From positions 1 through 41,366 of IMG/VR virus record IMGVR_UViG_3300046516_000328: a DNA stretch of 41,366 nt; one strand, written 5' to 3'. Below, piece after piece: positions 1-41,366 of this stretch (positions are counted from its first letter, which is position 1; each line of letters starts with the position of its first letter). Made by a program: the position numbers and the translations under genes. This DNA is from a virus. The notes beneath the pieces were generated by a model. That model did no database searches and was not told the origin of the DNA. It worked only from the letters and a program-made list of their open reading frames with translations.

Positions 1-61
1 ACGCCCGGATCAACTTGATTTCTTCTGCTTCCCGCCGCAACAGCATCGAACCATTTCCCAT
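1..61 (-). CDS. Partial copy of the 60-aa hypothetical gene (5' end only)
   Basis: Because of the terminal repeat, the first 20 codons of the gene at 41118-41300 appear again here, starting with the ATG complement at 59-61 and running off the left end. It is not a second gene. The ribosome binding site AAGGA lies about 10 bases upstream in the AT-rich stretch of the origin. Confidence 0.85.
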   Translation of the reverse strand, partial: MGNGSMLLRREAEEIKLIRA

Positions 62-100
62 TTTTATTATTCCTTGCTTGACATAATAAGGTTTATCACT

Positions 101-120
101 TGTGGATAAGGTTATCCACA
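101..120. promoter_or_regulatory. Inverted pair of perfect DnaA boxes
   Basis: The sequence TGTGGATAAGGTTATCCACA holds two consensus DnaA boxes facing each other and separated by two bases. TTATCCACA is the high-affinity consensus for DnaA. The same boxes lie about 60 bases upstream of the 60-aa gene, so DnaA could also affect its expression. Confidence 0.85.
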
Positions 121-122
121 TA

Positions 123-200
123 CCGCAGTGCTGCGGCATATCGGCCAGAACATACCGCACGGGTGCGGCACATTTCGCCGGATATACCGCACGGGTGCGG
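123..200. repeat. Three 14-bp palindromes at 32-bp pitch (iterons or centromere sites)
   Basis: The sites are CCGCAG-TG-CTGCGG at 123-136 and CCGCAC-GG-GTGCGG at 155-168 and 187-200. Start-to-start spacing is exactly 32 bp both times, about three helical turns, so bound proteins would sit on one face of the DNA. They lie between the DnaA boxes and the end of the wHTH gene. They could be Rep iterons or a partition site; the sequence alone does not decide. Confidence 0.8.
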
Positions 201-223
201 CACTAATAAGAAGTAAGATTTCT

Positions 224-787
224 CTAAGATTTAGGGGCCAGCTTTCGCTTGATTTCTGCAATCGCATCTTGCGATACAGACGAGCCTTCGACTACAACGT
301 TCTGAACATTCTGAACATTGTTGTCGCCAATTTGCAACGACAGGTTGATAACGATCTGCGGACCAGTCGGCGTGCCGTTCTTAGCGAATTCCTTCAGTTC
401 GTTAAGGAAGTCTTGTAAGCCAGTCGGGACATACGGAACCGATGCGGTTCCGGCAGGCGTCCGATCGCTCTTAGTCACAAGCGGAAGCTGCTCGGTGAAC
501 CGGTAACGGTTCCGCTTGCGGTTCTCCGGGTCTTTGTCCCAATCGAGCAATTTAAGCTCCCTCAAGCGGCGCAGCGCGCGTTCGACGGTATCGCGAGAAG
601 TCTTCAGGCGTTCGGCCAGCGTGTCGACGCCAGGGAACGCCGTTCCGTTATTCAAGTCCGTATAGGTCTTCAGCATGACATATACCGCGATAGCGTTTAT
701 CCCCATCGCATCAAGCGGCGTGCTTCTCAGAACGTGGACCCATATCGTATCGGCGTCCAATTCATCCCAAAGCTGGATCTGGTTCAT
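224..787 (-). CDS. Winged-helix DNA-binding protein, candidate plasmid Rep or copy-control protein
   Basis: This 187-aa protein has a winged helix-turn-helix in its N-terminal half (about residues 28-82), with the HTH_36-type pattern FPGVDTLAERL followed by SRDTVERALRRL. The C-terminal part is unlike anything I know and contains an Asn/Val-rich run (about residues 150-168). It is the last gene of the ParA operon, its start overlaps the RHH gene by ATGA, and it ends 24 bases from the nearest origin palindrome. The position suggests a replication initiator or origin-binding regulator. I see no RepA, RepB or TrfA signature, so Rep function is inference and a plain transcription regulator is the alternative. 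Confidence 0.8.
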   Translation of the reverse strand: MNQIQLWDELDADTIWVHVLRSTPLDAMGINAIAVYVMLKTYTDLNNGTAFPGVDTLAERLKTSRDTVERALRRLRELKLLDWDKDPENRKRNRYRFTEQLPLVTKSDRTPAGTASVPYVPTGLQDFLNELKEFAKNGTPTGPQIVINLSLQIGDNNVQNVQNVVVEGSSVSQDAIAEIKRKLAPKS

Positions 788-1065
788 GCCTCCACGCCCC
801 GCGCGCGCAGCATCAATCGGATCTCCTTTTCGATAGCGCGGCCGGCAATGCTGTTCATGCTCTCGTCTTCCGAGTACAGCGCCAAGTCTCGCAGCAGTTC
901 GTAAAGGTCAGCGCGGATTCGCAAATTGATCTGACGATACGGTATCTTCGGCGGCCTTTTGCGCCAGTCTGCGCCCTGCTCTGCCTGCGGCGTGTCGATG
1001 GCATCCTGCGCCTTCCTGAGCCGTTCCAGTGCGTCTGCTCCGGTCGCTTGCATGGGCTTATTCAT
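784..1065 (-). CDS. Ribbon-helix-helix partition partner of ParA (ParG-like)
   Basis: This 93-aa protein begins with ATG inside the end of parA (ATGAATAA, 8-bp overlap). It has a flexible, charged N-terminus and a C-terminal ribbon-helix-helix of about residues 45-90, with strand INLRIRADL followed by two helices. In type Ib partition (ParF/ParG) a small RHH protein next to a short ParA binds the centromere and represses its own operon. The order (parA then RHH gene) and the size fit that class. The likely DNA targets are the TGTAGCA cluster at 2087-2112 or the palindromes at 123-200. The upstream in-frame extension to 1179 overlaps parA and was rejected. Confidence 0.85.
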   Translation of the reverse strand: MNKPMQATGADALERLRKAQDAIDTPQAEQGADWRKRPPKIPYRQINLRIRADLYELLRDLALYSEDESMNSIAGRAIEKEIRLMLRARGVEA

Positions 1066-1708
1066 TGCCGAAAATCTCCGTGTACAGGTTGTCGATCTCG
1101 ACCGATGCCTTCGCGTCGTAGTCCTTGCTCGGCAGCTCGTGAACGCCCTTCCCTTCCTCGTAAGCCTTCTGGAACGCAACCCGATCGCAGATGCGGCCGT
1201 CTAGCACGCGCAGAACGTCTTTGAACGGCTCGAAGCCTGCAAGGAACCGTTTGTACTGGTTCGAACTAGGGTCGACCATGTTCAGAACAACGGCAACGTC
1301 CTTCGTATCCTCGATCGCTGTATTGACGCGCCGGATCATCGTTGCAAAGTCTGGAACGGTGCTTAGATCGGCCGGTGACGGCTTCAGCGGGACGATCACC
1401 CTATCCGCCAGTACCATCGCCTCCCGAAAGTCGCTCGTGTCTTTTCCGCCAATGTCGACGAGAACGGTATCGAACTTCTCGCGCAGAGATACCAAGTCGC
1501 GCGCCAGATCCTTGCCGCGTGGGATGCAGAGCATTTCGGGCTCGATCCCTGCCACCGTGCGAACGGCGCACCACTTGGCTGTTGTCTGCTGGCTATCTAG
1601 GTCGACCAAGAGCACGCGATGACCGTGCGACGCGCGCAACGCGCCAAGGTTCTCGACTATCGTGCTTTTCCCGACGCCACCCTTCTCCGCCCCCACGGTT
1701 ATCAGCAT
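1058..1708 (-). CDS. parA: ParA-type partition ATPase
   Basis: This 216-aa P-loop ATPase of the ParA/MinD family carries the deviant Walker A box KGGVGKST at residues 9-16, the VLLVDLDSQ motif near residue 35 and the VLVDIGGKD motif near residue 85. Its short length, with no N-terminal HTH, is that of type Ib ParA (ParF-like) proteins, which spread on the nucleoid and move plasmid copies apart using an RHH adaptor. The start ATG overlaps the stop of the 105-aa gene upstream, and its own stop overlaps the RHH gene. Such a gene in a phage points to plasmid-state lysogeny. Confidence 0.95.
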   Translation of the reverse strand: MLITVGAEKGGVGKSTIVENLGALRASHGHRVLLVDLDSQQTTAKWCAVRTVAGIEPEMLCIPRGKDLARDLVSLREKFDTVLVDIGGKDTSDFREAMVLADRVIVPLKPSPADLSTVPDFATMIRRVNTAIEDTKDVAVVLNMVDPSSNQYKRFLAGFEPFKDVLRVLDGRICDRVAFQKAYEEGKGVHELPSKDYDAKASVEIDNLYTEIFGNE

Positions 1709-2019
1709 GATTTGCTGCTCGCGGACTTTTCAACGCCGCGCCACGGGCTATCTTGTTCAAGAGATTCCAATGCAAACGGGGCATATTCCCAAACAGAACC
1801 ATTCCAGTAAGCCAAGTCGGCGCTCGAATTGAACTTCCGTTCGTAAAAGCCGGCGCGAGTAGGCTTCACGCTTCCGGGGAACCAGGGCGTGCGATTCATC
1901 TCGTCCCCGCGGATTGCAACGAAATTGCGGCGAGTGGCGAGAATGGCGCGCTCGTAATCGTCGAGCGTTGGATTTAGGCTTAGCATCGAGACTTTCCGGT
2001 CAAGGTTCTTTATCAGCAT
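1702..2019 (-). CDS. Small YWNG-motif phage protein, first gene of the par operon
   Basis: The 105-aa product is chosen to start at 2019, where GGAAGGA lies just upstream; the longer frame to 2118 would run through the promoter. Its centre reads TPWFPGSVKP, then GFYER, then YWNG, and it ends with PWRG. The same layout (W-F, P, G-Y-E, Y-W-N-G, W-R-G) occurs in the 76-aa protein at 7972-8202, so the two are distant paralogues of a phage family of unknown function. It overlaps parA by 7 bases and shares its promoter, which makes it a part of the maintenance operon. Confidence 0.8.
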   Translation of the reverse strand: MLIKNLDRKVSMLSLNPTLDDYERAILATRRNFVAIRGDEMNRTPWFPGSVKPTRAGFYERKFNSSADLAYWNGSVWEYAPFALESLEQDSPWRGVEKSASSKSC

Positions 2020-2051
2020 GATTCCTTCCCTCTTTCTTAGTGTGTGACTAG

Positions 2052-2080
2052 ATACTAGCCACGCATACAAGAAAGCGCAA
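2052..2080 (-). promoter_or_regulatory. Promoter of the par operon
   Basis: On the minus strand, TTGCGC (2075-2080) and TAGTAT (2052-2057) are separated by exactly 17 bases, and the first start codon is about 33 bases beyond the -10 box. This would allow the 105-aa gene, parA, the RHH gene and the wHTH gene to be expressed in the lysogen independently of the repressed early promoter. Confidence 0.55.
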
Positions 2081-2086
2081 GGGGAA

Positions 2087-2112
2087 TGTAGCACCGTTGC
2101 TACAGTGCTACA
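2087..2112. promoter_or_regulatory. TGTAGCA operator cluster upstream of the par promoter
   Basis: TGTAGCA (2087-2093) and TGCTACA (2098-2104) form a perfect inverted repeat with a 4-bp spacer, and a further TGCTACA follows at 2106-2112 after one base. The cluster sits 7 bp upstream of the -35 box. Type Ib partition systems place RHH binding sites or the centromere exactly here, so this is the first candidate target of the RHH protein encoded at 784-1065. Confidence 0.6.
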
Positions 2113-2134
2113 TAGCAAGCACGCTATATAGATC

Positions 2135-2644
2135 CTATGCCGCGCGTCTTAGCTCGAAGCGCTCTGTCGTTCTGCCTCTGCGTATCTGCACAGCCTTCCC
2201 CGCATTCAGCCGCCGCAGCACTTCATCCGACGCCCGCACGTACTGGCGCCGCGTTACCGTGTCGACGATCTGTTCGAACACGTGAATCCCGCCATTGAGC
2301 GCCGGCAGCCCGCCAGGACCGAACACTAGCCGCCCGGTCGCGTTGTATCGCTCCGCGGCGTCGATCAGCGCATTTTGCGCGTCATATAGCGCCTGCAATC
2401 CGATCTCCTTGTTGCCTGCCGTCTCGCACAAGATCAGCCCAATGTTCATAGCACTCACAAGCGCATCCCATGACGATTTTTCGCCATCGCCACGCGCAAG
2501 CGATAGGGCGGCTGCGTGTACGGTCGTCAGCACTTTGGTGCGCTCGTCGCCTTGCAGCGGTAAGTCGCCGTTAAAGAGGGTGGTGATTACATCCTTCGTC
2601 GGGACGTACTTACGTGCGGTTCGCTTTCTCATTTCAGGTTCCAT
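2135..2644 (-). CDS. Hypothetical phage protein, 169 aa
   Basis: I do not recognise this product beyond a general likeness to conserved phage early-region proteins. It is basic at the start (RKRTARKYVP) and at the end (RRGRTTERFELRRAA), with a mostly helical middle. The C-terminal third, from about residue 120, has HVFEQIVDTVTRRQYVRASD, which may form a helical domain. Starts at 2644 and 2632 are both possible; neither has a clear Shine-Dalgarno sequence. It is the last gene of the early region before the par promoter. Confidence 0.75.
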   Translation of the reverse strand: MEPEMRKRTARKYVPTKDVITTLFNGDLPLQGDERTKVLTTVHAAALSLARGDGEKSSWDALVSAMNIGLILCETAGNKEIGLQALYDAQNALIDAAERYNATGRLVFGPGGLPALNGGIHVFEQIVDTVTRRQYVRASDEVLRRLNAGKAVQIRRGRTTERFELRRAA

Positions 2645-2684
2645 GCTGCGCGGGTAGTGCGCAAAATCGTTTCTACTGTCCTGC

Positions 2685-3593
2685 TCACTGCGGCTCCTTG
2701 GATTGCGACGCGAAGTGCGCTAACAGTTCCGCATCGCTCAGATTTTCCGGGCTGGCGGGGGCAGACAAAGCAGCACGGGCGCATAGCGCTTCGATGAAGT
2801 CGGCCAATTCCGCGCAGTCTTTGCCGCTGAAAAACGGCTTTCCTTCATCTAGGAAGGTGTGTGCGCGGCGCAGTTCATGAAGCCAGTTCCGCGCTTCTTC
2901 TGCCACCCCCTGCGAGTTGATAGCCGACAAGTCAACCGGTGCATCGTTCTGGCCGTAGTCGTCATAGACCTTGGGCTTGAACGCCTGCGAGTTATCAGCG
3001 CGGGCAGCGTTCCAGATAAACCGAGCTACGGCTTTAGGCGTCTCGTCCATGCAGCGCGCTCGATTCCATACCGACTCGAAACCGTGATCGCGCGAGTTGT
3101 CAGGCGCTTCGATAGGGCGCGGGGCGACTCGATAAAGCGGCTCCCAATTGATAATGTCGCTCTTTCCCGGATCAGCAGTTGAGTATGCTGTGACTCGTCC
3201 ATCCGGAAGAAAGCCGACCCATAACGCCACCGGCTCCGCGCTCGCGGATGCGGCGATCTCCTTACTGATCGGCGCTTCGTTGTTCCAAAGCATCATGCAG
3301 AAGTTAGCTACGTCGCGCGGATCGCCCTTCTCGACATGCTCGCGAAGCATGCGCGACAGAACATAGTCGCTGGCTACTTGCCAGCCGCCGCGCCCCTTTG
3401 CGCGAGAAGCGGCCATCTTCTCTTTCATCGCTCTGGCGAAACGATCGACTGCTGCATCGTCCGGATGCTCCGGCTCCGCGCTCGCGGATGCGGCGAGAAG
3501 TTCCACGGCTTTGCAGAGGATCGCTTTGTTCCCGATGGAAACGCCGCTCCAATCGGAGTCTGCGATTGCTTTTGCTACCTGTTGTGCGTTCAT
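2685..3593 (-). CDS. Mosaic early-region protein with repeated linker modules
   Basis: The 302-aa product starts after AGGAGAG at good spacing. It is a patchwork of short modules joined by the linker AASASAEP, which occurs near residues 35 and 115. The underlying 27 bp is identical at 3230-3256 and 3470-3496, exactly 240 bp (80 codons) apart. The module after the second linker (PVALWVGFLPDGR, ending WEPLYRVAP) is the common phage module that reads PVA...PLY..P. A later part, about residues 232-278, is helical. Such proteins occur widely in early regions of Burkholderia and enteric phages with no known function. The repeats look like sites where modules are exchanged by recombination. Confidence 0.8.
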   Translation of the reverse strand: MNAQQVAKAIADSDWSGVSIGNKAILCKAVELLAASASAEPEHPDDAAVDRFARAMKEKMAASRAKGRGGWQVASDYVLSRMLREHVEKGDPRDVANFCMMLWNNEAPISKEIAASASAEPVALWVGFLPDGRVTAYSTADPGKSDIINWEPLYRVAPRPIEAPDNSRDHGFESVWNRARCMDETPKAVARFIWNAARADNSQAFKPKVYDDYGQNDAPVDLSAINSQGVAEEARNWLHELRRAHTFLDEGKPFFSGKDCAELADFIEALCARAALSAPASPENLSDAELLAHFASQSKEPQ

Positions 3594-3604
3594 TTCATTC
3601 TCTC

Positions 3605-3703
3605 CTATGCTGCGTCTCTTGCGATCACGACGCGTCCTATCATCACTTCGCAGCGCTCGCCAGTCATCTGCGCGATCATCCTAGCGAATGTCACAGGCGT
3701 CAT
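3605..3703 (-). CDS. Possible 32-aa protein upstream of the mosaic gene
   Basis: This short frame starts at 3703 and ends at 3605, with its stop codon inside the ribosome binding site (TAGGAGAG) of the next gene. The product is compact and basic (starts MTPVTFARMIAQMTGERC, ends GRVVIARDAA) and reads like real protein. It has no strong Shine-Dalgarno sequence and may be translated by coupling with the overlapping 35-aa frame upstream. Confidence 0.4.
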   Translation of the reverse strand: MTPVTFARMIAQMTGERCEVMIGRVVIARDAA

Positions 3704-3788
3704 GCAGTAGGGCGGTCGTCGGCGTCTTGGCTTGCGCCAGCGCGTCGATCGACTCGCGCGCGGCGCTGCTCGTGGCTCTGTGTTTCAT
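3681..3788 (-). CDS. Possible 35-aa protein
   Basis: This frame begins MKHRATSSAARESIDALAQA and overlaps the 32-aa frame by 23 bases. It lacks a good ribosome binding site. A 6-bp stem with a 5-base loop (3795-3811) lies just upstream. Its first five residues MKHRA match the start of the Ref-type gene at 4526, which may be chance. This is a weak call based on position and coupling only. Confidence 0.3.
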   Translation of the reverse strand: MKHRATSSAARESIDALAQAKTPTTALLHDACDIR

Positions 3789-3840
3789 CGTCGAACCCGG
3801 TCTAGCCGGGTGTGGTTGTCTGCTTTAGAGACGACCGACG

Positions 3841-3927
3841 CTATAACGATGATCGATCGTGTTTGAAGAAGGCGGCCACGCACATCAGCGGGCTACATAA
3901 TAAGAAGTGGTTCGATAGAGTGTTCAT
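3841..3927 (-). CDS. Possible 28-aa protein with strong ribosome binding site
   Basis: The frame (MNTLSNHFLLCSPLMCVAAF and eight more residues) starts eight bases after GGAAGGA. The 20 bases containing this site, GTTTCCTTCCGTTGTTGTTG on the plus strand at 3931-3950, occur again at 9649-9668 before the 128-aa gene. A repeated leader with a good ribosome binding site argues for translation. The middle is hydrophobic and could insert in a membrane. It lies between the 52-aa gene and the 35-aa frame. Confidence 0.4.
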   Translation of the reverse strand: MNTLSNHFLLCSPLMCVAAFFKHDRSSL

Positions 3928-3961
3928 GCTGTTTCCTTCCGTTGTTGTTGTTTTTGCTTCC

Positions 3962-3980
3962 CGTCTATGCGGGATAGACG
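3962..3980. other. Intergenic hairpin
   Basis: CGTCTAT and ATAGACG form a perfect 7-bp stem around GCGGG, starting one base past the stop codon of the 52-aa gene and ahead of the leader of the 28-aa frame. There is no U-tract on the minus strand, so it is more likely a processing or stability element than an intrinsic terminator. Confidence 0.5.
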
Positions 3981-3981
3981 T

Positions 3982-4140
3982 TTAGATCGCTTGTGCAGCG
4001 ATGCTCAGTGCCGCCGCTTCGTCACGCGCGGCGATCTTAATGTAGTCGACATGGCATTCGCCCATCGAGCTGCGGTAGAACTTGCACACCAGGTAGACGC
4101 CGCTGTCGTTGCTGATCGTCTTGTATTCGTACTTGCGCAT
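3982..4140 (-). CDS. 52-aa hypothetical protein
   Basis: The gene is too short for many gene finders but well supported. GGAGAG lies 4 bases before the ATG, and a promoter (TTGCGT, 17 bases, TATTAT) lies 38 bases further upstream. The product starts MRKYEYKTISNDSGVYLVCK and ends with an Ala-rich helix. The alternation of Tyr, Val and charged residues suggests a small beta-beta-alpha fold. I cannot assign a function. Confidence 0.65.
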   Translation of the reverse strand: MRKYEYKTISNDSGVYLVCKFYRSSMGECHVDYIKIAARDEAAALSIAAQAI

Positions 4141-4177
4141 TTCGCTCTCCAGTCGGTAGTTGTTCCTGCATGCGTGA

Positions 4178-4206
4178 ATAATACACAGCCGGTATCACTA
4201 ACGCAA
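4178..4206 (-). promoter_or_regulatory. Promoter for the 52-aa gene
   Basis: On the minus strand TTGCGT (4201-4206) is followed after 17 bases by TATTAT (4178-4183). Just upstream, TTCGT-GCGATT-ACGAA (about 4219-4239) forms an inverted repeat that could be an operator. It overlaps the 3' end of the Ref-type gene. Confidence 0.5.
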
Positions 4207-4232
4207 GCGGTGTCTTAATTATTTTCGTGCGA

Positions 4233-4526
4233 TTACGAACTGAGGCGGTCTAGCGTTGCGTTCAGCAGATCAAGCTCGGTGCATTTCAGGATGCGCAGAT
4301 AGGTCTGGTCGCCGTGGATGCCGTTCGGCCCTTGGTGGCAGTCGTCGTGACACAGCGGCAGCACGAGGAAGTTACCAGCTCGCTGTGCGCCGCCTTGCCC
4401 TGTGCGAATATGATGCACGTCTGTCTTGCTCTCCTGCTGGCGGTCGAGCAGGGTGCAGCAGATGCAAGCCATCGCAGCGACGCGGCCCATGTAGGCGCTC
4501 TCGCGCTTGGTGGCTCGATGCTTCAT
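4233..4526 (-). CDS. Ref-type RecA-dependent nuclease (HNH-like)
   Basis: The 97-aa product starts at the ATG that overlaps the upstream stop (ATGA). A CxC-C region (ACICCTLL, residues 19-26) is followed by DVHHIRTG (about 36-43), LPLCHDDCH (about 55-63) and GIHG (about 68-71). This Cys/His spacing is the signature of the phage P1 Ref / RecA-dependent nuclease family, which cuts DNA in RecA filaments and stimulates recombination. It belongs to the same operon as NinB, RusA and Erf, which supports a role in recombination. Frames starting upstream at 4616 are shadows of the preceding gene. Confidence 0.85.
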   Translation of the reverse strand: MKHRATKRESAYMGRVAAMACICCTLLDRQQESKTDVHHIRTGQGGAQRAGNFLVLPLCHDDCHQGPNGIHGDQTYLRILKCTELDLLNATLDRLSS

Positions 4527-4729
4527 GCTTTCTCTCGCCGCTCGATCTCGCGCTCGATGTACCAGATCGCTTTGCGCATATCTTCGACCGCATCGTTCTT
4601 CAGGTCCGCGCGCCACAGGTACTTGATCGCATTGCCGATGCAGAACGACATATGCTCTGTGACTTGGATAGCCTCGATGCCGCTCGGGTGCGACGTGTAG
4701 TGCTTCGGGTGGTTGACTGCATCGTTCAT
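4523..4729 (-). CDS. DUF3310 family small protein
   Basis: The 68-aa product shows the whole DUF3310 pattern: VNHPKHYTSHPSGIEAIQV, then CIGNAIKYLWR, then DLRKA-like DMRKAIWYIEREI. The family is common in phages and is related to the small part of T7 gp1.7-type nucleotide kinases, though the activity of such short members is not established to my knowledge. It overlaps both neighbours by ATGA. Confidence 0.9.
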   Translation of the reverse strand: MNDAVNHPKHYTSHPSGIEAIQVTEHMSFCIGNAIKYLWRADLKNDAVEDMRKAIWYIEREIERREKA

Positions 4730-5088
4730 CGTGTACCCCAGGTCAGTTGTTCGTATGGGTTCGGCATGATTCCTTGCTTTCTCGCGCGGTCCATCATCGC
4801 CATTCGGTTCTTGCTGCGCTCCCGCCAGCGTGCTCCGCGCTTGGTCTGTGGCAAAGGCTTAGGCGGCTTTGCGTCGACGCCTTCGCCTAGTCGCCAAACG
4901 GCTTCGAAGTTGCCGGGTCCGCCTGGGCGCTTCCAGCGTTTAACGTGGACGCGCTTTTCGTCGTGCAGCCGGTGAATCCAAGTGTGGATCGCTGAATGTG
5001 CATAGCCGGTGATGGCTCGCACTTCGCCGCGCGTATAGTCGCCTTCTGCCAGGGCGGTCAAGATGCCTTCGCGAACGATAGATTTCAT
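4726..5088 (-). CDS. Winged-helix DNA-binding protein
   Basis: The 120-aa product starts at the ATG overlapping the ninB stop (ATGA). Residues 1-55 form a winged helix: REGILTALAEGDYTRGEVRA, then SAIHTWIHRLHDE and a wing VHVKRW. The C-terminal half is basic and proline-rich (KPPKPLPQTKRGARWRER). It resembles the wHTH proteins that often accompany ninB and rusA in phage early operons. The target is unknown; regulation of the operon or a nucleic-acid chaperone role are both possible. Confidence 0.75.
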   Translation of the reverse strand: MKSIVREGILTALAEGDYTRGEVRAITGYAHSAIHTWIHRLHDEKRVHVKRWKRPGGPGNFEAVWRLGEGVDAKPPKPLPQTKRGARWRERSKNRMAMMDRARKQGIMPNPYEQLTWGTR

Positions 5089-5483
5089 GCTGCATACTCC
5101 GCGTAATCGGCCGGCGCACTCCAACGAACGCCATGCTGCGCACCGAAGGCCATCATTAGTTCAATAAGATCCGAAAACAGCTTCTTTCCCATCGTGCTCG
5201 TGCGCTGTCCGCAGACAACGAATCCGCCGTCGATGCCGGGAACAACCTTCTGCTGTTTGAGCGATGCGCTGAATACGTCCTTCCAGTTGTCGGGAGTCAG
5301 CTTCTGGCCGTACCAGTTCACCTGGCGCGATATGTCTGTCAGCATCGGCCACAGCTTTGCGTTCTGCTCGAGCGAGCGCGTCGGCTCCGATAGGGTGAGA
5401 ACGTGACCGTCAGGGCGATGCATGACGGCGCCAACGGCGAAGCGTCGATTGCTCTCGTTTAGGATGATGATGTGCTTGTCCAT
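5085..5483 (-). CDS. ninB: NinB recombination mediator
   Basis: The 132-aa product has the NinB/Orf core motif RSLEQNAKLWPMLTDISRQV, followed by WKDVFSASLK and a conserved STMGKKLFSDLIELM segment. Lambda Orf (NinB) binds single-stranded DNA and SSB and replaces RecF, RecO and RecR in phage recombination. The start is taken at the ATG that shares a base with the rusA stop (TGATG). Lying directly after rusA, it belongs to the recombination module together with Erf and the Ref-type nuclease. Confidence 0.92.
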   Translation of the reverse strand: MDKHIIILNESNRRFAVGAVMHRPDGHVLTLSEPTRSLEQNAKLWPMLTDISRQVNWYGQKLTPDNWKDVFSASLKQQKVVPGIDGGFVVCGQRTSTMGKKLFSDLIELMMAFGAQHGVRWSAPADYAEYAA

Positions 5484-5860
5484 CAAGCCTCCGCCACCAT
5501 AACGATGCACTGGCCGCCTTTGACGATCGGACCGCGTGAGACGTGCAGCTCGTCTATCTGGCTGTCGTCATCGAATACGCCTGCATGCATCAGCGCATCC
5601 AGCCCGGCCTTGCAGAAGTTGTCGAGATCCCTGCGGCGCTTGTCGCCACCGCATACGCGCATCGCGACGAACAGACGGGAATCGCCAAACTTCTTCGCAT
5701 TGTGTTCCGCGACGATCTCTGCGACGCGCTCGCGGAAGGTCTTGCCGGCCGCGGTGATGTACATGCCGTGTGGCGACTTCCGCCAATAATTGTTCACGCT
5801 TGGGGGAAGTGGGAGAACTAGAAGCTGTGAATCCCCGTATAACTTCGATTGATCGGTCAT
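5483..5860 (-). CDS. rusA: RusA-type Holliday junction resolvase
   Basis: The 125-aa product matches RusA in length and in its acidic active site: RRDLDN (residues 76-81) and DDDSQID (97-103), with LPLPPSVNNYWR at the start. RusA homodimers cut Holliday junctions made during phage recombination and replication. Its ATG overlaps the stop of the +1 reading frame lying over dcm (ATGA at 5857-5860), while the dcm stop itself is 10 bases upstream; this matters for the overprinting question. Confidence 0.93.
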   Translation of the reverse strand: MTDQSKLYGDSQLLVLPLPPSVNNYWRKSPHGMYITAAGKTFRERVAEIVAEHNAKKFGDSRLFVAMRVCGGDKRRRDLDNFCKAGLDALMHAGVFDDDSQIDELHVSRGPIVKGGQCIVMVAEA

Positions 5861-6654
5861 GCTGCGTTCTTAACCTCGTGATAGCAAATCGAATGCTGCT
5901 GCTGCCACTCTTGAAACTTGCCCGTTTCCAAGGGCTTTAATGCGGTCCACCCGATTGGCCATCCCATCAACCACTCGACCCATTCCGGGTTCAATTGGCC
6001 ACCTGCTGAAGTCGATAGGGCGGTTCCGCCCTGCGCGTACTTCTCTTTTCTGTGGCCTGTGTCGTCCGCAACTGGCGTCGGCCATAACTTCACTTCCGCA
6101 CTTAGCTTCGGCTCGCCGCGGCTGTTCCATTTGCCGGCCGCTCTCGAAACAGCGTCGTCCGCTACGGGCATTTGCCAGAATCCAGATGCGCTCTCGCAAA
6201 TGTGGAGCGCCGGCGTCGGCTGCAGATACGATTCCCCATTCCGCATCGAACCCCATCGAGGCCAAGTCTCCGAGTACTCTTCCAAGCCCCCTAGAAGTGA
6301 GCATTGGGGAGTTCTCCATGTACGCGAATCGTGGTCGAACCTCGCCAATAATCCGTGCCATTTCTGACCAGAGGCCGCTTCGCTCTCCGTCAAGTCCATC
6401 GCCTTTGCCGGCCGCGCTAATGTCTTGGCAAGGGAAACCTCCCGAAACCACGTCAACAATTCCTCGCCACGGTCGGCCATCAAAGGTTCTGACGTCATCC
6501 CAAATCGGGAAAGGCGGGAATGTTCCGTCGTTTTGTCGGGCCAGTAGAACGCTTCGGGCGTAGGCGTTGTATTCGACGGCGCAGACAGTGCGCCATCCAA
6601 GTAAGTGGCCTCCGAGAATTCCGCCACCAGCGCCCGCGAACAATGCCAGCTCAT
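5857..6654 (-). CDS. Overlapping +1-frame ORF lying over dcm (possible overprinted gene)
   Basis: A 265-codon frame begins 4 bases after the dcm start (ATGAATGAGC) and covers the whole of dcm in the +1 frame. It ends in an ATGA overlap with rusA, as most genes in this operon do. One Shine-Dalgarno (GAGGAATAA) serves both starts, at about 4 and 8 bases spacing. The product is Trp/Ser/Pro-rich, with SETWPRWGSMRNG (about residues 129-141) and NPEWVEWLMGWPIGWTAL (about 222-239). I recall similar translations annotated as hypothetical proteins in other phages. Conservation could be a by-product of dcm, so expression is not proven. The unusual codon choice in dcm is a hint of constraint from both frames. 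Confidence 0.5.
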   Translation of the reverse strand: MSWHCSRALVAEFSEATYLDGALSAPSNTTPTPEAFYWPDKTTEHSRLSRFGMTSEPLMADRGEELLTWFREVSLAKTLARPAKAMDLTESEAASGQKWHGLLARFDHDSRTWRTPQCSLLGGLEEYSETWPRWGSMRNGESYLQPTPALHICESASGFWQMPVADDAVSRAAGKWNSRGEPKLSAEVKLWPTPVADDTGHRKEKYAQGGTALSTSAGGQLNPEWVEWLMGWPIGWTALKPLETGKFQEWQQQHSICYHEVKNAA

Positions 6655-6658
6655 TCAT
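5870..6658 (-). CDS. DNA (cytosine-5-)-methyltransferase
   Basis: The 262-aa product has the C5-methyltransferase motifs in order: FAGAGG (motif I, residues 7-12), GFPCQDIS with catalytic Cys77 (motif IV), ENSP at 115-118 (motif VI), HLRERIWI near 155 (motif VIII) and GNGQV at 244-248 (motif X). The stretch between VIII and X is short, so the target recognition domain is small. It would methylate cytosine in phage DNA, probably against host restriction. Hand counting gives about 16 GGA to 10 GGC for Gly and 13 CGA to 6 CGC for Arg, unlike the GGC/CGC-rich neighbours. An entire second reading frame lies over it. Confidence 0.93.
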   Translation of the reverse strand: MNELALFAGAGGGILGGHLLGWRTVCAVEYNAYARSVLLARQNDGTFPPFPIWDDVRTFDGRPWRGIVDVVSGGFPCQDISAAGKGDGLDGERSGLWSEMARIIGEVRPRFAYMENSPMLTSRGLGRVLGDLASMGFDAEWGIVSAADAGAPHLRERIWILANARSGRRCFESGRQMEQPRRAEAKCGSEVMADASCGRHRPQKREVRAGRNRPIDFSRWPIEPGMGRVVDGMANRVDRIKALGNGQVSRVAAAAFDLLSRG

Positions 6659-6674
6659 TTATTCCTCGTTGTTC

Positions 6675-6896
6675 TTATGCTTTCTTGTCGCTTCGGACGT
6701 AGGCCCAAAGCTCTTTCTTCGCTCGCTCTGCGGCTGCCTTTCCCGCTTTGCTTTTCACGCTCTCGACGATCGCCTTGGCCTCGTCATACTGGCCGCGGCG
6801 CCCGGCTCTGACAGCCGACATGAAGCGCGATAACGCTTCTTCTCGCGTCAGCACCAGCACACCGTGTCTAGGCTGACTGTTCGCCGGAAGAACCAC
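6675..6896 (-). CDS. 73-aa hypothetical protein with GTG start
   Basis: The GTG at 6896 follows GAGGG with 6-base spacing. Later GTG codons at 6860 and 6854 are alternatives; the last of these overlaps the stop of the 37-aa frame upstream. From about residue 17 the product is a helical, basic protein (LTREEALSRFMSAVRAGRRG, then KSKAGKAAAERAKKELWAYV). I do not recognise a family with confidence. It lies between gp157 and dcm in the early operon and is probably co-translated with them. Confidence 0.65.
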   Translation of the reverse strand: MVLPANSQPRHGVLVLTREEALSRFMSAVRAGRRGQYDEAKAIVESVKSKAGKAAAERAKKELWAYVRSDKKA

Positions 6897-6961
6897 CTGC
6901 CGCCCTCGATGCAGCTATATTCGGAATAGGCGGTTAAGTGCGGCAGGATGATCGTGTGCAT
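6848..6961 (-). CDS. Possible 37-aa protein downstream of gp157
   Basis: The ATG lies 5 bases after the gp157 stop codon, which would allow re-initiation, although there is no clear ribosome binding site. The product begins MHTIILPHLTAYSEYSC, contains GGRWFFRRTVSLDTV and ends in CWC. It overlaps the GTG-started 73-aa gene in another frame. The aromatic and Cys-rich composition reads like a small folded protein. This is a moderate to weak call. Confidence 0.42.
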   Translation of the reverse strand: MHTIILPHLTAYSEYSCIEGGRWFFRRTVSLDTVCWC

Positions 6962-6966
6962 GGCGG

Positions 6967-7461
6967 TTACTTGATATCGAGTCGGTCAGCGCGGAACAGC
7001 GAGCAGCCCGGAACCGGGAAGCCATCTTTCAGCGCCTGCGCGATAAGCGACTTATTCGGCACAGGCTTGGGCGGCTCCGGATCGGTCTTGAATGCGTCAG
7101 GGATCAGCGATTCATCTTCGATCTTCACGCTCGGCGGATTGAGCGCGATCTTGATGCGGAAGTAGGGCGTGTCGATCTTGTCGACCTTCGCCAGCTTCAG
7201 GCCGTCCTTCAGGTAATTGCGCAGGCGTTCTGCGCGGTTCTCCATCGCTTTCGCGCGCTCGACCATCGCTTTCGCGTGCTCTTTGATCTGCGCTGCGGTT
7301 GCTTCGAGATTCTTCGCGACGAATGCGGTATTCATCGCCTTGGTTTCCAGATCCCCGCCGATGGCTTCCATCGTGTCGAGGAACGTTTGATCGTCTAGCT
7401 CCAGGTCTTCCAGCTTTGCTACGTCCGCGCGGTACTCCGCTGCGATCTCGAAAAGGTTCAT
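6967..7461 (-). CDS. Gp157 family protein (siphovirus Gp157-like)
   Basis: The 164-aa product follows the family pattern: LELDDQTFLDTMEAIGGDLE near the start, a long coiled coil (about residues 45-90), then NPPSVKIEDESLIPD, a Lys-rich stretch and LKDGFPVPGCSLFRADRLDIK-type ending. The family is named for Streptococcus phage Sfi11 gp157, linked to phage resistance, and is usually found next to recombination genes. AAGGAG lies 6 bases before the ATG. Its place between the Erf/SSB-like genes and dcm fits that pattern. Confidence 0.92.
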   Translation of the reverse strand: MNLFEIAAEYRADVAKLEDLELDDQTFLDTMEAIGGDLETKAMNTAFVAKNLEATAAQIKEHAKAMVERAKAMENRAERLRNYLKDGLKLAKVDKIDTPYFRIKIALNPPSVKIEDESLIPDAFKTDPEPPKPVPNKSLIAQALKDGFPVPGCSLFRADRLDIK

Positions 7462-7535
7462 CGTCGGCTCCTTGTTGTCGGCAGACTAAGGCGTCTGCCG
7501 TATCTGTCTAGTCATAATATCGCGGAATCGTACAT

Positions 7536-7736
7536 TTACTGCTTTACTGACGGATAAAATTTATCAATGATCTCGCGGGTGCGATTAAGCTCTTGAATCT
7601 CGCGCAGATCGAGGATCAGGCGCAGGGCATCGCGGCGCATCGTCGCTTCGGCTATGTCGATCTCGGCTATGCGGATCTGCTCGCGGATATGCGCCAGCGG
7701 CACGACGGTGACGGGTTGCGTGTTGTCTAAGCTCAT
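7536..7736 (-). CDS. 66-aa helical hypothetical protein
   Basis: The start is the ATG that overlaps the upstream stop (ATGA at 7733-7736), following GGAGAG. The product (MSLDNTQPVTVVPLAHIREQ and a long helix) is predicted to be almost wholly alpha-helical, probably a coiled coil around residues 15-58. No family is recognised. The 75 bases after it contain TATTAT and a GTAC-centred site, so gp157 may have a separate promoter. Confidence 0.65.
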   Translation of the reverse strand: MSLDNTQPVTVVPLAHIREQIRIAEIDIAEATMRRDALRLILDLREIQELNRTREIIDKFYPSVKQ

Positions 7737-7975
7737 GCTTGCTCTCCTGGTGACTGCGTTGCGCGTGCTGCTTTCATCACGTGTTTCTCTCCGATCTGAA
7801 TGCACCGCTCGTCGACGATGCTTTCGAGCAGCGTCACGCTCAGGCGTTGCACGGTCAGGGCGAGCGCCACGCTCTCTTTGTTCGTGCCGCTCGTCATCGA
7901 CTGCTCTAGCTTGCTCATTGCCTTGCGCAGATCGATAGACGCTTCGGCTGAGTTCGTTTTCTGTTCATTGCTCAT
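7733..7975 (-). CDS. 80-aa hypothetical protein
   Basis: The product is helical, starts MSNEQKTNSAEASIDLRKAM and ends in GEKHVMKAARATQSPGEQA. It overlaps both neighbours by ATGA (7972-7975 and 7733-7736), so it is likely translated by coupling from the YWNG-motif gene. No known domain is seen. Its N-terminus MSNEQKTN and acidic helices give little clue; it may be a phage-specific inhibitor or adaptor. Confidence 0.65.
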   Translation of the reverse strand: MSNEQKTNSAEASIDLRKAMSKLEQSMTSGTNKESVALALTVQRLSVTLLESIVDERCIQIGEKHVMKAARATQSPGEQA

Positions 7976-8202
7976 GCTTGCTCCTTAAGTCCGCGCCATT
8001 CGAATCCGCCGTCTCGCTGCGCTTCGTCACTTGGAAGCCATCTGTAGAGCGCGGCCGCAAACGGCGTCTGTGATGTGAAACCCCAGAATTCCCCGTTCCA
8101 GTAGGAGAACCAGCGGGTCATGCGTTGCGCTACTCTTACTTCGTACACGCCGACGTGAACCGGCGTAGTGCTGCGGTCGAACCAATCGGTTAAATCCTCC
8201 AT
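7972..8202 (-). CDS. Small YWNG-motif phage protein
   Basis: The 76-aa product starts at 8202 after AAGGGGGAATC. It carries VGVYEVRV, then WFSYWNGEFWGF and FEWRGL near the end. This layout matches the 105-aa protein at 1702-2019 and many short phage proteins of unknown function in which several Trp residues flank YWNG. The longer frame to 8379 is a shadow of the SSB-tailed gene. The copy here belongs to the lytic operon, the other to the maintenance operon. Confidence 0.8.
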   Translation of the reverse strand: MEDLTDWFDRSTTPVHVGVYEVRVAQRMTRWFSYWNGEFWGFTSQTPFAAALYRWLPSDEAQRDGGFEWRGLKEQA

Positions 8203-8249
8203 GATTCCCCCTTGTGCGCCGCCAGCGGTGCCAGCGGCGCGTTGTTGTT

Positions 8250-8501
8250 TTAAAAAGGAATGTCTGAGTCGTCGTCGAAATCGCCGGCCGGTGCTGCTTG
8301 CTTCTGCGGCGCTTGCTGCTCGTCCTTGCGGCGCACGGACAGGCTGAAGAACTTGCCGGTCGGTCCTTCCTTCAACCAAGCACTTAGCCAGAAGTCAACG
8401 CCGTCGACATTGATCTTCCCCGAGTAGTCGGGGTGGCTGTCTTTCTCTTTCCGCTGATTGCGACCAAGCGTTCCGCGGTTGTTGTTGTCGTAGTTGCTCA
8501 T
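8250..8501 (-). CDS. Small SSB-like protein with SSB-type acidic tip
   Basis: The 83-aa product ends in DFDDDSDIPF. That acidic tail with a final Pro-Phe is the C-terminal tip by which bacterial SSB recruits its partner proteins. The first 60 residues form a short beta-rich domain (KINVDGVDFWLSAWLKEG, then FFSLSVRRKD), like the DUF736-type small beta proteins, too short for a full SSB OB-fold. A linker rich in Gln, Ala and Pro joins the two. It lies directly downstream of erf. I infer a phage single-strand DNA binding protein that works with Erf, NinB and the host SSB network. Confidence 0.72.
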   Translation of the reverse strand: MSNYDNNNRGTLGRNQRKEKDSHPDYSGKINVDGVDFWLSAWLKEGPTGKFFSLSVRRKDEQQAPQKQAAPAGDFDDDSDIPF

Positions 8502-8510
8502 AGGGCTTCC

Positions 8511-9128
8511 TTATGCGTGAGCGGGTTGCGAAAGTTCAGCCTTGCGCGCGTCGTAGACGGCTTTCAGCTTCGGTTGTTGATCCTTGGTGACGCGCTTCCA
8601 GGCGCCGGCGAAGATGCCTTGAAGCTGCTCGATTTCCTCGCACTCCTTGAGCGCGGTAATGCAGTCGTCGAGTTCGGACGCATCGACCGGCTTGGCGGCC
8701 GGCTTCGGCTGCGGCTTGGCTTCGGGTTTCGCGCCGACGCCAGAGCCCGCGTTGCCGTCGTCATCCGCCTGGTAGAGCCCGGTCACAGCCGACAGGCTGT
8801 AGCGGCGCAGATAGGTCAGCGTCGAGCCGAATCCCTGCGGGTCTTGCTTCGGCATCGGCGCAACCGCCGTGTCTTCCATCCACTGACCGGAGCGATGCAT
8901 CAGGCGCGTCGTCAGGTGCAGCTTGCCGTCGTCAGAAGGCGAGGGGAGCTGCAGGAAGACAATGCCGTTATCGTTCAGCGGCCCCTTGATCGCGTCGATG
9001 ACGGACTCAAGGTCGGCGTAGTTGTTCTTAAAATGCGGATTCTTCGAATCCTTCGTTGCGAAGCGGATTTGCTGCTGCGCGCGCAAAAGCGCTTCGGCCA
9101 ACTTGTCGATGTTTTCGCTCGTTTTCAT
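8511..9128 (-). CDS. erf: ERF family single-strand annealing protein
   Basis: The 205-aa product has the ERF signature: KNPHFKNNYADLESVIDAI (about residues 29-47), GPLNDNGIVFLQ, then GFGSTLTYLRRYSLSAVTGL (about 98-117) and DDDGN. P22 Erf-type proteins anneal complementary strands and circularise or recombine phage DNA. After an Ala/Lys/Pro linker (about residues 128-150) a C-terminal helical domain follows. GGAGAACGGAA precedes the ATG. Two overlapping small genes lie immediately upstream and probably share its translation. Confidence 0.93.
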   Translation of the reverse strand: MKTSENIDKLAEALLRAQQQIRFATKDSKNPHFKNNYADLESVIDAIKGPLNDNGIVFLQLPSPSDDGKLHLTTRLMHRSGQWMEDTAVAPMPKQDPQGFGSTLTYLRRYSLSAVTGLYQADDDGNAGSGVGAKPEAKPQPKPAAKPVDASELDDCITALKECEEIEQLQGIFAGAWKRVTKDQQPKLKAVYDARKAELSQPAHA

Positions 9129-9198
9129 TTCCGTTCTCCAGTTCGTATTGCTGCTGCTCGTCTTGTTCGATTTGCCACTGTCCGTTGTCGTCGTTCAT
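9028..9198 (-). CDS. Possible 56-aa hydrophilic protein overlapping erf
   Basis: The frame starts at 9198 (MNDDNGQWQIEQDEQQQYEL), overlaps the stop of the 26-aa membrane peptide by ATGA and overlaps the first 101 bases of erf in another frame. The N-terminal half is strongly acidic and Gln/Asn-rich, the rest basic. The unbroken ATGA chain (128-aa gene, 26-aa peptide, this frame) is the main evidence. The long overlap with erf is unusual, and the real stop might matter less than coupling ribosomes into erf. Confidence 0.42.
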   Translation of the reverse strand: MNDDNGQWQIEQDEQQQYELENGNENERKHRQVGRSAFARAAANPLRNEGFEESAF

Positions 9199-9275
9199 TG
9201 CCACCCCGGGTTGGTCGCCCACAAGAACCAGGCGATCAAGGCAGCGAACACGATCCAATCAGTTGCGATTCGCAT
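9195..9275 (-). CDS. 26-aa single-pass membrane microprotein
   Basis: The frame starts inside the last codons of the 128-aa gene and ends in ATGA with the 56-aa frame. The product begins MRIATDWIVFAALIAWFLWA and ends TNPGWQ: one strongly hydrophobic, Trp-rich segment (about residues 7-20), enough to cross the membrane. Random coding rarely gives so clean a segment with start and stop both coupled. A role as an early membrane effector is speculation. Confidence 0.5.
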   Translation of the reverse strand: MRIATDWIVFAALIAWFLWATNPGWQ

Positions 9276-9645
9276 GGCTGATCTCGTCGATTTCATCGCG
9301 CAGGACGCGCGCACGGTTCACAAGGAGTTGCAGCCAGTCGCCGGCTGCGTCAGGAAACATCGATTGAAAACGCGGCCACTCCAAATCGAGCTCGCGCAGG
9401 AGGACGTACATATCTGCGACTTTCTCTGCGATCTGCGCTTGCCGGTGAATCTCGACCAGCTCCGTTACCGGGCAAAGATGCTCGTCGCCTGCCTTACGAA
9501 GTTCCGACATGAATACAGATTGGGGAACTTCAGCGATCAGTGTATTAATCGCAGGCAAATTTTTCCGAGCAACAGGCGATTGTTGCGGGCGGAATGCGGA
9601 GAAGGTACGTAATAAGCCGTTGCGGACTGCGTTCTGCGTTTTCAT
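9259..9645 (-). CDS. 128-aa hypothetical protein
   Basis: The gene starts after GGAAGGAAACACG and is preceded by a promoter (TTGCTT, 17 bases, TACTAT). The product is alpha-helical, basic at the N-terminus (residues 1-30) and acidic later (LRELDLEWPRFQSMFPDAAG). I do not recognise a family. It leads the sub-operon that contains the membrane microprotein, erf and the SSB-like gene. A possible DnaB- or recombination-associated adaptor cannot be told from the sequence. Confidence 0.75.
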   Translation of the reverse strand: MKTQNAVRNGLLRTFSAFRPQQSPVARKNLPAINTLIAEVPQSVFMSELRKAGDEHLCPVTELVEIHRQAQIAEKVADMYVLLRELDLEWPRFQSMFPDAAGDWLQLLVNRARVLRDEIDEISHANRN

Positions 9646-9689
9646 CGTGTTTCCTTCCGTTGTTGTTGGTATGTGTGCTGCTGATTCAA

Positions 9690-9718
9690 ATAGTACAGGC
9701 CACGTATCAATAAAGCAA
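9690..9718 (-). promoter_or_regulatory. Internal early promoter before the 128-aa gene
   Basis: TTGCTT (9713-9718) and TACTAT (9690-9695) on the minus strand are 17 bases apart. The transcript would begin about 35 bases before the start codon and contain the 20-base leader shared with 3931-3950. Confidence 0.5.
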
Positions 9719-9748
9719 TAGGCAATTCAGAAAAATGTGTGCGATTGG

Positions 9749-10036
9749 CTACACAGTCTCCAGTTGACCCATAAGCCGCGCCCGGCATGCTGCCTGCATC
9801 GCTGCTAGCGTTTCCATCGCACGGAACACGGGCGGCGTCGGCGGTATCGTGCTGATCCATGTCCCATGCACAGCCGTAGGGCCGCCGTTGATTAGCTTCG
9901 CCTGGCCGCGTTGCTCTAATCGCTGTAGCGTGCGCGCGTAGCTCTCGGCGTTGCCGTCGACGTGATCCGCTATCTGCTGCGGCGTAGCGCCTTCCGGATG
10001 CGATTCGAGATAGTCGAGGATGATTGACATGCTCAT
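9749..10036 (-). CDS. Small winged-helix protein
   Basis: The 95-aa product begins MSMSIILDYLESHPEGATPQ and forms a winged helix (residues 1-60): helix IILDYLESH, TPQQIADHVDGN, recognition helix YARTLQRLEQRG and wing QAKLINGG. The C-terminus is helical. This is a typical phage MarR- or Z-type HTH of unknown target. The start overlaps the stop of the 71-aa gene by ATGA. The 103 bases after its stop hold the promoter at 9690-9718. Confidence 0.75.
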   Translation of the reverse strand: MSMSIILDYLESHPEGATPQQIADHVDGNAESYARTLQRLEQRGQAKLINGGPTAVHGTWISTIPPTPPVFRAMETLAAMQAACRARLMGQLETV

Positions 10037-10248
10037 TTCGGTTCCTTGCTAACGTGGACGTACATCTGCGCAAGGCTGGTGTGGTTTGAATCAGGGTCAA
10101 GCCCAAGGCGATTGCACATCATGTATGCGGACGTTGATCCGAACCCGAATGTCTCCATCGCCAGTACCAAGTTCGGCATGCGCGAACGCTTCACGATGCG
10201 GCGAACGTTGGCAAGAACCAGCGCGTCTCGCTTATCCTGCTCGCTCAT
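10033..10248 (-). CDS. 71-aa hypothetical protein downstream of the helicase loader
   Basis: The start at 10248 overlaps the loader gene stop (ATGA), and the stop overlaps the next start (ATGA). Residues 1-20 form a basic helix (MSEQDKRDALVLANVRRIVK); the middle has METFGFGSTSAYMMCNRLGL, which could be a helix-turn-helix reading of sequence. No family is recognised with confidence. It might be a small DNA-binding or replication accessory protein given its position after dnaC and the O-like gene. Confidence 0.68.
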   Translation of the reverse strand: MSEQDKRDALVLANVRRIVKRSRMPNLVLAMETFGFGSTSAYMMCNRLGLDPDSNHTSLAQMYVHVSKEPK

Positions 10249-11042
10249 GCGGCCTCCGAATCCAGCCCTGCCACATCGCGCGACTGGCGGCGGTGCGACT
10301 CCCAATCAAAAAGGACCGACACGCCAGATTCGTCAAGGCGGTCCCAAAAGCGCTCGCCAACGTAGCTCTTAAGCTCTTTCGCGCCAATGTTCGTGAGCAG
10401 GATAGTCGGCCGGCAATTCAGGCGACGCGCTTCTAGCAGCTCGTGAAGGGTGCGCTCTTCGTCGGCTGTCCCGCGCTGGACGCCGATCTCGTCAATAATC
10501 ATTAGGTCGATTTGCTCGAACTGCTTCAGCATTTGTTCTTCGGTCATTTCCGAAGACTTCGCCCAAGTGCTGCGGATCTTCGTGAAAAGCCGGGTGATCG
10601 ACGTGAAGTAGGCGGTATAGCCGCGCGCCATCACTTGATTAGCTGCCGCGCATGCAAGGTGCGTCTTGCCAGTGCCGCGCCGTCCAGCGCCAACAAGAAC
10701 GGTCCCGGCCTTCAGATGCGACGGGAAGGTGTCAGCGAAGCGTTTGAACCTTTCGAGGGCAACGCGCTTGCCTTGGGTATCGGCGTCATAGTTTGCAAAT
10801 GACCGGTCACGCAGCAACGCAGGGATGCCCGCTTGCTCAAGACGCGCTTCGATCTTTGCCTGACGCTCTGCGCGCTCTTTCTCGGCAAAGGCTGCGGCCT
10901 CGCGGTCTGCATCCTCTTGCGAGCATGTAGGGCAGCGCGTGATCTTGATAACGCGATCGCCAAGTGCTATCGAGCGGATAGGGAAAGCGCCGTGTTTTAG
11001 GCAAGATCCCCTTTCCTCCGGTGTGGCTAATGAAACATTCAT
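10245..11042 (-). CDS. dnaC: DnaC-like replicative helicase loader
   Basis: The 265-aa product is an IstB/DnaC-type AAA+ ATPase with Walker A GAGRRGTGKTH (about residues 118-128), Walker B IDLMIIDEIG (about 178-187) and the sensor region ILLTNIGAKEL. The N-terminal domain has a Cys/His set (C14, H17, C37, C40) as in DnaC-like proteins with a zinc site. It would load host DnaB onto the origin opened by the O-like protein encoded just upstream, as lambda P or DnaC does. AAAGGAACCGTC precedes the ATG. Confidence 0.93.
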   Translation of the reverse strand: MNVSLATPEERGSCLKHGAFPIRSIALGDRVIKITRCPTCSQEDADREAAAFAEKERAERQAKIEARLEQAGIPALLRDRSFANYDADTQGKRVALERFKRFADTFPSHLKAGTVLVGAGRRGTGKTHLACAAANQVMARGYTAYFTSITRLFTKIRSTWAKSSEMTEEQMLKQFEQIDLMIIDEIGVQRGTADEERTLHELLEARRLNCRPTILLTNIGAKELKSYVGERFWDRLDESGVSVLFDWESHRRQSRDVAGLDSEAA

Positions 11043-11073
11043 GACGGTTCCTTTTGTTGTTTTGCAGCACTGG

Positions 11074-11778
11074 TTAGAACGTAAAACCTTGGCTGTAGTC
11101 CATGTCGTCGAGCGACTTCGGCTGCTTCAATGATACACCGTTCGCTTTATTTCGTGTCGAAGAAAAACGCTTGTCGTTGCGAATCCACGTCCGGAAAGCT
11201 GCCGTCCAATCCTTGTAAGTCGACCCCTTCGCCAGGTGGTAGTCACGGAAGCTGTCAATCAGGTCGTCAGGAGCGCTCAAGCCGTTCTCTGTCGCCCACT
11301 TGCGCATCTCGTCTGTCACGGCAAAATCTGCTGGCAGGGCTACGGCTCTTTTTATTTCCTTTGGATGGTTCTTTCCTATGGTTAATTCTGGGTGAACCTG
11401 CTTCACCCCCGAGGGTGAACCTCCTTCACCCATGGGTGAACCTCCTTCACCCCCCGACAGATCATTCTCCGGCTCAGGTCCAGCGTTGCTTGCAAGGGCA
11501 AGATGGTTCGGAACCTGAAGGTAAAACAGGTTTGATTGCTGCCGGCCTTCCTTGTTGAAACGCTTCTCCCGCTTTAGCCAGCCGGCGTCTTCCGCCAGTC
11601 CGACATGCTCGATGACGCTGCGCGAGGAAAGGGAAGTCAGAGATGCTAGGCGGGCGTACGACGGGAATGCCGGATCGCCCATGTCGTTGACGTGCATATC
11701 GAGCGCCACCAGGACGAGCTTCGTCGAGGCGGCTAACTTCGACTGCATGACAGCCTTTTTGTAAGTCCAGATACTCAT
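11074..11778 (-). CDS. O-like replication initiator with internal origin
   Basis: The 234-aa product has an N-terminal winged helix (about residues 10-85, with FPSYARLASLTSLSSRSVIE) and a C-terminal DnaT/O-like domain (about 150-215, PADFAVTDEMRKWATENGL and YKDWTAAFRTWIRNDKRF) that in relatives contacts the helicase or loader. The hinge between them (about residues 109-130) is Gly/Ser/Glu-rich because its DNA carries three palindromic iterons. This is how the lambda O gene is built. The start is the ATG overlapping the Cro-like gene stop (ATGA); the upstream extension to 11955 is a shadow. Confidence 0.88.
   Translation of the reverse strand: MSIWTYKKAVMQSKLAASTKLVLVALDMHVNDMGDPAFPSYARLASLTSLSSRSVIEHVGLAEDAGWLKREKRFNKEGRQQSNLFYLQVPNHLALASNAGPEPENDLSGGEGGSPMGEGGSPSGVKQVHPELTIGKNHPKEIKRAVALPADFAVTDEMRKWATENGLSAPDDLIDSFRDYHLAKGSTYKDWTAAFRTWIRNDKRFSSTRNKANGVSLKQPKSLDDMDYSQGFTF
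11341..11452. other. Lambda-style origin inside the O-like gene
   Basis: Three 19-bp sites of the form GGGTGAA-N5-TTCACCC lie at 11390-11408, 11413-11431 and 11434-11452. Each is a perfect inverted repeat with 7-bp arms, and the starts are 23 and 21 bp apart. On the coding strand they are followed by a purine- and A-rich stretch (11341-11389). Iterons then AT-rich DNA in the hinge of an initiator gene is the lambda ori arrangement. The O-like protein is the obvious binder. Confidence 0.8.
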
Positions 11779-12026
11779 TTGTCTTCCTTGCCGCTGCCGA
11801 CCAGATACGCCGGCAGATCGCGCAAGCCGAGCAGGTCGACAATCTTCATACCTTCGCCGGGCGCGACTTCCTCGCTTGCTTTCGCCAACTCGATCGCCTT
11901 GTTGACGGACACACCGTGTACTCCGTTCTTGATGTGATACCAGGACTGCAGGCAAAGCCCGATCTTGTCGCGCATCTGGCGGACGACCTTCGGACCCTGC
12001 TTATCGTGGAACTCTTTTGCGTTCAT
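11775..12026 (-). CDS. Cro-like HTH protein, first early gene
   Basis: The 83-aa product starts at 12026 after AGGAGATCAC. Its N-terminal half contains a helix-turn-helix reading KVVRQMRDKIGLCLQSWYHI, then NGVHGVSVNKAIELAKAS, the pattern of YdaS/Cro-type phage regulators in which the recognition helix starts near SWYHIK. The upstream extension to 12089 crosses the promoter. It is the first gene transcribed from the early promoter at 12061-12089 and faces the divergent HTH repressor gene, as cro faces cI. Confidence 0.85.
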   Translation of the reverse strand: MNAKEFHDKQGPKVVRQMRDKIGLCLQSWYHIKNGVHGVSVNKAIELAKASEEVAPGEGMKIVDLLGLRDLPAYLVGSGKEDK

Positions 12027-12060
12027 GTGATCTCCTGCTGGTGGGTAATGCGACAACAGC

Positions 12061-12089
12061 AGTGTACAATAAAGCGTGCAAAGTATCAA
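12061..12089 (-). promoter_or_regulatory. Early lytic promoter (PR-like) with operator
   Basis: On the minus strand TTGATA (12084-12089) and TACACT (12061-12066) are 17 bases apart; the first gene starts 35 bases downstream of the -10 box. The -10 box overlaps TGTACA (12063-12068), a near match to the palindrome TTTTGTACAAAA at 12135-12146. Two copies of GGCTTAA, 10 bp apart (12099-12105, 12109-12115), lie just upstream. Confidence 0.65.
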
Positions 12090-12134
12090 TTAATTGTAGG
12101 CTTAATGTGGCTTAACTTAGTGAAAACTCTAGTG

Positions 12135-12146
12135 TTTTGTACAAAA
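12135..12146. promoter_or_regulatory. Perfect palindromic operator candidate
   Basis: TTTTGTACAAAA is a perfect 12-bp palindrome between the two divergent regulator genes. Its core TTGTACAA is repeated with one change over the -10 box of the early promoter. These are the best candidates for operators of the HTH repressor or the Cro-like protein. Confidence 0.55.
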
Positions 12147-12151
12147 GTGGG

Positions 12152-12180
12152 TTGCAAAGAGACAATGTTTGCCTCAATAT
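12152..12180 (+). promoter_or_regulatory. Candidate maintenance promoter for the repressor
   Basis: TTGCAA (12152-12157) and CAATAT (12175-12180) are 17 bases apart and about 100 bases upstream of the repressor start. The -10 match is poor, so the promoter may need activation. The palindrome at 12135-12146 lies directly upstream of the -35 box, a usual place for an activating repressor. Confidence 0.35.
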
Positions 12181-12280
12181 CCCGTTAAGGGCTGAGAGAC
12201 GAACAACGATATAGCCCCACAAAATAGCGCCTAAGCGCAGCGACGGGGCCACAAACAACCCGCGACCAAAGGAACCCAAG

Positions 12281-12745
12281 ATGACCGTTGAACCAATCGA
12301 GCGAACCCGACAAAAAAACTTTCTTTGGCTTTTTGAGCAATTCAAAGAGGAAACAAGAAAGCAATGGCCGGATCAGCCTGAGTACGGAATGCTCAAGATG
12401 TTTGCCGAGCGGCTAGGCATGTCGCAGCTCTATGTCTCGCAGATCAAGAACGGCGGCCCAAAGGAAGAAGGGAAGAACGGCCGCGTCATCGGGACCAAGC
12501 TGGCAGACAAGATAGAGAAGGCGCTTGGGCTACCTGGCGGGTGGATGGATACCCAGCACGACGCGGAGCCCCCCAAGAGGCTGCAATCGGCTCCTGAGGC
12601 TACTGGCGAAGACGAAGGGCTCAAGGATGTACTCGATATGGTCTCCGGTCTATATTCGCACTCACCGGACGCCACCCGCGCAGCACTCATTAAGGTCATG
12701 GGCGCAATCGTCACAGGAAAGCCGATCAAACCAGCCTCTCGCTAA
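12281..12745 (+). CDS. HTH phage repressor (CI-like)
   Basis: The 154-aa product has an XRE-like helix-turn-helix (about residues 15-70): FLWLFEQFKEE, MFAERLGMSQLYVSQIKNGG, then VIGTKLADKIEKALGLPGGW. The C-terminal third (about 100-145) is an amphipathic helical region suited to dimerisation. There is no S24 peptidase domain and no Ala-Gly or Cys-Gly cleavage site before one, so RecA-stimulated self-cleavage is unlikely. AAAGGAACCCAAG precedes the ATG. It diverges from the Cro-like early gene, so it is the likely immunity repressor. Confidence 0.85.
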   Translation: MTVEPIERTRQKNFLWLFEQFKEETRKQWPDQPEYGMLKMFAERLGMSQLYVSQIKNGGPKEEGKNGRVIGTKLADKIEKALGLPGGWMDTQHDAEPPKRLQSAPEATGEDEGLKDVLDMVSGLYSHSPDATRAALIKVMGAIVTGKPIKPASR

Positions 12746-12942
12746 CCGGTTGACAAAAGATGAAAATATATCGCGGTAAATATTGCGCATTCGTACGATT
12801 AAAGAAACGATTTCCGTTGGTCGTGTAACTTTGCAACAGAATGATACAAAAAGAGATTGCGTAGTCTTACCATAAGCCTTAATGTGTGTTGGCCCGCTTA
12901 GATAAGCGCGCGTCCCCAACAAGACAAAGAAGGCGAGTAGAA

Positions 12943-13137
12943 ATGACCGGTGAACAAGTTTCGTCAAACGTTGTCGGTATTAACATGCTGCCGGCACTGG
13001 CGCACAACTTACCGAACGAGTGGAGCGATCAGGCGGTTATCAACGCCACTGTCTCTGCTATCAACGCACTTCCCGCCGATCAGCGCCGCGAGGCTATGGC
13101 CGCTCTGCTGGAAATGGTCAACGTCCAGAATTCGTAA
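12943..13137 (+). CDS. 64-aa hypothetical protein
   Basis: The start at 12943 follows AAGGCGAG at 5-base spacing; the longer frame from 12886 has no binding site. The product (MTGEQVSSNVVGINMLPALA, then INALPADQRREAMAALLEMV) is a small helical protein. The 197 bases upstream (12746-12942) contain TTGACA at 12750-12755 without a well-spaced -10 box and a TCGTACGA palindrome at 12793-12800, so the gene may have its own promoter. Expression alongside the repressor would make it a lysogenic gene. Function unknown. Confidence 0.65.
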   Translation: MTGEQVSSNVVGINMLPALAHNLPNEWSDQAVINATVSAINALPADQRREAMAALLEMVNVQNS

Positions 13138-13152
13138 TAAAACACACACTGC

Positions 13153-13181
13153 TTTACTTAAACCCGTCATTTTGGTAAGAT
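13153..13181 (+). promoter_or_regulatory. Candidate promoter after the 64-aa gene
   Basis: TTTACT and TAAGAT are separated by 17 bases in the gene-free stretch 13138-13259. They could drive the short frames at 13272-13584, but the terminator at 13260-13290 lies in between. Matches are only moderate, and the coordinates are good to about 2 bases. Confidence 0.3.
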
Positions 13182-13259
13182 TTGTCTGCGCTGTGCTTCT
13201 CCTGGCTCGGCGCTCGATGAATCCTCATCGGTTCCTTCCGCAGTCTCCATGACTGTTTT

Positions 13260-13290
13260 CCGCTCGCAGAAATGCTTGAGCGGCTTTTTA
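13260..13290 (+). terminator. Rho-independent terminator
   Basis: CCGCTC (13260-13265) and GAGCGG (13278-13283) pair around a 12-base loop that can itself form a GC-GC pair, followed by CTTTTTATT. It would stop transcripts coming from the repressor and the 64-aa gene. Confidence 0.6.
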
Positions 13291-13584
13291 TTCAGCAGCC
13301 GTCGCCTGAGCAATCAAGCGGCGGCTTTGATTTAGGCGGCGGCATGTATTACTCGCATAGGTGTTGGTGGTGCTCGCGCACGCTTCAGCCTGGCGAAGAT
13401 TGCTGTCGCGCAGAAGACAAGTTATTCGTGTTCGCCTGGCGGCTCCCCACTGCCTGACTGCTGGAAAGACAGCGCTTTCACGCATGGCGGCTACTTGTGC
13501 CAGCAAGAGCGCCGGTCGGTCGTCCCGGACAAGCCGCCAGTCGTGAGAGTGAATGCGCAGGCTGATGCGCCGCAACTACAGTAG
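13272..13584 (+). other. Two overlapping short frames, possible broken or frameshifted Cys-rich protein
   Basis: Frame one (13272-13457, 61 aa; internal ATG at 13344) contains HRCWWCSRTLQPGEDCC, which looks like a zinc-binding knuckle. A second frame, open from 13336 to the stop at 13582-13584, contains LPDCWKDSAFTHGGYLCQQE and reads like natural protein, but has no ATG. The two may be one gene joined by a +1 shift, a frameshift mutation, or a second gene with a rare start. No ribosome binding site is convincing for either. Apart from these frames, the region 13138-13651 holds one candidate promoter and one terminator. Confidence 0.35.
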
Positions 13585-13651
13585 TGCGCGCTTTGCGGGG
13601 CTTGCTACAACCCTGTGCCGGAGATCAGCGCCGGCCACTCTCACCAAACAA

Positions 13652-13674
13652 AAAGCCCGCATCGCGCGGGCTTT
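13652..13674. terminator. Bidirectional intrinsic terminator
   Basis: AAAGCCCGC and GCGGGCTTT form a 9-bp GC-rich stem around a 5-base loop. On the minus strand it is followed by a T-run (TTTTTG) and on the plus strand by CTTTAATCATT. It closes the minus-strand pair of small genes at 13677-13957 and isolates them from the region to the left. Confidence 0.85.
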
Positions 13675-13676
13675 AA

Positions 13677-13799
13677 TCATTCTTCATCGTCCGGATCTTC
13701 CTCTGGCTCGTCGTCATCTGCGCCGTCGCACTCGTTGTAGTAGGCGTCGGCTTCTTGATCTAGCCAGTAATCGCGGCTGCACTCAAAGCGCATGTTCAT
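13677..13799 (-). CDS. 40-aa very acidic protein
   Basis: The frame starts at 13799 by ATGA overlap with the 53-aa gene. The product (MNMRFECSRDYWLDQEADAY) ends in an almost wholly acidic tail of about 16 residues (DGADDDEPEEDPDDEE). Such acidic mini-proteins can mimic DNA, as Ocr or Gam-type inhibitors do, but the size and lack of known motif leave this as speculation. It ends 2 bases before the terminator stem. Confidence 0.6.
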   Translation of the reverse strand: MNMRFECSRDYWLDQEADAYYNECDGADDDEPEEDPDDEE

Positions 13800-13957
13800 G
13801 CTTGCTCCGCGATCTTGCGCAGCTCGTTGAGAATGTAATTCGACGATCCGATCGCAGATGCCTTGTCCGGCGATGCCGGCAGAGACGCGACAAGCGCTTG
13901 CAACTTCTCGATCTCCTGCGCTGCGTGCTTCAGAACCAGCTTTTCGAACGTGCTCAT
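13796..13957 (-). CDS. 53-aa hypothetical protein
   Basis: AAAGGAG lies 5 bases before the ATG, and a promoter (TTGCAT, 17 bases, TAGTAT) lies 27 bases further upstream. The product (MSTFEKLVLKHAAQEIEKLQ, then NYILNELRKIAEQA) is two amphipathic helices, probably a helical hairpin. With the acidic 40-aa gene it makes a compact, self-contained minus-strand operon with its own promoter and terminator, set between the immunity region and the late region. That layout is typical of accessory (moron) genes. Confidence 0.65.
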   Translation of the reverse strand: MSTFEKLVLKHAAQEIEKLQALVASLPASPDKASAIGSSNYILNELRKIAEQA

Positions 13958-13983
13958 GGTCACTCCTTTGGTTGCGTGCTACA

Positions 13984-14012
13984 ATACTACAACCGCAGTA
14001 TGATTGATGCAA
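13984..14012 (-). promoter_or_regulatory. Promoter of the two-gene minus-strand unit
   Basis: On the minus strand TTGCAT (14007-14012) and TAGTAT (13984-13989) are 17 bases apart, 26 bases upstream of the 53-aa gene start. A 21-codon plus-strand frame (14000-14065) overlaps the region; I see no ribosome binding site for it. Confidence 0.5.
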
Positions 14013-14119
14013 GAGAAGTATTAGAAAAGATCAAGGAAATTGCGTTAGGTGTAGTTCGTGGATAGTGACGGGCGCTCGCTCGCCTGCATTTAAGCCAACA
14101 CAAGCGTTAAAGGAGCGGC

Positions 14120-14332
14120 ATGGTCGCAATCATCGGGGTTCTCTGCTTCGCAGTGTTCGTGTTCGCAGTGCTGGCGATCGTCATGTTGGCCGCTGAATAT
14201 GACGCGGAATTCGATCGCGAACCTGACGCTCACGCGCAGTTAGCGGGCGACATGCACTTAGCAAAGGTCACGCGCATGGCTGACGCAATGAAGGCTGATC
14301 GCGAAGCCGCGATTAAGCGGATGGCCGAATGA
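14120..14332 (+). CDS. Small membrane protein at the start of the late region
   Basis: The 70-aa product has an N-terminal membrane segment (residues 3-25, IIGVLCFAVFVFAVLAIVML) followed by a charged helical tail. AAAGGAG lies 5 bases before the ATG, and the stop overlaps the next gene by ATGA. It resembles short phage proteins with an Rz-like layout but is too far from the lysis genes to be called a spanin. Function unknown. Confidence 0.75.
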   Translation: MVAIIGVLCFAVFVFAVLAIVMLAAEYDAEFDREPDAHAQLAGDMHLAKVTRMADAMKADREAAIKRMAE

Positions 14333-15498
14333 CGATTGACGCAAAGATCCGCGAGTTTGCGACGCCGCGTCAGATCGAATTCATCGACGCGATCGAGCAA
14401 TACGGCTCAGAGCGCAAAGCGGCTTCCGCGCTTGGGCTGAGTCCCGGCACGATCAGCAACGCACTGGCGTCGCTCAAGAAGCGTGCCGCGCGCTCGGGAT
14501 ATAGCCCGGAACACGATATGACGCGCACGGTCCCTGACGGCTACATCGTCAAGGGCGTGTCGACGTATTACGACGCAGACGGCAAGCCGCGCGCTCAATG
14601 GGTCAAGTCATCTGTCGACGCTGACAGGCAAGAAGCGATCATGCGCGAAGCATTCGCTGCTATGTCCAAAGAGCTGCCGCGCGCAAAGCCGATCGCAAGG
14701 CCGGCGAAGACGAAAGCGGATCTGTGCAACGTCTACACGCTGACGGACTGTCACCTTGGCGCGCTCGCCTGGCACAAGGAAGGCGGCGCCGATTGGGACG
14801 TCAAGATTGCAGAGCGCGTGCTGGTTGCCGCGTTTGAACAGATGGTGAACTCCGCGCCGGCCGCAAAGACTGGCCTGATCGCGCAGCTAGGCGACTTCCT
14901 GCATAGCGACGGCATGCTGCCAGTCACGCCGACGAATGGTCACATTCTCGACCAAGACGGCCGATTCTCGAAGATCGTTGCCGCGGCGCTTCGTGTGCTG
15001 CGTCGCATCGTCAACTTCGCGCTAGAGAAGCACGAACAGGTTGTCGTGCTGATGGCGGAAGGCAATCACGATCTCGCATCAAGCATCTGGCTCCGCGCGA
15101 TGTTTAAGGCGCTGTATGAGAACGAGCCGCGCGTAATCGTCATCGAGTCCGAATTGCCGTATTACGTGCATCAGCACGGCGAAACGCTGATTGCGTTCCA
15201 TCACGGCCACATGAAGCGCAACGACGCTCTGCCGATCTTCTTTGCTGCTCAGTTCCCGAAAGTATGGGGCGCGACAACCAAGCGCTATGCACACACCGGG
15301 CATCGGCATCACGTCGAGGAAAAAGAGCATAGCGGGATGACGGTTATCCAGCATCCGACGATTGCAGCTCGCGACGCATACGCTGCGCGCGGTGGATGGC
15401 TGTCGGAACGTGCTGCTGTAGCGATCACGTATCACGCAAGGTTCGGCCAGGTGGCGAGAACCATCGTAACACCGGATATGTTCGAGGAGGCAGCATGA
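14329..15498 (+). CDS. Calcineurin-like metallophosphoesterase with N-terminal HTH
   Basis: The 389-aa product has an N-terminal helix-turn-helix (residues 10-55, SERKAASALGLSPGTISNAL) and a metallophosphoesterase domain with TDCHLG (139-144), GDFLHSDG (188-195), GNHD (245-248), HGH (292-294) and GHRHH (324-328). These bind two metal ions and hydrolyse phosphoesters, probably in DNA. This fused form is common in phages, usually near packaging genes, with no proven role. A nuclease or phosphatase acting on phage or host DNA is a fair inference; the HTH may direct it to a site such as pac. Confidence 0.9.
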   Translation: MTIDAKIREFATPRQIEFIDAIEQYGSERKAASALGLSPGTISNALASLKKRAARSGYSPEHDMTRTVPDGYIVKGVSTYYDADGKPRAQWVKSSVDADRQEAIMREAFAAMSKELPRAKPIARPAKTKADLCNVYTLTDCHLGALAWHKEGGADWDVKIAERVLVAAFEQMVNSAPAAKTGLIAQLGDFLHSDGMLPVTPTNGHILDQDGRFSKIVAAALRVLRRIVNFALEKHEQVVVLMAEGNHDLASSIWLRAMFKALYENEPRVIVIESELPYYVHQHGETLIAFHHGHMKRNDALPIFFAAQFPKVWGATTKRYAHTGHRHHVEEKEHSGMTVIQHPTIAARDAYAARGGWLSERAAVAITYHARFGQVARTIVTPDMFEEAA

Positions 15499-15707
15499 GG
15501 AAACTCTGCCCGCACGAAGACCTAGACACGCTCGCTGACGCGCTCTGCTGCGCAATGGGGCATCTAATCAGTACTGGCGTGCTCGACGCGCCTAAAGAAG
15601 TCTGCGCGCTGATAGCGATCCGCACTGACGCATACAACGAAGAAGACCTCGACGGACTGTTCAAGGTGGCGACGCAGATTATCGCGCGCTCCAGTAGGAC
15701 GCACTAA
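15495..15707 (+). CDS. 70-aa hypothetical protein
   Basis: The start at 15495 overlaps the phosphoesterase stop by ATGA, after GAGGAGG. The product (MRKLCPHEDLDTLADALCCA, then YNEEDLDGLFKVATQIIA) is helical with three Cys. No known family. The frame starting at 15396 is a shadow. Immediately after its stop comes the structured leader at 15744-15810. Confidence 0.7.
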   Translation: MRKLCPHEDLDTLADALCCAMGHLISTGVLDAPKEVCALIAIRTDAYNEEDLDGLFKVATQIIARSSRTH

Positions 15708-15743
15708 TACATAACCCCAGGCGCAGGTGGGCAAACAGCGTCA

Positions 15744-15810
15744 GCCGCACAGGTCATGGAAGCGTCCTGTCTCCGCCCGCAAGGGAACTCTAGGACGCGC
15801 CGGGTGCGGC
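15744..15810 (+). ncRNA. Nested-hairpin RNA element with GNRA loop
   Basis: Two perfect 7-bp stems are nested: GCCGCAC (15744-15750) with GTGCGGC (15804-15810), and inside it GCGTCCT (15762-15768) with AGGACGC (15792-15798). At the tip CCC-GCAA-GGG (15776-15785) closes a GNRA tetraloop. There is no T-run after it, so it is not an intrinsic terminator. It sits in the 5' leader of the 64-aa membrane gene and could be a regulatory leader, a processed small RNA or a DNA packaging site. I do not recognise an Rfam family. Confidence 0.6.
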
Positions 15811-15835
15811 AACCCTCAACTAACTAGGAGCAAAC

Positions 15836-16030
15836 ATGAAAGCACTTAACCTGTTCGGCTGCATGCTGGGGCTGTTCGTAGTTACGCCGATTTGGTACTT
15901 CCTACTCTATAAGGTGCTTCAGTTTGTCGGCGCGACAGATGTTATGTGGCTCGCATTCTGGATCTACGTCCCGTTTGGGCTAGCTGTTAGCGCCATGATG
16001 AAGATCGCAGGGTCAGCAGAGAAGAAATAG
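15836..16030 (+). CDS. Two-TM small membrane protein
   Basis: The 64-aa product has two hydrophobic segments, about residues 5-32 (FGCMLGLFVVTPIWYFLLYK) and 37-55 (MWLAFWIYVPFGLAVSAMM), and a short basic tail. AGGAG lies 7 bases before the ATG. It is flanked by two strongly structured intergenic elements, so its expression is probably controlled at RNA level. It might be a holin-like or superinfection-exclusion protein; nothing in the sequence decides. Confidence 0.7.
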   Translation: MKALNLFGCMLGLFVVTPIWYFLLYKVLQFVGATDVMWLAFWIYVPFGLAVSAMMKIAGSAEKK

Positions 16031-16041
16031 TGACCATTACC

Positions 16042-16095
16042 GCGCGCTGCTAGTCAGGGCAGGAACCCAGCAACACATACGGACTAGCAGCGCGC
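16042..16095. repeat. Perfect 14-bp inverted repeat (strong hairpin)
   Basis: GCGCGCTGCTAGTC (16042-16055) and GACTAGCAGCGCGC (16082-16095) are exact reverse complements around a 26-base loop that contains GGG-CAGGA-ACCC. There is no T-run, and the stem ends 21 bases before the next start codon. It may be an RNase III or stability site, or a pac/cos-type DNA signal near the candidate small terminase gene. Confidence 0.75.
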
Positions 16096-16116
16096 ACCTT
16101 ACATCTAGGAGTGGCA

Positions 16117-16287
16117 ATGACGGTAAAAGCAAACAACAGCGCGGCATGGTTAGGCGAAGTCGAAAAGCGTGTCGCACATATCAAGGCATCGACGGGCGAA
16201 GAAGCGATCCGCAACGCGCTCGAACTGATTGCGGCTGCGCAGATCCTTCGCGAAGAACTCGCAGTGGAAGCAAGCGAGGGGCGGTGA
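16117..16287 (+). CDS. 56-aa hypothetical protein
   Basis: AGGAG lies 7 bases before the ATG. The product (MTVKANNSAAWLGEVEKRVA, then EEAIRNALELIAAAQILREE) is an acidic helical protein, probably a helical hairpin. Its stop overlaps the next start (TGATG). No family recognised. It lies a short distance after the 14-bp inverted repeat. Confidence 0.68.
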   Translation: MTVKANNSAAWLGEVEKRVAHIKASTGEEAIRNALELIAAAQILREELAVEASEGR

Positions 16288-16481
16288 TGAAAAGCGAGAA
16301 GGTGAGGATTCGCAAGAGATTCGGCGGATGGGTCGCATCGATATTGGATGCGGATTTCGCGATCGGCATTTCGCCTAGAGATGCCTATCTGAATCTTGAG
16401 ATGCATCTTATCGCTCAGGGAAGGACGGCGTTTGTTCGCAGGCACTTTCCGCGCGCCAGAGCAGCAAGCGCGAATATCTGA
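16287..16481 (+). CDS. 64-aa hypothetical protein
   Basis: The start at 16287 overlaps the previous stop (TGATG). The product is basic, with a short beta-like N-terminal part (VRIRKRFGGWVASILDADFA), a middle SPRDAYLNLEMHL helix, and an Arg-rich tail (VRRHFPRARAAS). It could bind nucleic acid. The frame beginning at 16146 is a shadow of the 56-aa gene. Confidence 0.65.
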   Translation: MKSEKVRIRKRFGGWVASILDADFAIGISPRDAYLNLEMHLIAQGRTAFVRRHFPRARAASANI

Positions 16482-16504
16482 AGTAGAGCTTACTGGAAAT
16501 TATC

Positions 16505-16774
16505 ATGCCAGCAGGACGACCAAAGGGATTGCCGAAAACGGGAGGGCGAAAGCCGGGAACGCCTAACAAGACGACGGTAGCCGTAAAGGAAGCGTTTCGT
16601 CAGGCGTTCGAAGATCTCGGCGGCACTCAGGCGCTTGTGACGTGGGCGATGGAGAACCCGACGCAGTTCTATCAACTGTACTCGAAGCTGATCCCGACCG
16701 AGATAGACGCGACGTTGAGCGGCAAGGACGGTGCGCCGGCTGTGAAGATCAACATTGTCAAGTCAAAAGAGTAG
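16505..16774 (+). CDS. DUF5681-like protein, candidate small terminase subunit
   Basis: The 89-aa product starts with an AT-hook-like basic segment (AGRPKGLPKTGGRKPGTPNK, residues 3-22), followed by a helix KEAFRQAFEDLGGTQALVTW and NPTQFYQLYSKLIPTEI. This pattern is common in phages next to packaging or head genes, and I have seen it called DUF5681 or small terminase. The DNA-binding start and place at the head of the structural module fit a packaging recognition role. The large terminase gene is 14 kb away, which is unusual, so the call is tentative. Confidence 0.7.
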   Translation: MPAGRPKGLPKTGGRKPGTPNKTTVAVKEAFRQAFEDLGGTQALVTWAMENPTQFYQLYSKLIPTEIDATLSGKDGAPAVKINIVKSKE

Positions 16775-16781
16775 CGCGGTA

Positions 16782-16807
16782 GAGATTTATCTCGCTTACG
16801 ATATAAT
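16782..16807 (+). promoter_or_regulatory. Candidate late promoter with perfect -10 box
   Basis: A perfect TATAAT lies at 16802-16807, 31 bases before the next start codon. No good -35 box is seen; instead the palindrome GAGAT-TT-ATCTC (16782-16793) occupies that place, which suggests an activator or repressor site. Confidence 0.5.
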
Positions 16808-16838
16808 GCCAAGTAATCCTTACTAATCTGGTGGCCCC

Positions 16839-17120
16839 ATGTCGATCGCTGTGTTCAAACCTCTCGAATCTGCTGATGGCGAGGGCGTAGCCGTTTGGGG
16901 CGTGCTCGCGCAGAAGGTCGTCGACGAGTCCGAGCATGACGCGCACATTGCCGCGGGCTGGTTCGGCTCCGCTGCTGAAGCGCTCGATGCGGCTGAGTTG
17001 GTCAAGCTGGAAAAGGACAACGCGGCATTGCAGGCGCAGATTGCGGACGAGCAGGCGAAGCTGGATGGCCGCACGAAGGCTGCGCGCGAACTGAAGGCGA
17101 AGCAGGGTGGCGCACAGTGA
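16839..17120 (+). CDS. 93-aa hypothetical structural protein
   Basis: The N-terminal half is a small mixed fold (MSIAVFKPLESADGEGVAVW, then AHIAAGWFGSAAEALDAA), the C-terminal half a heptad-like coiled coil (residues 52-88, LVKLEKDNAALQAQIADEQA). Such short proteins just upstream of the gp4-like gene are common in podoviruses and may be head decoration or scaffold-like parts. Its stop overlaps the next GTG start. It follows the promoter at 16782-16807. Confidence 0.7.
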   Translation: MSIAVFKPLESADGEGVAVWGVLAQKVVDESEHDAHIAAGWFGSAAEALDAAELVKLEKDNAALQAQIADEQAKLDGRTKAARELKAKQGGAQ

Positions 17121-17638
17121 AGGCGCCGAAGTCTTACTTCGTCCAGCAAGGGCTTGGCGAGCTTGGGCTTGCCTCTGCCGTCTACGACATGGAACCGGAA
17201 GACCTAGAGCGCATCTGTGAGCGCCTAGACGCATATCTGGCGGAACTGGAAGTGAAGGGCGCGCGCGTTCCTGGCTGGACGTACGCAGACTCGCCGGGCA
17301 TCGCGAATCTGGAAACGGTCGTCAATATCCCGATGCACCTTGTCAACCTCGTGATTCTCTCCGCTGCGATCATCGCGGCTCCGAGCATTGGCAAGAACCT
17401 GTCGTCGATCACTGTCGCGCAACTGAAGATCGCGCGCGACAACATGCTCTACGCGAACAAGAGCATTCCGCAGATGCAGCGCAACACGAACACACCGTAT
17501 GGCTCTGGCAATCAGCGCTTTGCAGATGGCGTGCAGTTCTACGCCAATCGGCCCAAGCAGCTCGACGCGGGTCCGGACTCGGATCTTGAGCATCTAGAGC
17601 TTTGGTCTGGCGACAACAATATTCAAGGGACGGCCTGA
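17117..17638 (+). CDS. P22 gp4-like head completion / tail accessory factor
   Basis: The 173-aa product starts with GTG, overlapping the upstream stop (GTGA). It matches the P22 gp4 (packaged DNA stabilisation) family: GELGLASAVYDMEPEDLERI at the N-terminus, GWTYADSP, a helical centre with LETVVNIPMHLVNLVILSAA, and YGSGNQRF near the end. In P22, twelve gp4 copies bind the portal and seal it to gp10. The gene lies far upstream of the portal gene here, unlike in P22. Confidence 0.85.
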   Translation: MKAPKSYFVQQGLGELGLASAVYDMEPEDLERICERLDAYLAELEVKGARVPGWTYADSPGIANLETVVNIPMHLVNLVILSAAIIAAPSIGKNLSSITVAQLKIARDNMLYANKSIPQMQRNTNTPYGSGNQRFADGVQFYANRPKQLDAGPDSDLEHLELWSGDNNIQGTA

Positions 17639-17639
17639 C

Positions 17640-17849
17640 ATGGCGACGATCAACGATCTACCGTTTTGCGATACGCCAAGCATTTCGGACTCCGTACCGC
17701 TTTACAGGACTTCTTCCGGTGTGACGCAGCGCACATCGGTCAATTTGCTATTGCAGGCACTGGCGCAGCTTCCTACTGTGCAGCCGGTCGCAGGATCTGG
17801 ACAGCTTTGGGTTGATACCGCAAACGGAAACGTAATCAAGGTCGCATAA
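17640..17849 (+). CDS. Stand-alone tailspike anchor-like domain
   Basis: The 69-aa product starts MATINDLPFCDTPSISDSVP and continues YRTSSGVTQRTSVNLLLQAL. The tailspike encoded at 36750-38456 starts with the same layout (MTTINDL, D-K-L-P, NGVTR, LSVLTDQFL), so the small protein is a free version of its N-terminal module. It ends with GQLWVDTANGNVIKVA, as many tail proteins do. It may sit on the tail as an adaptor. It follows the gp4-like gene after one base. Confidence 0.72.
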   Translation: MATINDLPFCDTPSISDSVPLYRTSSGVTQRTSVNLLLQALAQLPTVQPVAGSGQLWVDTANGNVIKVA

Positions 17850-17859
17850 AGGAAAAACA

Positions 17860-18165
17860 ATGAAGACGATGACGCTGAACTTTACGCCGCACGCAATGGG
17901 TAATACCGCAGTAATGAACGCAACGGCGGCTTCGTCGTCTGTGGCAGTCGATACGAAAGCGCCATCGGTCTACGTCTTCAACTCGGGCGCCAATCTCGCG
18001 TTCGTGCGCTGGACGCAAGGCGCATCGACGGCGACGGTCAACGATATGCCGATTCCTGCCGGCTCGATTCAAGTGTTCTCGAAAGGCCCGGCCGATACGT
18101 TCTCGGCCATCTGTTCGAGCGGTTTAACGACGACGCTTTATGTGTCTGCTGGCGCGGGGTCTTAA
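17860..18165 (+). CDS. 101-aa virion-associated beta protein
   Basis: The product (MKTMTLNFTPHAMGNTAVMN, later SVYVFNSGANLAFVRWTQGA and IPAGSIQVFSKGPADTFSAI) is Ser/Thr/Ala-rich and almost wholly beta. The last part reads like a small beta-sandwich found beside phage tail genes. AAAGGAAAAAC precedes the ATG. Its stop is followed directly by the next start (TAAATG). A minor tail or head decoration protein is the most likely role. Confidence 0.72.
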   Translation: MKTMTLNFTPHAMGNTAVMNATAASSSVAVDTKAPSVYVFNSGANLAFVRWTQGASTATVNDMPIPAGSIQVFSKGPADTFSAICSSGLTTTLYVSAGAGS

Positions 18166-18861
18166 ATGTTACGTGGAACGAGCGGTAACGGCAGTGGGGC
18201 ACCAGGCGTCGGCGTCTCGTCGGCTGTAGTCAACTACCAGGCGTCGACGTCGGGCACTACGGTTCCGACTGGCGCATGGTCAGGATCGGTCCCGGCTGTC
18301 TCGCAGGGGCAGTATCTGTGGACACGCACGGTTACGACCTATACGAACGCCAGCACGTCGACGGCTTATTCCGTCGCGTATCAGGGCGCGGACGCCGTTT
18401 CGAGCAATGTCTGGTTCCAACAGAGCGGCGTCGAGGCATCGCACAACGCGAGCGAAGGTCTGTCGACAACGTTCAGCCTGCTGTCGCAGACGATACCGGC
18501 AAACACGATGGGGCCGCAAGGCTTCCTGGAGTTTCTTCCGCAGTTGACGATGACGGACACGTCGAGCGCGAAGACCTTCACGATTGCCCTTGGCGGCGTC
18601 ACGCTGTACCAATACAACGGCTCTGGATCGACGAGTTTCGATACTTATATCCAGATGCATAACGTGAACAACCAGAAGGTCAACAAGGTTCGCGGGAGCA
18701 ATAACAACGCGTCGTTTCAGACCGGCATTATCGCCATGCAGCAGACGACGATTGACTTCACTGTCGACCAGACGCTGACGGTCACTTGCAGCTTTACGGC
18801 CGGCACAAGCGCAACGAAGGTGACGCTCGATGACTGGCATGTCCGCGTCTGGAATCCCTAA
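18166..18861 (+). CDS. Tail-associated receptor-binding-type protein
   Basis: The 231-aa product starts with a Gly-rich, collagen-like stretch (RGTSGNGSGAPGVGVSS), then a module VNYQASTSGTTVPTGAW / GQYLWTRTVTTYTNASTSTA that occurs repeatedly in phage tail fibres. The C-terminal 130 residues (QGFLEFLPQLTMTDTSSAKT, ending DDWHVRVWNP) form a Ser/Thr-rich beta domain, probably a jelly-roll. It lies between the gp4-like factor and the GH-A enzyme and is probably on the tail. Confidence 0.72.
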   Translation: MLRGTSGNGSGAPGVGVSSAVVNYQASTSGTTVPTGAWSGSVPAVSQGQYLWTRTVTTYTNASTSTAYSVAYQGADAVSSNVWFQQSGVEASHNASEGLSTTFSLLSQTIPANTMGPQGFLEFLPQLTMTDTSSAKTFTIALGGVTLYQYNGSGSTSFDTYIQMHNVNNQKVNKVRGSNNNASFQTGIIAMQQTTIDFTVDQTLTVTCSFTAGTSATKVTLDDWHVRVWNP

Positions 18862-18863
18862 TC

Positions 18864-20195
18864 ATGGGGAAGATATTCACTAAAACGGCATACCCGCTTT
18901 TGCTGCCGGCGCATCCTTCTGGCACTGTAGTAACGACAGCTAGACAGCGGATCGTCGACGCGAGCGGGAACGGCTGGTACTTGACGCCCGATGGGCACAT
19001 CACGCAGAACGGCGTCAATACGTCGACTGGCAGCCCCAGCCCATTCGCTACGCTGCTGTGGCTGAACGGCCAGATCTACTGTCAGAACACGTCGGGAACC
19101 TGGTATCAGCAAACGCAGACTTCGCCGTGGACGCCGCTAAGTGGCGATCCGCGCACGGCGAGCATTATGCCGTTTTGGGGCGTCAATGGTCATCTGACGT
19201 GGAGCCAACCGGCCTACACGTCGAACAATTGGCCGAACAATGCGACGGCGATCCGCGATCTAGGGGCGATGACGTACCGCAACGGGTACAGCGCGAACTA
19301 CAACGCGTCGACTGGCGCGGTTACGTCGAGCGACGGAAACACGTTCTTGTCGTTCATGAACGCGTACCCCGATATCACGCTCGTGCCTGTCCTGCTGCCG
19401 CAATGGGGTACGTCGTATGACGGCACGACCGGCACAGAAGCGACCGCCTACACGATCGGCTATAACCTCGGGCGCGATGCGGCGCTGAAGCTCGGCGGCA
19501 AAGTGCCGTACTTCGAATGCGGCAACGAGTACGAAAACGGCTACGTCAGCAATTCGGGTAACTCGAAGACCGACTACGACAACGCGGCGTTCTTGCGCGC
19601 GCGCGGCTCCGTGCGCGGAATGATCGCCGGCATTAAATCGGTCAATGCGAACTACAAGATCGGCGCTCCTGCTATCTCGTGGGTTCACTTCGGCTTTCTG
19701 GATATGCTCGCCGACGGTTCGACGCCTGCCGCGACGACGACCTACGACGCGTCCAAGATCGTTACGTGGGACTACACGAACTTGCACGTCTACACGCAGA
19801 ACAGCGCGGGCGCGGACAACTTCGAAGCGCTGCAAGGTCAGCCGATTACCAACGGCATCACGCGTGCCTGCGGTTACGGAAAGCCGATCGTCATTTCCGA
19901 GTATGGCGTCAACACGTATAAGAACGTGAGCGGCACGTGGACGGCGCTCTATGCGAACGAGGCAGCGATTCAGGCGGCGCTCGTTTCGAGCGGCTATCTG
20001 CTCGACAAGTGGTACGCGATCCGCAATAGCTACTCGCAACCGATTATCGGCTGCATGCTCTACCAGCTCGCGGACGCCGCATCAGACGGATCGAACACGA
20101 ACGAAGTGAACTTCGGCCTGCTCGGTACTGACTCGACCACGCAGAAGGGCCGCTATACCGCCGTGAAGAACTTCATTGCGGCGCATCCGGTATAA
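18864..20195 (+). CDS. Tail-associated glycoside hydrolase, clan GH-A-like
   Basis: The 443-aa product begins with a 100-residue beta module (GNGWYLTPDGHITQNGVNTS, then GTWYQQTQTSPWTPL), seen in tail proteins. A TIM-barrel-like enzyme domain follows, with the clan GH-A acid/base motif FECGNEYE (E222) and the nucleophile motif PIVISEYGVNT (E346), 124 residues apart. Glu on strands 4 and 7, after Asn and in SEYG, is how retaining GH-A enzymes such as GH5, GH39 or GH79 are built. It should cut a host surface glycan during adsorption. The substrate cannot be read from the sequence. Confidence 0.78.
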   Translation: MGKIFTKTAYPLLLPAHPSGTVVTTARQRIVDASGNGWYLTPDGHITQNGVNTSTGSPSPFATLLWLNGQIYCQNTSGTWYQQTQTSPWTPLSGDPRTASIMPFWGVNGHLTWSQPAYTSNNWPNNATAIRDLGAMTYRNGYSANYNASTGAVTSSDGNTFLSFMNAYPDITLVPVLLPQWGTSYDGTTGTEATAYTIGYNLGRDAALKLGGKVPYFECGNEYENGYVSNSGNSKTDYDNAAFLRARGSVRGMIAGIKSVNANYKIGAPAISWVHFGFLDMLADGSTPAATTTYDASKIVTWDYTNLHVYTQNSAGADNFEALQGQPITNGITRACGYGKPIVISEYGVNTYKNVSGTWTALYANEAAIQAALVSSGYLLDKWYAIRNSYSQPIIGCMLYQLADAASDGSNTNEVNFGLLGTDSTTQKGRYTAVKNFIAAHPV

Positions 20196-20210
20196 CACAG
20201 GTAAAGGCCA

Positions 20211-21923
20211 ATGGCTCAAGTTCCACTCGCGCAGACTCAGTGTGTTCCGATCCCGCTTATGACGGGCGGAACCAGCACGACCGATGACGGCAACGTTCAA
20301 GGCGAATTCGCCGTTAATCTGAAGCTGCGCCAGATCCCGACGAAGGATAAGCCCGGTACATGCACGTCTCATGGTGGCATTACGCAATGGGTCGGCGCAT
20401 CGATCGCAGGTGAGTCCGACCGCGGCGGCATCCTGTGGAACGGGCTCATGTACCGCGTACAGGGCTCGTCGGTCTATAGCTTCGACACGAACGGCGTACG
20501 AACGGGTATCGGCACGGTCGCCAATGACGGCCAGAAGGTGCGGCTCGACTACACGTTCGACAATCTCGTCATCGTGAGCGGCGGCAAGATGTATTACTAC
20601 GCGCCGAACCTTGGCTATGGTCAGATCACGTCGGTGGCGATCGCCAGCGGTGGCATTGGCTATGCTGTGGGCGACACGATCGCGCTCGGCGCGATGGGGC
20701 TGTATGCGACGCTCAAGGTCACGACTACTGGCACAGATGGCGTTCTGACGGGCGCTCAGGTCATCTCCAGCTATCCGTTCCTAAACCCATATCGGCCGGT
20801 CAATCCGATGCCGCAGACTCTCTCGAGCGGCGGCGGCACAGGCGCCACGTTTAACGCGACGTGGAAGGATCTCACGCACTTTATCCAGGTCGATCTAACG
20901 TCTATCGGCATCACGAACATTGTCGACGCTGCATTCATGGCCGGCTATGTGATGGTGACGGACGGAACGAGCGTCTATAACAGTTCGCTCGTCAATACGG
21001 CTTTCTTCCCTAGCTACTTCGGCAGCGCCGAATACGATCCTGACGGTATCTCTGCGATCTACAAGCTGAACAACCAGCTTTACGTGCTCGGCAAGAACAC
21101 GACGCAGACGATGGCGAATACGGGCGGTAACAATTTCCCGTTCACCGTGCAGCAGTCGTACACGTTCGACATTGGCTGTGTGTCGCGTCAGACGATGTGC
21201 TACTTCAATCGCACGCTTGCCTGGATCGGTGGCGGCCGGAACATGCCGAACGGCGTCTGGATGCTGAACGGCAATGCGCCGGTCAAGATCTCGTCAGCCG
21301 CAGTCGATTACGAGTTGTCGAAGCTGTCTGCCGCGCAGGTGGCGGTCGTGACGCTTGAAGCGATCTCGTTCGAAGATTCTGAATTCCTCTACGTGCATCT
21401 GCCAGACAAGACGCTGCTGTTTGACGCCACGGCAACATCAGGGCTCGGCGTGAAGTTCTGGACACAGCTTAACAGTGGAGCAACGGCACATGATTTCTAC
21501 CGCGCGCGCAATTTTGTCCGCTTTAACGGCATGTGGTGCTGCGGCGATCTTGCTGACAATCGCGTCGGCTTTCTGGATGGCGCTACTGGCGGTCACTACG
21601 GCGCTCCTGTTATGCACCGCAGTTCTAGCCCTATGGTCATGCTGCCGCTCGCTTCTGCCGGCCTGCGCTCGGTCGAGCTCAAGTGCATCACCGGGCAAGC
21701 GGGCGACACCTCGCGCATCGCAATGACGTACTCGTCTGACGGGCTGCGCTGGTCGCAGACGCGCTACGCCAAGGCAGTGACGCGCGGCGGCTATGGCAGG
21801 CGCATACGCTGGCTGCCGGGCGGTCTGACGCGCAACAAGTTGCAGGTGCGCGTCGAACACGTGACGAACCAGCATTGCACCTGGTTTGGCCTCGATCTCG
21901 AACTTGAACCGCTGGCGTGCTGA
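20211..21923 (+). CDS. P22 gp10-like packaged DNA stabilisation protein
   Basis: The 570-aa product fits the P22 gp10 family in length and layout: MAQVPLAQTQCVPIPLMTGG at the start, GEFAVNLKLRQIPTKDKPGT, the loop SDRGGILWNGLMYRVQGSSV and repeated beta strands to the end. In P22, gp10 forms the tail hub below gp4 and carries gp26 and tailspikes. An insertion near residues 140-190 (YGQITSVAIASGGIGYAVGD) resembles a phage tail domain found elsewhere. The start follows AAAGG at 4-base spacing (20203-20211). Confidence 0.87.
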   Translation: MAQVPLAQTQCVPIPLMTGGTSTTDDGNVQGEFAVNLKLRQIPTKDKPGTCTSHGGITQWVGASIAGESDRGGILWNGLMYRVQGSSVYSFDTNGVRTGIGTVANDGQKVRLDYTFDNLVIVSGGKMYYYAPNLGYGQITSVAIASGGIGYAVGDTIALGAMGLYATLKVTTTGTDGVLTGAQVISSYPFLNPYRPVNPMPQTLSSGGGTGATFNATWKDLTHFIQVDLTSIGITNIVDAAFMAGYVMVTDGTSVYNSSLVNTAFFPSYFGSAEYDPDGISAIYKLNNQLYVLGKNTTQTMANTGGNNFPFTVQQSYTFDIGCVSRQTMCYFNRTLAWIGGGRNMPNGVWMLNGNAPVKISSAAVDYELSKLSAAQVAVVTLEAISFEDSEFLYVHLPDKTLLFDATATSGLGVKFWTQLNSGATAHDFYRARNFVRFNGMWCCGDLADNRVGFLDGATGGHYGAPVMHRSSSPMVMLPLASAGLRSVELKCITGQAGDTSRIAMTYSSDGLRWSQTRYAKAVTRGGYGRRIRWLPGGLTRNKLQVRVEHVTNQHCTWFGLDLELEPLAC

Positions 21924-21924
21924 T

Positions 21925-22338
21925 ATGGCGAATCTAACCCGTATCCCGCAAATGTTCCTGACGGCCGCGCTGAACGGCGATTCAGCCGTTGCAGATGCTA
22001 TCGGAAACGTCGTCAACGGCAGCGCAATGAATGGCTACGATCCGCAGCCTACATCGGGCAGCGCTTCAGGTGTATGGGCGTCGATTGGAACGCTCATTTA
22101 CGTGGAGATAACTCTTACAATAACGGTATCGGTAAAACCTTCAGTACAACTTCCTTTTACTCACCAAGGATTGAGCAGCCAGAGGGGAATCATTCCTGGC
22201 GTATCAGCCGCAGGTGTCGCGATAACGGGCGTAGTTGGTCCAGAGTCCGCGATTCTTACATTGGGCCGCTATGACGGCGCAGCGCTGGACGCAGGAACGT
22301 ACTTTTTAGCTGGAACATATCAATCTAGTGTGGGGTGA
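21925..22338 (+). CDS. 137-aa hypothetical virion protein
   Basis: The start at 21925 (MANLTRIPQMFLTAALNGDS) lies one base after the gp10-like stop; the upstream start at 21886 overlaps that gene. The product has a Ser/Gly-rich hinge, then a beta-rich region (VEITLTITVSVKPSVQLPFT) and GRYDGAALDAGTYFLAGTYQ near the end. The position between gp10 and ejection proteins is where P22 has gp26 (tail needle), but no coiled-coil needle is visible. Function not assigned. Confidence 0.7.
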   Translation: MANLTRIPQMFLTAALNGDSAVADAIGNVVNGSAMNGYDPQPTSGSASGVWASIGTLIYVEITLTITVSVKPSVQLPFTHQGLSSQRGIIPGVSAAGVAITGVVGPESAILTLGRYDGAALDAGTYFLAGTYQSSVG

Positions 22339-22341
22339 CAC

Positions 22342-23019
22342 ATGGTAGCAGCAGCAGTAGGGGCTACGGCCGTTGCGGGGCTCGCAGGCTCTGCAATGTC
22401 GGCAAGCGCGGCGGGCGATGCTGCGGACGCTCAGTCGCAATCGGCAGCGAACAATCTCGCGCTCGCGCAGCAGCAGTACAACACGATGCAAACGCAGATC
22501 TCGCCGTATCTGGCGGCCGGGCAAACCGGCATGAGTGGATACGAGAACTTGCTTGGCGCGAATGGCGCAGACCAGCAGGGCGCGGCGATCAATCAGATTA
22601 AGTCAGGCGCGCAGTATCAGGGCGACATTCAGAGCGCGAACGAGAACGTTCTAGCCAACGCATCAGCGACGGGCGGCTTGCGCGGTAGCAACGTGAGCAA
22701 CACGCTTGCTAACACGTCTATCTCGACGCTTAACGGGCTTATCACGAGCAAGCTGGCGGGGTACGGAACGCTAATGAGTAATGGGCTCAACGCGATCAGC
22801 GGATCTCAGGCCGCAAGCAATGCTTACCAAGGTGCCGCGACGAGCGCGAACAACCAGACGGCCAATGCTGCCACGTCTTACGCCGGCGCGCTGTCGAACT
22901 CCGTCAATTCCGGGCTCGGTTCGATCACGCAAGGGATCAACGCATACTCAAGCGCCAAAGCTGCGCCGACCTACGGCACGACCGCGGCCGGTAATCCTAT
23001 TCTCTTTACGGGGGCGTAA
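22342..23019 (+). CDS. Gp7-like DNA ejection protein
   Basis: The 225-aa product begins with a hydrophobic Ala/Gly-rich segment (AAAVGATAVAGLAGSAMSAS, residues 3-22), then a Gln/Ala/Asn-rich helical body (NNLALAQQQYNTMQTQISPY, GGLRGSNVSNTLANTSISTL). This is the form of P22 gp7-type proteins, which leave the virion with the DNA and help to make a channel through the cell envelope. Its stop overlaps the start of the next ejection gene (TAATG). Confidence 0.8.
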   Translation: MVAAAVGATAVAGLAGSAMSASAAGDAADAQSQSAANNLALAQQQYNTMQTQISPYLAAGQTGMSGYENLLGANGADQQGAAINQIKSGAQYQGDIQSANENVLANASATGGLRGSNVSNTLANTSISTLNGLITSKLAGYGTLMSNGLNAISGSQAASNAYQGAATSANNQTANAATSYAGALSNSVNSGLGSITQGINAYSSAKAAPTYGTTAAGNPILFTGA

Positions 23020-24383
23020 TGGCCGATTTGATCGACTTTTCAAACATCGGCAAAGGTCTTGATGCCCAGATGGGCAACGCCGCGCAGCAAGGGCAGAAAA
23101 TCGGCTTCAATGCCGCAACGATGGGGTCTAGCATTCAGGCGACGAACGCATCGAACGCGGCGACCGCATCGAACGCCGGCTTGCAGATCAACAACAACCA
23201 GCGTCAGCAAGCGTTTCAGATGGAATCGCAGGCGCTGGCGTCGAACCCTAACGCGACGTCCGCGGACTATCAGGCGCTTGCGAACAAGTATCCAGAGTTT
23301 GCGGCGACGGTCAACCAGAACACGAACCAAGCGCAGACGAACTGGCAGAACATTCGTCAGCGCATGTCGTCTGATGCTGTGGCCACAGTCGCTGGCATGC
23401 AGGCAAAGCTGCAAAACAATGATGTTCCGGGCGCGCTCGATCTGCTCGAGCAGCGCGCAGTGCGTCAAGAGGGTGCGGGCGACACGCAGGGCGCAGCGTC
23501 GACGCGCGCGTTCGAAGATCTAATCCGCACTAAGCCAGACCAGGCTAAGCAGATCACGTCGCAGATCCTGAATGCAGGCAGCGCGAACACGGCTGGCGAG
23601 CAGTACGCGAACCAAGCTAACCAGGCGCGCGCAGTGGTAGCGCAGCAGACGGTTCCGGCAGCGGTGGCGCAGGCGCAGGCGAACGCATCGACGGCGAGCA
23701 CTCAGGCGGCATACGCACCGGCAGAGCGAGCGGCAGGTGTTCAATCGACGCAGGCTGGGACTGGTCTTACGCAGGCGCAGACGGCCCAAGTGGTTCAGAA
23801 CACGGCTACGCCGCCTGCTGTTGTTGATGCGTCGAACAAAGAATACTCGGCGCGCGACACGAATCAGCAGCTCTCCGAGCAGTCTGGCGAACTGGCGAGC
23901 GCGTTCAGCCAGATCGAGAACGGTGGCACAAGTGGCGTACTCGGCGCGACATGGGATCAAGCTGCGCGCAAGTGGACAGGCGACACGTCCAAGCTGCAAC
24001 AGTTGCGCCAAGAGGCGGCGCAGCTTGTCACGCAAGCCGAGACTGCGAGCATGGTGAACGGCAACTTTACCGACGCATCGACCGCTCGCGCAGTGCAGAA
24101 CGTGCCGCAAGTGACGGACAGTCCGCAAGCATGGGCGACTTATCTGCAAGCGCGCAACAAGTTCTTGGCCGCTAAAGCAGCGTGGTCTGGTGCGCGCGGA
24201 GACTGGATGCGTGGGAATGTCAACGGCTCGATGGGCGCAGCTAACCGAGATTTCACGATTCAACTCCCTAATGGACAGGCGGTGCTTGTGAAGGCGGGCG
24301 ACAGCTTCACGCAGTTCGCGAAGAAGGCGGCTCCGAGCTACTACACGGCGCCGGGCGCTAACTCTTTCGACCCGACGAAATGA
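23019..24383 (+). CDS. Gp20-like DNA ejection protein
   Basis: The 454-aa product is Ala/Gln/Asn-rich and helical (AAQQGQKIGFNAATMG, AGLQINNNQRQQAFQMESQA), with long coiled stretches of about residues 185-330. The C-terminal 70 residues (FTIQLPNGQAVLVKAGDSFT) are beta-like. Size, composition and place after the gp7-like gene match P22 gp20-type internal proteins that are injected with DNA. The stop overlaps the next start (ATGA). The assignment rests on these traits and on gene order, not on a specific motif. Confidence 0.75.
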   Translation: MADLIDFSNIGKGLDAQMGNAAQQGQKIGFNAATMGSSIQATNASNAATASNAGLQINNNQRQQAFQMESQALASNPNATSADYQALANKYPEFAATVNQNTNQAQTNWQNIRQRMSSDAVATVAGMQAKLQNNDVPGALDLLEQRAVRQEGAGDTQGAASTRAFEDLIRTKPDQAKQITSQILNAGSANTAGEQYANQANQARAVVAQQTVPAAVAQAQANASTASTQAAYAPAERAAGVQSTQAGTGLTQAQTAQVVQNTATPPAVVDASNKEYSARDTNQQLSEQSGELASAFSQIENGGTSGVLGATWDQAARKWTGDTSKLQQLRQEAAQLVTQAETASMVNGNFTDASTARAVQNVPQVTDSPQAWATYLQARNKFLAAKAAWSGARGDWMRGNVNGSMGAANRDFTIQLPNGQAVLVKAGDSFTQFAKKAAPSYYTAPGANSFDPTK

Positions 24384-27300
24384 CGAACAATACCTTTCCG
24401 GTTAGCTACAAAGATCCCGTCTACGCTGCGGCCGATCAGAGCGCGTCCGAAGCGGCCGGCATTCCGCCCGGTCTGCTGACGAGCATTCGCGTGGCAGGCG
24501 AGAAGTCGAACGCGAACCAGACGTCGAGCTCGGGCGCGACTACGCCTTACCAGTTCACGCCGTCCACGCGCGACCTTATCATCAAGAAGTACAAGATTGA
24601 TCCGCTATCCTCGCCGCAGGCTGCCGCACTCGGTGCCGCGTATCTGCTGAAAGAGGGCATTCAACGCACCGGCAGCGCAGCGGGTGCGGTGACGCAATAC
24701 ATCGGCGGCACTGATCCTAAGAATTGGGGCGGCCAGACGCGCGCTTATACCAATCGGGTGATGGCGCATTTCACCGGCAACGGCGGACAGGATACGCCGC
24801 AGCCTGAGCCTATTCCGAATGCTCCGCTTCCTAGCGCCGCATCGTATGGGCTAGATCCGTCTGTCGTCGGCACGGATAGCGCGCCGCAACAGCAGCCGAC
24901 CGCAGCCGTTCAAGCGCCGCAGCCTATAGCGCCTGCTGCTGGCGTCAACAATCAGATCGTCGCCGACTACAACGCCGGACGCCTGTCGCCTGAAGATATG
25001 GCGGCTGTCGAGCAGCGCGCGTCGAAGATCGGCATCGATCCGAGCCAATTGCAACGACCGCAAACCGTCCCGGGAACCGGACAACCCGGCCCGGGAACCG
25101 CTGCGCCGCCCGGGTCGACCGCTCCGGCTCAATCTTCGAAGCCGATCGGCCCGCAGACGCTCGCCGCAATGCAGGCTGGCAAGCTGACGCCTGACCAACT
25201 GGCGACGATCAAGGCAGGGCTCGACAATGGCACGCTGACGATGCCGCAGAGCGCTCCTGCGCCTGCTGCGCCCGCTCAAGATCCGACCGGCCCGCAGAAC
25301 GATGGTTACTTTGCCGCTGGCTTGCCTGCGTCTGCCGCGCCTACTGCGCCATTTACTCCGACGACAGCCGCTAAGAACGGCTCTACGTGGTCCGACGTGG
25401 CAGAGAAGGCGGTTGGCGGTGTCGCAGGCAGTCTGCTTGACATTGCGTCCGCAGGCGGGCGTCTGGTAGGCGCCAATGACTTCGCGGACCAGGCGAACGC
25501 CGCGCACAAGCAGATCGACGATCGGATGGCGCAGGACACGAACAACAGCACGGCCGGCAAGGTCGCAGGCTTCGTTGGCAGCGCTGCGCCTTATGCGGCT
25601 ATGGGCGGCGCATCGCTTCCCGGCGCTGTAGCGGGTGGCGCAGTCGCTGGCGCGGCTCCGTCTATCGCACAGAACAAGTCAGGCGCGGAAGTGGCGCGCG
25701 ACGCGGCTGTTGGTGGCGCTGCTGGTGCGGCCGGCATGGGGCTTGGCAAGGTAGCGGGCAAAGCCGTATCCGCCATCGCTGAGAACCCGACTGTCGCCAA
25801 GGGCATCGCCCGCTTGCAGCAAATGTTCGGCGGCACACCTTCTGAGGCTACGAAGGTAGCAGCCAGCGGCGGGGCGGCTGACGCTCAGGTCGCAGCAGAC
25901 ATTGCCAGCGCGACGGGTCACAAGCCGGCTGATCTGGCGTCGAAGATCGAATCTGCCCCTGCTCCGCATACGCCGGGCTACACGCCGACAGCGGCTGAAA
26001 TGGCGAACGATGCGAACGTCACGACCTTGCAGAAGGCAGCGACGAACGCGAACCCGTCGACGTTTGCCAACGCCAGCGCGAACAATGACGAGGCAATTGC
26101 GAAGTCTCTGGCGAAGCCGGCGACGGGCGAAGTTTCCGGAACGGGGGCATACAGTGACGGCGGCAAGTGGGACGCACACTACACGACTCAGAAAAATACA
26201 GATGGCTCCGTCTCTCTAATCAGAGACATCGGAAACGGTCCGGAGCATTTGAATGTCGATGGATTGTGGAGTAAGGGGCTTCCAGCAAGAACGCGCGTCC
26301 CTGGCGCACAACAGATCGCGGGGCCTGAAGCGTTTACGTCTGTCGAGCATGCCATAGCCGCTGCGCGCGATGATATAGAGGGAATGGGCGGGAAGGCGCT
26401 AGACTCAGGCGCCACGCCGGGAGCGCCGGCCGCTCCGCAAGCGGCGGAACAGGCGGGCGAGGCAGCCGCGCAAAAGAGCGACGCACTGGCCGCGCAAGGG
26501 CAGAGCGAAGTTAATCCGCTGGAAAAGCACGTTACCGATCGCCTGCAAACTCCGCAATTCGAAGCGCCGGTCAAGCTCGCGCAGAAGATGGCGAAGGATC
26601 AGGGCTCGACCGTGTTCGACGACTTGCAGGCGGCGAAGCACGCAGAAGCAGCCAAGGCGCTCGACCAGATCACCGGCACGCCCGAAGAACTGGCGGCAGC
26701 GAAGGCATCGCGCAGCGCGGACGCGGCGGATAACTTCCTGCCAATGAACAAGTCGACGACGCTTGATTCTGACGCCTGGAAAGGTCTGGCAAACCGTCCG
26801 ACGTTCCGCGAGGCGATTGGCGAAGCGCAAGGCATCGCTGCTGACCGCGGTGAGCAAGCGGCAATCAAGGTCAATGAAGATGGCTCTGTGACGGCAACCG
26901 GGCGCGGCCTGCTCGACGCCAAGCAAGCGATCGACGGCCTGATCTCCAAGGCGTCAATGGCGGGCGACGCGTCGAAGGTCATGCGTTACAAAGCCGTCAA
27001 AGATGCGCTGCTCTCGGAAATGGATAACGCCTATCCGGAGTACGGCGCAGCTCGCGCGAAGTACGCCGAAGCCAGCGGCCCGATCGATGCAATGCAGGCA
27101 CTGCAAGCGCGCGTCAATGGCGCGGTCGATCCGGCAACGGGACAGGTCAACCCGGCCAAGCTCGTCAACACGATCAACAGCATCAAAGCCGAGCAGATGA
27201 AGCCCGGCATTCGCCCGGCCGACAAGGTTCCTGACGAGACGCTAAACGCGCTGGCCGCACTCGCGCAGCATCTGCAAAACAAGAACGATCTCACTGGCCT

Positions 27301-28177
27301 TCCGGCAGAGGGGCAGGAATACATCCGGCGCGCGCTCGCATCCAGCGACAAACACGCGGCAGCACACGAAGAGTTCAAGAGCATTCTCGACGCGCAGTCC
27401 CCGTCTTACAAGGAACTACACGGCGCGCACGCTCAGAACGTCGCCGCTATCGAGTCGCAGAAGACGAGCCAGACGGCGCTTGCTCAGGCGGAAGAGGCAA
27501 TCAAGAACGCCGATTCTCCCGGCAGCTTGAAGGCGCTAGACAAGCTGCTGCCGAACATGGAAGCCGCAGACCGTGCCAAGGCTATCGCACTGCGTCAGCA
27601 GAAGGCGCGCGAGCTCGCAATGGACGAAGTGCAAAGCCGCAACTTGAACAGCCGCGGCAGCACTGAATTCAACCGCAGCACGTTCAACAGCGCAAGCGAG
27701 AAGTACTCGCCGTTCATGGCGAAAGAGGACGCGGCGAAGTTCGGCAGCGTCGCGCAGGACTTGCACAACCAGACGACGACGTACGCGAAGACGGGCAAGA
27801 TCGGCGGCAGCGACACGATGCAGAACCAGAGCGCGGCTAAGCGATTCGGCCGCAATCTCGGTGACGCGTTCAAGGATGCAGCGGTTCAAAGTCTGATCGC
27901 GGGCGGCATCGGTTCAGCTTTCGGACCGGCCGGCACTGTCGGCGGCATGGCAGCGGGCGCGATTACCGGCGCACTGTCGCGCACGATCACGCAAAAGGTG
28001 TCGTCTATCACCACTGAGAACGCCGCAAAGCTTCTGTCTAACGGTAAACTATTGGCCGCAGCGCTGCGTAATTATGACTCCATCGCGGCGCGTCGATTGT
28101 TCATCGACAAACTGTCGCAACGTGCAGGGTATGTGGCCGGCGCCACGGCAGCAAACAAATTTAACGGTAGTCGTTAG
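24380..28177 (+). CDS. Giant internal ejection protein with lytic transglycosylase domain
   Basis: The 1265-aa product starts with an SLT-like lytic transglycosylase domain (about residues 15-135): GIPPGLLTSIRVAGEKSNAN with probable catalytic Glu41, then ATTPYQFTPSTRD and YLLKEG. It would open peptidoglycan for DNA delivery. Then come Pro/Gln/Ala-rich linkers (about 140-310) with repeated PEDMAAVEQRASKIGIDPSQ / PQTLAAMQAGKLTPDQLATI modules. A Gly/Ala-rich hydrophobic segment (about 385-470) could insert in the membrane. The rest is coiled coil, ending in another hydrophobic stretch. It combines roles that P22 gp16 and T7 gp16 perform. The gene has no internal break. Confidence 0.87.
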   Translation: MTNNTFPVSYKDPVYAAADQSASEAAGIPPGLLTSIRVAGEKSNANQTSSSGATTPYQFTPSTRDLIIKKYKIDPLSSPQAAALGAAYLLKEGIQRTGSAAGAVTQYIGGTDPKNWGGQTRAYTNRVMAHFTGNGGQDTPQPEPIPNAPLPSAASYGLDPSVVGTDSAPQQQPTAAVQAPQPIAPAAGVNNQIVADYNAGRLSPEDMAAVEQRASKIGIDPSQLQRPQTVPGTGQPGPGTAAPPGSTAPAQSSKPIGPQTLAAMQAGKLTPDQLATIKAGLDNGTLTMPQSAPAPAAPAQDPTGPQNDGYFAAGLPASAAPTAPFTPTTAAKNGSTWSDVAEKAVGGVAGSLLDIASAGGRLVGANDFADQANAAHKQIDDRMAQDTNNSTAGKVAGFVGSAAPYAAMGGASLPGAVAGGAVAGAAPSIAQNKSGAEVARDAAVGGAAGAAGMGLGKVAGKAVSAIAENPTVAKGIARLQQMFGGTPSEATKVAASGGAADAQVAADIASATGHKPADLASKIESAPAPHTPGYTPTAAEMANDANVTTLQKAATNANPSTFANASANNDEAIAKSLAKPATGEVSGTGAYSDGGKWDAHYTTQKNTDGSVSLIRDIGNGPEHLNVDGLWSKGLPARTRVPGAQQIAGPEAFTSVEHAIAAARDDIEGMGGKALDSGATPGAPAAPQAAEQAGEAAAQKSDALAAQGQSEVNPLEKHVTDRLQTPQFEAPVKLAQKMAKDQGSTVFDDLQAAKHAEAAKALDQITGTPEELAAAKASRSADAADNFLPMNKSTTLDSDAWKGLANRPTFREAIGEAQGIAADRGEQAAIKVNEDGSVTATGRGLLDAKQAIDGLISKASMAGDASKVMRYKAVKDALLSEMDNAYPEYGAARAKYAEASGPIDAMQALQARVNGAVDPATGQVNPAKLVNTINSIKAEQMKPGIRPADKVPDETLNALAALAQHLQNKNDLTGLPAEGQEYIRRALASSDKHAAAHEEFKSILDAQSPSYKELHGAHAQNVAAIESQKTSQTALAQAEEAIKNADSPGSLKALDKLLPNMEAADRAKAIALRQQKARELAMDEVQSRNLNSRGSTEFNRSTFNSASEKYSPFMAKEDAAKFGSVAQDLHNQTTTYAKTGKIGGSDTMQNQSAAKRFGRNLGDAFKDAAVQSLIAGGIGSAFGPAGTVGGMAAGAITGALSRTITQKVSSITTENAAKLLSNGKLLAAALRNYDSIAARRLFIDKLSQRAGYVAGATAANKFNGSR

Positions 28178-28185
28178 GACAGCCA

Positions 28186-28644
28186 ATGACAAAGCCAGTT
28201 TTCACCGTCGAGCGGTTTCAAGACGTCTACGACGAACTTTTGCCGCTGCTTCTTAAGCACTACGACGAGATCAGCCTGCATAAGCTCAAGGGCTATGACC
28301 TAAAGCCTAACGTCGCGCTCTACCGGGCGATGCAGGACGCGGACCAACTGACGATGATGATCGGCCGGCTTGATGGCCGCATCGTTGCCTACTTCGTCGT
28401 GTTCGTGCGCCCAAGCATCCACTACGGTGACTGCCTAGAAGGGATTGGCGACATTTTCTTTGTCGAACCCGGCCTGCGCGGAATGCTCTACGGACTGGCC
28501 TTGTTTGAGGCAACCGAGAAAGAACTGAAACGGCGCGGCGTCCGGTGCTTCATGGCCGGCGAGAAAGTCGCATTCCCCGCAAAGGCTCTCTTTGAGCGTC
28601 GCGGATTCGAAGAAATCGAACGGAAATATGCCAAATGGCTCTGA
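28186..28644 (+). CDS. GNAT-like acetyltransferase in the head module
   Basis: The 152-aa product has a GNAT fold order: early helices, LYRAMQDADQLTMMIGRLDG, strand IVAYFVVFVRPS, then the cofactor region DIFFVEPGLRGMLYGLALFE and the C-terminal FPAKALFERRGFEEIERKYA typical of N-acetyltransferases. Genes like this lie next to portal genes in many podoviruses, with unknown substrate; modification of a capsid or host protein is possible. The stop overlaps the portal start by 10 bases. Confidence 0.8.
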   Translation: MTKPVFTVERFQDVYDELLPLLLKHYDEISLHKLKGYDLKPNVALYRAMQDADQLTMMIGRLDGRIVAYFVVFVRPSIHYGDCLEGIGDIFFVEPGLRGMLYGLALFEATEKELKRRGVRCFMAGEKVAFPAKALFERRGFEEIERKYAKWL

Positions 28645-30932
28645 CAAAAGAAGAACGCCTCGCCAAAGTATGGGATCGCGCTACGGCTCGATTCGATCGC
28701 GCCTACGGCCCGCAGCAGCAGATTCGCCTTGCATCGCTTGAAGATCGGCGCTTTGCCTACGTCGACGGCGCACAGTGGGAGGGTGGCTTAGGCGCACAGT
28801 TCAACAACCGTCCGCGCTTCGTCGTCAACAAGGTACAGAAGGCAGTTCGCCGGATCGTGTCTGAGTACCGCGCCAATGCGATGACGGTCAACTTTCGCTC
28901 CAGCGAAGACGACAGCCGCCAGGATGATCTCGACGCGCTGCGCATTGTCTACCGCTCCGACGAGCAATACAGCGGCGCGCAAGACGTCTACGTCTCCGCG
29001 TTCGACGAGGCTGTCTCTGGCGGCATGGGCGCATGGCGTCTGACGAACGACTACGACCATCGCGCGGAAACGGATCTCGACGACGACACGCCGCAGCGCA
29101 TTCTTTTCGAGCCGATCCCGGACGCTGACGTGAGCGTATTCTTCGACCCCGACGCCCGCAAGCTGGATAAGTCAGACGCCAAATGGTGTACTGTGCTTAA
29201 CCCGATTAGTTGGGATACCTACACGACCGACTATCTCGGCGATGCCGTCGAATTGAGCGAGCGCCCGACCAGTTTCAAGATGGTTCGGTCGCTCAAACAG
29301 TTCGACTGGTTCACGAACGATTCCGTCTACATTGGCGAATATTACGAAGTCGAACAGAAGGTCGAGAAGTATTCAGTCTGGCGCGAACCGCACTCAGGTC
29401 TTGAGCAGAAGGTCTACGCCGGCTTAGACGCAGACGGTCGCGAGGATGCCGAAGCCGAAGAGAAGCATTGGGAGTCGGTCGGTTACATCAAGGTCCGTAG
29501 CGGCAAGCGCAACAGCAAGAAGGTGCGCAAGTACTTTATGGACGGCTGCGGCGTGCTGAAGGACTGCGGCTATATCGCCGGCTCCGAGATCCCGATTGTG
29601 GTCGTCTACGGCATCCGCCAAGTCATCGACGGAATCGAGCGATTCCAAGGTGCGGTGCGCCTCGCGAAGGACTCGCAGCGTCTGTATAACATGCAGATCT
29701 CGACGCTTGCCGACATTACCGCATTCACGCCGCGCGAAAAGCCGATCTTCACGCCTGAGCAGATCGCCGGGCATGAACTGACTTGGGCAAGCGATATTGT
29801 CGACAACAATCCGTATCTGCTGATTAACCCGGTAACGGGCGCTGATGGCTCGCAGACGCTTTCCGGCCCGGTCGGACAGATCAAGCAACCGGATGTTCCG
29901 CCCGCGCTCGCTGGCCTCGTGCAGATCACGGCGGCCGACATGCTCGACGTTACGGGCGGCGATCTGGCGGCAGCACAGGTGACGTCGAACACGTCTGATG
30001 CACTGGTTAGCCGTGTGCAGGCGCATCAGGACATGCAGATCTACATCTTCATCGACAATATGTCGCGCGCAATGCAGCGCTGCGGCAAGATCTATCTGTC
30101 GATGGCCTGCGACATTTACACAGAAGAAAACCGCAAGTTCTCCGCTAACGGCGAAGACGGCTCGCCCGAATCGGCCGCAATCAACGTTCCCTCAATCGAC
30201 GACAGCGGCGCGCCGACGATCGCGCGCACGTTCACGCCCGGCCTTGATGTGTTCGTCGACGTCGGCCCGGCATTCAATAGCCGCAAAGATTCGACGGTCA
30301 ACGCCATTGCGAAGATCCTGCCGGGCATCGTCGACCCGCAAATGCAGCAGCTTATGGTCGCCACGCTCGTGCGGAATCTCGACGGCGAAGGCATGGAAGA
30401 CCTTTCGAAGTTCGCTCGCATGCAGCTCGTCAAGGCTGGCGTCGTGAAGCCAAACGACGAAGAATCTCAAGAGCTGCAAGCCGAGCAGCAAGAAGCTGCC
30501 AATGCCCCGCCTGACGCTCAGACGGTCGCGCTGCTGGCTCAGGCGCGCAAGGATGCAGCGAGCGCCACGCAAAGCGAGGCGGCGGCTGTGCAGGCTCTGT
30601 CGACCGCGGAACTCAACCAGGCGAAGGCGGCGGAGTCGATCTCCAACACGAACGCAAGCCAGTTGTCGACGATCATGGCGATGCTGCAAGGCATTCAAGA
30701 TCGCGTCAATCAGCAAGCGGGGCAGGTGAATCAGGATCAGCCGCAAAGCCCGATGGACGGGAAAGTGAATCAGGCGATCTCGACAGGGCAGGCGACGCCG
30801 ACGCCGGGCATCAACGCTTTGCACGGTACGCAGCAAGTCGATCCGGCTGCGCAGGCGCTGACTGCTGGCAATGCGCCGGCGCCGGTTCAGGCTCCGGTCC
30901 ACGTCTCTAACCGTCCTGCGGTGGGCCATTGA
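28635..30932 (+). CDS. Portal protein (P22 gp1-like)
   Basis: The 765-aa product matches the P22-type portal family in length and in motifs: SLEDRRFAYVDGAQWEGGLG, RPRFVVNKVQKAVRRIVSEY, EDDSRQDDLDALRIVYR, and a mid-domain VVVYGIRQVIDGIERFQGAV. The C-terminal 200 residues are Gln/Ala-rich helices, like the long barrel of P22 portal. Twelve copies form the DNA entry and exit channel and bind terminase. It directly precedes the large terminase gene, overlapping by TTGA. Confidence 0.92.
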   Translation: MALTKEERLAKVWDRATARFDRAYGPQQQIRLASLEDRRFAYVDGAQWEGGLGAQFNNRPRFVVNKVQKAVRRIVSEYRANAMTVNFRSSEDDSRQDDLDALRIVYRSDEQYSGAQDVYVSAFDEAVSGGMGAWRLTNDYDHRAETDLDDDTPQRILFEPIPDADVSVFFDPDARKLDKSDAKWCTVLNPISWDTYTTDYLGDAVELSERPTSFKMVRSLKQFDWFTNDSVYIGEYYEVEQKVEKYSVWREPHSGLEQKVYAGLDADGREDAEAEEKHWESVGYIKVRSGKRNSKKVRKYFMDGCGVLKDCGYIAGSEIPIVVVYGIRQVIDGIERFQGAVRLAKDSQRLYNMQISTLADITAFTPREKPIFTPEQIAGHELTWASDIVDNNPYLLINPVTGADGSQTLSGPVGQIKQPDVPPALAGLVQITAADMLDVTGGDLAAAQVTSNTSDALVSRVQAHQDMQIYIFIDNMSRAMQRCGKIYLSMACDIYTEENRKFSANGEDGSPESAAINVPSIDDSGAPTIARTFTPGLDVFVDVGPAFNSRKDSTVNAIAKILPGIVDPQMQQLMVATLVRNLDGEGMEDLSKFARMQLVKAGVVKPNDEESQELQAEQQEAANAPPDAQTVALLAQARKDAASATQSEAAAVQALSTAELNQAKAAESISNTNASQLSTIMAMLQGIQDRVNQQAGQVNQDQPQSPMDGKVNQAISTGQATPTPGINALHGTQQVDPAAQALTAGNAPAPVQAPVHVSNRPAVGH

Positions 30933-32203
30933 GCGAGATCTCATTGCCTGAATGGGCCGAATGCCTGCTGACGCCCGGCCCGCGTTACACCATCTTTCAC
31001 GGTGGGCGCGGGTCTGGTAAGTCGATGGCGTTCGGCACGTCCGCTGTCATCCGGGCAGCGTCAGAGCCAATCCGTATTCTGTGCTGCCGCGAGATTCAGC
31101 AGTCAATCAACGAGTCGGTTAAATCAATGATCGAGTCGCGCATCGTGGCGGCCGGCCTCTCGTCGTTCTTCACGATCAAGAATACCGAGATCACGGCAGC
31201 GAACGGCAGCAAGTTCATTTTCCGCGGGCTCTCAGACGTAACGGCCGATTCGATCAAGTCGCTGGATAACATCGACATTGTTTGGTGCGAGGAAGCGCAG
31301 GCGCTGTCGCAGCGCTCGCTCGATCTGCTGCTGCCGACGATCCGGAAAGAGACGTCCGAGATCTGGATGAGTATGAACCCGGAAATGGATACCGATCCGG
31401 TTTATACGACGTTCATTGCAAAGCCGCCCGCCAATGCGCGCGTAATCCAGGTGAATTGGGATAAGAACCCGTTTTGGAATGCCGCGCTAGAAGCTGAACG
31501 CCTGCGCTCGAAAGCAGACGACCCCGACCGTTACGAACACATATGGGAAGGCGTGCCGATGGCGGCGACGGACGGCGCCATCTACCGCAAGGAAATGCAC
31601 GCGCTATCGGTCGGCAATCGCATTCGGCCGATCGTCGAAGATCCCGCACTGACGACGCATGCCATATTCGACTTGGGCGTTGCGGACTTGACGTCTATCA
31701 CCATCGCGCAGGCTGACATTAGCGGCCTTCGCGTGCTGGCGTTTCACGAAGATCATGGTCTGTCGCTGAAGGATTACAGCGACTGGCTGCAACAGAATGG
31801 CTGGGGGCATGTAACCGTATGGCTGCCGCACGACGGCCGGGCGCGCTCGCTGCATACCGGCATGTCATCCGAAGCGCTGATGCGAACGTACGGCTGGCAG
31901 GTTCAGATCGTGCCGTCGATGCCGGTGGAAACGGGTATTCAGCAGGCTAGGGCGGCGCTGAAGAACGCGTTTTTCTCAGACGGCGAAGACTGCAACCAGC
32001 TTCTGGAACACTTGCGCCGCTACGCACGGAATAAGGCGGGTCATCCGCAGCATGACGAGCATTCGCACGCTGCGGACTCGTTCCGCTATACCTGCATTGC
32101 GATGACGCACTTTAAGAACGTGGCCGAGCAGCGCATTAAGAAGGCGAATCTGGCGCAGTCAGTGCGGATCATTCCAACCGTCAACCATTGGGCGAAGATC
32201 TAG
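30929..32203 (+). CDS. terL: Terminase large subunit
   Basis: The 424-aa product has the ATPase Walker A GGRGSGKS (residues 25-32), Walker B IDIVWCEEAQ (about 115-124) and the coupling region SMNPEMDTDP (148-157). The C-terminal nuclease domain starts with AIFDLGVADLTSI and has later acidic residues near DEHSHAADSFRY, as in the Terminase_3/6 families. It pumps DNA into the head and cuts it. The only suitable start is TTG, overlapping the portal stop (TTGA). Its stop shares two bases with the stop of the antisense hydroxylase gene (CTAG). Confidence 0.95.
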   Translation: MSEISLPEWAECLLTPGPRYTIFHGGRGSGKSMAFGTSAVIRAASEPIRILCCREIQQSINESVKSMIESRIVAAGLSSFFTIKNTEITAANGSKFIFRGLSDVTADSIKSLDNIDIVWCEEAQALSQRSLDLLLPTIRKETSEIWMSMNPEMDTDPVYTTFIAKPPANARVIQVNWDKNPFWNAALEAERLRSKADDPDRYEHIWEGVPMAATDGAIYRKEMHALSVGNRIRPIVEDPALTTHAIFDLGVADLTSITIAQADISGLRVLAFHEDHGLSLKDYSDWLQQNGWGHVTVWLPHDGRARSLHTGMSSEALMRTYGWQVQIVPSMPVETGIQQARAALKNAFFSDGEDCNQLLEHLRRYARNKAGHPQHDEHSHAADSFRYTCIAMTHFKNVAEQRIKKANLAQSVRIIPTVNHWAKI

Positions 32204-32775
32204 GCGCGCAGGTCGATGACCATTGACAGCCGGTCGGCTGACGACTCGTTGCGTACTTCGTGCATGAGATCGTTGCGGAAGTGAAACAACCGGCCGGTTA
32301 GCATCTGCAGCGTTTCGTCGCCGCTCGTGATGATCGCGCCCGGTTGCCCTTGGATGACCAGGTGAAAGCGCTTCCAGTACCGCGTATGTTCGGGCGTATC
32401 GACGTGCGCAAAGATCCGGCCGCCTGGCCGAACACGGTTAATCATCACGCGTCCGATGCGCGTTGCCTCCGTGAAGCGCGCAAGATCAAACACGAAGCCA
32501 TGCGCCTGCGTCAGCTTCGACCACGCAGGATAGGCGATCGACTCATGCTGATCGTAGCCCGGCAGCTTGTTCTGCTTGTATAGCTCGATCTCCTCCTCGC
32601 TCATTCCGGTCTGAATCTCCGGGAAGCGCAGCATGATCGTATCGGTGTCGCCAAACGGCCCTTGCGGATAATTGCGCAAGAACGTGTCAGCCGTCCATAA
32701 ATCCGGATCCATCGAGATCGCGAGCGACAGGGCGCTAACGTCCATGCCGTCTTTAATGATGTGGAAATTGCGCAT
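32200..32775 (-). CDS. Aspartyl/asparaginyl beta-hydroxylase-like 2OG-Fe(II) oxygenase
   Basis: The 191-aa product has a cupin-type double-stranded beta-helix with the iron triad H124-x-D126 (FAHVDTPEH) and H172 (NDLMHEVRN), and R182 placed to bind 2-oxoglutarate (DRLSMVIDLR). The phrase RPGGRIFAHVD is typical of aspartyl/asparaginyl beta-hydroxylases. It would hydroxylate an Asp or Asn residue in some protein. It is on the strand opposite to the whole late region, sits between TerL and scaffold and overlaps the two-TM gene. That is how a moron gene is placed. Starts upstream of 32775 are shadows. Confidence 0.87.
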   Translation of the reverse strand: MRNFHIIKDGMDVSALSLAISMDPDLWTADTFLRNYPQGPFGDTDTIMLRFPEIQTGMSEEEIELYKQNKLPGYDQHESIAYPAWSKLTQAHGFVFDLARFTEATRIGRVMINRVRPGGRIFAHVDTPEHTRYWKRFHLVIQGQPGAIITSGDETLQMLTGRLFHFRNDLMHEVRNESSADRLSMVIDLRA

Positions 32776-32966
32776 TAGAAAAGAAGTGTGAGGGCAGCGA
32801 TTGCGGCCAGAGCCATCGTCCACCATAGCGCGGCCTTGAGCACGTCGCGCCCATTGCGCCGGAAGTCTGCGCACAGGATGGCAGTCTCATTTATCAGCGA
32901 CGGGCTGACGAGATACAGCACGCGAACGGCTGCGAGGGAAAACAGGACAAACATTATTGTGCTCAC
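32775..32966 (-). CDS. Two-TM membrane protein, partner of the hydroxylase gene
   Basis: The 63-aa product begins with GTG after AAAGGAG. It has two hydrophobic segments (about residues 4-22, IMFVLFSLAAVRVLYLVS, and 44-62, WWTMALAAIAALTLLF) joined by a short hydrophilic loop with Cys and Arg. Its stop overlaps the start of the hydroxylase gene (TAATG), so the two are co-translated. A membrane anchor, small toxin or exclusion factor is possible; a holin is less likely because a better holin gene lies at 38466. Confidence 0.75.
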   Translation of the reverse strand: MSTIMFVLFSLAAVRVLYLVSPSLINETAILCADFRRNGRDVLKAALWWTMALAAIAALTLLF

Positions 32967-33033
32967 TTTTTTCTCCTTTTCTTTCGCGCAATTCTATACT
33001 CATGCTGGCGATTAGTACACCGAAGTTATGTTG

Positions 33034-33039
33034 TATAAT
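33034..33039 (+). promoter_or_regulatory. Candidate promoter for scaffold gene
   Basis: A perfect TATAAT lies 36 bases before the scaffold start codon, preceded by GTTATGTTG. No clear -35 box is seen, as with the promoter at 16782-16807, so late promoters here may need an activator. The stretch 32967-33075 also serves the divergent two-TM gene. Confidence 0.45.
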
Positions 33040-33075
33040 CCGCGCATTGCATTTTCCACCTAAAGGGGTGAGCGC

Positions 33076-33912
33076 ATGGATGAACTGGACACGCAGCAAC
33101 CGGAAGTCGAACAGGAACAGACGCAAGAAGTCGTCGAGCCTGCTTTGTTTGACGACGAAGATCAGGAATCCGAAGGTACGCAGACGGCAGAAGGCGCCGA
33201 GACTGAAAGCGAGCCCGCGTCACTGAAGGGGCAGCCTGCGCCAAAGTGGGTCGCTGAACTGCGCAAGAATCACAAGGAAGCGCAGAAGCAGAAGCGCGAC
33301 CTAGAACGCCAGCTTGAAGAACTCCGCGCCAAGCTCCCGCAGCCGGCGCAGACGATCGCGGCCAAGCCGACGCTCGATCAATACGACTACGACGAAACGC
33401 GCTTCTCTGAAGCCTATGACGCCTGGATGGAGCAGAAGGCGAAGCTAGATGCGGCTGATCGCGCCAAGCTCGAAGCGCAGCGCAAGGAACAAGAGGAAGT
33501 CGAGAACTTCAAGAAGTCGTATGCCGCGCGCAAGGAATCGCTAGGCGTCGACGACTTCGAAGAAGCGGAATCTGAAGTTGGCTCGATCCTGAATCAGACG
33601 CAAGCCGGCTTGCTCATGCGTGGCGCTGACGATCCCGCGGTTCTCGTCTACGCGCTGTCGAAGTCGCCCGCCCGGTTGATCGAGCTGTCGAAGATCTCCG
33701 ATCCGGTCAAGTTCACCGTCGCAATCGCCAAACTGGAGATTTCCTTGGCTACGAAGAAAACGACCCGGCCGGCGCCTGAAGCACGCGTCACGGCAGAGCG
33801 GGGCAGCACTGGCTTTAGCCAGTCGAACTCAATGCTCGAAAAGCTCCGCGAGGAAGCGGCGCGTACCGGCGACTACAGCAAGGTCGCTGCGTATAAGCGC
33901 CAGCAGAAATAA
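33076..33912 (+). CDS. Head scaffolding protein
   Basis: The 278-aa product starts with an acidic, disordered region (MDELDTQQPEVEQEQTQEVV, residues 1-50), then a long coiled coil (about 58-95, KNHKEAQKQKRDLERQLEEL), further charged helices and a basic C-terminus (YSKVAAYKRQQK), which in P22-type scaffolds binds coat. Its position between terL and the coat gene is that of P22 gp8. It should be lost from the mature head. GGGGTGAGCGC precedes the ATG. Confidence 0.9.
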   Translation: MDELDTQQPEVEQEQTQEVVEPALFDDEDQESEGTQTAEGAETESEPASLKGQPAPKWVAELRKNHKEAQKQKRDLERQLEELRAKLPQPAQTIAAKPTLDQYDYDETRFSEAYDAWMEQKAKLDAADRAKLEAQRKEQEEVENFKKSYAARKESLGVDDFEEAESEVGSILNQTQAGLLMRGADDPAVLVYALSKSPARLIELSKISDPVKFTVAIAKLEISLATKKTTRPAPEARVTAERGSTGFSQSNSMLEKLREEAARTGDYSKVAAYKRQQK

Positions 33913-33920
33913 AGCATTCA

Positions 33921-33949
33921 TTGCTTTATATTTCGCAAAGTAGTAACAT
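33921..33949 (+). promoter_or_regulatory. Promoter for the coat gene
   Basis: TTGCTT (33921-33926) and TAACAT (33944-33949) are 17 bases apart, 9 bases after the scaffold stop. They would give a leader of about 160 bases with the hairpin at 33965-33996. A separate promoter would explain the higher need for coat than for scaffold. Confidence 0.45.
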
Positions 33950-33964
33950 GCGATAAAGCTAGAT

Positions 33965-33996
33965 GCCCACTGCATGAGACATTCCATGCAGTGGGC
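33965..33996 (+). other. Strong hairpin in the coat leader
   Basis: GCCCACTGCATG and CATGCAGTGGGC form a perfect 12-bp stem around an 8-base loop. No T-run follows. Immediately after it comes GCGTCAGCCGCA (33995-34006), a 12-mer found also at 15738-15749 at the foot of the nested-hairpin element. The rest of the leader to 34114 has further short stems. It may stabilise coat mRNA or mark a processing site. Confidence 0.7.
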
Positions 33997-34114
33997 GTCA
34001 GCCGCAACAACGTATCTCAGCCCCCTTCGGCGCCTTGAGCGTTAGTCCTAGCTGGATGCGAAAAATCTTTGGCTCACGCCATTCTTTTCGTTGTTTTATT
34101 TAGGATTACACATC

Positions 34115-35431
34115 ATGGCTCAACCGCCCGTCTCGCCGTCCCTGTCGACCCCCAATTCGTTCTCGAAAGAAGAGCGCATTGCGTTCGAAAACGTCCTTGA
34201 AGGCTTCAATGACCAACTGGTCATGTCGAAAGCCGTCACCGTGTTTCACAACGATCAGACCGCAATGGCTCGCCAAGGCGACGTCATCCGCCGTCCGATG
34301 CCCTACATCGCGCGCTCGTTCACTGGCCTTGACCAGTCGGCAAACTTCGCCGGCAAAACGCAGTTGACCGTTCCGGCCGCAATCGACACGATCCGTTCGT
34401 CGCCGTGGCTGATGGACGCAACCGAACTGCGCGACGCACTGCAAGAAGGACGTCTCGGCGCCGCTGCAAAGCAAAAGATCGCGTCGGACATTAACGTCGA
34501 CGTCGTGAACGCTGTGTCGCAGCTCGGCTCCCTCGTCGTGAAGCGCACCGTTGCCGCAACCGGCTTCGACGATCTCGCGCAAGCTGATTCGCTGATGAAC
34601 GAAAGCGGCATCGACTACGAAGGGCGCTACTCGGTGTTTGGCTCGCGCGACTACAACGCAATGGCCGGCAACCTCGCCAGCCGCGCGTATATGGTCGAAG
34701 GCCAGAAGGCAGCAAACGCTTACGAAATGGCAACTGTCGGTCGCCAAGTCGCAGGCTTCGAACGTGTTCTGAAGGCTGATTACCTCGCGCGTCTGGCTGC
34801 TGCTGCTGGCGTCAGCGTGACGGTGAACGGCGCGAACCAGTACACGGTTCCGAAGGCACTCAACGCAACGCCGGCCGGCCCGCTCCAGTCGAACGTTGAC
34901 AACCGCATTCAGGCGCTGGCGATCACCGTCACGTCGGGTAACGTCAAGGTCGGCGACGCCTTCACGATCGCTGGCGTGAACAACGTCCACCCGATCACGA
35001 AGATTGACACCGGACAACCGAAGACATTCCGCGTCGTCGGCATCGTTTCGGGCGCAGGCGGCACGGGCACGATCAGCATCGCTCCGGCAATCATCAGCGG
35101 TCAAGGCGGTACGGACGCGGAACTGTCGTACAAGAACGTGACGGCAACCCCGGCATCGGGCGCGGCGATCACCTGGCTTAACACCGTTTCGACGGGCGTC
35201 AACTGCTTCTGGAAGAAGGAAGCGGTCGAAATCCTGCCGGGTCGCCTCGCAGTTCCGAGCGATCAAGGCATGGCGGTGATGCGCGGCACGACGGACCAGG
35301 GCATCGAAATCGTGATGGCGAAGCAAGCCAACATCAAGAACTATCAGTCGCTGTACCGGATTGACGCGTTCTATGGTGTGAGCGTCACGAATCCTGAAAT
35401 GGCCGGCATCATGTTGTTCAACCAGACGTAA
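34115..35431 (+). CDS. Major capsid (coat) protein, P22 gp5-like
   Basis: The 438-aa product fits the P22 coat family: NSFSKEERIAFENVLEGFND, AMARQGDVIRRPMPYIARSF, LTVPAAIDTIRSSPWLMDAT, and an inserted beta domain in the last third (VSVTVNGANQYTVPKALNA to ASGAAITWLNTV), like the P22 I-domain. The C-terminal YQSLYRIDAFYGVSVTNPEM and a final Asn-Gln-Thr close the fold. AGGATTACACATC precedes the ATG. The N-terminal extension to 34091 lacks a binding site. Confidence 0.94.
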   Translation: MAQPPVSPSLSTPNSFSKEERIAFENVLEGFNDQLVMSKAVTVFHNDQTAMARQGDVIRRPMPYIARSFTGLDQSANFAGKTQLTVPAAIDTIRSSPWLMDATELRDALQEGRLGAAAKQKIASDINVDVVNAVSQLGSLVVKRTVAATGFDDLAQADSLMNESGIDYEGRYSVFGSRDYNAMAGNLASRAYMVEGQKAANAYEMATVGRQVAGFERVLKADYLARLAAAAGVSVTVNGANQYTVPKALNATPAGPLQSNVDNRIQALAITVTSGNVKVGDAFTIAGVNNVHPITKIDTGQPKTFRVVGIVSGAGGTGTISIAPAIISGQGGTDAELSYKNVTATPASGAAITWLNTVSTGVNCFWKKEAVEILPGRLAVPSDQGMAVMRGTTDQGIEIVMAKQANIKNYQSLYRIDAFYGVSVTNPEMAGIMLFNQT

Positions 35432-35445
35432 GCAACGTGTTTCGG

Positions 35446-35461
35446 GCGCCCTTCGGGGCGC
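35446..35461 (+). terminator. UUCG hairpin after the coat gene
   Basis: GCGCCC-TTCG-GGGCGC forms a 6-bp stem capped by the very stable UUCG tetraloop, 14 bases after the coat stop. Only a weak pyrimidine run follows, so it probably protects or attenuates coat mRNA, not full termination. Confidence 0.5.
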
Positions 35462-35485
35462 TTCGCTTACCTTTGGGGGAACTCC

Positions 35486-36553
35486 ATGTCTGCTACAAGC
35501 GAGGCGCGCGCGCTTCCGTTTTTCACTGATCTTTACGGGCAGCCTCTCGAATCCGGCACGATCTATATTGGTCAGCCCGGCCTTGATCCGGTCGCCTATC
35601 CGCAGACGGTTTATTCCGACTCGTCTAGCAATACCGTACTTGCGCAGCCTATCCGCACGACTCACGGTCACGCGGTGTCTGCTGGCGCGCAAGTGCATAT
35701 GTACACGCAAGTCCCGTATTCCATCACCGTTCTGGACGCTGCTGGCCGCACGGTCTATTCGTCGCTGAACGAGATCGATCCGACTCTGACGACGCTTACC
35801 AAGTCGAGCGTGCAAAGCGTTGGCAGTTATGCCGAGCTGCGCGCACGCACTGGCGGATCGAGCAATCAAGTCTACGTCGCGAACGTCGGCTTGTTCATTT
35901 ACGTATCGGTCGACAACACGTCGCCCGAAAGCCTGCCGTTTGTCGTCGTCGGCAATGACGGCTCGCGCTATTACCTCGATCTGCAAGACGGTAATTTCGG
36001 CTGGCTGCGTGCGTCGCGTCCGTCTATCAATCCGGCGCTTGGCGCGGGTGGTGGGTGGCTGAGTTGGAACGATGCGAACGACGGCACAACCTGGCTCACG
36101 AACAACAAGGGCGCAGGCGTCGGCGGCTTCGTCCTTCGTAACGTCAACGCAGACAACACGTCCGAACTCGGGCGCGTCTCCGTCACGGCGACGGGCGGCC
36201 TGGTTACTGGCGACTTCATCAACAGCGGCGGCAAGATCACGACGCTTGGCGGCGACATTCAAGCGGCCGGCAACCTGATTTCGAACGGCGGCAACGTCGT
36301 GCTGACTTCGGATCTGTCGCGCTCGCTGTCGTGGGATGCGGCGAACCAGCGTTACGTTCTCGCGATCTCTCCGCTGCTCATACAGGGCTCGCTTGCGCTT
36401 ACACAGGCATCGCTCATTTCGAACCAGCTTGCTAACGGTGTCGGCTCCTATCAAGTCGGCAACGGAACCGGCCCGACTCCCACGCTCCCCGGAACGTGGC
36501 AGGGAACCGGCACGGCGCAAAACGGCGTTTATCTCTGGCAGAGGGTCGTCTGA
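35486..36553 (+). CDS. Tailspike-like protein with P22 head-binding domain
   Basis: The 355-aa product starts with a P22 tailspike head-binding domain (about residues 10-110): LPFFTDLYGQPLESGTIYIG, then DPVAYPQTVYSD, LAQPIRTTHGHAV and PYSITVLDAAGRTVYSS. This domain fixes a spike to the virion. The rest is beta-rich (SVGSYAELRARTGGSSNQVY, NFGWLRASRPS and a Gly/Asn-rich repeated region) but lacks an enzyme motif and is short for a full spike. It may be an adaptor that carries the beta-helix spike encoded at 36750. Its stop overlaps the next start (TGATG). Confidence 0.85.
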   Translation: MSATSEARALPFFTDLYGQPLESGTIYIGQPGLDPVAYPQTVYSDSSSNTVLAQPIRTTHGHAVSAGAQVHMYTQVPYSITVLDAAGRTVYSSLNEIDPTLTTLTKSSVQSVGSYAELRARTGGSSNQVYVANVGLFIYVSVDNTSPESLPFVVVGNDGSRYYLDLQDGNFGWLRASRPSINPALGAGGGWLSWNDANDGTTWLTNNKGAGVGGFVLRNVNADNTSELGRVSVTATGGLVTGDFINSGGKITTLGGDIQAAGNLISNGGNVVLTSDLSRSLSWDAANQRYVLAISPLLIQGSLALTQASLISNQLANGVGSYQVGNGTGPTPTLPGTWQGTGTAQNGVYLWQRVV

Positions 36554-36753
36554 TGGAATACCAATCCGTCTCCAATCCGGTCTGGACTGATGCGGGTCAT
36601 TCGATGATCGCCGTCCAGATCGTCTTTCCCTCTATCAGCCCGTCGCCGCTTAAGTTCGTCGCGTCGCCTAACGACGTGATGGACTACGGCCGCGCGATCT
36701 ACGCAGACCTCATAGCAGGAAAATACGGCGCAATCGCTGAGGCTACACAATGA
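36553..36753 (+). CDS. 66-aa protein between the two spike genes
   Basis: The start overlaps the upstream stop (TGATG), and the stop overlaps the next start (ATGA). The product (MEYQSVSNPVWTDAGHSMIA, then VFPSISPSPLKFVASPNDVM, RAIYADLIAGKYGAIAE) resembles short proteins seen beside tail fibre genes and may be a chaperone or connector for the spike. I cannot place it in a named family. Confidence 0.72.
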   Translation: MEYQSVSNPVWTDAGHSMIAVQIVFPSISPSPLKFVASPNDVMDYGRAIYADLIAGKYGAIAEATQ

Positions 36754-38456
36754 CGACTATTAACGATCTCTGCGTCGTAAGTTCTTTTTCCGGTGACGAC
36801 AAGTTACCGATGTGGCAGAACTCCAACGGCGTAACCCGCGCGTTGCCGCTGTCGGTCCTGACCGACCAGTTTCTGACGCAGGATTCGATCGCCGCATTTG
36901 CGGCCAGCGCAGCCGTTGAAACGTTCGCGGCTGGCGCGGGCTTCACGCCTGGAACAACGCGTTCCATCACGCTCGCCAATCAGTACCTGTCGACGAGCAA
37001 TATCGAAGTCTTCTTTGATGCAGCGTTTCAAGGCCCGGACCAATATACGCTCGTTGGAAATACGCTCGCTTTCATTTCGCCTATTCCCGTAGGAGTACAG
37101 AGCGTCTATGTGCGCGGCGGCGCAACGCGTGTGATTGGAGCGCCGTCCGATGGCACCGTTACAGACGTCAAGGTCGCAAGCGGATCGAAGCTGTACAACC
37201 GGATTACCGATCTGATCGACGTGCGCGACTATGGCGCGATCGGCAACGGCATTGCGGACGATACCGCGGCGATTCAAGCGGCGGTCAATGCCGTTATGTC
37301 GCTGCCGGGTGGTGGGCGTCTGTATGCACCGGCTGGCACGTACCTTATCAACACTGCTGTCGCGATCCAGAAGAACGCCAGCAAGACCTTGCGCTTCTTC
37401 GGTGACGGCGCGTCAACCGTGTTCAAGGCTGGCCCGTCTCTCGTGTCGGGCGCGATCTTCAATCTCGGCGCGGGTAGCTCCGCAGCGGGCGGCATGGACT
37501 GCGTTATCAGTTCCATGTCGATTCAGCCGCAAGTCGGCGTCAATCATACCGGCTTCGTCTGCCTGAACATGAACGGCATCGTCTTTCAAGACGTGCATTT
37601 TGGTGCGGTTCAAAACGGCGTCACGCTGAACGCCTGCTTTGCAACGCGCTTCATTAGCTGCCAATGGATTCTGACCGGCTTGTATGCGGTCTATTCCTAC
37701 ACGGCTGCGCACAACATCATTCTTGATCGCTGCAGCGCGTTCTCTGTCGGCTCCAACGTGCTTCGTCTGGACGGCGCGACGAACAACATCGTTATCCAGA
37801 ACTGCGATTTCGAAAGCTGCGGAAACGTCTATTCAGTGGCGGGCGGCTCGTCGAGCATCCGCGTGACTGGAAGCTATATCGAGTACACGACGAACCTTGA
37901 ATTCTTCCATCAGGGTCTTTGTTACGACGTCATCGTTGAAGGCAACTGGATCGCGCTGAATGGCGGCGGATCGGGTGCGGGGCTCGGTGGTGGGACGGCT
38001 ACCTATCAGAACTGGTCGCGCGGCTCGTTCAAGCATAACAGCGGCTACAACATGACGATCGCATGGGATACGACCGTATCCGATGTGGACGTTGGCGGCA
38101 ACTTCTCGGTCGGCTCCTTCTCGGTCGGCGCAGCGCCCTTTGCTGCTGTGTCTGGCTTCCTGAATACGTGGTCGGCCGGAGCGCATACGCCGGGATACAA
38201 GAAGTTCGATAACGGCATTGTCGAGATCCGCGGCAACTGTACGGCCGGCGCAAGTTCGCTTGGCGCGGTGGCGTTCGTTCTTCCTGCTGGCTATCGACCG
38301 TCGCAGCAAAAAGTCTTCGCCTGCGTCACGACCGCCAACACGCTCGCAGTAGTGATTGTGGACACGAACGGGAACGTCGTTCCTAACGTGCCGGGCGGGG
38401 CTGCGGGCGCCGTCGTCAACCTCGATGGCGTGATGTTTAACGCCGCGCCTCAATAA
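36750..38456 (+). CDS. Beta-helix tailspike depolymerase
   Basis: The 568-aa product has an N-terminal module (MTTINDLCVVSSFSGDDKLP, NGVTRALPLSVL) shared with the 69-aa protein at 17640. A second module (FTPGTTRSITLANQYLSTSN, PIPVGVQSVYVRGG) follows. A right-handed beta-helix starts at DYGAIGNGIADDTAAIQAAV (about residue 155) with the pectate-lyase-type signature, followed by many strand repeats to about 450. The last 110 residues (WSAGAHTPGYKKFDNGIVEI to NLDGVMFNAAPQ) look like a trimerisation or carbohydrate-binding end. It should bind and cut host surface polysaccharide. Confidence 0.88.
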   Translation: MTTINDLCVVSSFSGDDKLPMWQNSNGVTRALPLSVLTDQFLTQDSIAAFAASAAVETFAAGAGFTPGTTRSITLANQYLSTSNIEVFFDAAFQGPDQYTLVGNTLAFISPIPVGVQSVYVRGGATRVIGAPSDGTVTDVKVASGSKLYNRITDLIDVRDYGAIGNGIADDTAAIQAAVNAVMSLPGGGRLYAPAGTYLINTAVAIQKNASKTLRFFGDGASTVFKAGPSLVSGAIFNLGAGSSAAGGMDCVISSMSIQPQVGVNHTGFVCLNMNGIVFQDVHFGAVQNGVTLNACFATRFISCQWILTGLYAVYSYTAAHNIILDRCSAFSVGSNVLRLDGATNNIVIQNCDFESCGNVYSVAGGSSSIRVTGSYIEYTTNLEFFHQGLCYDVIVEGNWIALNGGGSGAGLGGGTATYQNWSRGSFKHNSGYNMTIAWDTTVSDVDVGGNFSVGSFSVGAAPFAAVSGFLNTWSAGAHTPGYKKFDNGIVEIRGNCTAGASSLGAVAFVLPAGYRPSQQKVFACVTTANTLAVVIVDTNGNVVPNVPGGAAGAVVNLDGVMFNAAPQ

Positions 38457-38465
38457 GGGGCTGAC

Positions 38466-38630
38466 ATGAAAGAAACCGCTTCCGCAGTCGCCAAGGCTGC
38501 GCCGCCCATATCCGTTGTATGGGCGGACCTTCATGGGATCCATGTGGCCGATGTTGTGATGGTTCTGACGCTCGTTTATACGTCGCTCCAAATTTTCGTG
38601 CTGATTCGCGACAAGTTGGTGCGGGCATGA
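38466..38630 (+). CDS. Holin
   Basis: The 54-aa product has one membrane segment (about residues 30-47, VADVVMVLTLVYTSLQIFVL) and ends with RDKLVRA, a positively charged tail. The pattern DVV-LTL-Y-LQ-RDK is typical of small podovirus holins of the T7/Bordetella type. AGGGGCTGAC precedes the ATG, and the stop overlaps the endolysin start (ATGA). It sets the time of lysis by opening the inner membrane for the endolysin. Confidence 0.8.
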   Translation: MKETASAVAKAAPPISVVWADLHGIHVADVVMVLTLVYTSLQIFVLIRDKLVRA

Positions 38631-39082
38631 ATAACCAGAACCTTAAAACACTGATTGCCGAGCTGCGCCGCGATGAAGGCGTGCGCTACTCGCCGTACAA
38701 AGACACGAAGGGCATTTTGACGGTCGGAGTAGGGCACAACCTTGTTGCGCATCCTTTGCCGGCCGGCTGGAAATATCCGCTGAACGACATTCAAGTCAAT
38801 TCGCTGCTCGACGATGACTTAGAGAGCGTGTTTCACGATCTCGACGGGAATCTGCCTTGGTGGACTGACTTGAGCGACGTTCGCCAGCGCGCGCTTGCCA
38901 ACTTCGTCTTTCAACTCGGCATTACAAAGGCGCTCGGCTTCACTAAGAGCCTTCCTCTGATTCGGCAGGGCAAGTACACGGCCGCAGCCGAGAACATGCT
39001 TCTGTCCGATTGGGCGAAGCAGACTCCACTCCGGGCGAAGCGGGTAACGGAAATGATCCGCACCGGACAACCGCAAGGCTAA
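38627..39082 (+). CDS. Endolysin, T4-type lysozyme (GH24)
   Basis: The 151-aa product has the GH24 triad with T4 lysozyme spacing: E17, D26 and T32 in RRDEGVRYSPYKDTKGILTVG, followed by GHN. The C-terminal half has RQRALANFVFQLGITKALGF and SDWAKQTPLRAKRVTEMIRT, as in T4-type lysozymes. No signal or anchor sequence is seen, so it depends on the holin for release. It overlaps the holin gene by ATGA. Confidence 0.95.
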   Translation: MNNQNLKTLIAELRRDEGVRYSPYKDTKGILTVGVGHNLVAHPLPAGWKYPLNDIQVNSLLDDDLESVFHDLDGNLPWWTDLSDVRQRALANFVFQLGITKALGFTKSLPLIRQGKYTAAAENMLLSDWAKQTPLRAKRVTEMIRTGQPQG

Positions 39083-39085
39083 CCA

Positions 39086-39292
39086 ATGGACAAGACCTCA
39101 AGCCTCTTGACGGGCGGCGTCACCCTGAGCGCCGCAACCGTCGAGCCGCTCGTGTCATGGGCCTTTACCGGCTTTCATGCCGCGATGCCGGCCAGTGTTC
39201 CGTTCGTCGTCGCTTCGCTTGCCGTTACCGGCCTGCATGCGATTTACAACGTCGTCTCCGCAAAGCTGGCAAAGCCGGCGCAACCTCAGTAA
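39086..39292 (+). CDS. Second small membrane protein of the lysis cassette
   Basis: The 68-aa product has two hydrophobic segments (about residues 12-30, VTLSAATVEPLVSWAFTGF, and 35-57, ASVPFVVASLAVTGLHAIYN) and a basic tail (KLAKPAQPQ). It begins three bases after the endolysin gene. It may be a class II holin or an antiholin for the single-TM holin at 38466. Both membrane proteins in one cassette suggests a holin/antiholin pair. Confidence 0.75.
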   Translation: MDKTSSLLTGGVTLSAATVEPLVSWAFTGFHAAMPASVPFVVASLAVTGLHAIYNVVSAKLAKPAQPQ

Positions 39293-39303
39293 AGGATCAA
39301 GCC

Positions 39304-39741
39304 ATGAAGAAGCTATTTCTCGCCGCTCTCGTCGTCGCGCTGTCCGCATGTACCGCTGTGCAGCAACAGACCGCCTCGGACGCTGTAACGAAGGCTAAGG
39401 CACAGATTGCGAATGCCTGCCTCGTCGTGCAGCCTACGCTCGTCAATCTGCAAGCCGGCCTGATCGCTGCGCCGGCCGCGCAACAGGCACTGATTGCAAC
39501 GGTGGTGTCGGATAACGCCGCATTCTGTGCCGCAGCATCGAACGTCAGTGCGGCATCGGCTCAGTCGATCGTCAATACGACGATTCCTGAGCTAATCAAG
39601 GCGCTGGCGCTTCTGCCGATCCCTGATGCGGACAAGCTGACGATTCAGATTGCGCTCGGTGCGGCATCGGTGGCGCTCTCCAACTTCCTCGTCGTCTACG
39701 GTCAGCCGGTGGCGGCTCCTGCCGTAGCAGCGTCGGCATGA
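39304..39741 (+). CDS. Lysis-cassette lipoprotein, candidate unimolecular spanin
   Basis: The 145-aa product begins with a lipoprotein signal (MKKLFLAALVVALSAC; lipobox LSAC, Cys16). The mature part is Ala/Gln-rich and helical, and a hydrophobic segment lies near the end (about residues 113-131, TIQIALGAASVALSNFLVVY). N-terminal lipid plus C-terminal membrane segment is the layout of u-spanins such as T1 gp11, which fuse outer and inner membrane. No Rz/Rz1 pair is seen anywhere else in the cassette. The C-terminal segment is only moderately hydrophobic, so this stays a hypothesis. AAAGGATCAAGCC precedes the ATG. Confidence 0.72.
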   Translation: MKKLFLAALVVALSACTAVQQQTASDAVTKAKAQIANACLVVQPTLVNLQAGLIAAPAAQQALIATVVSDNAAFCAAASNVSAASAQSIVNTTIPELIKALALLPIPDADKLTIQIALGAASVALSNFLVVYGQPVAAPAVAASA

Positions 39742-40127
39742 GTGCGTTTCTGACTCCGCTCGATCTGCGCGACGCCGACAACACGGACGATGGACAGTGG
39801 ACCCTCGCGGCTCCGCTCGTCTATCAGTCGGACGTTGCCGGCGTGACGTTCACGGTTCCGGCTGGCTTCCAGACGGATCTCGCGTCAGTGCCGCGCATTC
39901 CGATTGTCTATGAACTGTGCGGCGATACAAGTTCGAAAGCGGCTGTCGTCCATGATTTTCTGTATTCAACGCATCTGGTCGACCGCGTAACTGCTGATGC
40001 TGTGCTTTATGAGGCATCTGCAGTTACCGGCGTCCCCGGCTGGCGGCGCTGGCTGATGTGGGCGGGCGTGCGCCTCGGCGGCGGCTCGCATTGGATCATC
40101 AAACCTGTAGTGAAGGAAACGGCATGA
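39738..40127 (+). CDS. DUF1353 family protein
   Basis: The 129-aa product has the DUF1353 pattern: YQSDVAGVTFTVPAGFQTDL, ASVPRIPIVYELCGDTSSKA, AVVHDFLYST, then ADAVLYEASAVTGVPGWRRW. The family is common in phages near lysis or tail genes; the His-Asp of VVHDFLY and TDLASVPR are constant and could be an active site, but no activity is known. It overlaps both neighbours by ATGA. Confidence 0.92.
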   Translation: MSAFLTPLDLRDADNTDDGQWTLAAPLVYQSDVAGVTFTVPAGFQTDLASVPRIPIVYELCGDTSSKAAVVHDFLYSTHLVDRVTADAVLYEASAVTGVPGWRRWLMWAGVRLGGGSHWIIKPVVKETA

Positions 40128-41134
40128 AAAAACTTCTTCTCCTGCTCGCGCTGGTCGGATCGTCGGCATTCGGCGCAACGCTCACGCCGATCCAGCTTAT
40201 CAATCCTTCTGGCTCGGCATCTGGTCAAGTCATATCCTCGACTGGCCCGACGTCGGCGCCGGCATGGACGACGATCACGCTTTCGGGATTGCCCGGAACT
40301 GTCGCGATTGCCAGCGGCGGAACGGGCGCGGTGACGGCATCGGCTGCGCGAACCAATCTCGGGCTCGGGACTGCTGCTACAGTCAACACCGGGACGAGCG
40401 GGGCGACTGTGCCGCTGCTCAATGGCGCGAACACCTGGTCGGCTGCTCAGACGTTCTCGATTCGTCCCACGTTCAACGGCGCAACGCCCTATGACTCGGC
40501 AAACCTGACGATCGCGAACTATGCGCCGCTTGCCTCGCCCGCATTTACCGGATCCGCAACGTTTTCGACTCGGCCGACATTCAACGGGGCGACGCCATAC
40601 GACTCGGCTAACCTGACCATTGCAAACTATGCGCCGCTCGCGTCTCCGACGTTCACCGGAACCGTTACGACTGCGGCACTGAGCGCAACCACACTGAGCG
40701 CCAGCGGCAATGATGCGCTCGTCTATCAGAACGCTTCCGGCCAGTCGATCCCGAATGCGGCCACAACGACCGTCACGAACTGGACAAAGCTATTCGATCG
40801 GGTCAATGCGAACTTCAACGCGGCGACGGGCGTCTTTACGGCCCCGGTGACTGGCTACTATCGCGTGAGCGCCACCTGTCAATTCGTCGCCACTACGGGC
40901 GCGGTGTCGAATCAATTGGGGTGGGTCGTTACGGCCAATGGCGTCGTCGTTGCACAGAGCCCGTATCTGATCGAAGCAGCCGGTTCAACGCCGCGCGCAG
41001 TCAGTGTCAATACGATCGTGTCGCTTGCGGCCGGCCAGACACTGACGCTCGGCATTTACCAGAACACTGGCGCAGCGCTGGCGCTGTCCAACACGGCCGC
41101 TAACAACTGGATCGCGATTAACCGAGTTCCGTAA
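40124..41134 (+). CDS. Exported tail-fibre-like protein with C1q-like C-terminal domain
   Basis: The 336-aa product begins with a Sec signal peptide (MKKLLLLLALVGSSAFGA, cleavage after about residue 18). A phage fibre region follows (IASGGTGAVTASAARTNLGL, TVNTGTSGATVPLLNGANTW) with two copies of a 34-residue repeat (RPTFNGATPYDSANLTIANY then APLASP-FTG). The last 130 residues read as a C1q/TNF-like jelly roll (FNAATGVFTAPVTGYYRVSA to NNWIAINRVP). Fibre parts with a signal peptide are unusual for a virion protein, since phage tails are built in the cytoplasm. It may be secreted by the host instead. It ends convergently with the 60-aa gene, overlapping by 17 bases. Confidence 0.82.
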   Translation: MKKLLLLLALVGSSAFGATLTPIQLINPSGSASGQVISSTGPTSAPAWTTITLSGLPGTVAIASGGTGAVTASAARTNLGLGTAATVNTGTSGATVPLLNGANTWSAAQTFSIRPTFNGATPYDSANLTIANYAPLASPAFTGSATFSTRPTFNGATPYDSANLTIANYAPLASPTFTGTVTTAALSATTLSASGNDALVYQNASGQSIPNAATTTVTNWTKLFDRVNANFNAATGVFTAPVTGYYRVSATCQFVATTGAVSNQLGWVVTANGVVVAQSPYLIEAAGSTPRAVSVNTIVSLAAGQTLTLGIYQNTGAALALSNTAANNWIAINRVP

Positions 41135-41300
41135 CGTAGCGTGGCAAGGCGGGTAGCCCAAGCAGGGCGCGCGCCTTGTCTTGCACGTCTGACGAACACT
41201 GATAGCCGTAGACGTCCGGGTCGATTAGATCAAACAGAAACGCCCGGATCAACTTGATTTCTTCTGCTTCCCGCCGCAACAGCATCGAACCATTTCCCAT
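41118..41300 (-). CDS. 60-aa hypothetical protein next to the origin
   Basis: The start at 41300 (ATG) follows AAGGA at about 10 bases; the longer frame to 41360 would run through the DnaA boxes. The product (MGNGSMLLRREAEEIKLIRA, DLIDPDVYGYQCSSDVQDKA, ending PALPRYVTELG) is a small mixed fold with no family I know. It is transcribed away from the origin and faces the end of the late region. A role in copy control or superinfection immunity is only suggested by position. Confidence 0.7.
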   Translation of the reverse strand: MGNGSMLLRREAEEIKLIRAFLFDLIDPDVYGYQCSSDVQDKARALLGLPALPRYVTELG

Positions 41301-41366
41301 TTTTATTATTCCTTGCTTGACATAATAAGGTTTATCACTTGTGGATAAGGTTATCCACATACCGCA
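41240..41366. repeat. Terminal direct repeat, right copy
   Basis: Identical to bases 1-127. Joining the two copies puts the end of the late region (fibre gene ending at 41134) next to the 60-aa gene and the plasmid-type origin. The final genome should keep only one copy. Confidence 0.95.

Follow-up and report, generated by a model that had tools for sequence, protein, structure and literature searches.

A P22-like phage of probable Burkholderiaceae hosts with a ParA partition cassette in the place of an integrase: a likely plasmid prophage

How is a temperate P22-like phage inherited when its virion genes lie beside a plasmid partition block and no integrase is recognised? The question was raised by a 41,366-nt stretch of viral DNA (the window, the whole stretch that was analysed). 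From the sequence of this phage and its relatives, we consider it probable, at about 0.86, that it is a temperate P22-like Burkholderiaceae phage whose prophage is a low-copy circular plasmid replicated by a winged-helix initiator.

The circular genome and its phage genes

The window was a whole viral record and was complete. The first and last 127 bases were identical (1–127 = 41240–41366, exact), which gave a circle of 41,239 bp. Because the record was complete and circular, the absence of a gene from it was meaningful. The circle itself fits a plasmid and a headful-packaged, circularly permuted phage equally well. Circularity was rejected as proof of a plasmid: an integrase-bearing sister phage (G003) was also circular, and PLSDB also files integrase-bearing P22-like circles as plasmids (pAS51-4 and paNv_CH9). 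The integrase genes of pAS51-4 (L039) and paNv_CH9 (L041) call for caution in naming circular prophage records phage-plasmids.

The right side of the genome was composed of a P22-type late region with head-tail adaptor, head closure, ejection, portal, TerL, scaffold, coat, spike and lysozyme genes. The virion and lysis gene set was complete, as in a phage-plasmid, and the P22-type portal, scaffold, coat and head-completion proteins identified the phage as P22-like, in agreement with the original prediction of such a set beside the partition block. The left side contained early genes on the minus strand, encoding NinB, RusA, a DNA methyltransferase-like protein, Gp157, SSB, Erf, a DnaC-like loader and an O-like initiator, followed on the plus strand by a small regulator and then a CI-like repressor. 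The O-like and DnaC-like genes formed a lytic replicon separate from the partition block, which the original prediction had left out. The main phage features were as follows.

10245–11042, minus strand: DnaC-like helicase loader for lytic replication (PHROG 50, 2e-70)
11074–11781, minus strand: second, O-like initiator for lytic replication (PHROG 1032, 5e-19)
12281–12745, plus strand: CI-like repressor, pointing to a temperate lifestyle (PHROG 12107, 1e-9; 53% identical in G001 and 67% in G527)
20211–32203, plus strand: P22-type head-completion, ejection, portal (28635–30932) and terminase (30929–32203) genes
33076–35431, plus strand: P22-type scaffold and coat (PHROG 648, 9e-41; PHROG 283, the coat family, 6e-76)
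36750–39082, plus strand: tail spike and lysozyme
41118–41318, minus strand: small conserved gene in the interval between the late operon and the origin (65% identical in G001 and G015)

Several other frames were observed. The 443-aa product of 18864–20195 (plus strand), within the late region, may be a glycoside hydrolase, on no more than the impression given by its sequence, and had weak relatives (23–28%) in some sister phages. The 224-aa gene at 32200–32874 (minus strand), between TerL and scaffold and opposite to the transcription of its neighbours, was conserved (67–95%) in every sister whose record covered the region, and was without a family match. The methyltransferase-like frame at 5857–6654 (minus strand) was matched by PHROG models in two stretches, was overlapped by a second long frame of the same strand (5870–6658) and may be frame-shifted; this region had an 80% DNA match to Manatee Spring phages. 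An 804-aa open frame at 34106–36520 (minus strand), antisense to the coat and fibre genes, is probably a composition artefact.

The partition genes, the winged-helix gene and the origin array

The block next to the origin contained the ParA, ribbon-helix-helix (RHH) and winged-helix genes on the minus strand, overlapping head to tail. Downstream of the winged-helix gene were three phased dyads and two DnaA boxes.

101–109, minus strand: DnaA box TTATCCACA, exact match
112–120, plus strand: DnaA box TTATCCACA, exact match, inverted relative to the first
123–136: dyad 1, CCGCAGtgCTGCGG, 14 bp, candidate Rep-binding site and start of a series with a 32-bp period
155–168: dyad 2, CCGCACggGTGCGG, 14 bp, 32 bp from dyad 1
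187–200: dyad 3, CCGCACggGTGCGG, 14 bp, 32 bp from dyad 2
224–787, minus strand: winged-helix protein of 187 aa, candidate plasmid replication initiator (HTH_36, 7e-10; PHROGs 'replication initiation protein', 1e-7)
784–1065, minus strand: RHH partner of 93 aa, candidate centromere-binding protein (74% identical in G001)
1061–1708, minus strand: ParF-like ParA partition ATPase of 216 aa (Pfam AAA_31, 1e-16, and CbiA; PHROG 164 'ParA-like partition protein', 7e-41)
1702–2019, minus strand: gene that separates ParA from the upstream dyad, with no counterpart detected in the ParA-type relatives G001, G002 and G015
2086–2113: 28-bp dyad ATGTAGCAC(10)GTGCTACAT, 5' of the par operon, candidate operator or centromere, with related TAGC-containing dyads upstream in relatives

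The ParA was short, began at the Walker region and had no N-terminal helix-turn-helix, and its closest match among solved structures was ParF (2e-8); the type Ib-like ParA of the original prediction agrees with these features. Its predicted RHH partner was also upheld as a candidate, on a weak PHROG match to 'Arc-like repressor' (0.0035) and on a structural model with predicted helices at residues 52–64 and 70–88 behind a flexible N-terminal tail, which we take to be a ParG-like arrangement. A Foldseek fold search with this model gave no significant match, with SegB at rank 2, and a search of the PDB with the sequence profile gave nothing useful. TAGC-based dyads were located upstream of ParA in most ParA relatives. 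In G002 and G527, which have other RHH proteins, the core of the upstream dyad differed from that of the window.

By sequence, the winged-helix protein matched generic winged-helix families only: HTH_36 and DnaD_N alone exceeded the curated cut-off, and the RepL, TrfA, Rep_3 and RepA_C profiles gave no family match. The fold search likewise returned a generic winged helix, and the C-terminal half of the model was of low confidence. The structures 4pql, 4pt7 and 5kbj matched with Z values of 8.2–9.3 along some 80 residues, on a level with many regulators. Two of these are titled 'Structure of initiator' (4pt7) and 'Structure of Rep-DNA complex' (5kbj) in the PDB; we take all three to be RepA_N-type initiators (pSK41/pTZ2162 RepA) with a winged-helix N-domain.

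In related ParA–RHH cassettes, the position of the winged-helix gene was filled by RepL (locus L004), TrfA (L009), Rep_3 (L011 and L013) or RepA_C (L012). The profile scores in this slot were 6e-31 and 4e-7 for RepL, 2e-30 for TrfA, 4e-35 and 2e-27 for Rep_3, and 9e-35 for RepA_C. The RepL cassette of L004 had a ParA 94% identical to that of the window, and the sister phage G002, with a different ParA, also carried RepL in the slot. In a separate case, a 62-kb viral contig in a Caballeronia-group genome (G018, which is contig C40 of G246; L137–L140) carried ParA–RHH with a Rep_3 initiator; this contig was not P22-like and had no exact end repeat.

The same array was found on the Polaromonas plasmid pA29BJ2 (NZ_MN657148), which shared the gene order of ParA, small protein and HTH_36 winged-helix protein (34% identical, 2e-15). 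Three 16-bp dyads 32–33 bp apart and the only two exact DnaA boxes of that plasmid were located at the same place. Unlike the window, pA29BJ2 is an ordinary 104-kb plasmid with catabolic, resistance and transposon genes and no annotated virion genes, and no other match to a known initiator was found among its scanned ORFs. The Acinetobacter baumannii replicon pRBH2-3 (NZ_CP110465) also contained the ParA, small protein and winged-helix trio in a circular replicon with phage genes, whereas it differed in its size of 75 kb, its N4-gp56 capsid and the absence of an exact DnaA box after the winged-helix gene. Known initiators take its slot elsewhere and the same array is present on an ordinary plasmid; on these grounds we regard the winged-helix protein as a probable initiator. 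The phage carries plasmid partition genes, recognised by homology, together with a putative replication gene, identified from the slot that it fills and from its homologue on a plasmid; the Rep-like protein of the original prediction gained support in this way.

The two DnaA boxes were the only exact ones in the whole circle, and a DnaA-box origin, as had been predicted, is consistent with their place beside the three dyads. The separate promoter of the same prediction was not recovered, since a scan of positions 1–2700 for a sigma-70 consensus found none. The dyads were rejected as stand-alone evidence, because such a triplet within 80 bp was present in 4 of 100 Markov-simulated genomes. An exact DnaA box was found at most 330 bp downstream of the winged-helix gene in 19 of 21 loci (expected, 0.0098 per locus), which include several diverged winged-helix groups but also many close relatives and are not 21 independent cases. 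What makes the array of dyads and DnaA boxes convincing is its recurrence next to divergent homologues.

Furthermore, the dyad sequence followed the winged-helix clade, with other dyads in other Rep clades. G526 and G527 had a winged-helix protein 99% identical to that of the window and the same dyads, despite a different ParA (26–29%) and virion (coat 32%). In the G001 group, the winged-helix protein was 34–37% identical and the dyads were GCCGCTnnnnAGCGGC; the Polaromonas dyads were CCCTTAnnnnTAAGGG. The retention of Rep and dyads with a different ParA and virion indicates that the initiator and partition cassettes are exchanged independently of each other and pass from one P22-like virion lineage to another. 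As a further observation, a second P22-like lineage (coat 31–32% identical; L186–L187 in G527 and L190–L197 in G528, G529, G531 and G532) had early-arm genes and ParA–winged-helix cassettes in common with the lineage of the window.

A plasmid prophage might also be maintained in the manner of lambda-dv by the O-like and DnaC-like replicon, with the winged-helix protein acting only as a regulator of the par operon. The resemblance of its domain to MarR/GntR-type regulators in both sequence and fold, and the presence of the second initiator gene (O-like, 11074–11781), are in favour of this explanation. We consider it unlikely, since bona fide plasmid initiators take the winged-helix slot in related cassettes, a plasmid with no other recognisable Rep (pA29BJ2) carries the gene, dyads and DnaA boxes follow it, and the fold search placed the initiator structures 4pt7 and 5kbj in its top group, level with regulators.

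Integrase and ParA types at one locus

No match to tyrosine integrase (PF00589) or serine recombinase (PF00239) was found in the window, while the same PF00589 search was positive for an integrase in every control genome and in seven sister phages. The tyrosine integrase by which P22-like phages usually, though not universally, integrate was therefore not found, no integrase or transposase appeared among the window ORFs scanned with PHROG, and no dif-like site was found in the window. The original prediction had found no integrase and named an overlooked one as grounds against it; the profile searches gave no such grounds.

Portal relatives with 76–95% identity were found in IMG/VR and in Paraburkholderia, Caballeronia and Robbsia genomes, which indicates a Burkholderiaceae host. 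Seven near relatives (G003–G009) had an integrase and no ParA. The window (G000), G001 (also a closed circle), G002, G015 and G547 had ParA and no integrase. None of the near relatives with the relevant region had both. G534 carried the winged-helix gene and no integrase, with no ParA match within its fragment, and the contig of a C. glathei relative ended inside the phage, so that neither module could be placed. In both types, the slot followed directly on the late operon and was read from the minus strand; in the integrase type it was occupied by the integrase, joined in several phages by a small excisionase-like gene. The ends of G002 (L109 and L111) both carried about 1.1 kb of the portal/ejection region, which was not an exact repeat and is possibly a strain mixture at a circular junction.

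Two integrase types (portal 79–80%), from Paraburkholderia sp. BL9I2N2 and Caballeronia (Burkholderia) turbans, were embedded in host contigs 1.16 Mb and 530 kb long. They had the same virion and gene order as the window, whereas their slot held an integrase, accompanied in C. turbans by a small excisionase-like gene, and they were chromosomal. An 11–12-bp GTTTCTAATAT core was found beside int and at the other end of these integrated sisters; a search of their ends for att sites as long exact repeats gave no repeat above 14 bp and only this core adjoining int.

Most early-arm genes also differed between the integrase and ParA types, and from this the exchange may be larger than the slot alone. 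When trees of virion genes were compared, the portal placed the ParA types on one side and the coat did not, with support too low for a count of switches. A DnaC-based search for the same early arm with an integrase gave only three short contigs, which were not informative.

Integration by an undetected route, through host XerCD or a highly divergent recombinase, with another purpose for ParA–RHH, is a highly improbable explanation. Several ORFs of the window have no family, and users of host recombinases exist among other phages, as is generally known. Against this, sensitive profile searches were negative in the window yet found the integrase in seven sisters, no dif-like site was present, and the 144, 58 and 398 host-group genomes searched yielded no ParA-type copy in a chromosome, their best ParA being 46% identical. 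An integrated copy had been named as the other ground against the original prediction; in the integrated relatives that were found, the same slot held an integrase and not ParA. The genomes searched included no host with the exact phage, and neither a lysogen nor a plasmid preparation of it was found. The low-copy circular plasmid that had been proposed for the lysogen is very probable in view of the either/or slot, the replacements in the Rep slot and the same array on a plasmid.

Proposed lifestyle and known systems

For the plasmid prophage, the following sequence of events is proposed. In the lysogen, the winged-helix protein (224–787) would bind the three phased dyads (123–200) downstream of its own gene, host DnaA would bind the two adjacent boxes, and replication would begin there. 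The ParF-like ParA and the RHH partner, bound to the 2086–2113 dyad, would segregate the plasmid and regulate the operon. On induction, the O-like/DnaC-like pair would drive lytic replication, and the DNA would be packaged by headful. The cassette occupies the place that close relatives use for an integrase, often with an excisionase-like gene; the two inheritance modules are alternatives. The least probable explanation, an essentially lytic phage that lost lysogeny and carries the cassette as a passenger, would suit DNA that may derive from virions with no plasmid state seen, but is opposed by the retained repressor and cro-like genes, by the intact cassette genes and by the recurrence of the cassette in many phages with independently exchanged parts, as selection predicts.

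More broadly, and somewhat more tentatively than for the plasmid prophage itself, we favour the reading that an undescribed replicon type (an HTH_36 initiator, three dyads 32–33 bp apart and DnaA boxes) is common to plasmids and phages. With exchangeable ParA–RHH pairs, it would serve P22-like Burkholderiaceae phages as a free-standing inheritance cassette that trades places with an integrase at a single locus and whose initiator and centromere specificities diversify. If true, this diversification is what one would expect where selection favours compatible plasmids among prophages that share a host. The set of genomes points to an unnamed, testable plasmid replicon in both plasmids and phages, and typing schemes built on known Rep families would miss such phage-plasmids. 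The text of a recent phage-plasmid typing scheme contains no mention of P22 or of podoviruses (PMC12977533).

Phage-plasmids, the P22-like phiSG1 and the int/parABS swap of mycobacteriophages are already known. The either/or integrase/ParA slot in P22-like phages is new here, as are an initiator-origin type for which no description was found in the literature and its occurrence on a non-phage plasmid. In cluster A mycobacteriophages, parABS replaces the integrase, a few phages add repA, and the prophage is extrachromosomal (Wetzel et al. 2020, PMC7157519; PMC6550527). They resemble the present phages in that related temperate phages have either an integrase or a partition cassette at the same locus, some with repA beside par, whereas they are unrelated actinobacterial phages with parB instead of an RHH protein, with mostly RNA-based origins and with no repeat motifs found at ori. 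The authors of PMC7157519 knew of no other closely related set and thought the switch unlikely for lambda-type circuits; the cluster A-type pattern is now found in P22-like phages, with genomes close enough for direct comparison.

Burkholderia phage KS14 has a ParA-bearing plasmid prophage, shown by plasmid preparation, and its relatives integrate (PMC3091744). Like the window, it is a ParA phage of a Burkholderiaceae host (ParA 33% identical), whereas it is P2-like, and the gene annotated in it for replication initiation lies some 2 kb away from parA on the other strand. Glacial phage-plasmids with ParA/ParB have also been reported from viromes (PMC4490671). The combination of a P22-type virion with plasmid maintenance had been called unusual, which is right, except for a partial precedent in Sodalis phage phiSG1 (NC_007902, DQ785801). 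This phage shares a P22-like virion (portal 37%), a circular record, a ParA (30%) and a RepA annotated together with a repeat-containing origin. In contrast to the window, phiSG1 has retained integrase-like genes, carries a RepA whose annotation notes similarity to the RepA of an Erwinia plasmid, and has four 17-nt repeats in its origin.

Follow-up and report, generated by a model that had tools for sequence, protein, structure and literature searches.

Overlapping frames of a viral dcm gene and the probable split of a C5 cytosine methyltransferase between them

The dcm locus and its second frame

The locus described here lies in virus record IMGVR_UViG_3300046516_000328, a record of 41,366 bases whose positions 1 to 41,366 form the window, that is, the whole stretch of DNA that was analysed. 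Within it, dcm (5870-6658, minus strand), referred to as alpha, encodes the putative catalytic subunit of a C5 cytosine methyltransferase, 262 residues long and bearing motifs I-VIII and X. The surrounding genes, coding for RusA, Mu Gam-like, Erf-like, DnaC-like, and ParA-like proteins, are phage replication and recombination genes. Nested over alpha in the +1 frame is a second open reading frame (ORF) of 265 amino acids, beta (5857-6654, minus strand), which belongs to phrog_1008, is open in relatives, and displays a coding-type substitution pattern; its predicted product would include peptides such as LNPEWVEWLMGWPIGWTALKPLETGK.

The first-pass annotation had described a 265-codon +1 frame over the whole of dcm, with an ATG 4 nt after that of dcm and an end coupled by ATGA to rusA (5483-5860, minus strand; PF05866, E = 8e-14), and the coordinates agree with this description. 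dcm itself also ends before rusA as claimed, the distance being 9 nt and not the 10 given earlier. A GAGG at 6664-6667 (minus strand), spaced 5 nt from the alpha ATG and 9 nt from the beta ATG, fits the suggestion of one ribosome binding site for both starts and is a possible shared site. The excess of GGA and CGA codons noted for dcm is likewise present, with GGA making up 46% of Gly codons vs. 14% in the neighbours and CGA 41% of Arg codons vs. 6%. Elsewhere in the window, an 804-residue antisense ORF with a TTG start (34106-36520, minus strand) faces two ORFs on the plus strand, 446 and 355 residues long (34091-35431 and 35486-36553).

Methyltransferase motifs in alpha, beta, and their relatives

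Alpha matches PF00145 with E = 8e-30 over positions 4-164 of the 324-position profile only, scores 75.4 bits against TIGR00675, under the cut-off of 100.65, and matches phrog_363 at 5e-68. It departs from the canonical single-chain pattern of PF00145 and TIGR00675, in which motifs I-X and the recognition domain reside in one chain. Frame 0 holds PCQ, ENS, RxRxR, and GNGQV, and the Pro-Cys-Gln of motif IV with the catalytic cysteine (GGFPCQ, residues 76-78; 6425-6433, minus strand) is invariant in the alignment, while no motif IX-like stretch was found in frame 0 of dcm. After motif VIII, residues 169-246 are unconserved and predicted to be unstructured (pLDDT mostly 31-40); this region includes the linker of residues 169-222 (5993-6154, minus strand) that is overprinted by the beta modules, and is followed by motif X (ALGNGQVSRVA, residues 242-252; 5903-5935, minus strand), where GNGQVP is conserved in frame 0. 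The remainder of alpha is predicted, from alignments built with rows of the window and contig loci only, to fold as the large domain of M.HaeIII and M.HhaI.

Beta matches phrog_1008 ("DNA methyltransferase") with E = 4e-28 over residues 60-207 and positions 32-178 of the 329-position profile, and no family for it was found in Pfam, NCBIfam, or PADLOC. The matching phage products of the +1 frame mentioned in the first-pass annotation do exist, as seen from phrog_1008 and from 142 phage records whose translation contains a relative of beta. Residues 221-237 of beta (LNPEWVEWLMGWPIGWT; 5944-5994, minus strand), coinciding with the conservation of codons 226-240, were assigned to motif IX, which in the window reads LNPEWVEWLMGWPIGW; the family pattern LNPxWVEWLMGxPxGW is that of C5-methyltransferase motif IX, and the stretch is collinear with motif IX of the single-chain relatives described below. 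Structure prediction for beta was poor (pLDDT 55, pTM 0.21), and a beta profile search of the PDB found no related solved structure.

Upstream of motif IX, beta proteins carry repeated modules of 25-49 residues starting with WPTP or a variant of it. Their number is mostly 1-3, with a range of 0-5, as counted from 245 distinct beta sequences, 47 without a recognised motif IX being left uncounted. The window has two: residues 160-190 (WQMPVADDAV...EVKL, its WxxP start at residue 160; 6085-6177, minus strand) and residues 191-220 (WPTPVADDTGH...SAGGQ; 5995-6084, minus strand). Module types recur at varying positions in arrays of varying length: the type of the first is also present in loci L023, L048, and L184, and the family of the second recurs at other positions in L099, L146, L159, L014, and L276. 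In L123 and L125 near-identical modules occur though the N-terminal parts share only 30% identity. These patterns suggest that the modules are exchangeable between backbones. In the single-chain relatives they lie after motif VIII and ahead of motif IX, in the region where target recognition domains are located, and they are therefore most likely such domains.

The single-chain relatives were found by a search with the adjacent-gene pair of mycobacteriophage Flux. In prophiT49-1, PFR1, and Starcevich, one ORF comprises motifs I-VIII, one or more LPTP modules, motif IX, and motif X, the N-terminal parts matching the alpha families and the C-terminal parts matching phrog_1008 (E = 3e-64, 8e-43, and 4e-49, respectively); in PFR1, PF00145 covers positions 20-312 of 324, through motifs IX and X. 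As these chains hold modules and motif IX between motifs VIII and X, the +1 family is equivalent to the recognition region of a C5 methyltransferase together with motif IX, motif X being included as well in these chains. In Flux itself, gp80 and gp79 are separate ORFs overlapping by 23 nt, the alpha and beta ORFs of Elephantoon overlap by 182 nt, and the beta ORF of Paenibacillus phage Bloom is nested; Flux gp79 and Bloom_57 match phrog_1008 at 2e-79 and 6e-72. In two further loci, L297 and L298, alpha reaches no further than motif VIII, and it is the beta frame that holds motif X, behind motif IX. That motif X can reside in either partner, in alpha in the window and in beta in L297 and L298, is expected if both make one enzyme. 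Single-chain, split, part-nested, and fully nested forms all exist, as read from these gene layouts.

A long open +1 stretch, containing SETWPxSGxxxxG and a module-like segment before it closes, was also observed in the single-chain genes of PFR1 (L334:658-1704), prophiT49-1 (L335:589-1974), and Starcevich (L336:598-1701). It may be left over from a beta that was once nested there, or be an additional recognition piece. Two metagenomic phage loci (L321:1169-3410 and L327:757-2479) were considered as in-frame fusions and rejected, their modules lying in two frames; they could be split/fused intermediates or assembly indels.

An alpha without motif IX, a beta with modules and motif IX, and the occurrence of split and fused forms are best explained by alpha being the catalytic and beta the target-recognising subunit. 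Very probably, then, a single gene codes in two frames for alpha and beta as subunits of one split C5 cytosine methyltransferase.

Conservation of the +1 frame and alternative readings

To count stops, 80 loci were gathered by the dcm protein alone, ignoring the +1 frame in the choice, and 60 distinct genes from them were used; expected numbers were obtained by synonymous codon shuffles within each gene, leaving the dcm protein unchanged. The window dcm alone has no +1 stop vs. 4.2 expected (p about 0.0005). Across the 60 relatives, 6 stops were seen in the +1 frame and 268 were expected, while the +2 frame of the same genes, serving as a control, had 921 vs. 819 expected, and 215 neighbouring ORFs of the same loci had 1588 +1 stops vs. 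1568 expected. Over codons 6-105, the N-terminal part, a single stop was seen where 90 were expected. Short ends apart, nearly all dcm-chosen relatives keep the +1 frame free of stops throughout the gene, so that a second frame broken beside an intact dcm is the exception. Of 81 genes, 71 retain the beta ATG at offset 4, while alpha starts with TTG or GTG in 33. Stops do occur in the alpha linker of three beta-chosen loci with an intact beta (L184, L244, and L273) and inside beta motif IX of L020 with an intact alpha, possibly reflecting pseudogenes or sequencing errors.

Synonymous change was measured at four-fold sites of unchanged amino acids, with the longest non-overlapping ORFs near dcm as controls. 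In matched locus pairs it amounted to 0.246 in dcm vs. 0.591 in the neighbours and was lower in dcm in 411 of 418 comparisons, in line with the reduction that the first-pass annotation had expected; at 70-80% amino-acid identity the values were 0.27 and 0.49. Since the relatives share ancestry, neither the stop counts nor the synonymous rates come from independent samples, and both describe the pattern. Suppression peaks in the best conserved stretches of the +1 protein: four-fold change falls to 4% over codons 226-240, the motif IX stretch (+1 identity 0.82, frame-0 identity 0.64), and to 14% over codons 181-195 (0.48 vs. 0.24). Judging from the open-frame counts and the lowered synonymous change, the overprinting of dcm by the +1 frame is real; the observation that started this analysis was confirmed and withstood those of its refutation tests that could be run.

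The frame under selection changes along the gene. The freest third position is that of frame 0 over codons 1-165 and motif X, and that of the +1 frame over the modules and motif IX. In the modules, the three beta codon positions differ at 0.24, 0.20, and 0.56, beta identity exceeds alpha-frame identity in all 1611 of 1611 module pairs, and frame-0 identity in the alpha linker is 0.12-0.32. Compared with a simulation lacking any constraint from beta, whose synonymous change (0.65) was a little above that of the controls (0.58-0.60), +1 identity is higher in nearly every window along the gene, e.g., 0.62 vs. 0.37 over codons 1-15 and 0.82 vs. 0.50 over motif IX. By these substitution patterns, beta is under selection at the protein level. 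As a side observation, the conserved C-terminal signature GRVxDGVxxRVDRxKALGN of alpha and its relatives (5903-5994, minus strand, frame 0) largely reads out, in frame 0, DNA fixed by beta motif IX; with four-fold change there held to 4%, Dcm alignments may mistake it for a functional motif of alpha.

The switch of the selected frame, from 0 for motifs I-VIII to +1 for the modules and motif IX and back to 0 for motif X, would also be produced by programmed frameshifting, in which a ribosome translating alpha shifts to the +1 frame after motif VIII to give a fused chain, perhaps returning for motif X; the in-frame fused relatives are consistent with this. However, beta is stop-free and conserved above expectation before any such shift, its own ATG is kept at offset 4, and split relatives have separate start codons with little overlap. 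Independent initiation of beta is favoured, since its N-terminal part is itself stop-free and conserved and since a return to frame 0 for motif X would demand a second shift; frameshifting is regarded as very unlikely.

Slightly less probable still is a beta with a role of its own in the phage, such as regulation or anti-restriction, that overlaps dcm by chance. The beta family is usually unannotated or called hypothetical and has no Pfam or NCBIfam entry, as might be expected of such a protein, but the modules and motif IX of beta line up in order with the C-terminal halves of the single-chain enzymes, dcm lacks exactly the parts that beta has, and motif X changes frame between both proteins in L297 and L298. 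That the +1 frame is a shadow, open merely through the dcm protein sequence and codon bias with no second protein selected, would suit the parts of the beta N-terminal half that follow strongly conserved alpha motifs (frame-0 identity 0.7-0.9) and the lack of synonymous suppression over codons 76-105 (0.55-0.64), but was ruled out by the protein-preserving shuffles with their +2-frame and neighbour-gene controls, by the better +1 conservation and freest +1 third position of the modules and motif IX, and by the occurrence of the family in largely non-overlapping form (Flux gp79) and within single-chain enzymes.

The proposed two-subunit enzyme, known systems, and distribution

Under the preferred reading of a catalytic alpha and a target-recognising beta, ribosomes starting at the first ATG would produce alpha, supplying SAM binding, the catalytic cysteine of PCQ, and motifs I-VIII and X. 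Those starting four bases later, at beta's own ATG, would produce beta, contributing the array of recognition modules (two in the window) and the motif IX missing from alpha. The two would then assemble into a heterodimer methylating cytosine at whichever site or sites the beta modules select. With one target per module, as may be supposed, the split methyltransferase is probably bispecific. Shielding of phage DNA from host restriction would be its most likely purpose.

This would be a whole-gene overlap with both products assigned to one enzyme, an arrangement that, as far as we are aware, few phages with large DNA genomes show. It further seems rather likely that in many phage and prophage genes annotated as "DNA cytosine methyltransferase" the annotated frame is half an enzyme, with shuffled +1 modules setting the specificity over a catalytic frame that is there a passive linker. 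If so, many Dcm-type annotations are mis-described, the part deciding the methylated sequence being absent from databases, and the annotated frame cloned or modelled alone should yield an inactive or unspecific protein. The single-chain, side-by-side, part-nested, and fully nested forms would offer a natural record of how an overprinted pair arises via small frame changes, and, with exchangeable modules lying in the overlap, evolution under double coding can be tested directly.

Among known systems, M.EcoHK31I (YGGCCR) is the closest precedent; according to Lee, Kam and Shaw (1995), its small subunit is reportedly read from another frame inside the large gene. The window shares its division of motifs, as compared by motif layout, with motifs I-VIII and X but not IX in the large subunit and motif IX in the small one, read from the other frame. 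It differs in that beta covers the whole alpha gene from the ATG 4 nt on and carries a module array. In M.EcoHK31I, the larger polypeptide contains motifs I-VIII and X and the smaller one motif IX, with the recognition domain predicted to be part of the larger one (PMC3404938). For M.AquI (CYCGRG), alpha comprises motifs I-VIII, and beta the distal variable region and motifs IX-X (PMC3404938). Its separation of the catalytic part from the recognition part and motif IX is also seen in Flux gp80/gp79, L297, and L298, where, unlike in the window, motifs IX and X are both in the small subunit; the window differs from M.AquI in having motif X in alpha and in its fully overlapping genes, those of M.AquI lying side by side. 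The single-chain prophiT49-1 gp22, PFR1 gp45, and Starcevich gp69 (phrog_116/363 plus phrog_1008) have the same catalytic part, module type, and motif IX in the same order, but in one frame and one polypeptide. The multispecific methyltransferases of the Bacillus phages SPR, phi3T, and rho11, cited in PMC4081073, carry several small target recognition domains in tandem and in frame within one chain. The tandem modules of the window, as candidate recognition domains, would be alike in arrangement but sit in a second protein read from an overlapping frame.

Streptococcus phage MM1 1998 likewise has a +1 ORF nested in its C5 methyltransferase gene, the two (orf13/orf14) being annotated as alpha and beta subunit; as the nested ORF bears this annotation, an overlapping beta subunit is in itself no novelty. 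The nested ORF matches phrog_1008 weakly (5e-4) and falls into phrog_16143. In contrast to the window, alpha of MM1 1998 is a complete single chain with motif IX in frame (PF00145 positions 1-321 of 324), and the nested ORF is short and lacks motif IX. Two Streptococcus phages, MM1 1998 (L337:1186-2343 and 1337-1762) and P0091 (L308:1009-1872 and 1160-1579), combine a complete single-chain methyltransferase, its motif IX in frame, with a nested +1 ORF that carries the label beta subunit or DNA methyltransferase. The new elements are that the overlap spans the whole gene, that the hidden frame holds an array of modules, that the forms make up an evolutionary series, and that the pair is widely spread. 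Among the literature searched, no paper was found to describe the arrangement in general, and neither the passages on GeneTack frame transitions (PMC3711429) nor those on ShiLan, with an out-of-frame HNH insert in a phage methylase (PMC11855218), describe it.

When loci were chosen by beta from viral and genome contigs, some of which are repeated, a full alpha lay in the -1 frame in 205 of 212. The genomes bearing the pair are labelled Pseudomonadota, Verrucomicrobiota, Patescibacteria, and others, and a nested pair also resides on a methanogen plasmid (L310). In the phylum of a Chromobacterium locus, 14 of 398 sampled genomes contained a match at E<=1e-10. The annotation of the pair varies, usually naming just one of the two proteins: alpha is the sole annotated frame in E. 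coli PT62, beta is the sole annotated frame in Pseudomonas phage phPA-G with alpha open too, and in Bloom both are annotated as cytosine methyltransferase.

Follow-up and report, generated by a model that had tools for sequence, protein, structure and literature searches.

A putative lytic origin within the initiator gene of a phage genome with a separate plasmid replicon

The window, that is the whole 41,366-nucleotide stretch of viral DNA analysed (IMG/VR record IMGVR_UViG_3300046516_000328), contains three perfect 19-bp palindromes, GGGTGAA-N5-TTCACCC, within the gene of an O-like replication initiator. Judged from the sequence, these are very probably the initiator-binding iterons of a lytic origin, situated in the part of the gene that encodes a linker. 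A Rep/ParA replicon is found elsewhere in the genome, and by its gene content the virus is a phage-plasmid with two replicons.

Palindromes within the hinge region of the initiator gene

The initiator (234 aa, minus strand, 11074..11778) consists of an HTH_36/DnaD-like winged helix, a disordered hinge and DnaT-like C-terminal helices. It matches several phage replication-initiation families. The HTH_36 match is above the curated Pfam cut-off (31.4 bits, cut-off 25), while the match to the DnaT domain is weak (16.7 bits, under the Pfam cut-off of 25). In the AlphaFold model, residues 1-90 form a confident winged helix, followed by disorder and then three C-terminal helices; pLDDT is below 50 for residues 95-149, and the residues encoded by the repeats fall within this predicted disordered linker. 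The top fold matches in the PDB are the N-terminal domain of DnaD and plasmid Rep initiators.

The palindromes lie on the minus strand, their starts 23 and 21 bp apart, as the initial annotation had reported, and its placement of them in the hinge also holds, since they fall inside the frame 11778-11074 where the linker is predicted to be disordered. Iterons 1 (11434..11452) and 2 (11413..11431) have the sequence GGGTGAAGGAGGTTCACCC, and iteron 3 (11390..11408) reads GGGTGAAGCAGGTTCACCC on the coding strand, in a reading frame different from that of the other two. There are no further exact copies in the genome. When up to three mismatches were allowed, five matches were found against 1.1 expected, and none of 100 dinucleotide shuffles gave five. 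When the codons of the initiator gene were shuffled 20,000 times, with the protein and the set of codons retained, one copy arose in 110 shuffles and two or three copies in none. Chance is thus excluded as the origin of the palindromes by both kinds of shuffle.

Downstream of the palindromes on the coding strand is the AT-rich DNA that had also been noted at the outset, a candidate unwinding region (11341..11389) with 38-40% GC in 40-bp windows, compared with 58% for the genome. Two direct 13-mers, AACCATAGGAAAG and AACCATCCAAAGG (minus strand, 11358..11383), which are absent from the initial annotation, are located within it. They occupy two codon phases and resemble a weak form of the (G)AACC array described below. 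The first AACCAT is unchanged in all relatives of the gene, and the second is off by one base in the relatives L004-L008.

Six close relatives of the initiator (77-78% protein identity) were found in the viral collection. Because L005-L008 are near-identical in the initiator gene, they represent about three independent lineages. Loss of the iterons with retention of the hinge had been named in advance as evidence against an origin; instead, all six relatives retain three repeats in register. Among codons 109-137 that encode the same residue, synonymous change is 0 of 23-27, versus 38-44% for the remainder of the gene (four non-independent comparisons, each with p ~1e-5). In L004-L008, GGGTGCA replaces GGGTGAA in all three copies, making the palindrome imperfect; this shared A-to-C change fits binding sites that coevolve with a single protein. 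The use of two reading frames, together with the lack of synonymous change in relatives, argues for a function of the repeats as DNA, which is well supported by these comparisons.

Plasmid replicon and early operon

At the start of the window, an inverted pair of DnaA boxes, TTATCCACA (101..120), adjoins a predicted plasmid origin (121..202) made of three palindromic iterons at 121-138, 153-170 and 185-202. These iterons are ~18 bp each with a period of 32 bp, and they lie downstream of the gene for a winged-helix plasmid Rep (minus strand, 224..787; HTH_36, DnaD_N). Next on the same strand are a small Arc/CopG-like gene with an inferred start codon (784..1065; phrog_3180, E 0.0035), which is a candidate ParB-type partner, and a ParA partition ATPase (1058..1708; phrog_164, E 7e-41). 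Homologues of Rep with 70, 44 and 39% identity have kept the ~32-bp repeat spacing with repeat sequences of their own, and the DnaA box-like TTATCCACA is also kept beside them. The origin that the initial annotation had placed at 62-232 is therefore recognizable by its iterons next to rep and by the only two DnaA boxes of the genome. Its further claim, of two unlike origins in one genome, agrees with the presence of this replicon apart from the in-gene iterons.

Neither a tyrosine nor a serine recombinase was found in the genome as a possible integrase. This, with Rep, ParA, the iterons and the DnaA boxes, makes the presence of two replicons a well-supported prediction. Genes for portal, terminase, major head protein and scaffold are present. 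An exact 127-bp direct repeat at the contig ends (1-127 and 41240-41366) fits a genome that is circular and 41,239 bp long, and is probably an assembly overlap. Rep was not found in the contigs that carry the close initiator relatives; these contigs are fragments, and one (G004) breaks beside the region.

The early operon begins with an 83-aa gene in the place of cro (minus strand, 11775..12026), which is kept in the sister phage G008 and has no family match. The initiator gene is followed directly by a DnaC-like helicase loader (minus strand, 10245..11042; phrog_50, E 2e-70). Upstream of the operon are a 17-bp candidate operator/promoter element, TTAGTGAAAACTCTAGT (12117..12133), which is the same in all of four related phages, and a conserved putative repressor promoter, TTGCAA-N17-CAATAT (plus strand, 12152..12180). 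A divergent repressor-like gene (plus strand, 12281..12745; phrog_12107 transcriptional repressor, E 1e-9) faces the O-dnaC operon and is likely to act as the switch between the lytic and plasmid states.

We infer a course of replication in which, on induction, the repressor-controlled early operon would supply both initiator and DnaC-like loader. The initiator would bind through its winged helix to the three iterons, which, being about two helical turns apart, would present themselves on the same face of the DNA. Strain from binding would open the adjoining AT-rich stretch with its AACCAT 13-mers, and the DnaT-like domain and the loader would then recruit the host DnaB helicase. In the lysogen, the O-dnaC operon would be off and the genome would be maintained as a plasmid by the Rep/ParA replicon with its DnaA boxes. 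The in-gene origin would thus be for lytic use and the Rep origin for plasmid use.

The lytic initiator appears to move as a unit with its repeats, independently of the plasmid replicon. Sister phage G008 shares with the window a 99% identical Rep and much of the early region. At the same locus, however, G008 has an initiator of another type (L022:7866-8579) with its own hinge repeats, only two short copies of AACCCAAATCTGG. The C-terminal (3') tail of this initiator and the downstream DnaC-like loader are common with the window's relatives. Such a swap beside a 99% identical Rep suggests that lytic initiator and repeats travel together.

Two other segments of the genome have matches in phages. 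An 89-bp core at 13549-13637 (within 13536-13650, plus strand) is 93-95% identical to the plp/upl region of phage P1; it is present in several hundred P1-like plasmids, and in sister phage G001 at 73%. In the window, P1 and G001 the core is predicted to form a closed multi-branched RNA in which two loops could pair, with weak z-scores, and in P1 a stem is changed on both sides. The core has no match in Rfam. The stretch 6233-6658, which overlaps a methyltransferase gene (minus strand, 5857-6654), is 80% identical to two Manatee Spring phage contigs. Apart from this stretch and the P1-like one, nothing in the first 25 kb matched phage records.

Iterons and (G)AACC arrays in other phages

In a scan of viral contigs, pairs of GGGTGAA-N5-TTCACCC were found in another phage with a dissimilar initiator, and a third case is one bacterial contig (Meinhardsimonia). 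With the relaxed pattern GGGTG-N9-CACCC in pairs, a blind DNA scan identified 56 stretches. The narrower pattern had given 21, and its rearranged control none. At 45 loci an open frame spans the repeats; by a local profile, 40 of these encode the winged-helix initiator type, in phages that are otherwise unlike one another, and Pfam HTH_36 is matched by 37 of 70 frames. As some of these loci went into the local profile, it is the Pfam and PHROG counts that constitute independent evidence. The 74 frames from both scans form 30 clusters at 40% identity. A DNA similarity search of named phages with the iteron block gave no match, and a protein-based scan of genome contigs found nothing. Hinge repeats of the same kind are seen in phages SfV, ST64B and PseuP_222.

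A second element accompanies the iterons. In 27 genes chosen by their iterons alone, near relatives included, pairs of AACC 10-13 bp apart occur within 77 bp after the iterons in 14, versus 1 of 233 other windows taken from these genes (p = 6e-15). A spacing of 11 bp is the most frequent, and the pairs occur in each of the three codon phases. In the reciprocal scan, for four GAACC units at 11-12 bp, 57 loci among the matches listed have a frame of at least 130 aa; 36 of these belong to replication-initiation families and 33 have HTH_36. Repeated 12-mers are found within 170 bp upstream of the GAACC array at 34 of 34 winged-helix loci (local profile); the figures are 7 of 33 for control stretches from those genes and 12 of 42 for the remaining loci, again among the matches listed. 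Direct (G)AACC repeats phased at 11-12 bp stand beside iterons in the phage initiator genes of L081, L045, L040, L083, L121 and others.

The iterons beside GAACC arrays are often of quite different sequence. The array thus appears to be constant, while the iterons vary. The window itself has just two AACCAT units, 13 bp apart, whereas the array elsewhere has a period of 11-12 bp. A more general reading is that HTH_36/DnaD-type initiators have a common two-part in-gene origin code, in which the iterons vary and an ~11-bp (G)AACC array is constant across hosts, as an unwinding or single-strand loading element with a role like that of the DnaA-trio or plasmid 13-mers; the origin of the window would be a reduced member. 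We regard this as evenly balanced between true and false. No description of the (G)AACC array or the iteron motif in phage origins was found in open-licence full text.

The array, which a specialist may not expect, gives the ill-defined unwinding step a concrete candidate element. A short DNA signal that locates in-gene phage origins blindly is a wider result, and outweighs a single origin. The origin of the window adds a well-supported two-replicon phage genome outside the P1 group, in which initiator and iterons appear to be exchangeable while the plasmid replicon stays.

Alternative readings and known systems

The palindromes could instead be operators for the early operon or the loader gene, bound by the initiator or another regulator, and have no role as an origin. 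Their dyads are perfect and operator-sized, winged-helix proteins are often repressors, and MarR-type folds are among the structural matches of the initiator, ranked below DnaD and Rep. However, the palindromes lie mid-gene, away from the promoter, and their recurrence is confined to the hinges of replication initiators, where AT-rich or AACC DNA follows. Known lambdoid origins occupy exactly this place. Purely regulatory sites are accordingly improbable, although autoregulation by the initiator through the palindromes may be additional to the origin role. Still less probable is an element at the RNA level, either hairpins in the O mRNA or internal initiation of translation that gives a C-terminal fragment. 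The coding strand reads GGAGG-TTCACCC-ATG, so that the first loop contains GGAGG, with an in-frame ATG 7 nt further on, and Met116 is invariant among relatives. The Shine-Dalgarno-like loop varies, however, being GATGG in L004-L008 and ACAGG in L009, and an internal start was rejected for this reason; hairpins were rejected because all three stems are mismatched in L004-L008. There is hardly any likelihood that the DNA repeats merely reflect a Gly/Ser/Pro-rich linker, even though its sequence is GGEGGSPMGEGGSPSGVKQVHP. The third copy is in the other frame and codes for different residues, and this shift, together with the synonymous sites unchanged in relatives, refutes a protein-level repeat as the full explanation. 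Two copies also never arose from codon shuffles.

A different doubt accepts the in-gene origin as real and concerns the division between lytic and lysogenic use: for instance, both origins might be active while the phage is a plasmid, or the Rep replicon might be a degenerate remnant. GC skew as an origin pointer is in keeping with this, as it is weak, tracks gene direction and is not decisive. Against it, both Rep and its iterons are intact and vary together from homologue to homologue, the divergent repressor faces the O operon, and P1 has the same division of work (PMC9948254). The absence of such a split is therefore unlikely, if less so than the operator, RNA and protein explanations, and iterons of a lytic origin are the preferred reading.

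Two unlike origins in one phage genome are not new. P1 replicates from oriR as a prophage and from oriL, which lies in repL, during lytic growth (PMC9948254). The window has in common with P1 the separate plasmid and lytic replicons and a lytic origin inside the initiator gene (PMC9948254). The oriL of P1 reportedly requires AT2, an AT-rich region of repL (PMC9948254), whereas the lytic origin proposed for the window is of the iteron type and is paired with a DnaC-like loader.

By analogy, the in-gene origin may work like lambda ori. The likeness to lambda drawn in the initial annotation holds for the iterons within the gene and the AT-rich tract 3' of them, and extends to the loader gene that comes next, but not to the protein family, as Phage_rep_O of lambda O was unmatched in a Pfam scan to E 0.1 that gave only HTH_36 and the weak DnaT. 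Repeats within O-like genes are known from lambda and Stx phages (PMC7466680). Their ori in gene O resembles that of the window in having mid-gene iterons ~20-24 bp apart (20, 24 and 23 bp for the annotated lambda iterons), a 3' AT-rich tract, a helicase loader next and an early operon under a repressor. The window differs in its iteron sequence, its HTH_36/DnaD winged helix, its DnaC-like rather than P-like loader and its lack of an integrase.

Another likeness is to phages with HTH_36 initiators. Those of SfV, ST64B, PseuP_222 and VD77 have in-gene GTG-N9-CAC repeats; MD8, in whose O-like gene repeats have been noted (PMC8508860), does not match this pattern. All five have GAACC repeats just downstream of the in-gene repeats, whereas the AACC array of the window has only two units at 13 bp. 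The window also carries a plasmid replicon, which is not shown for the HTH_36 phages examined.
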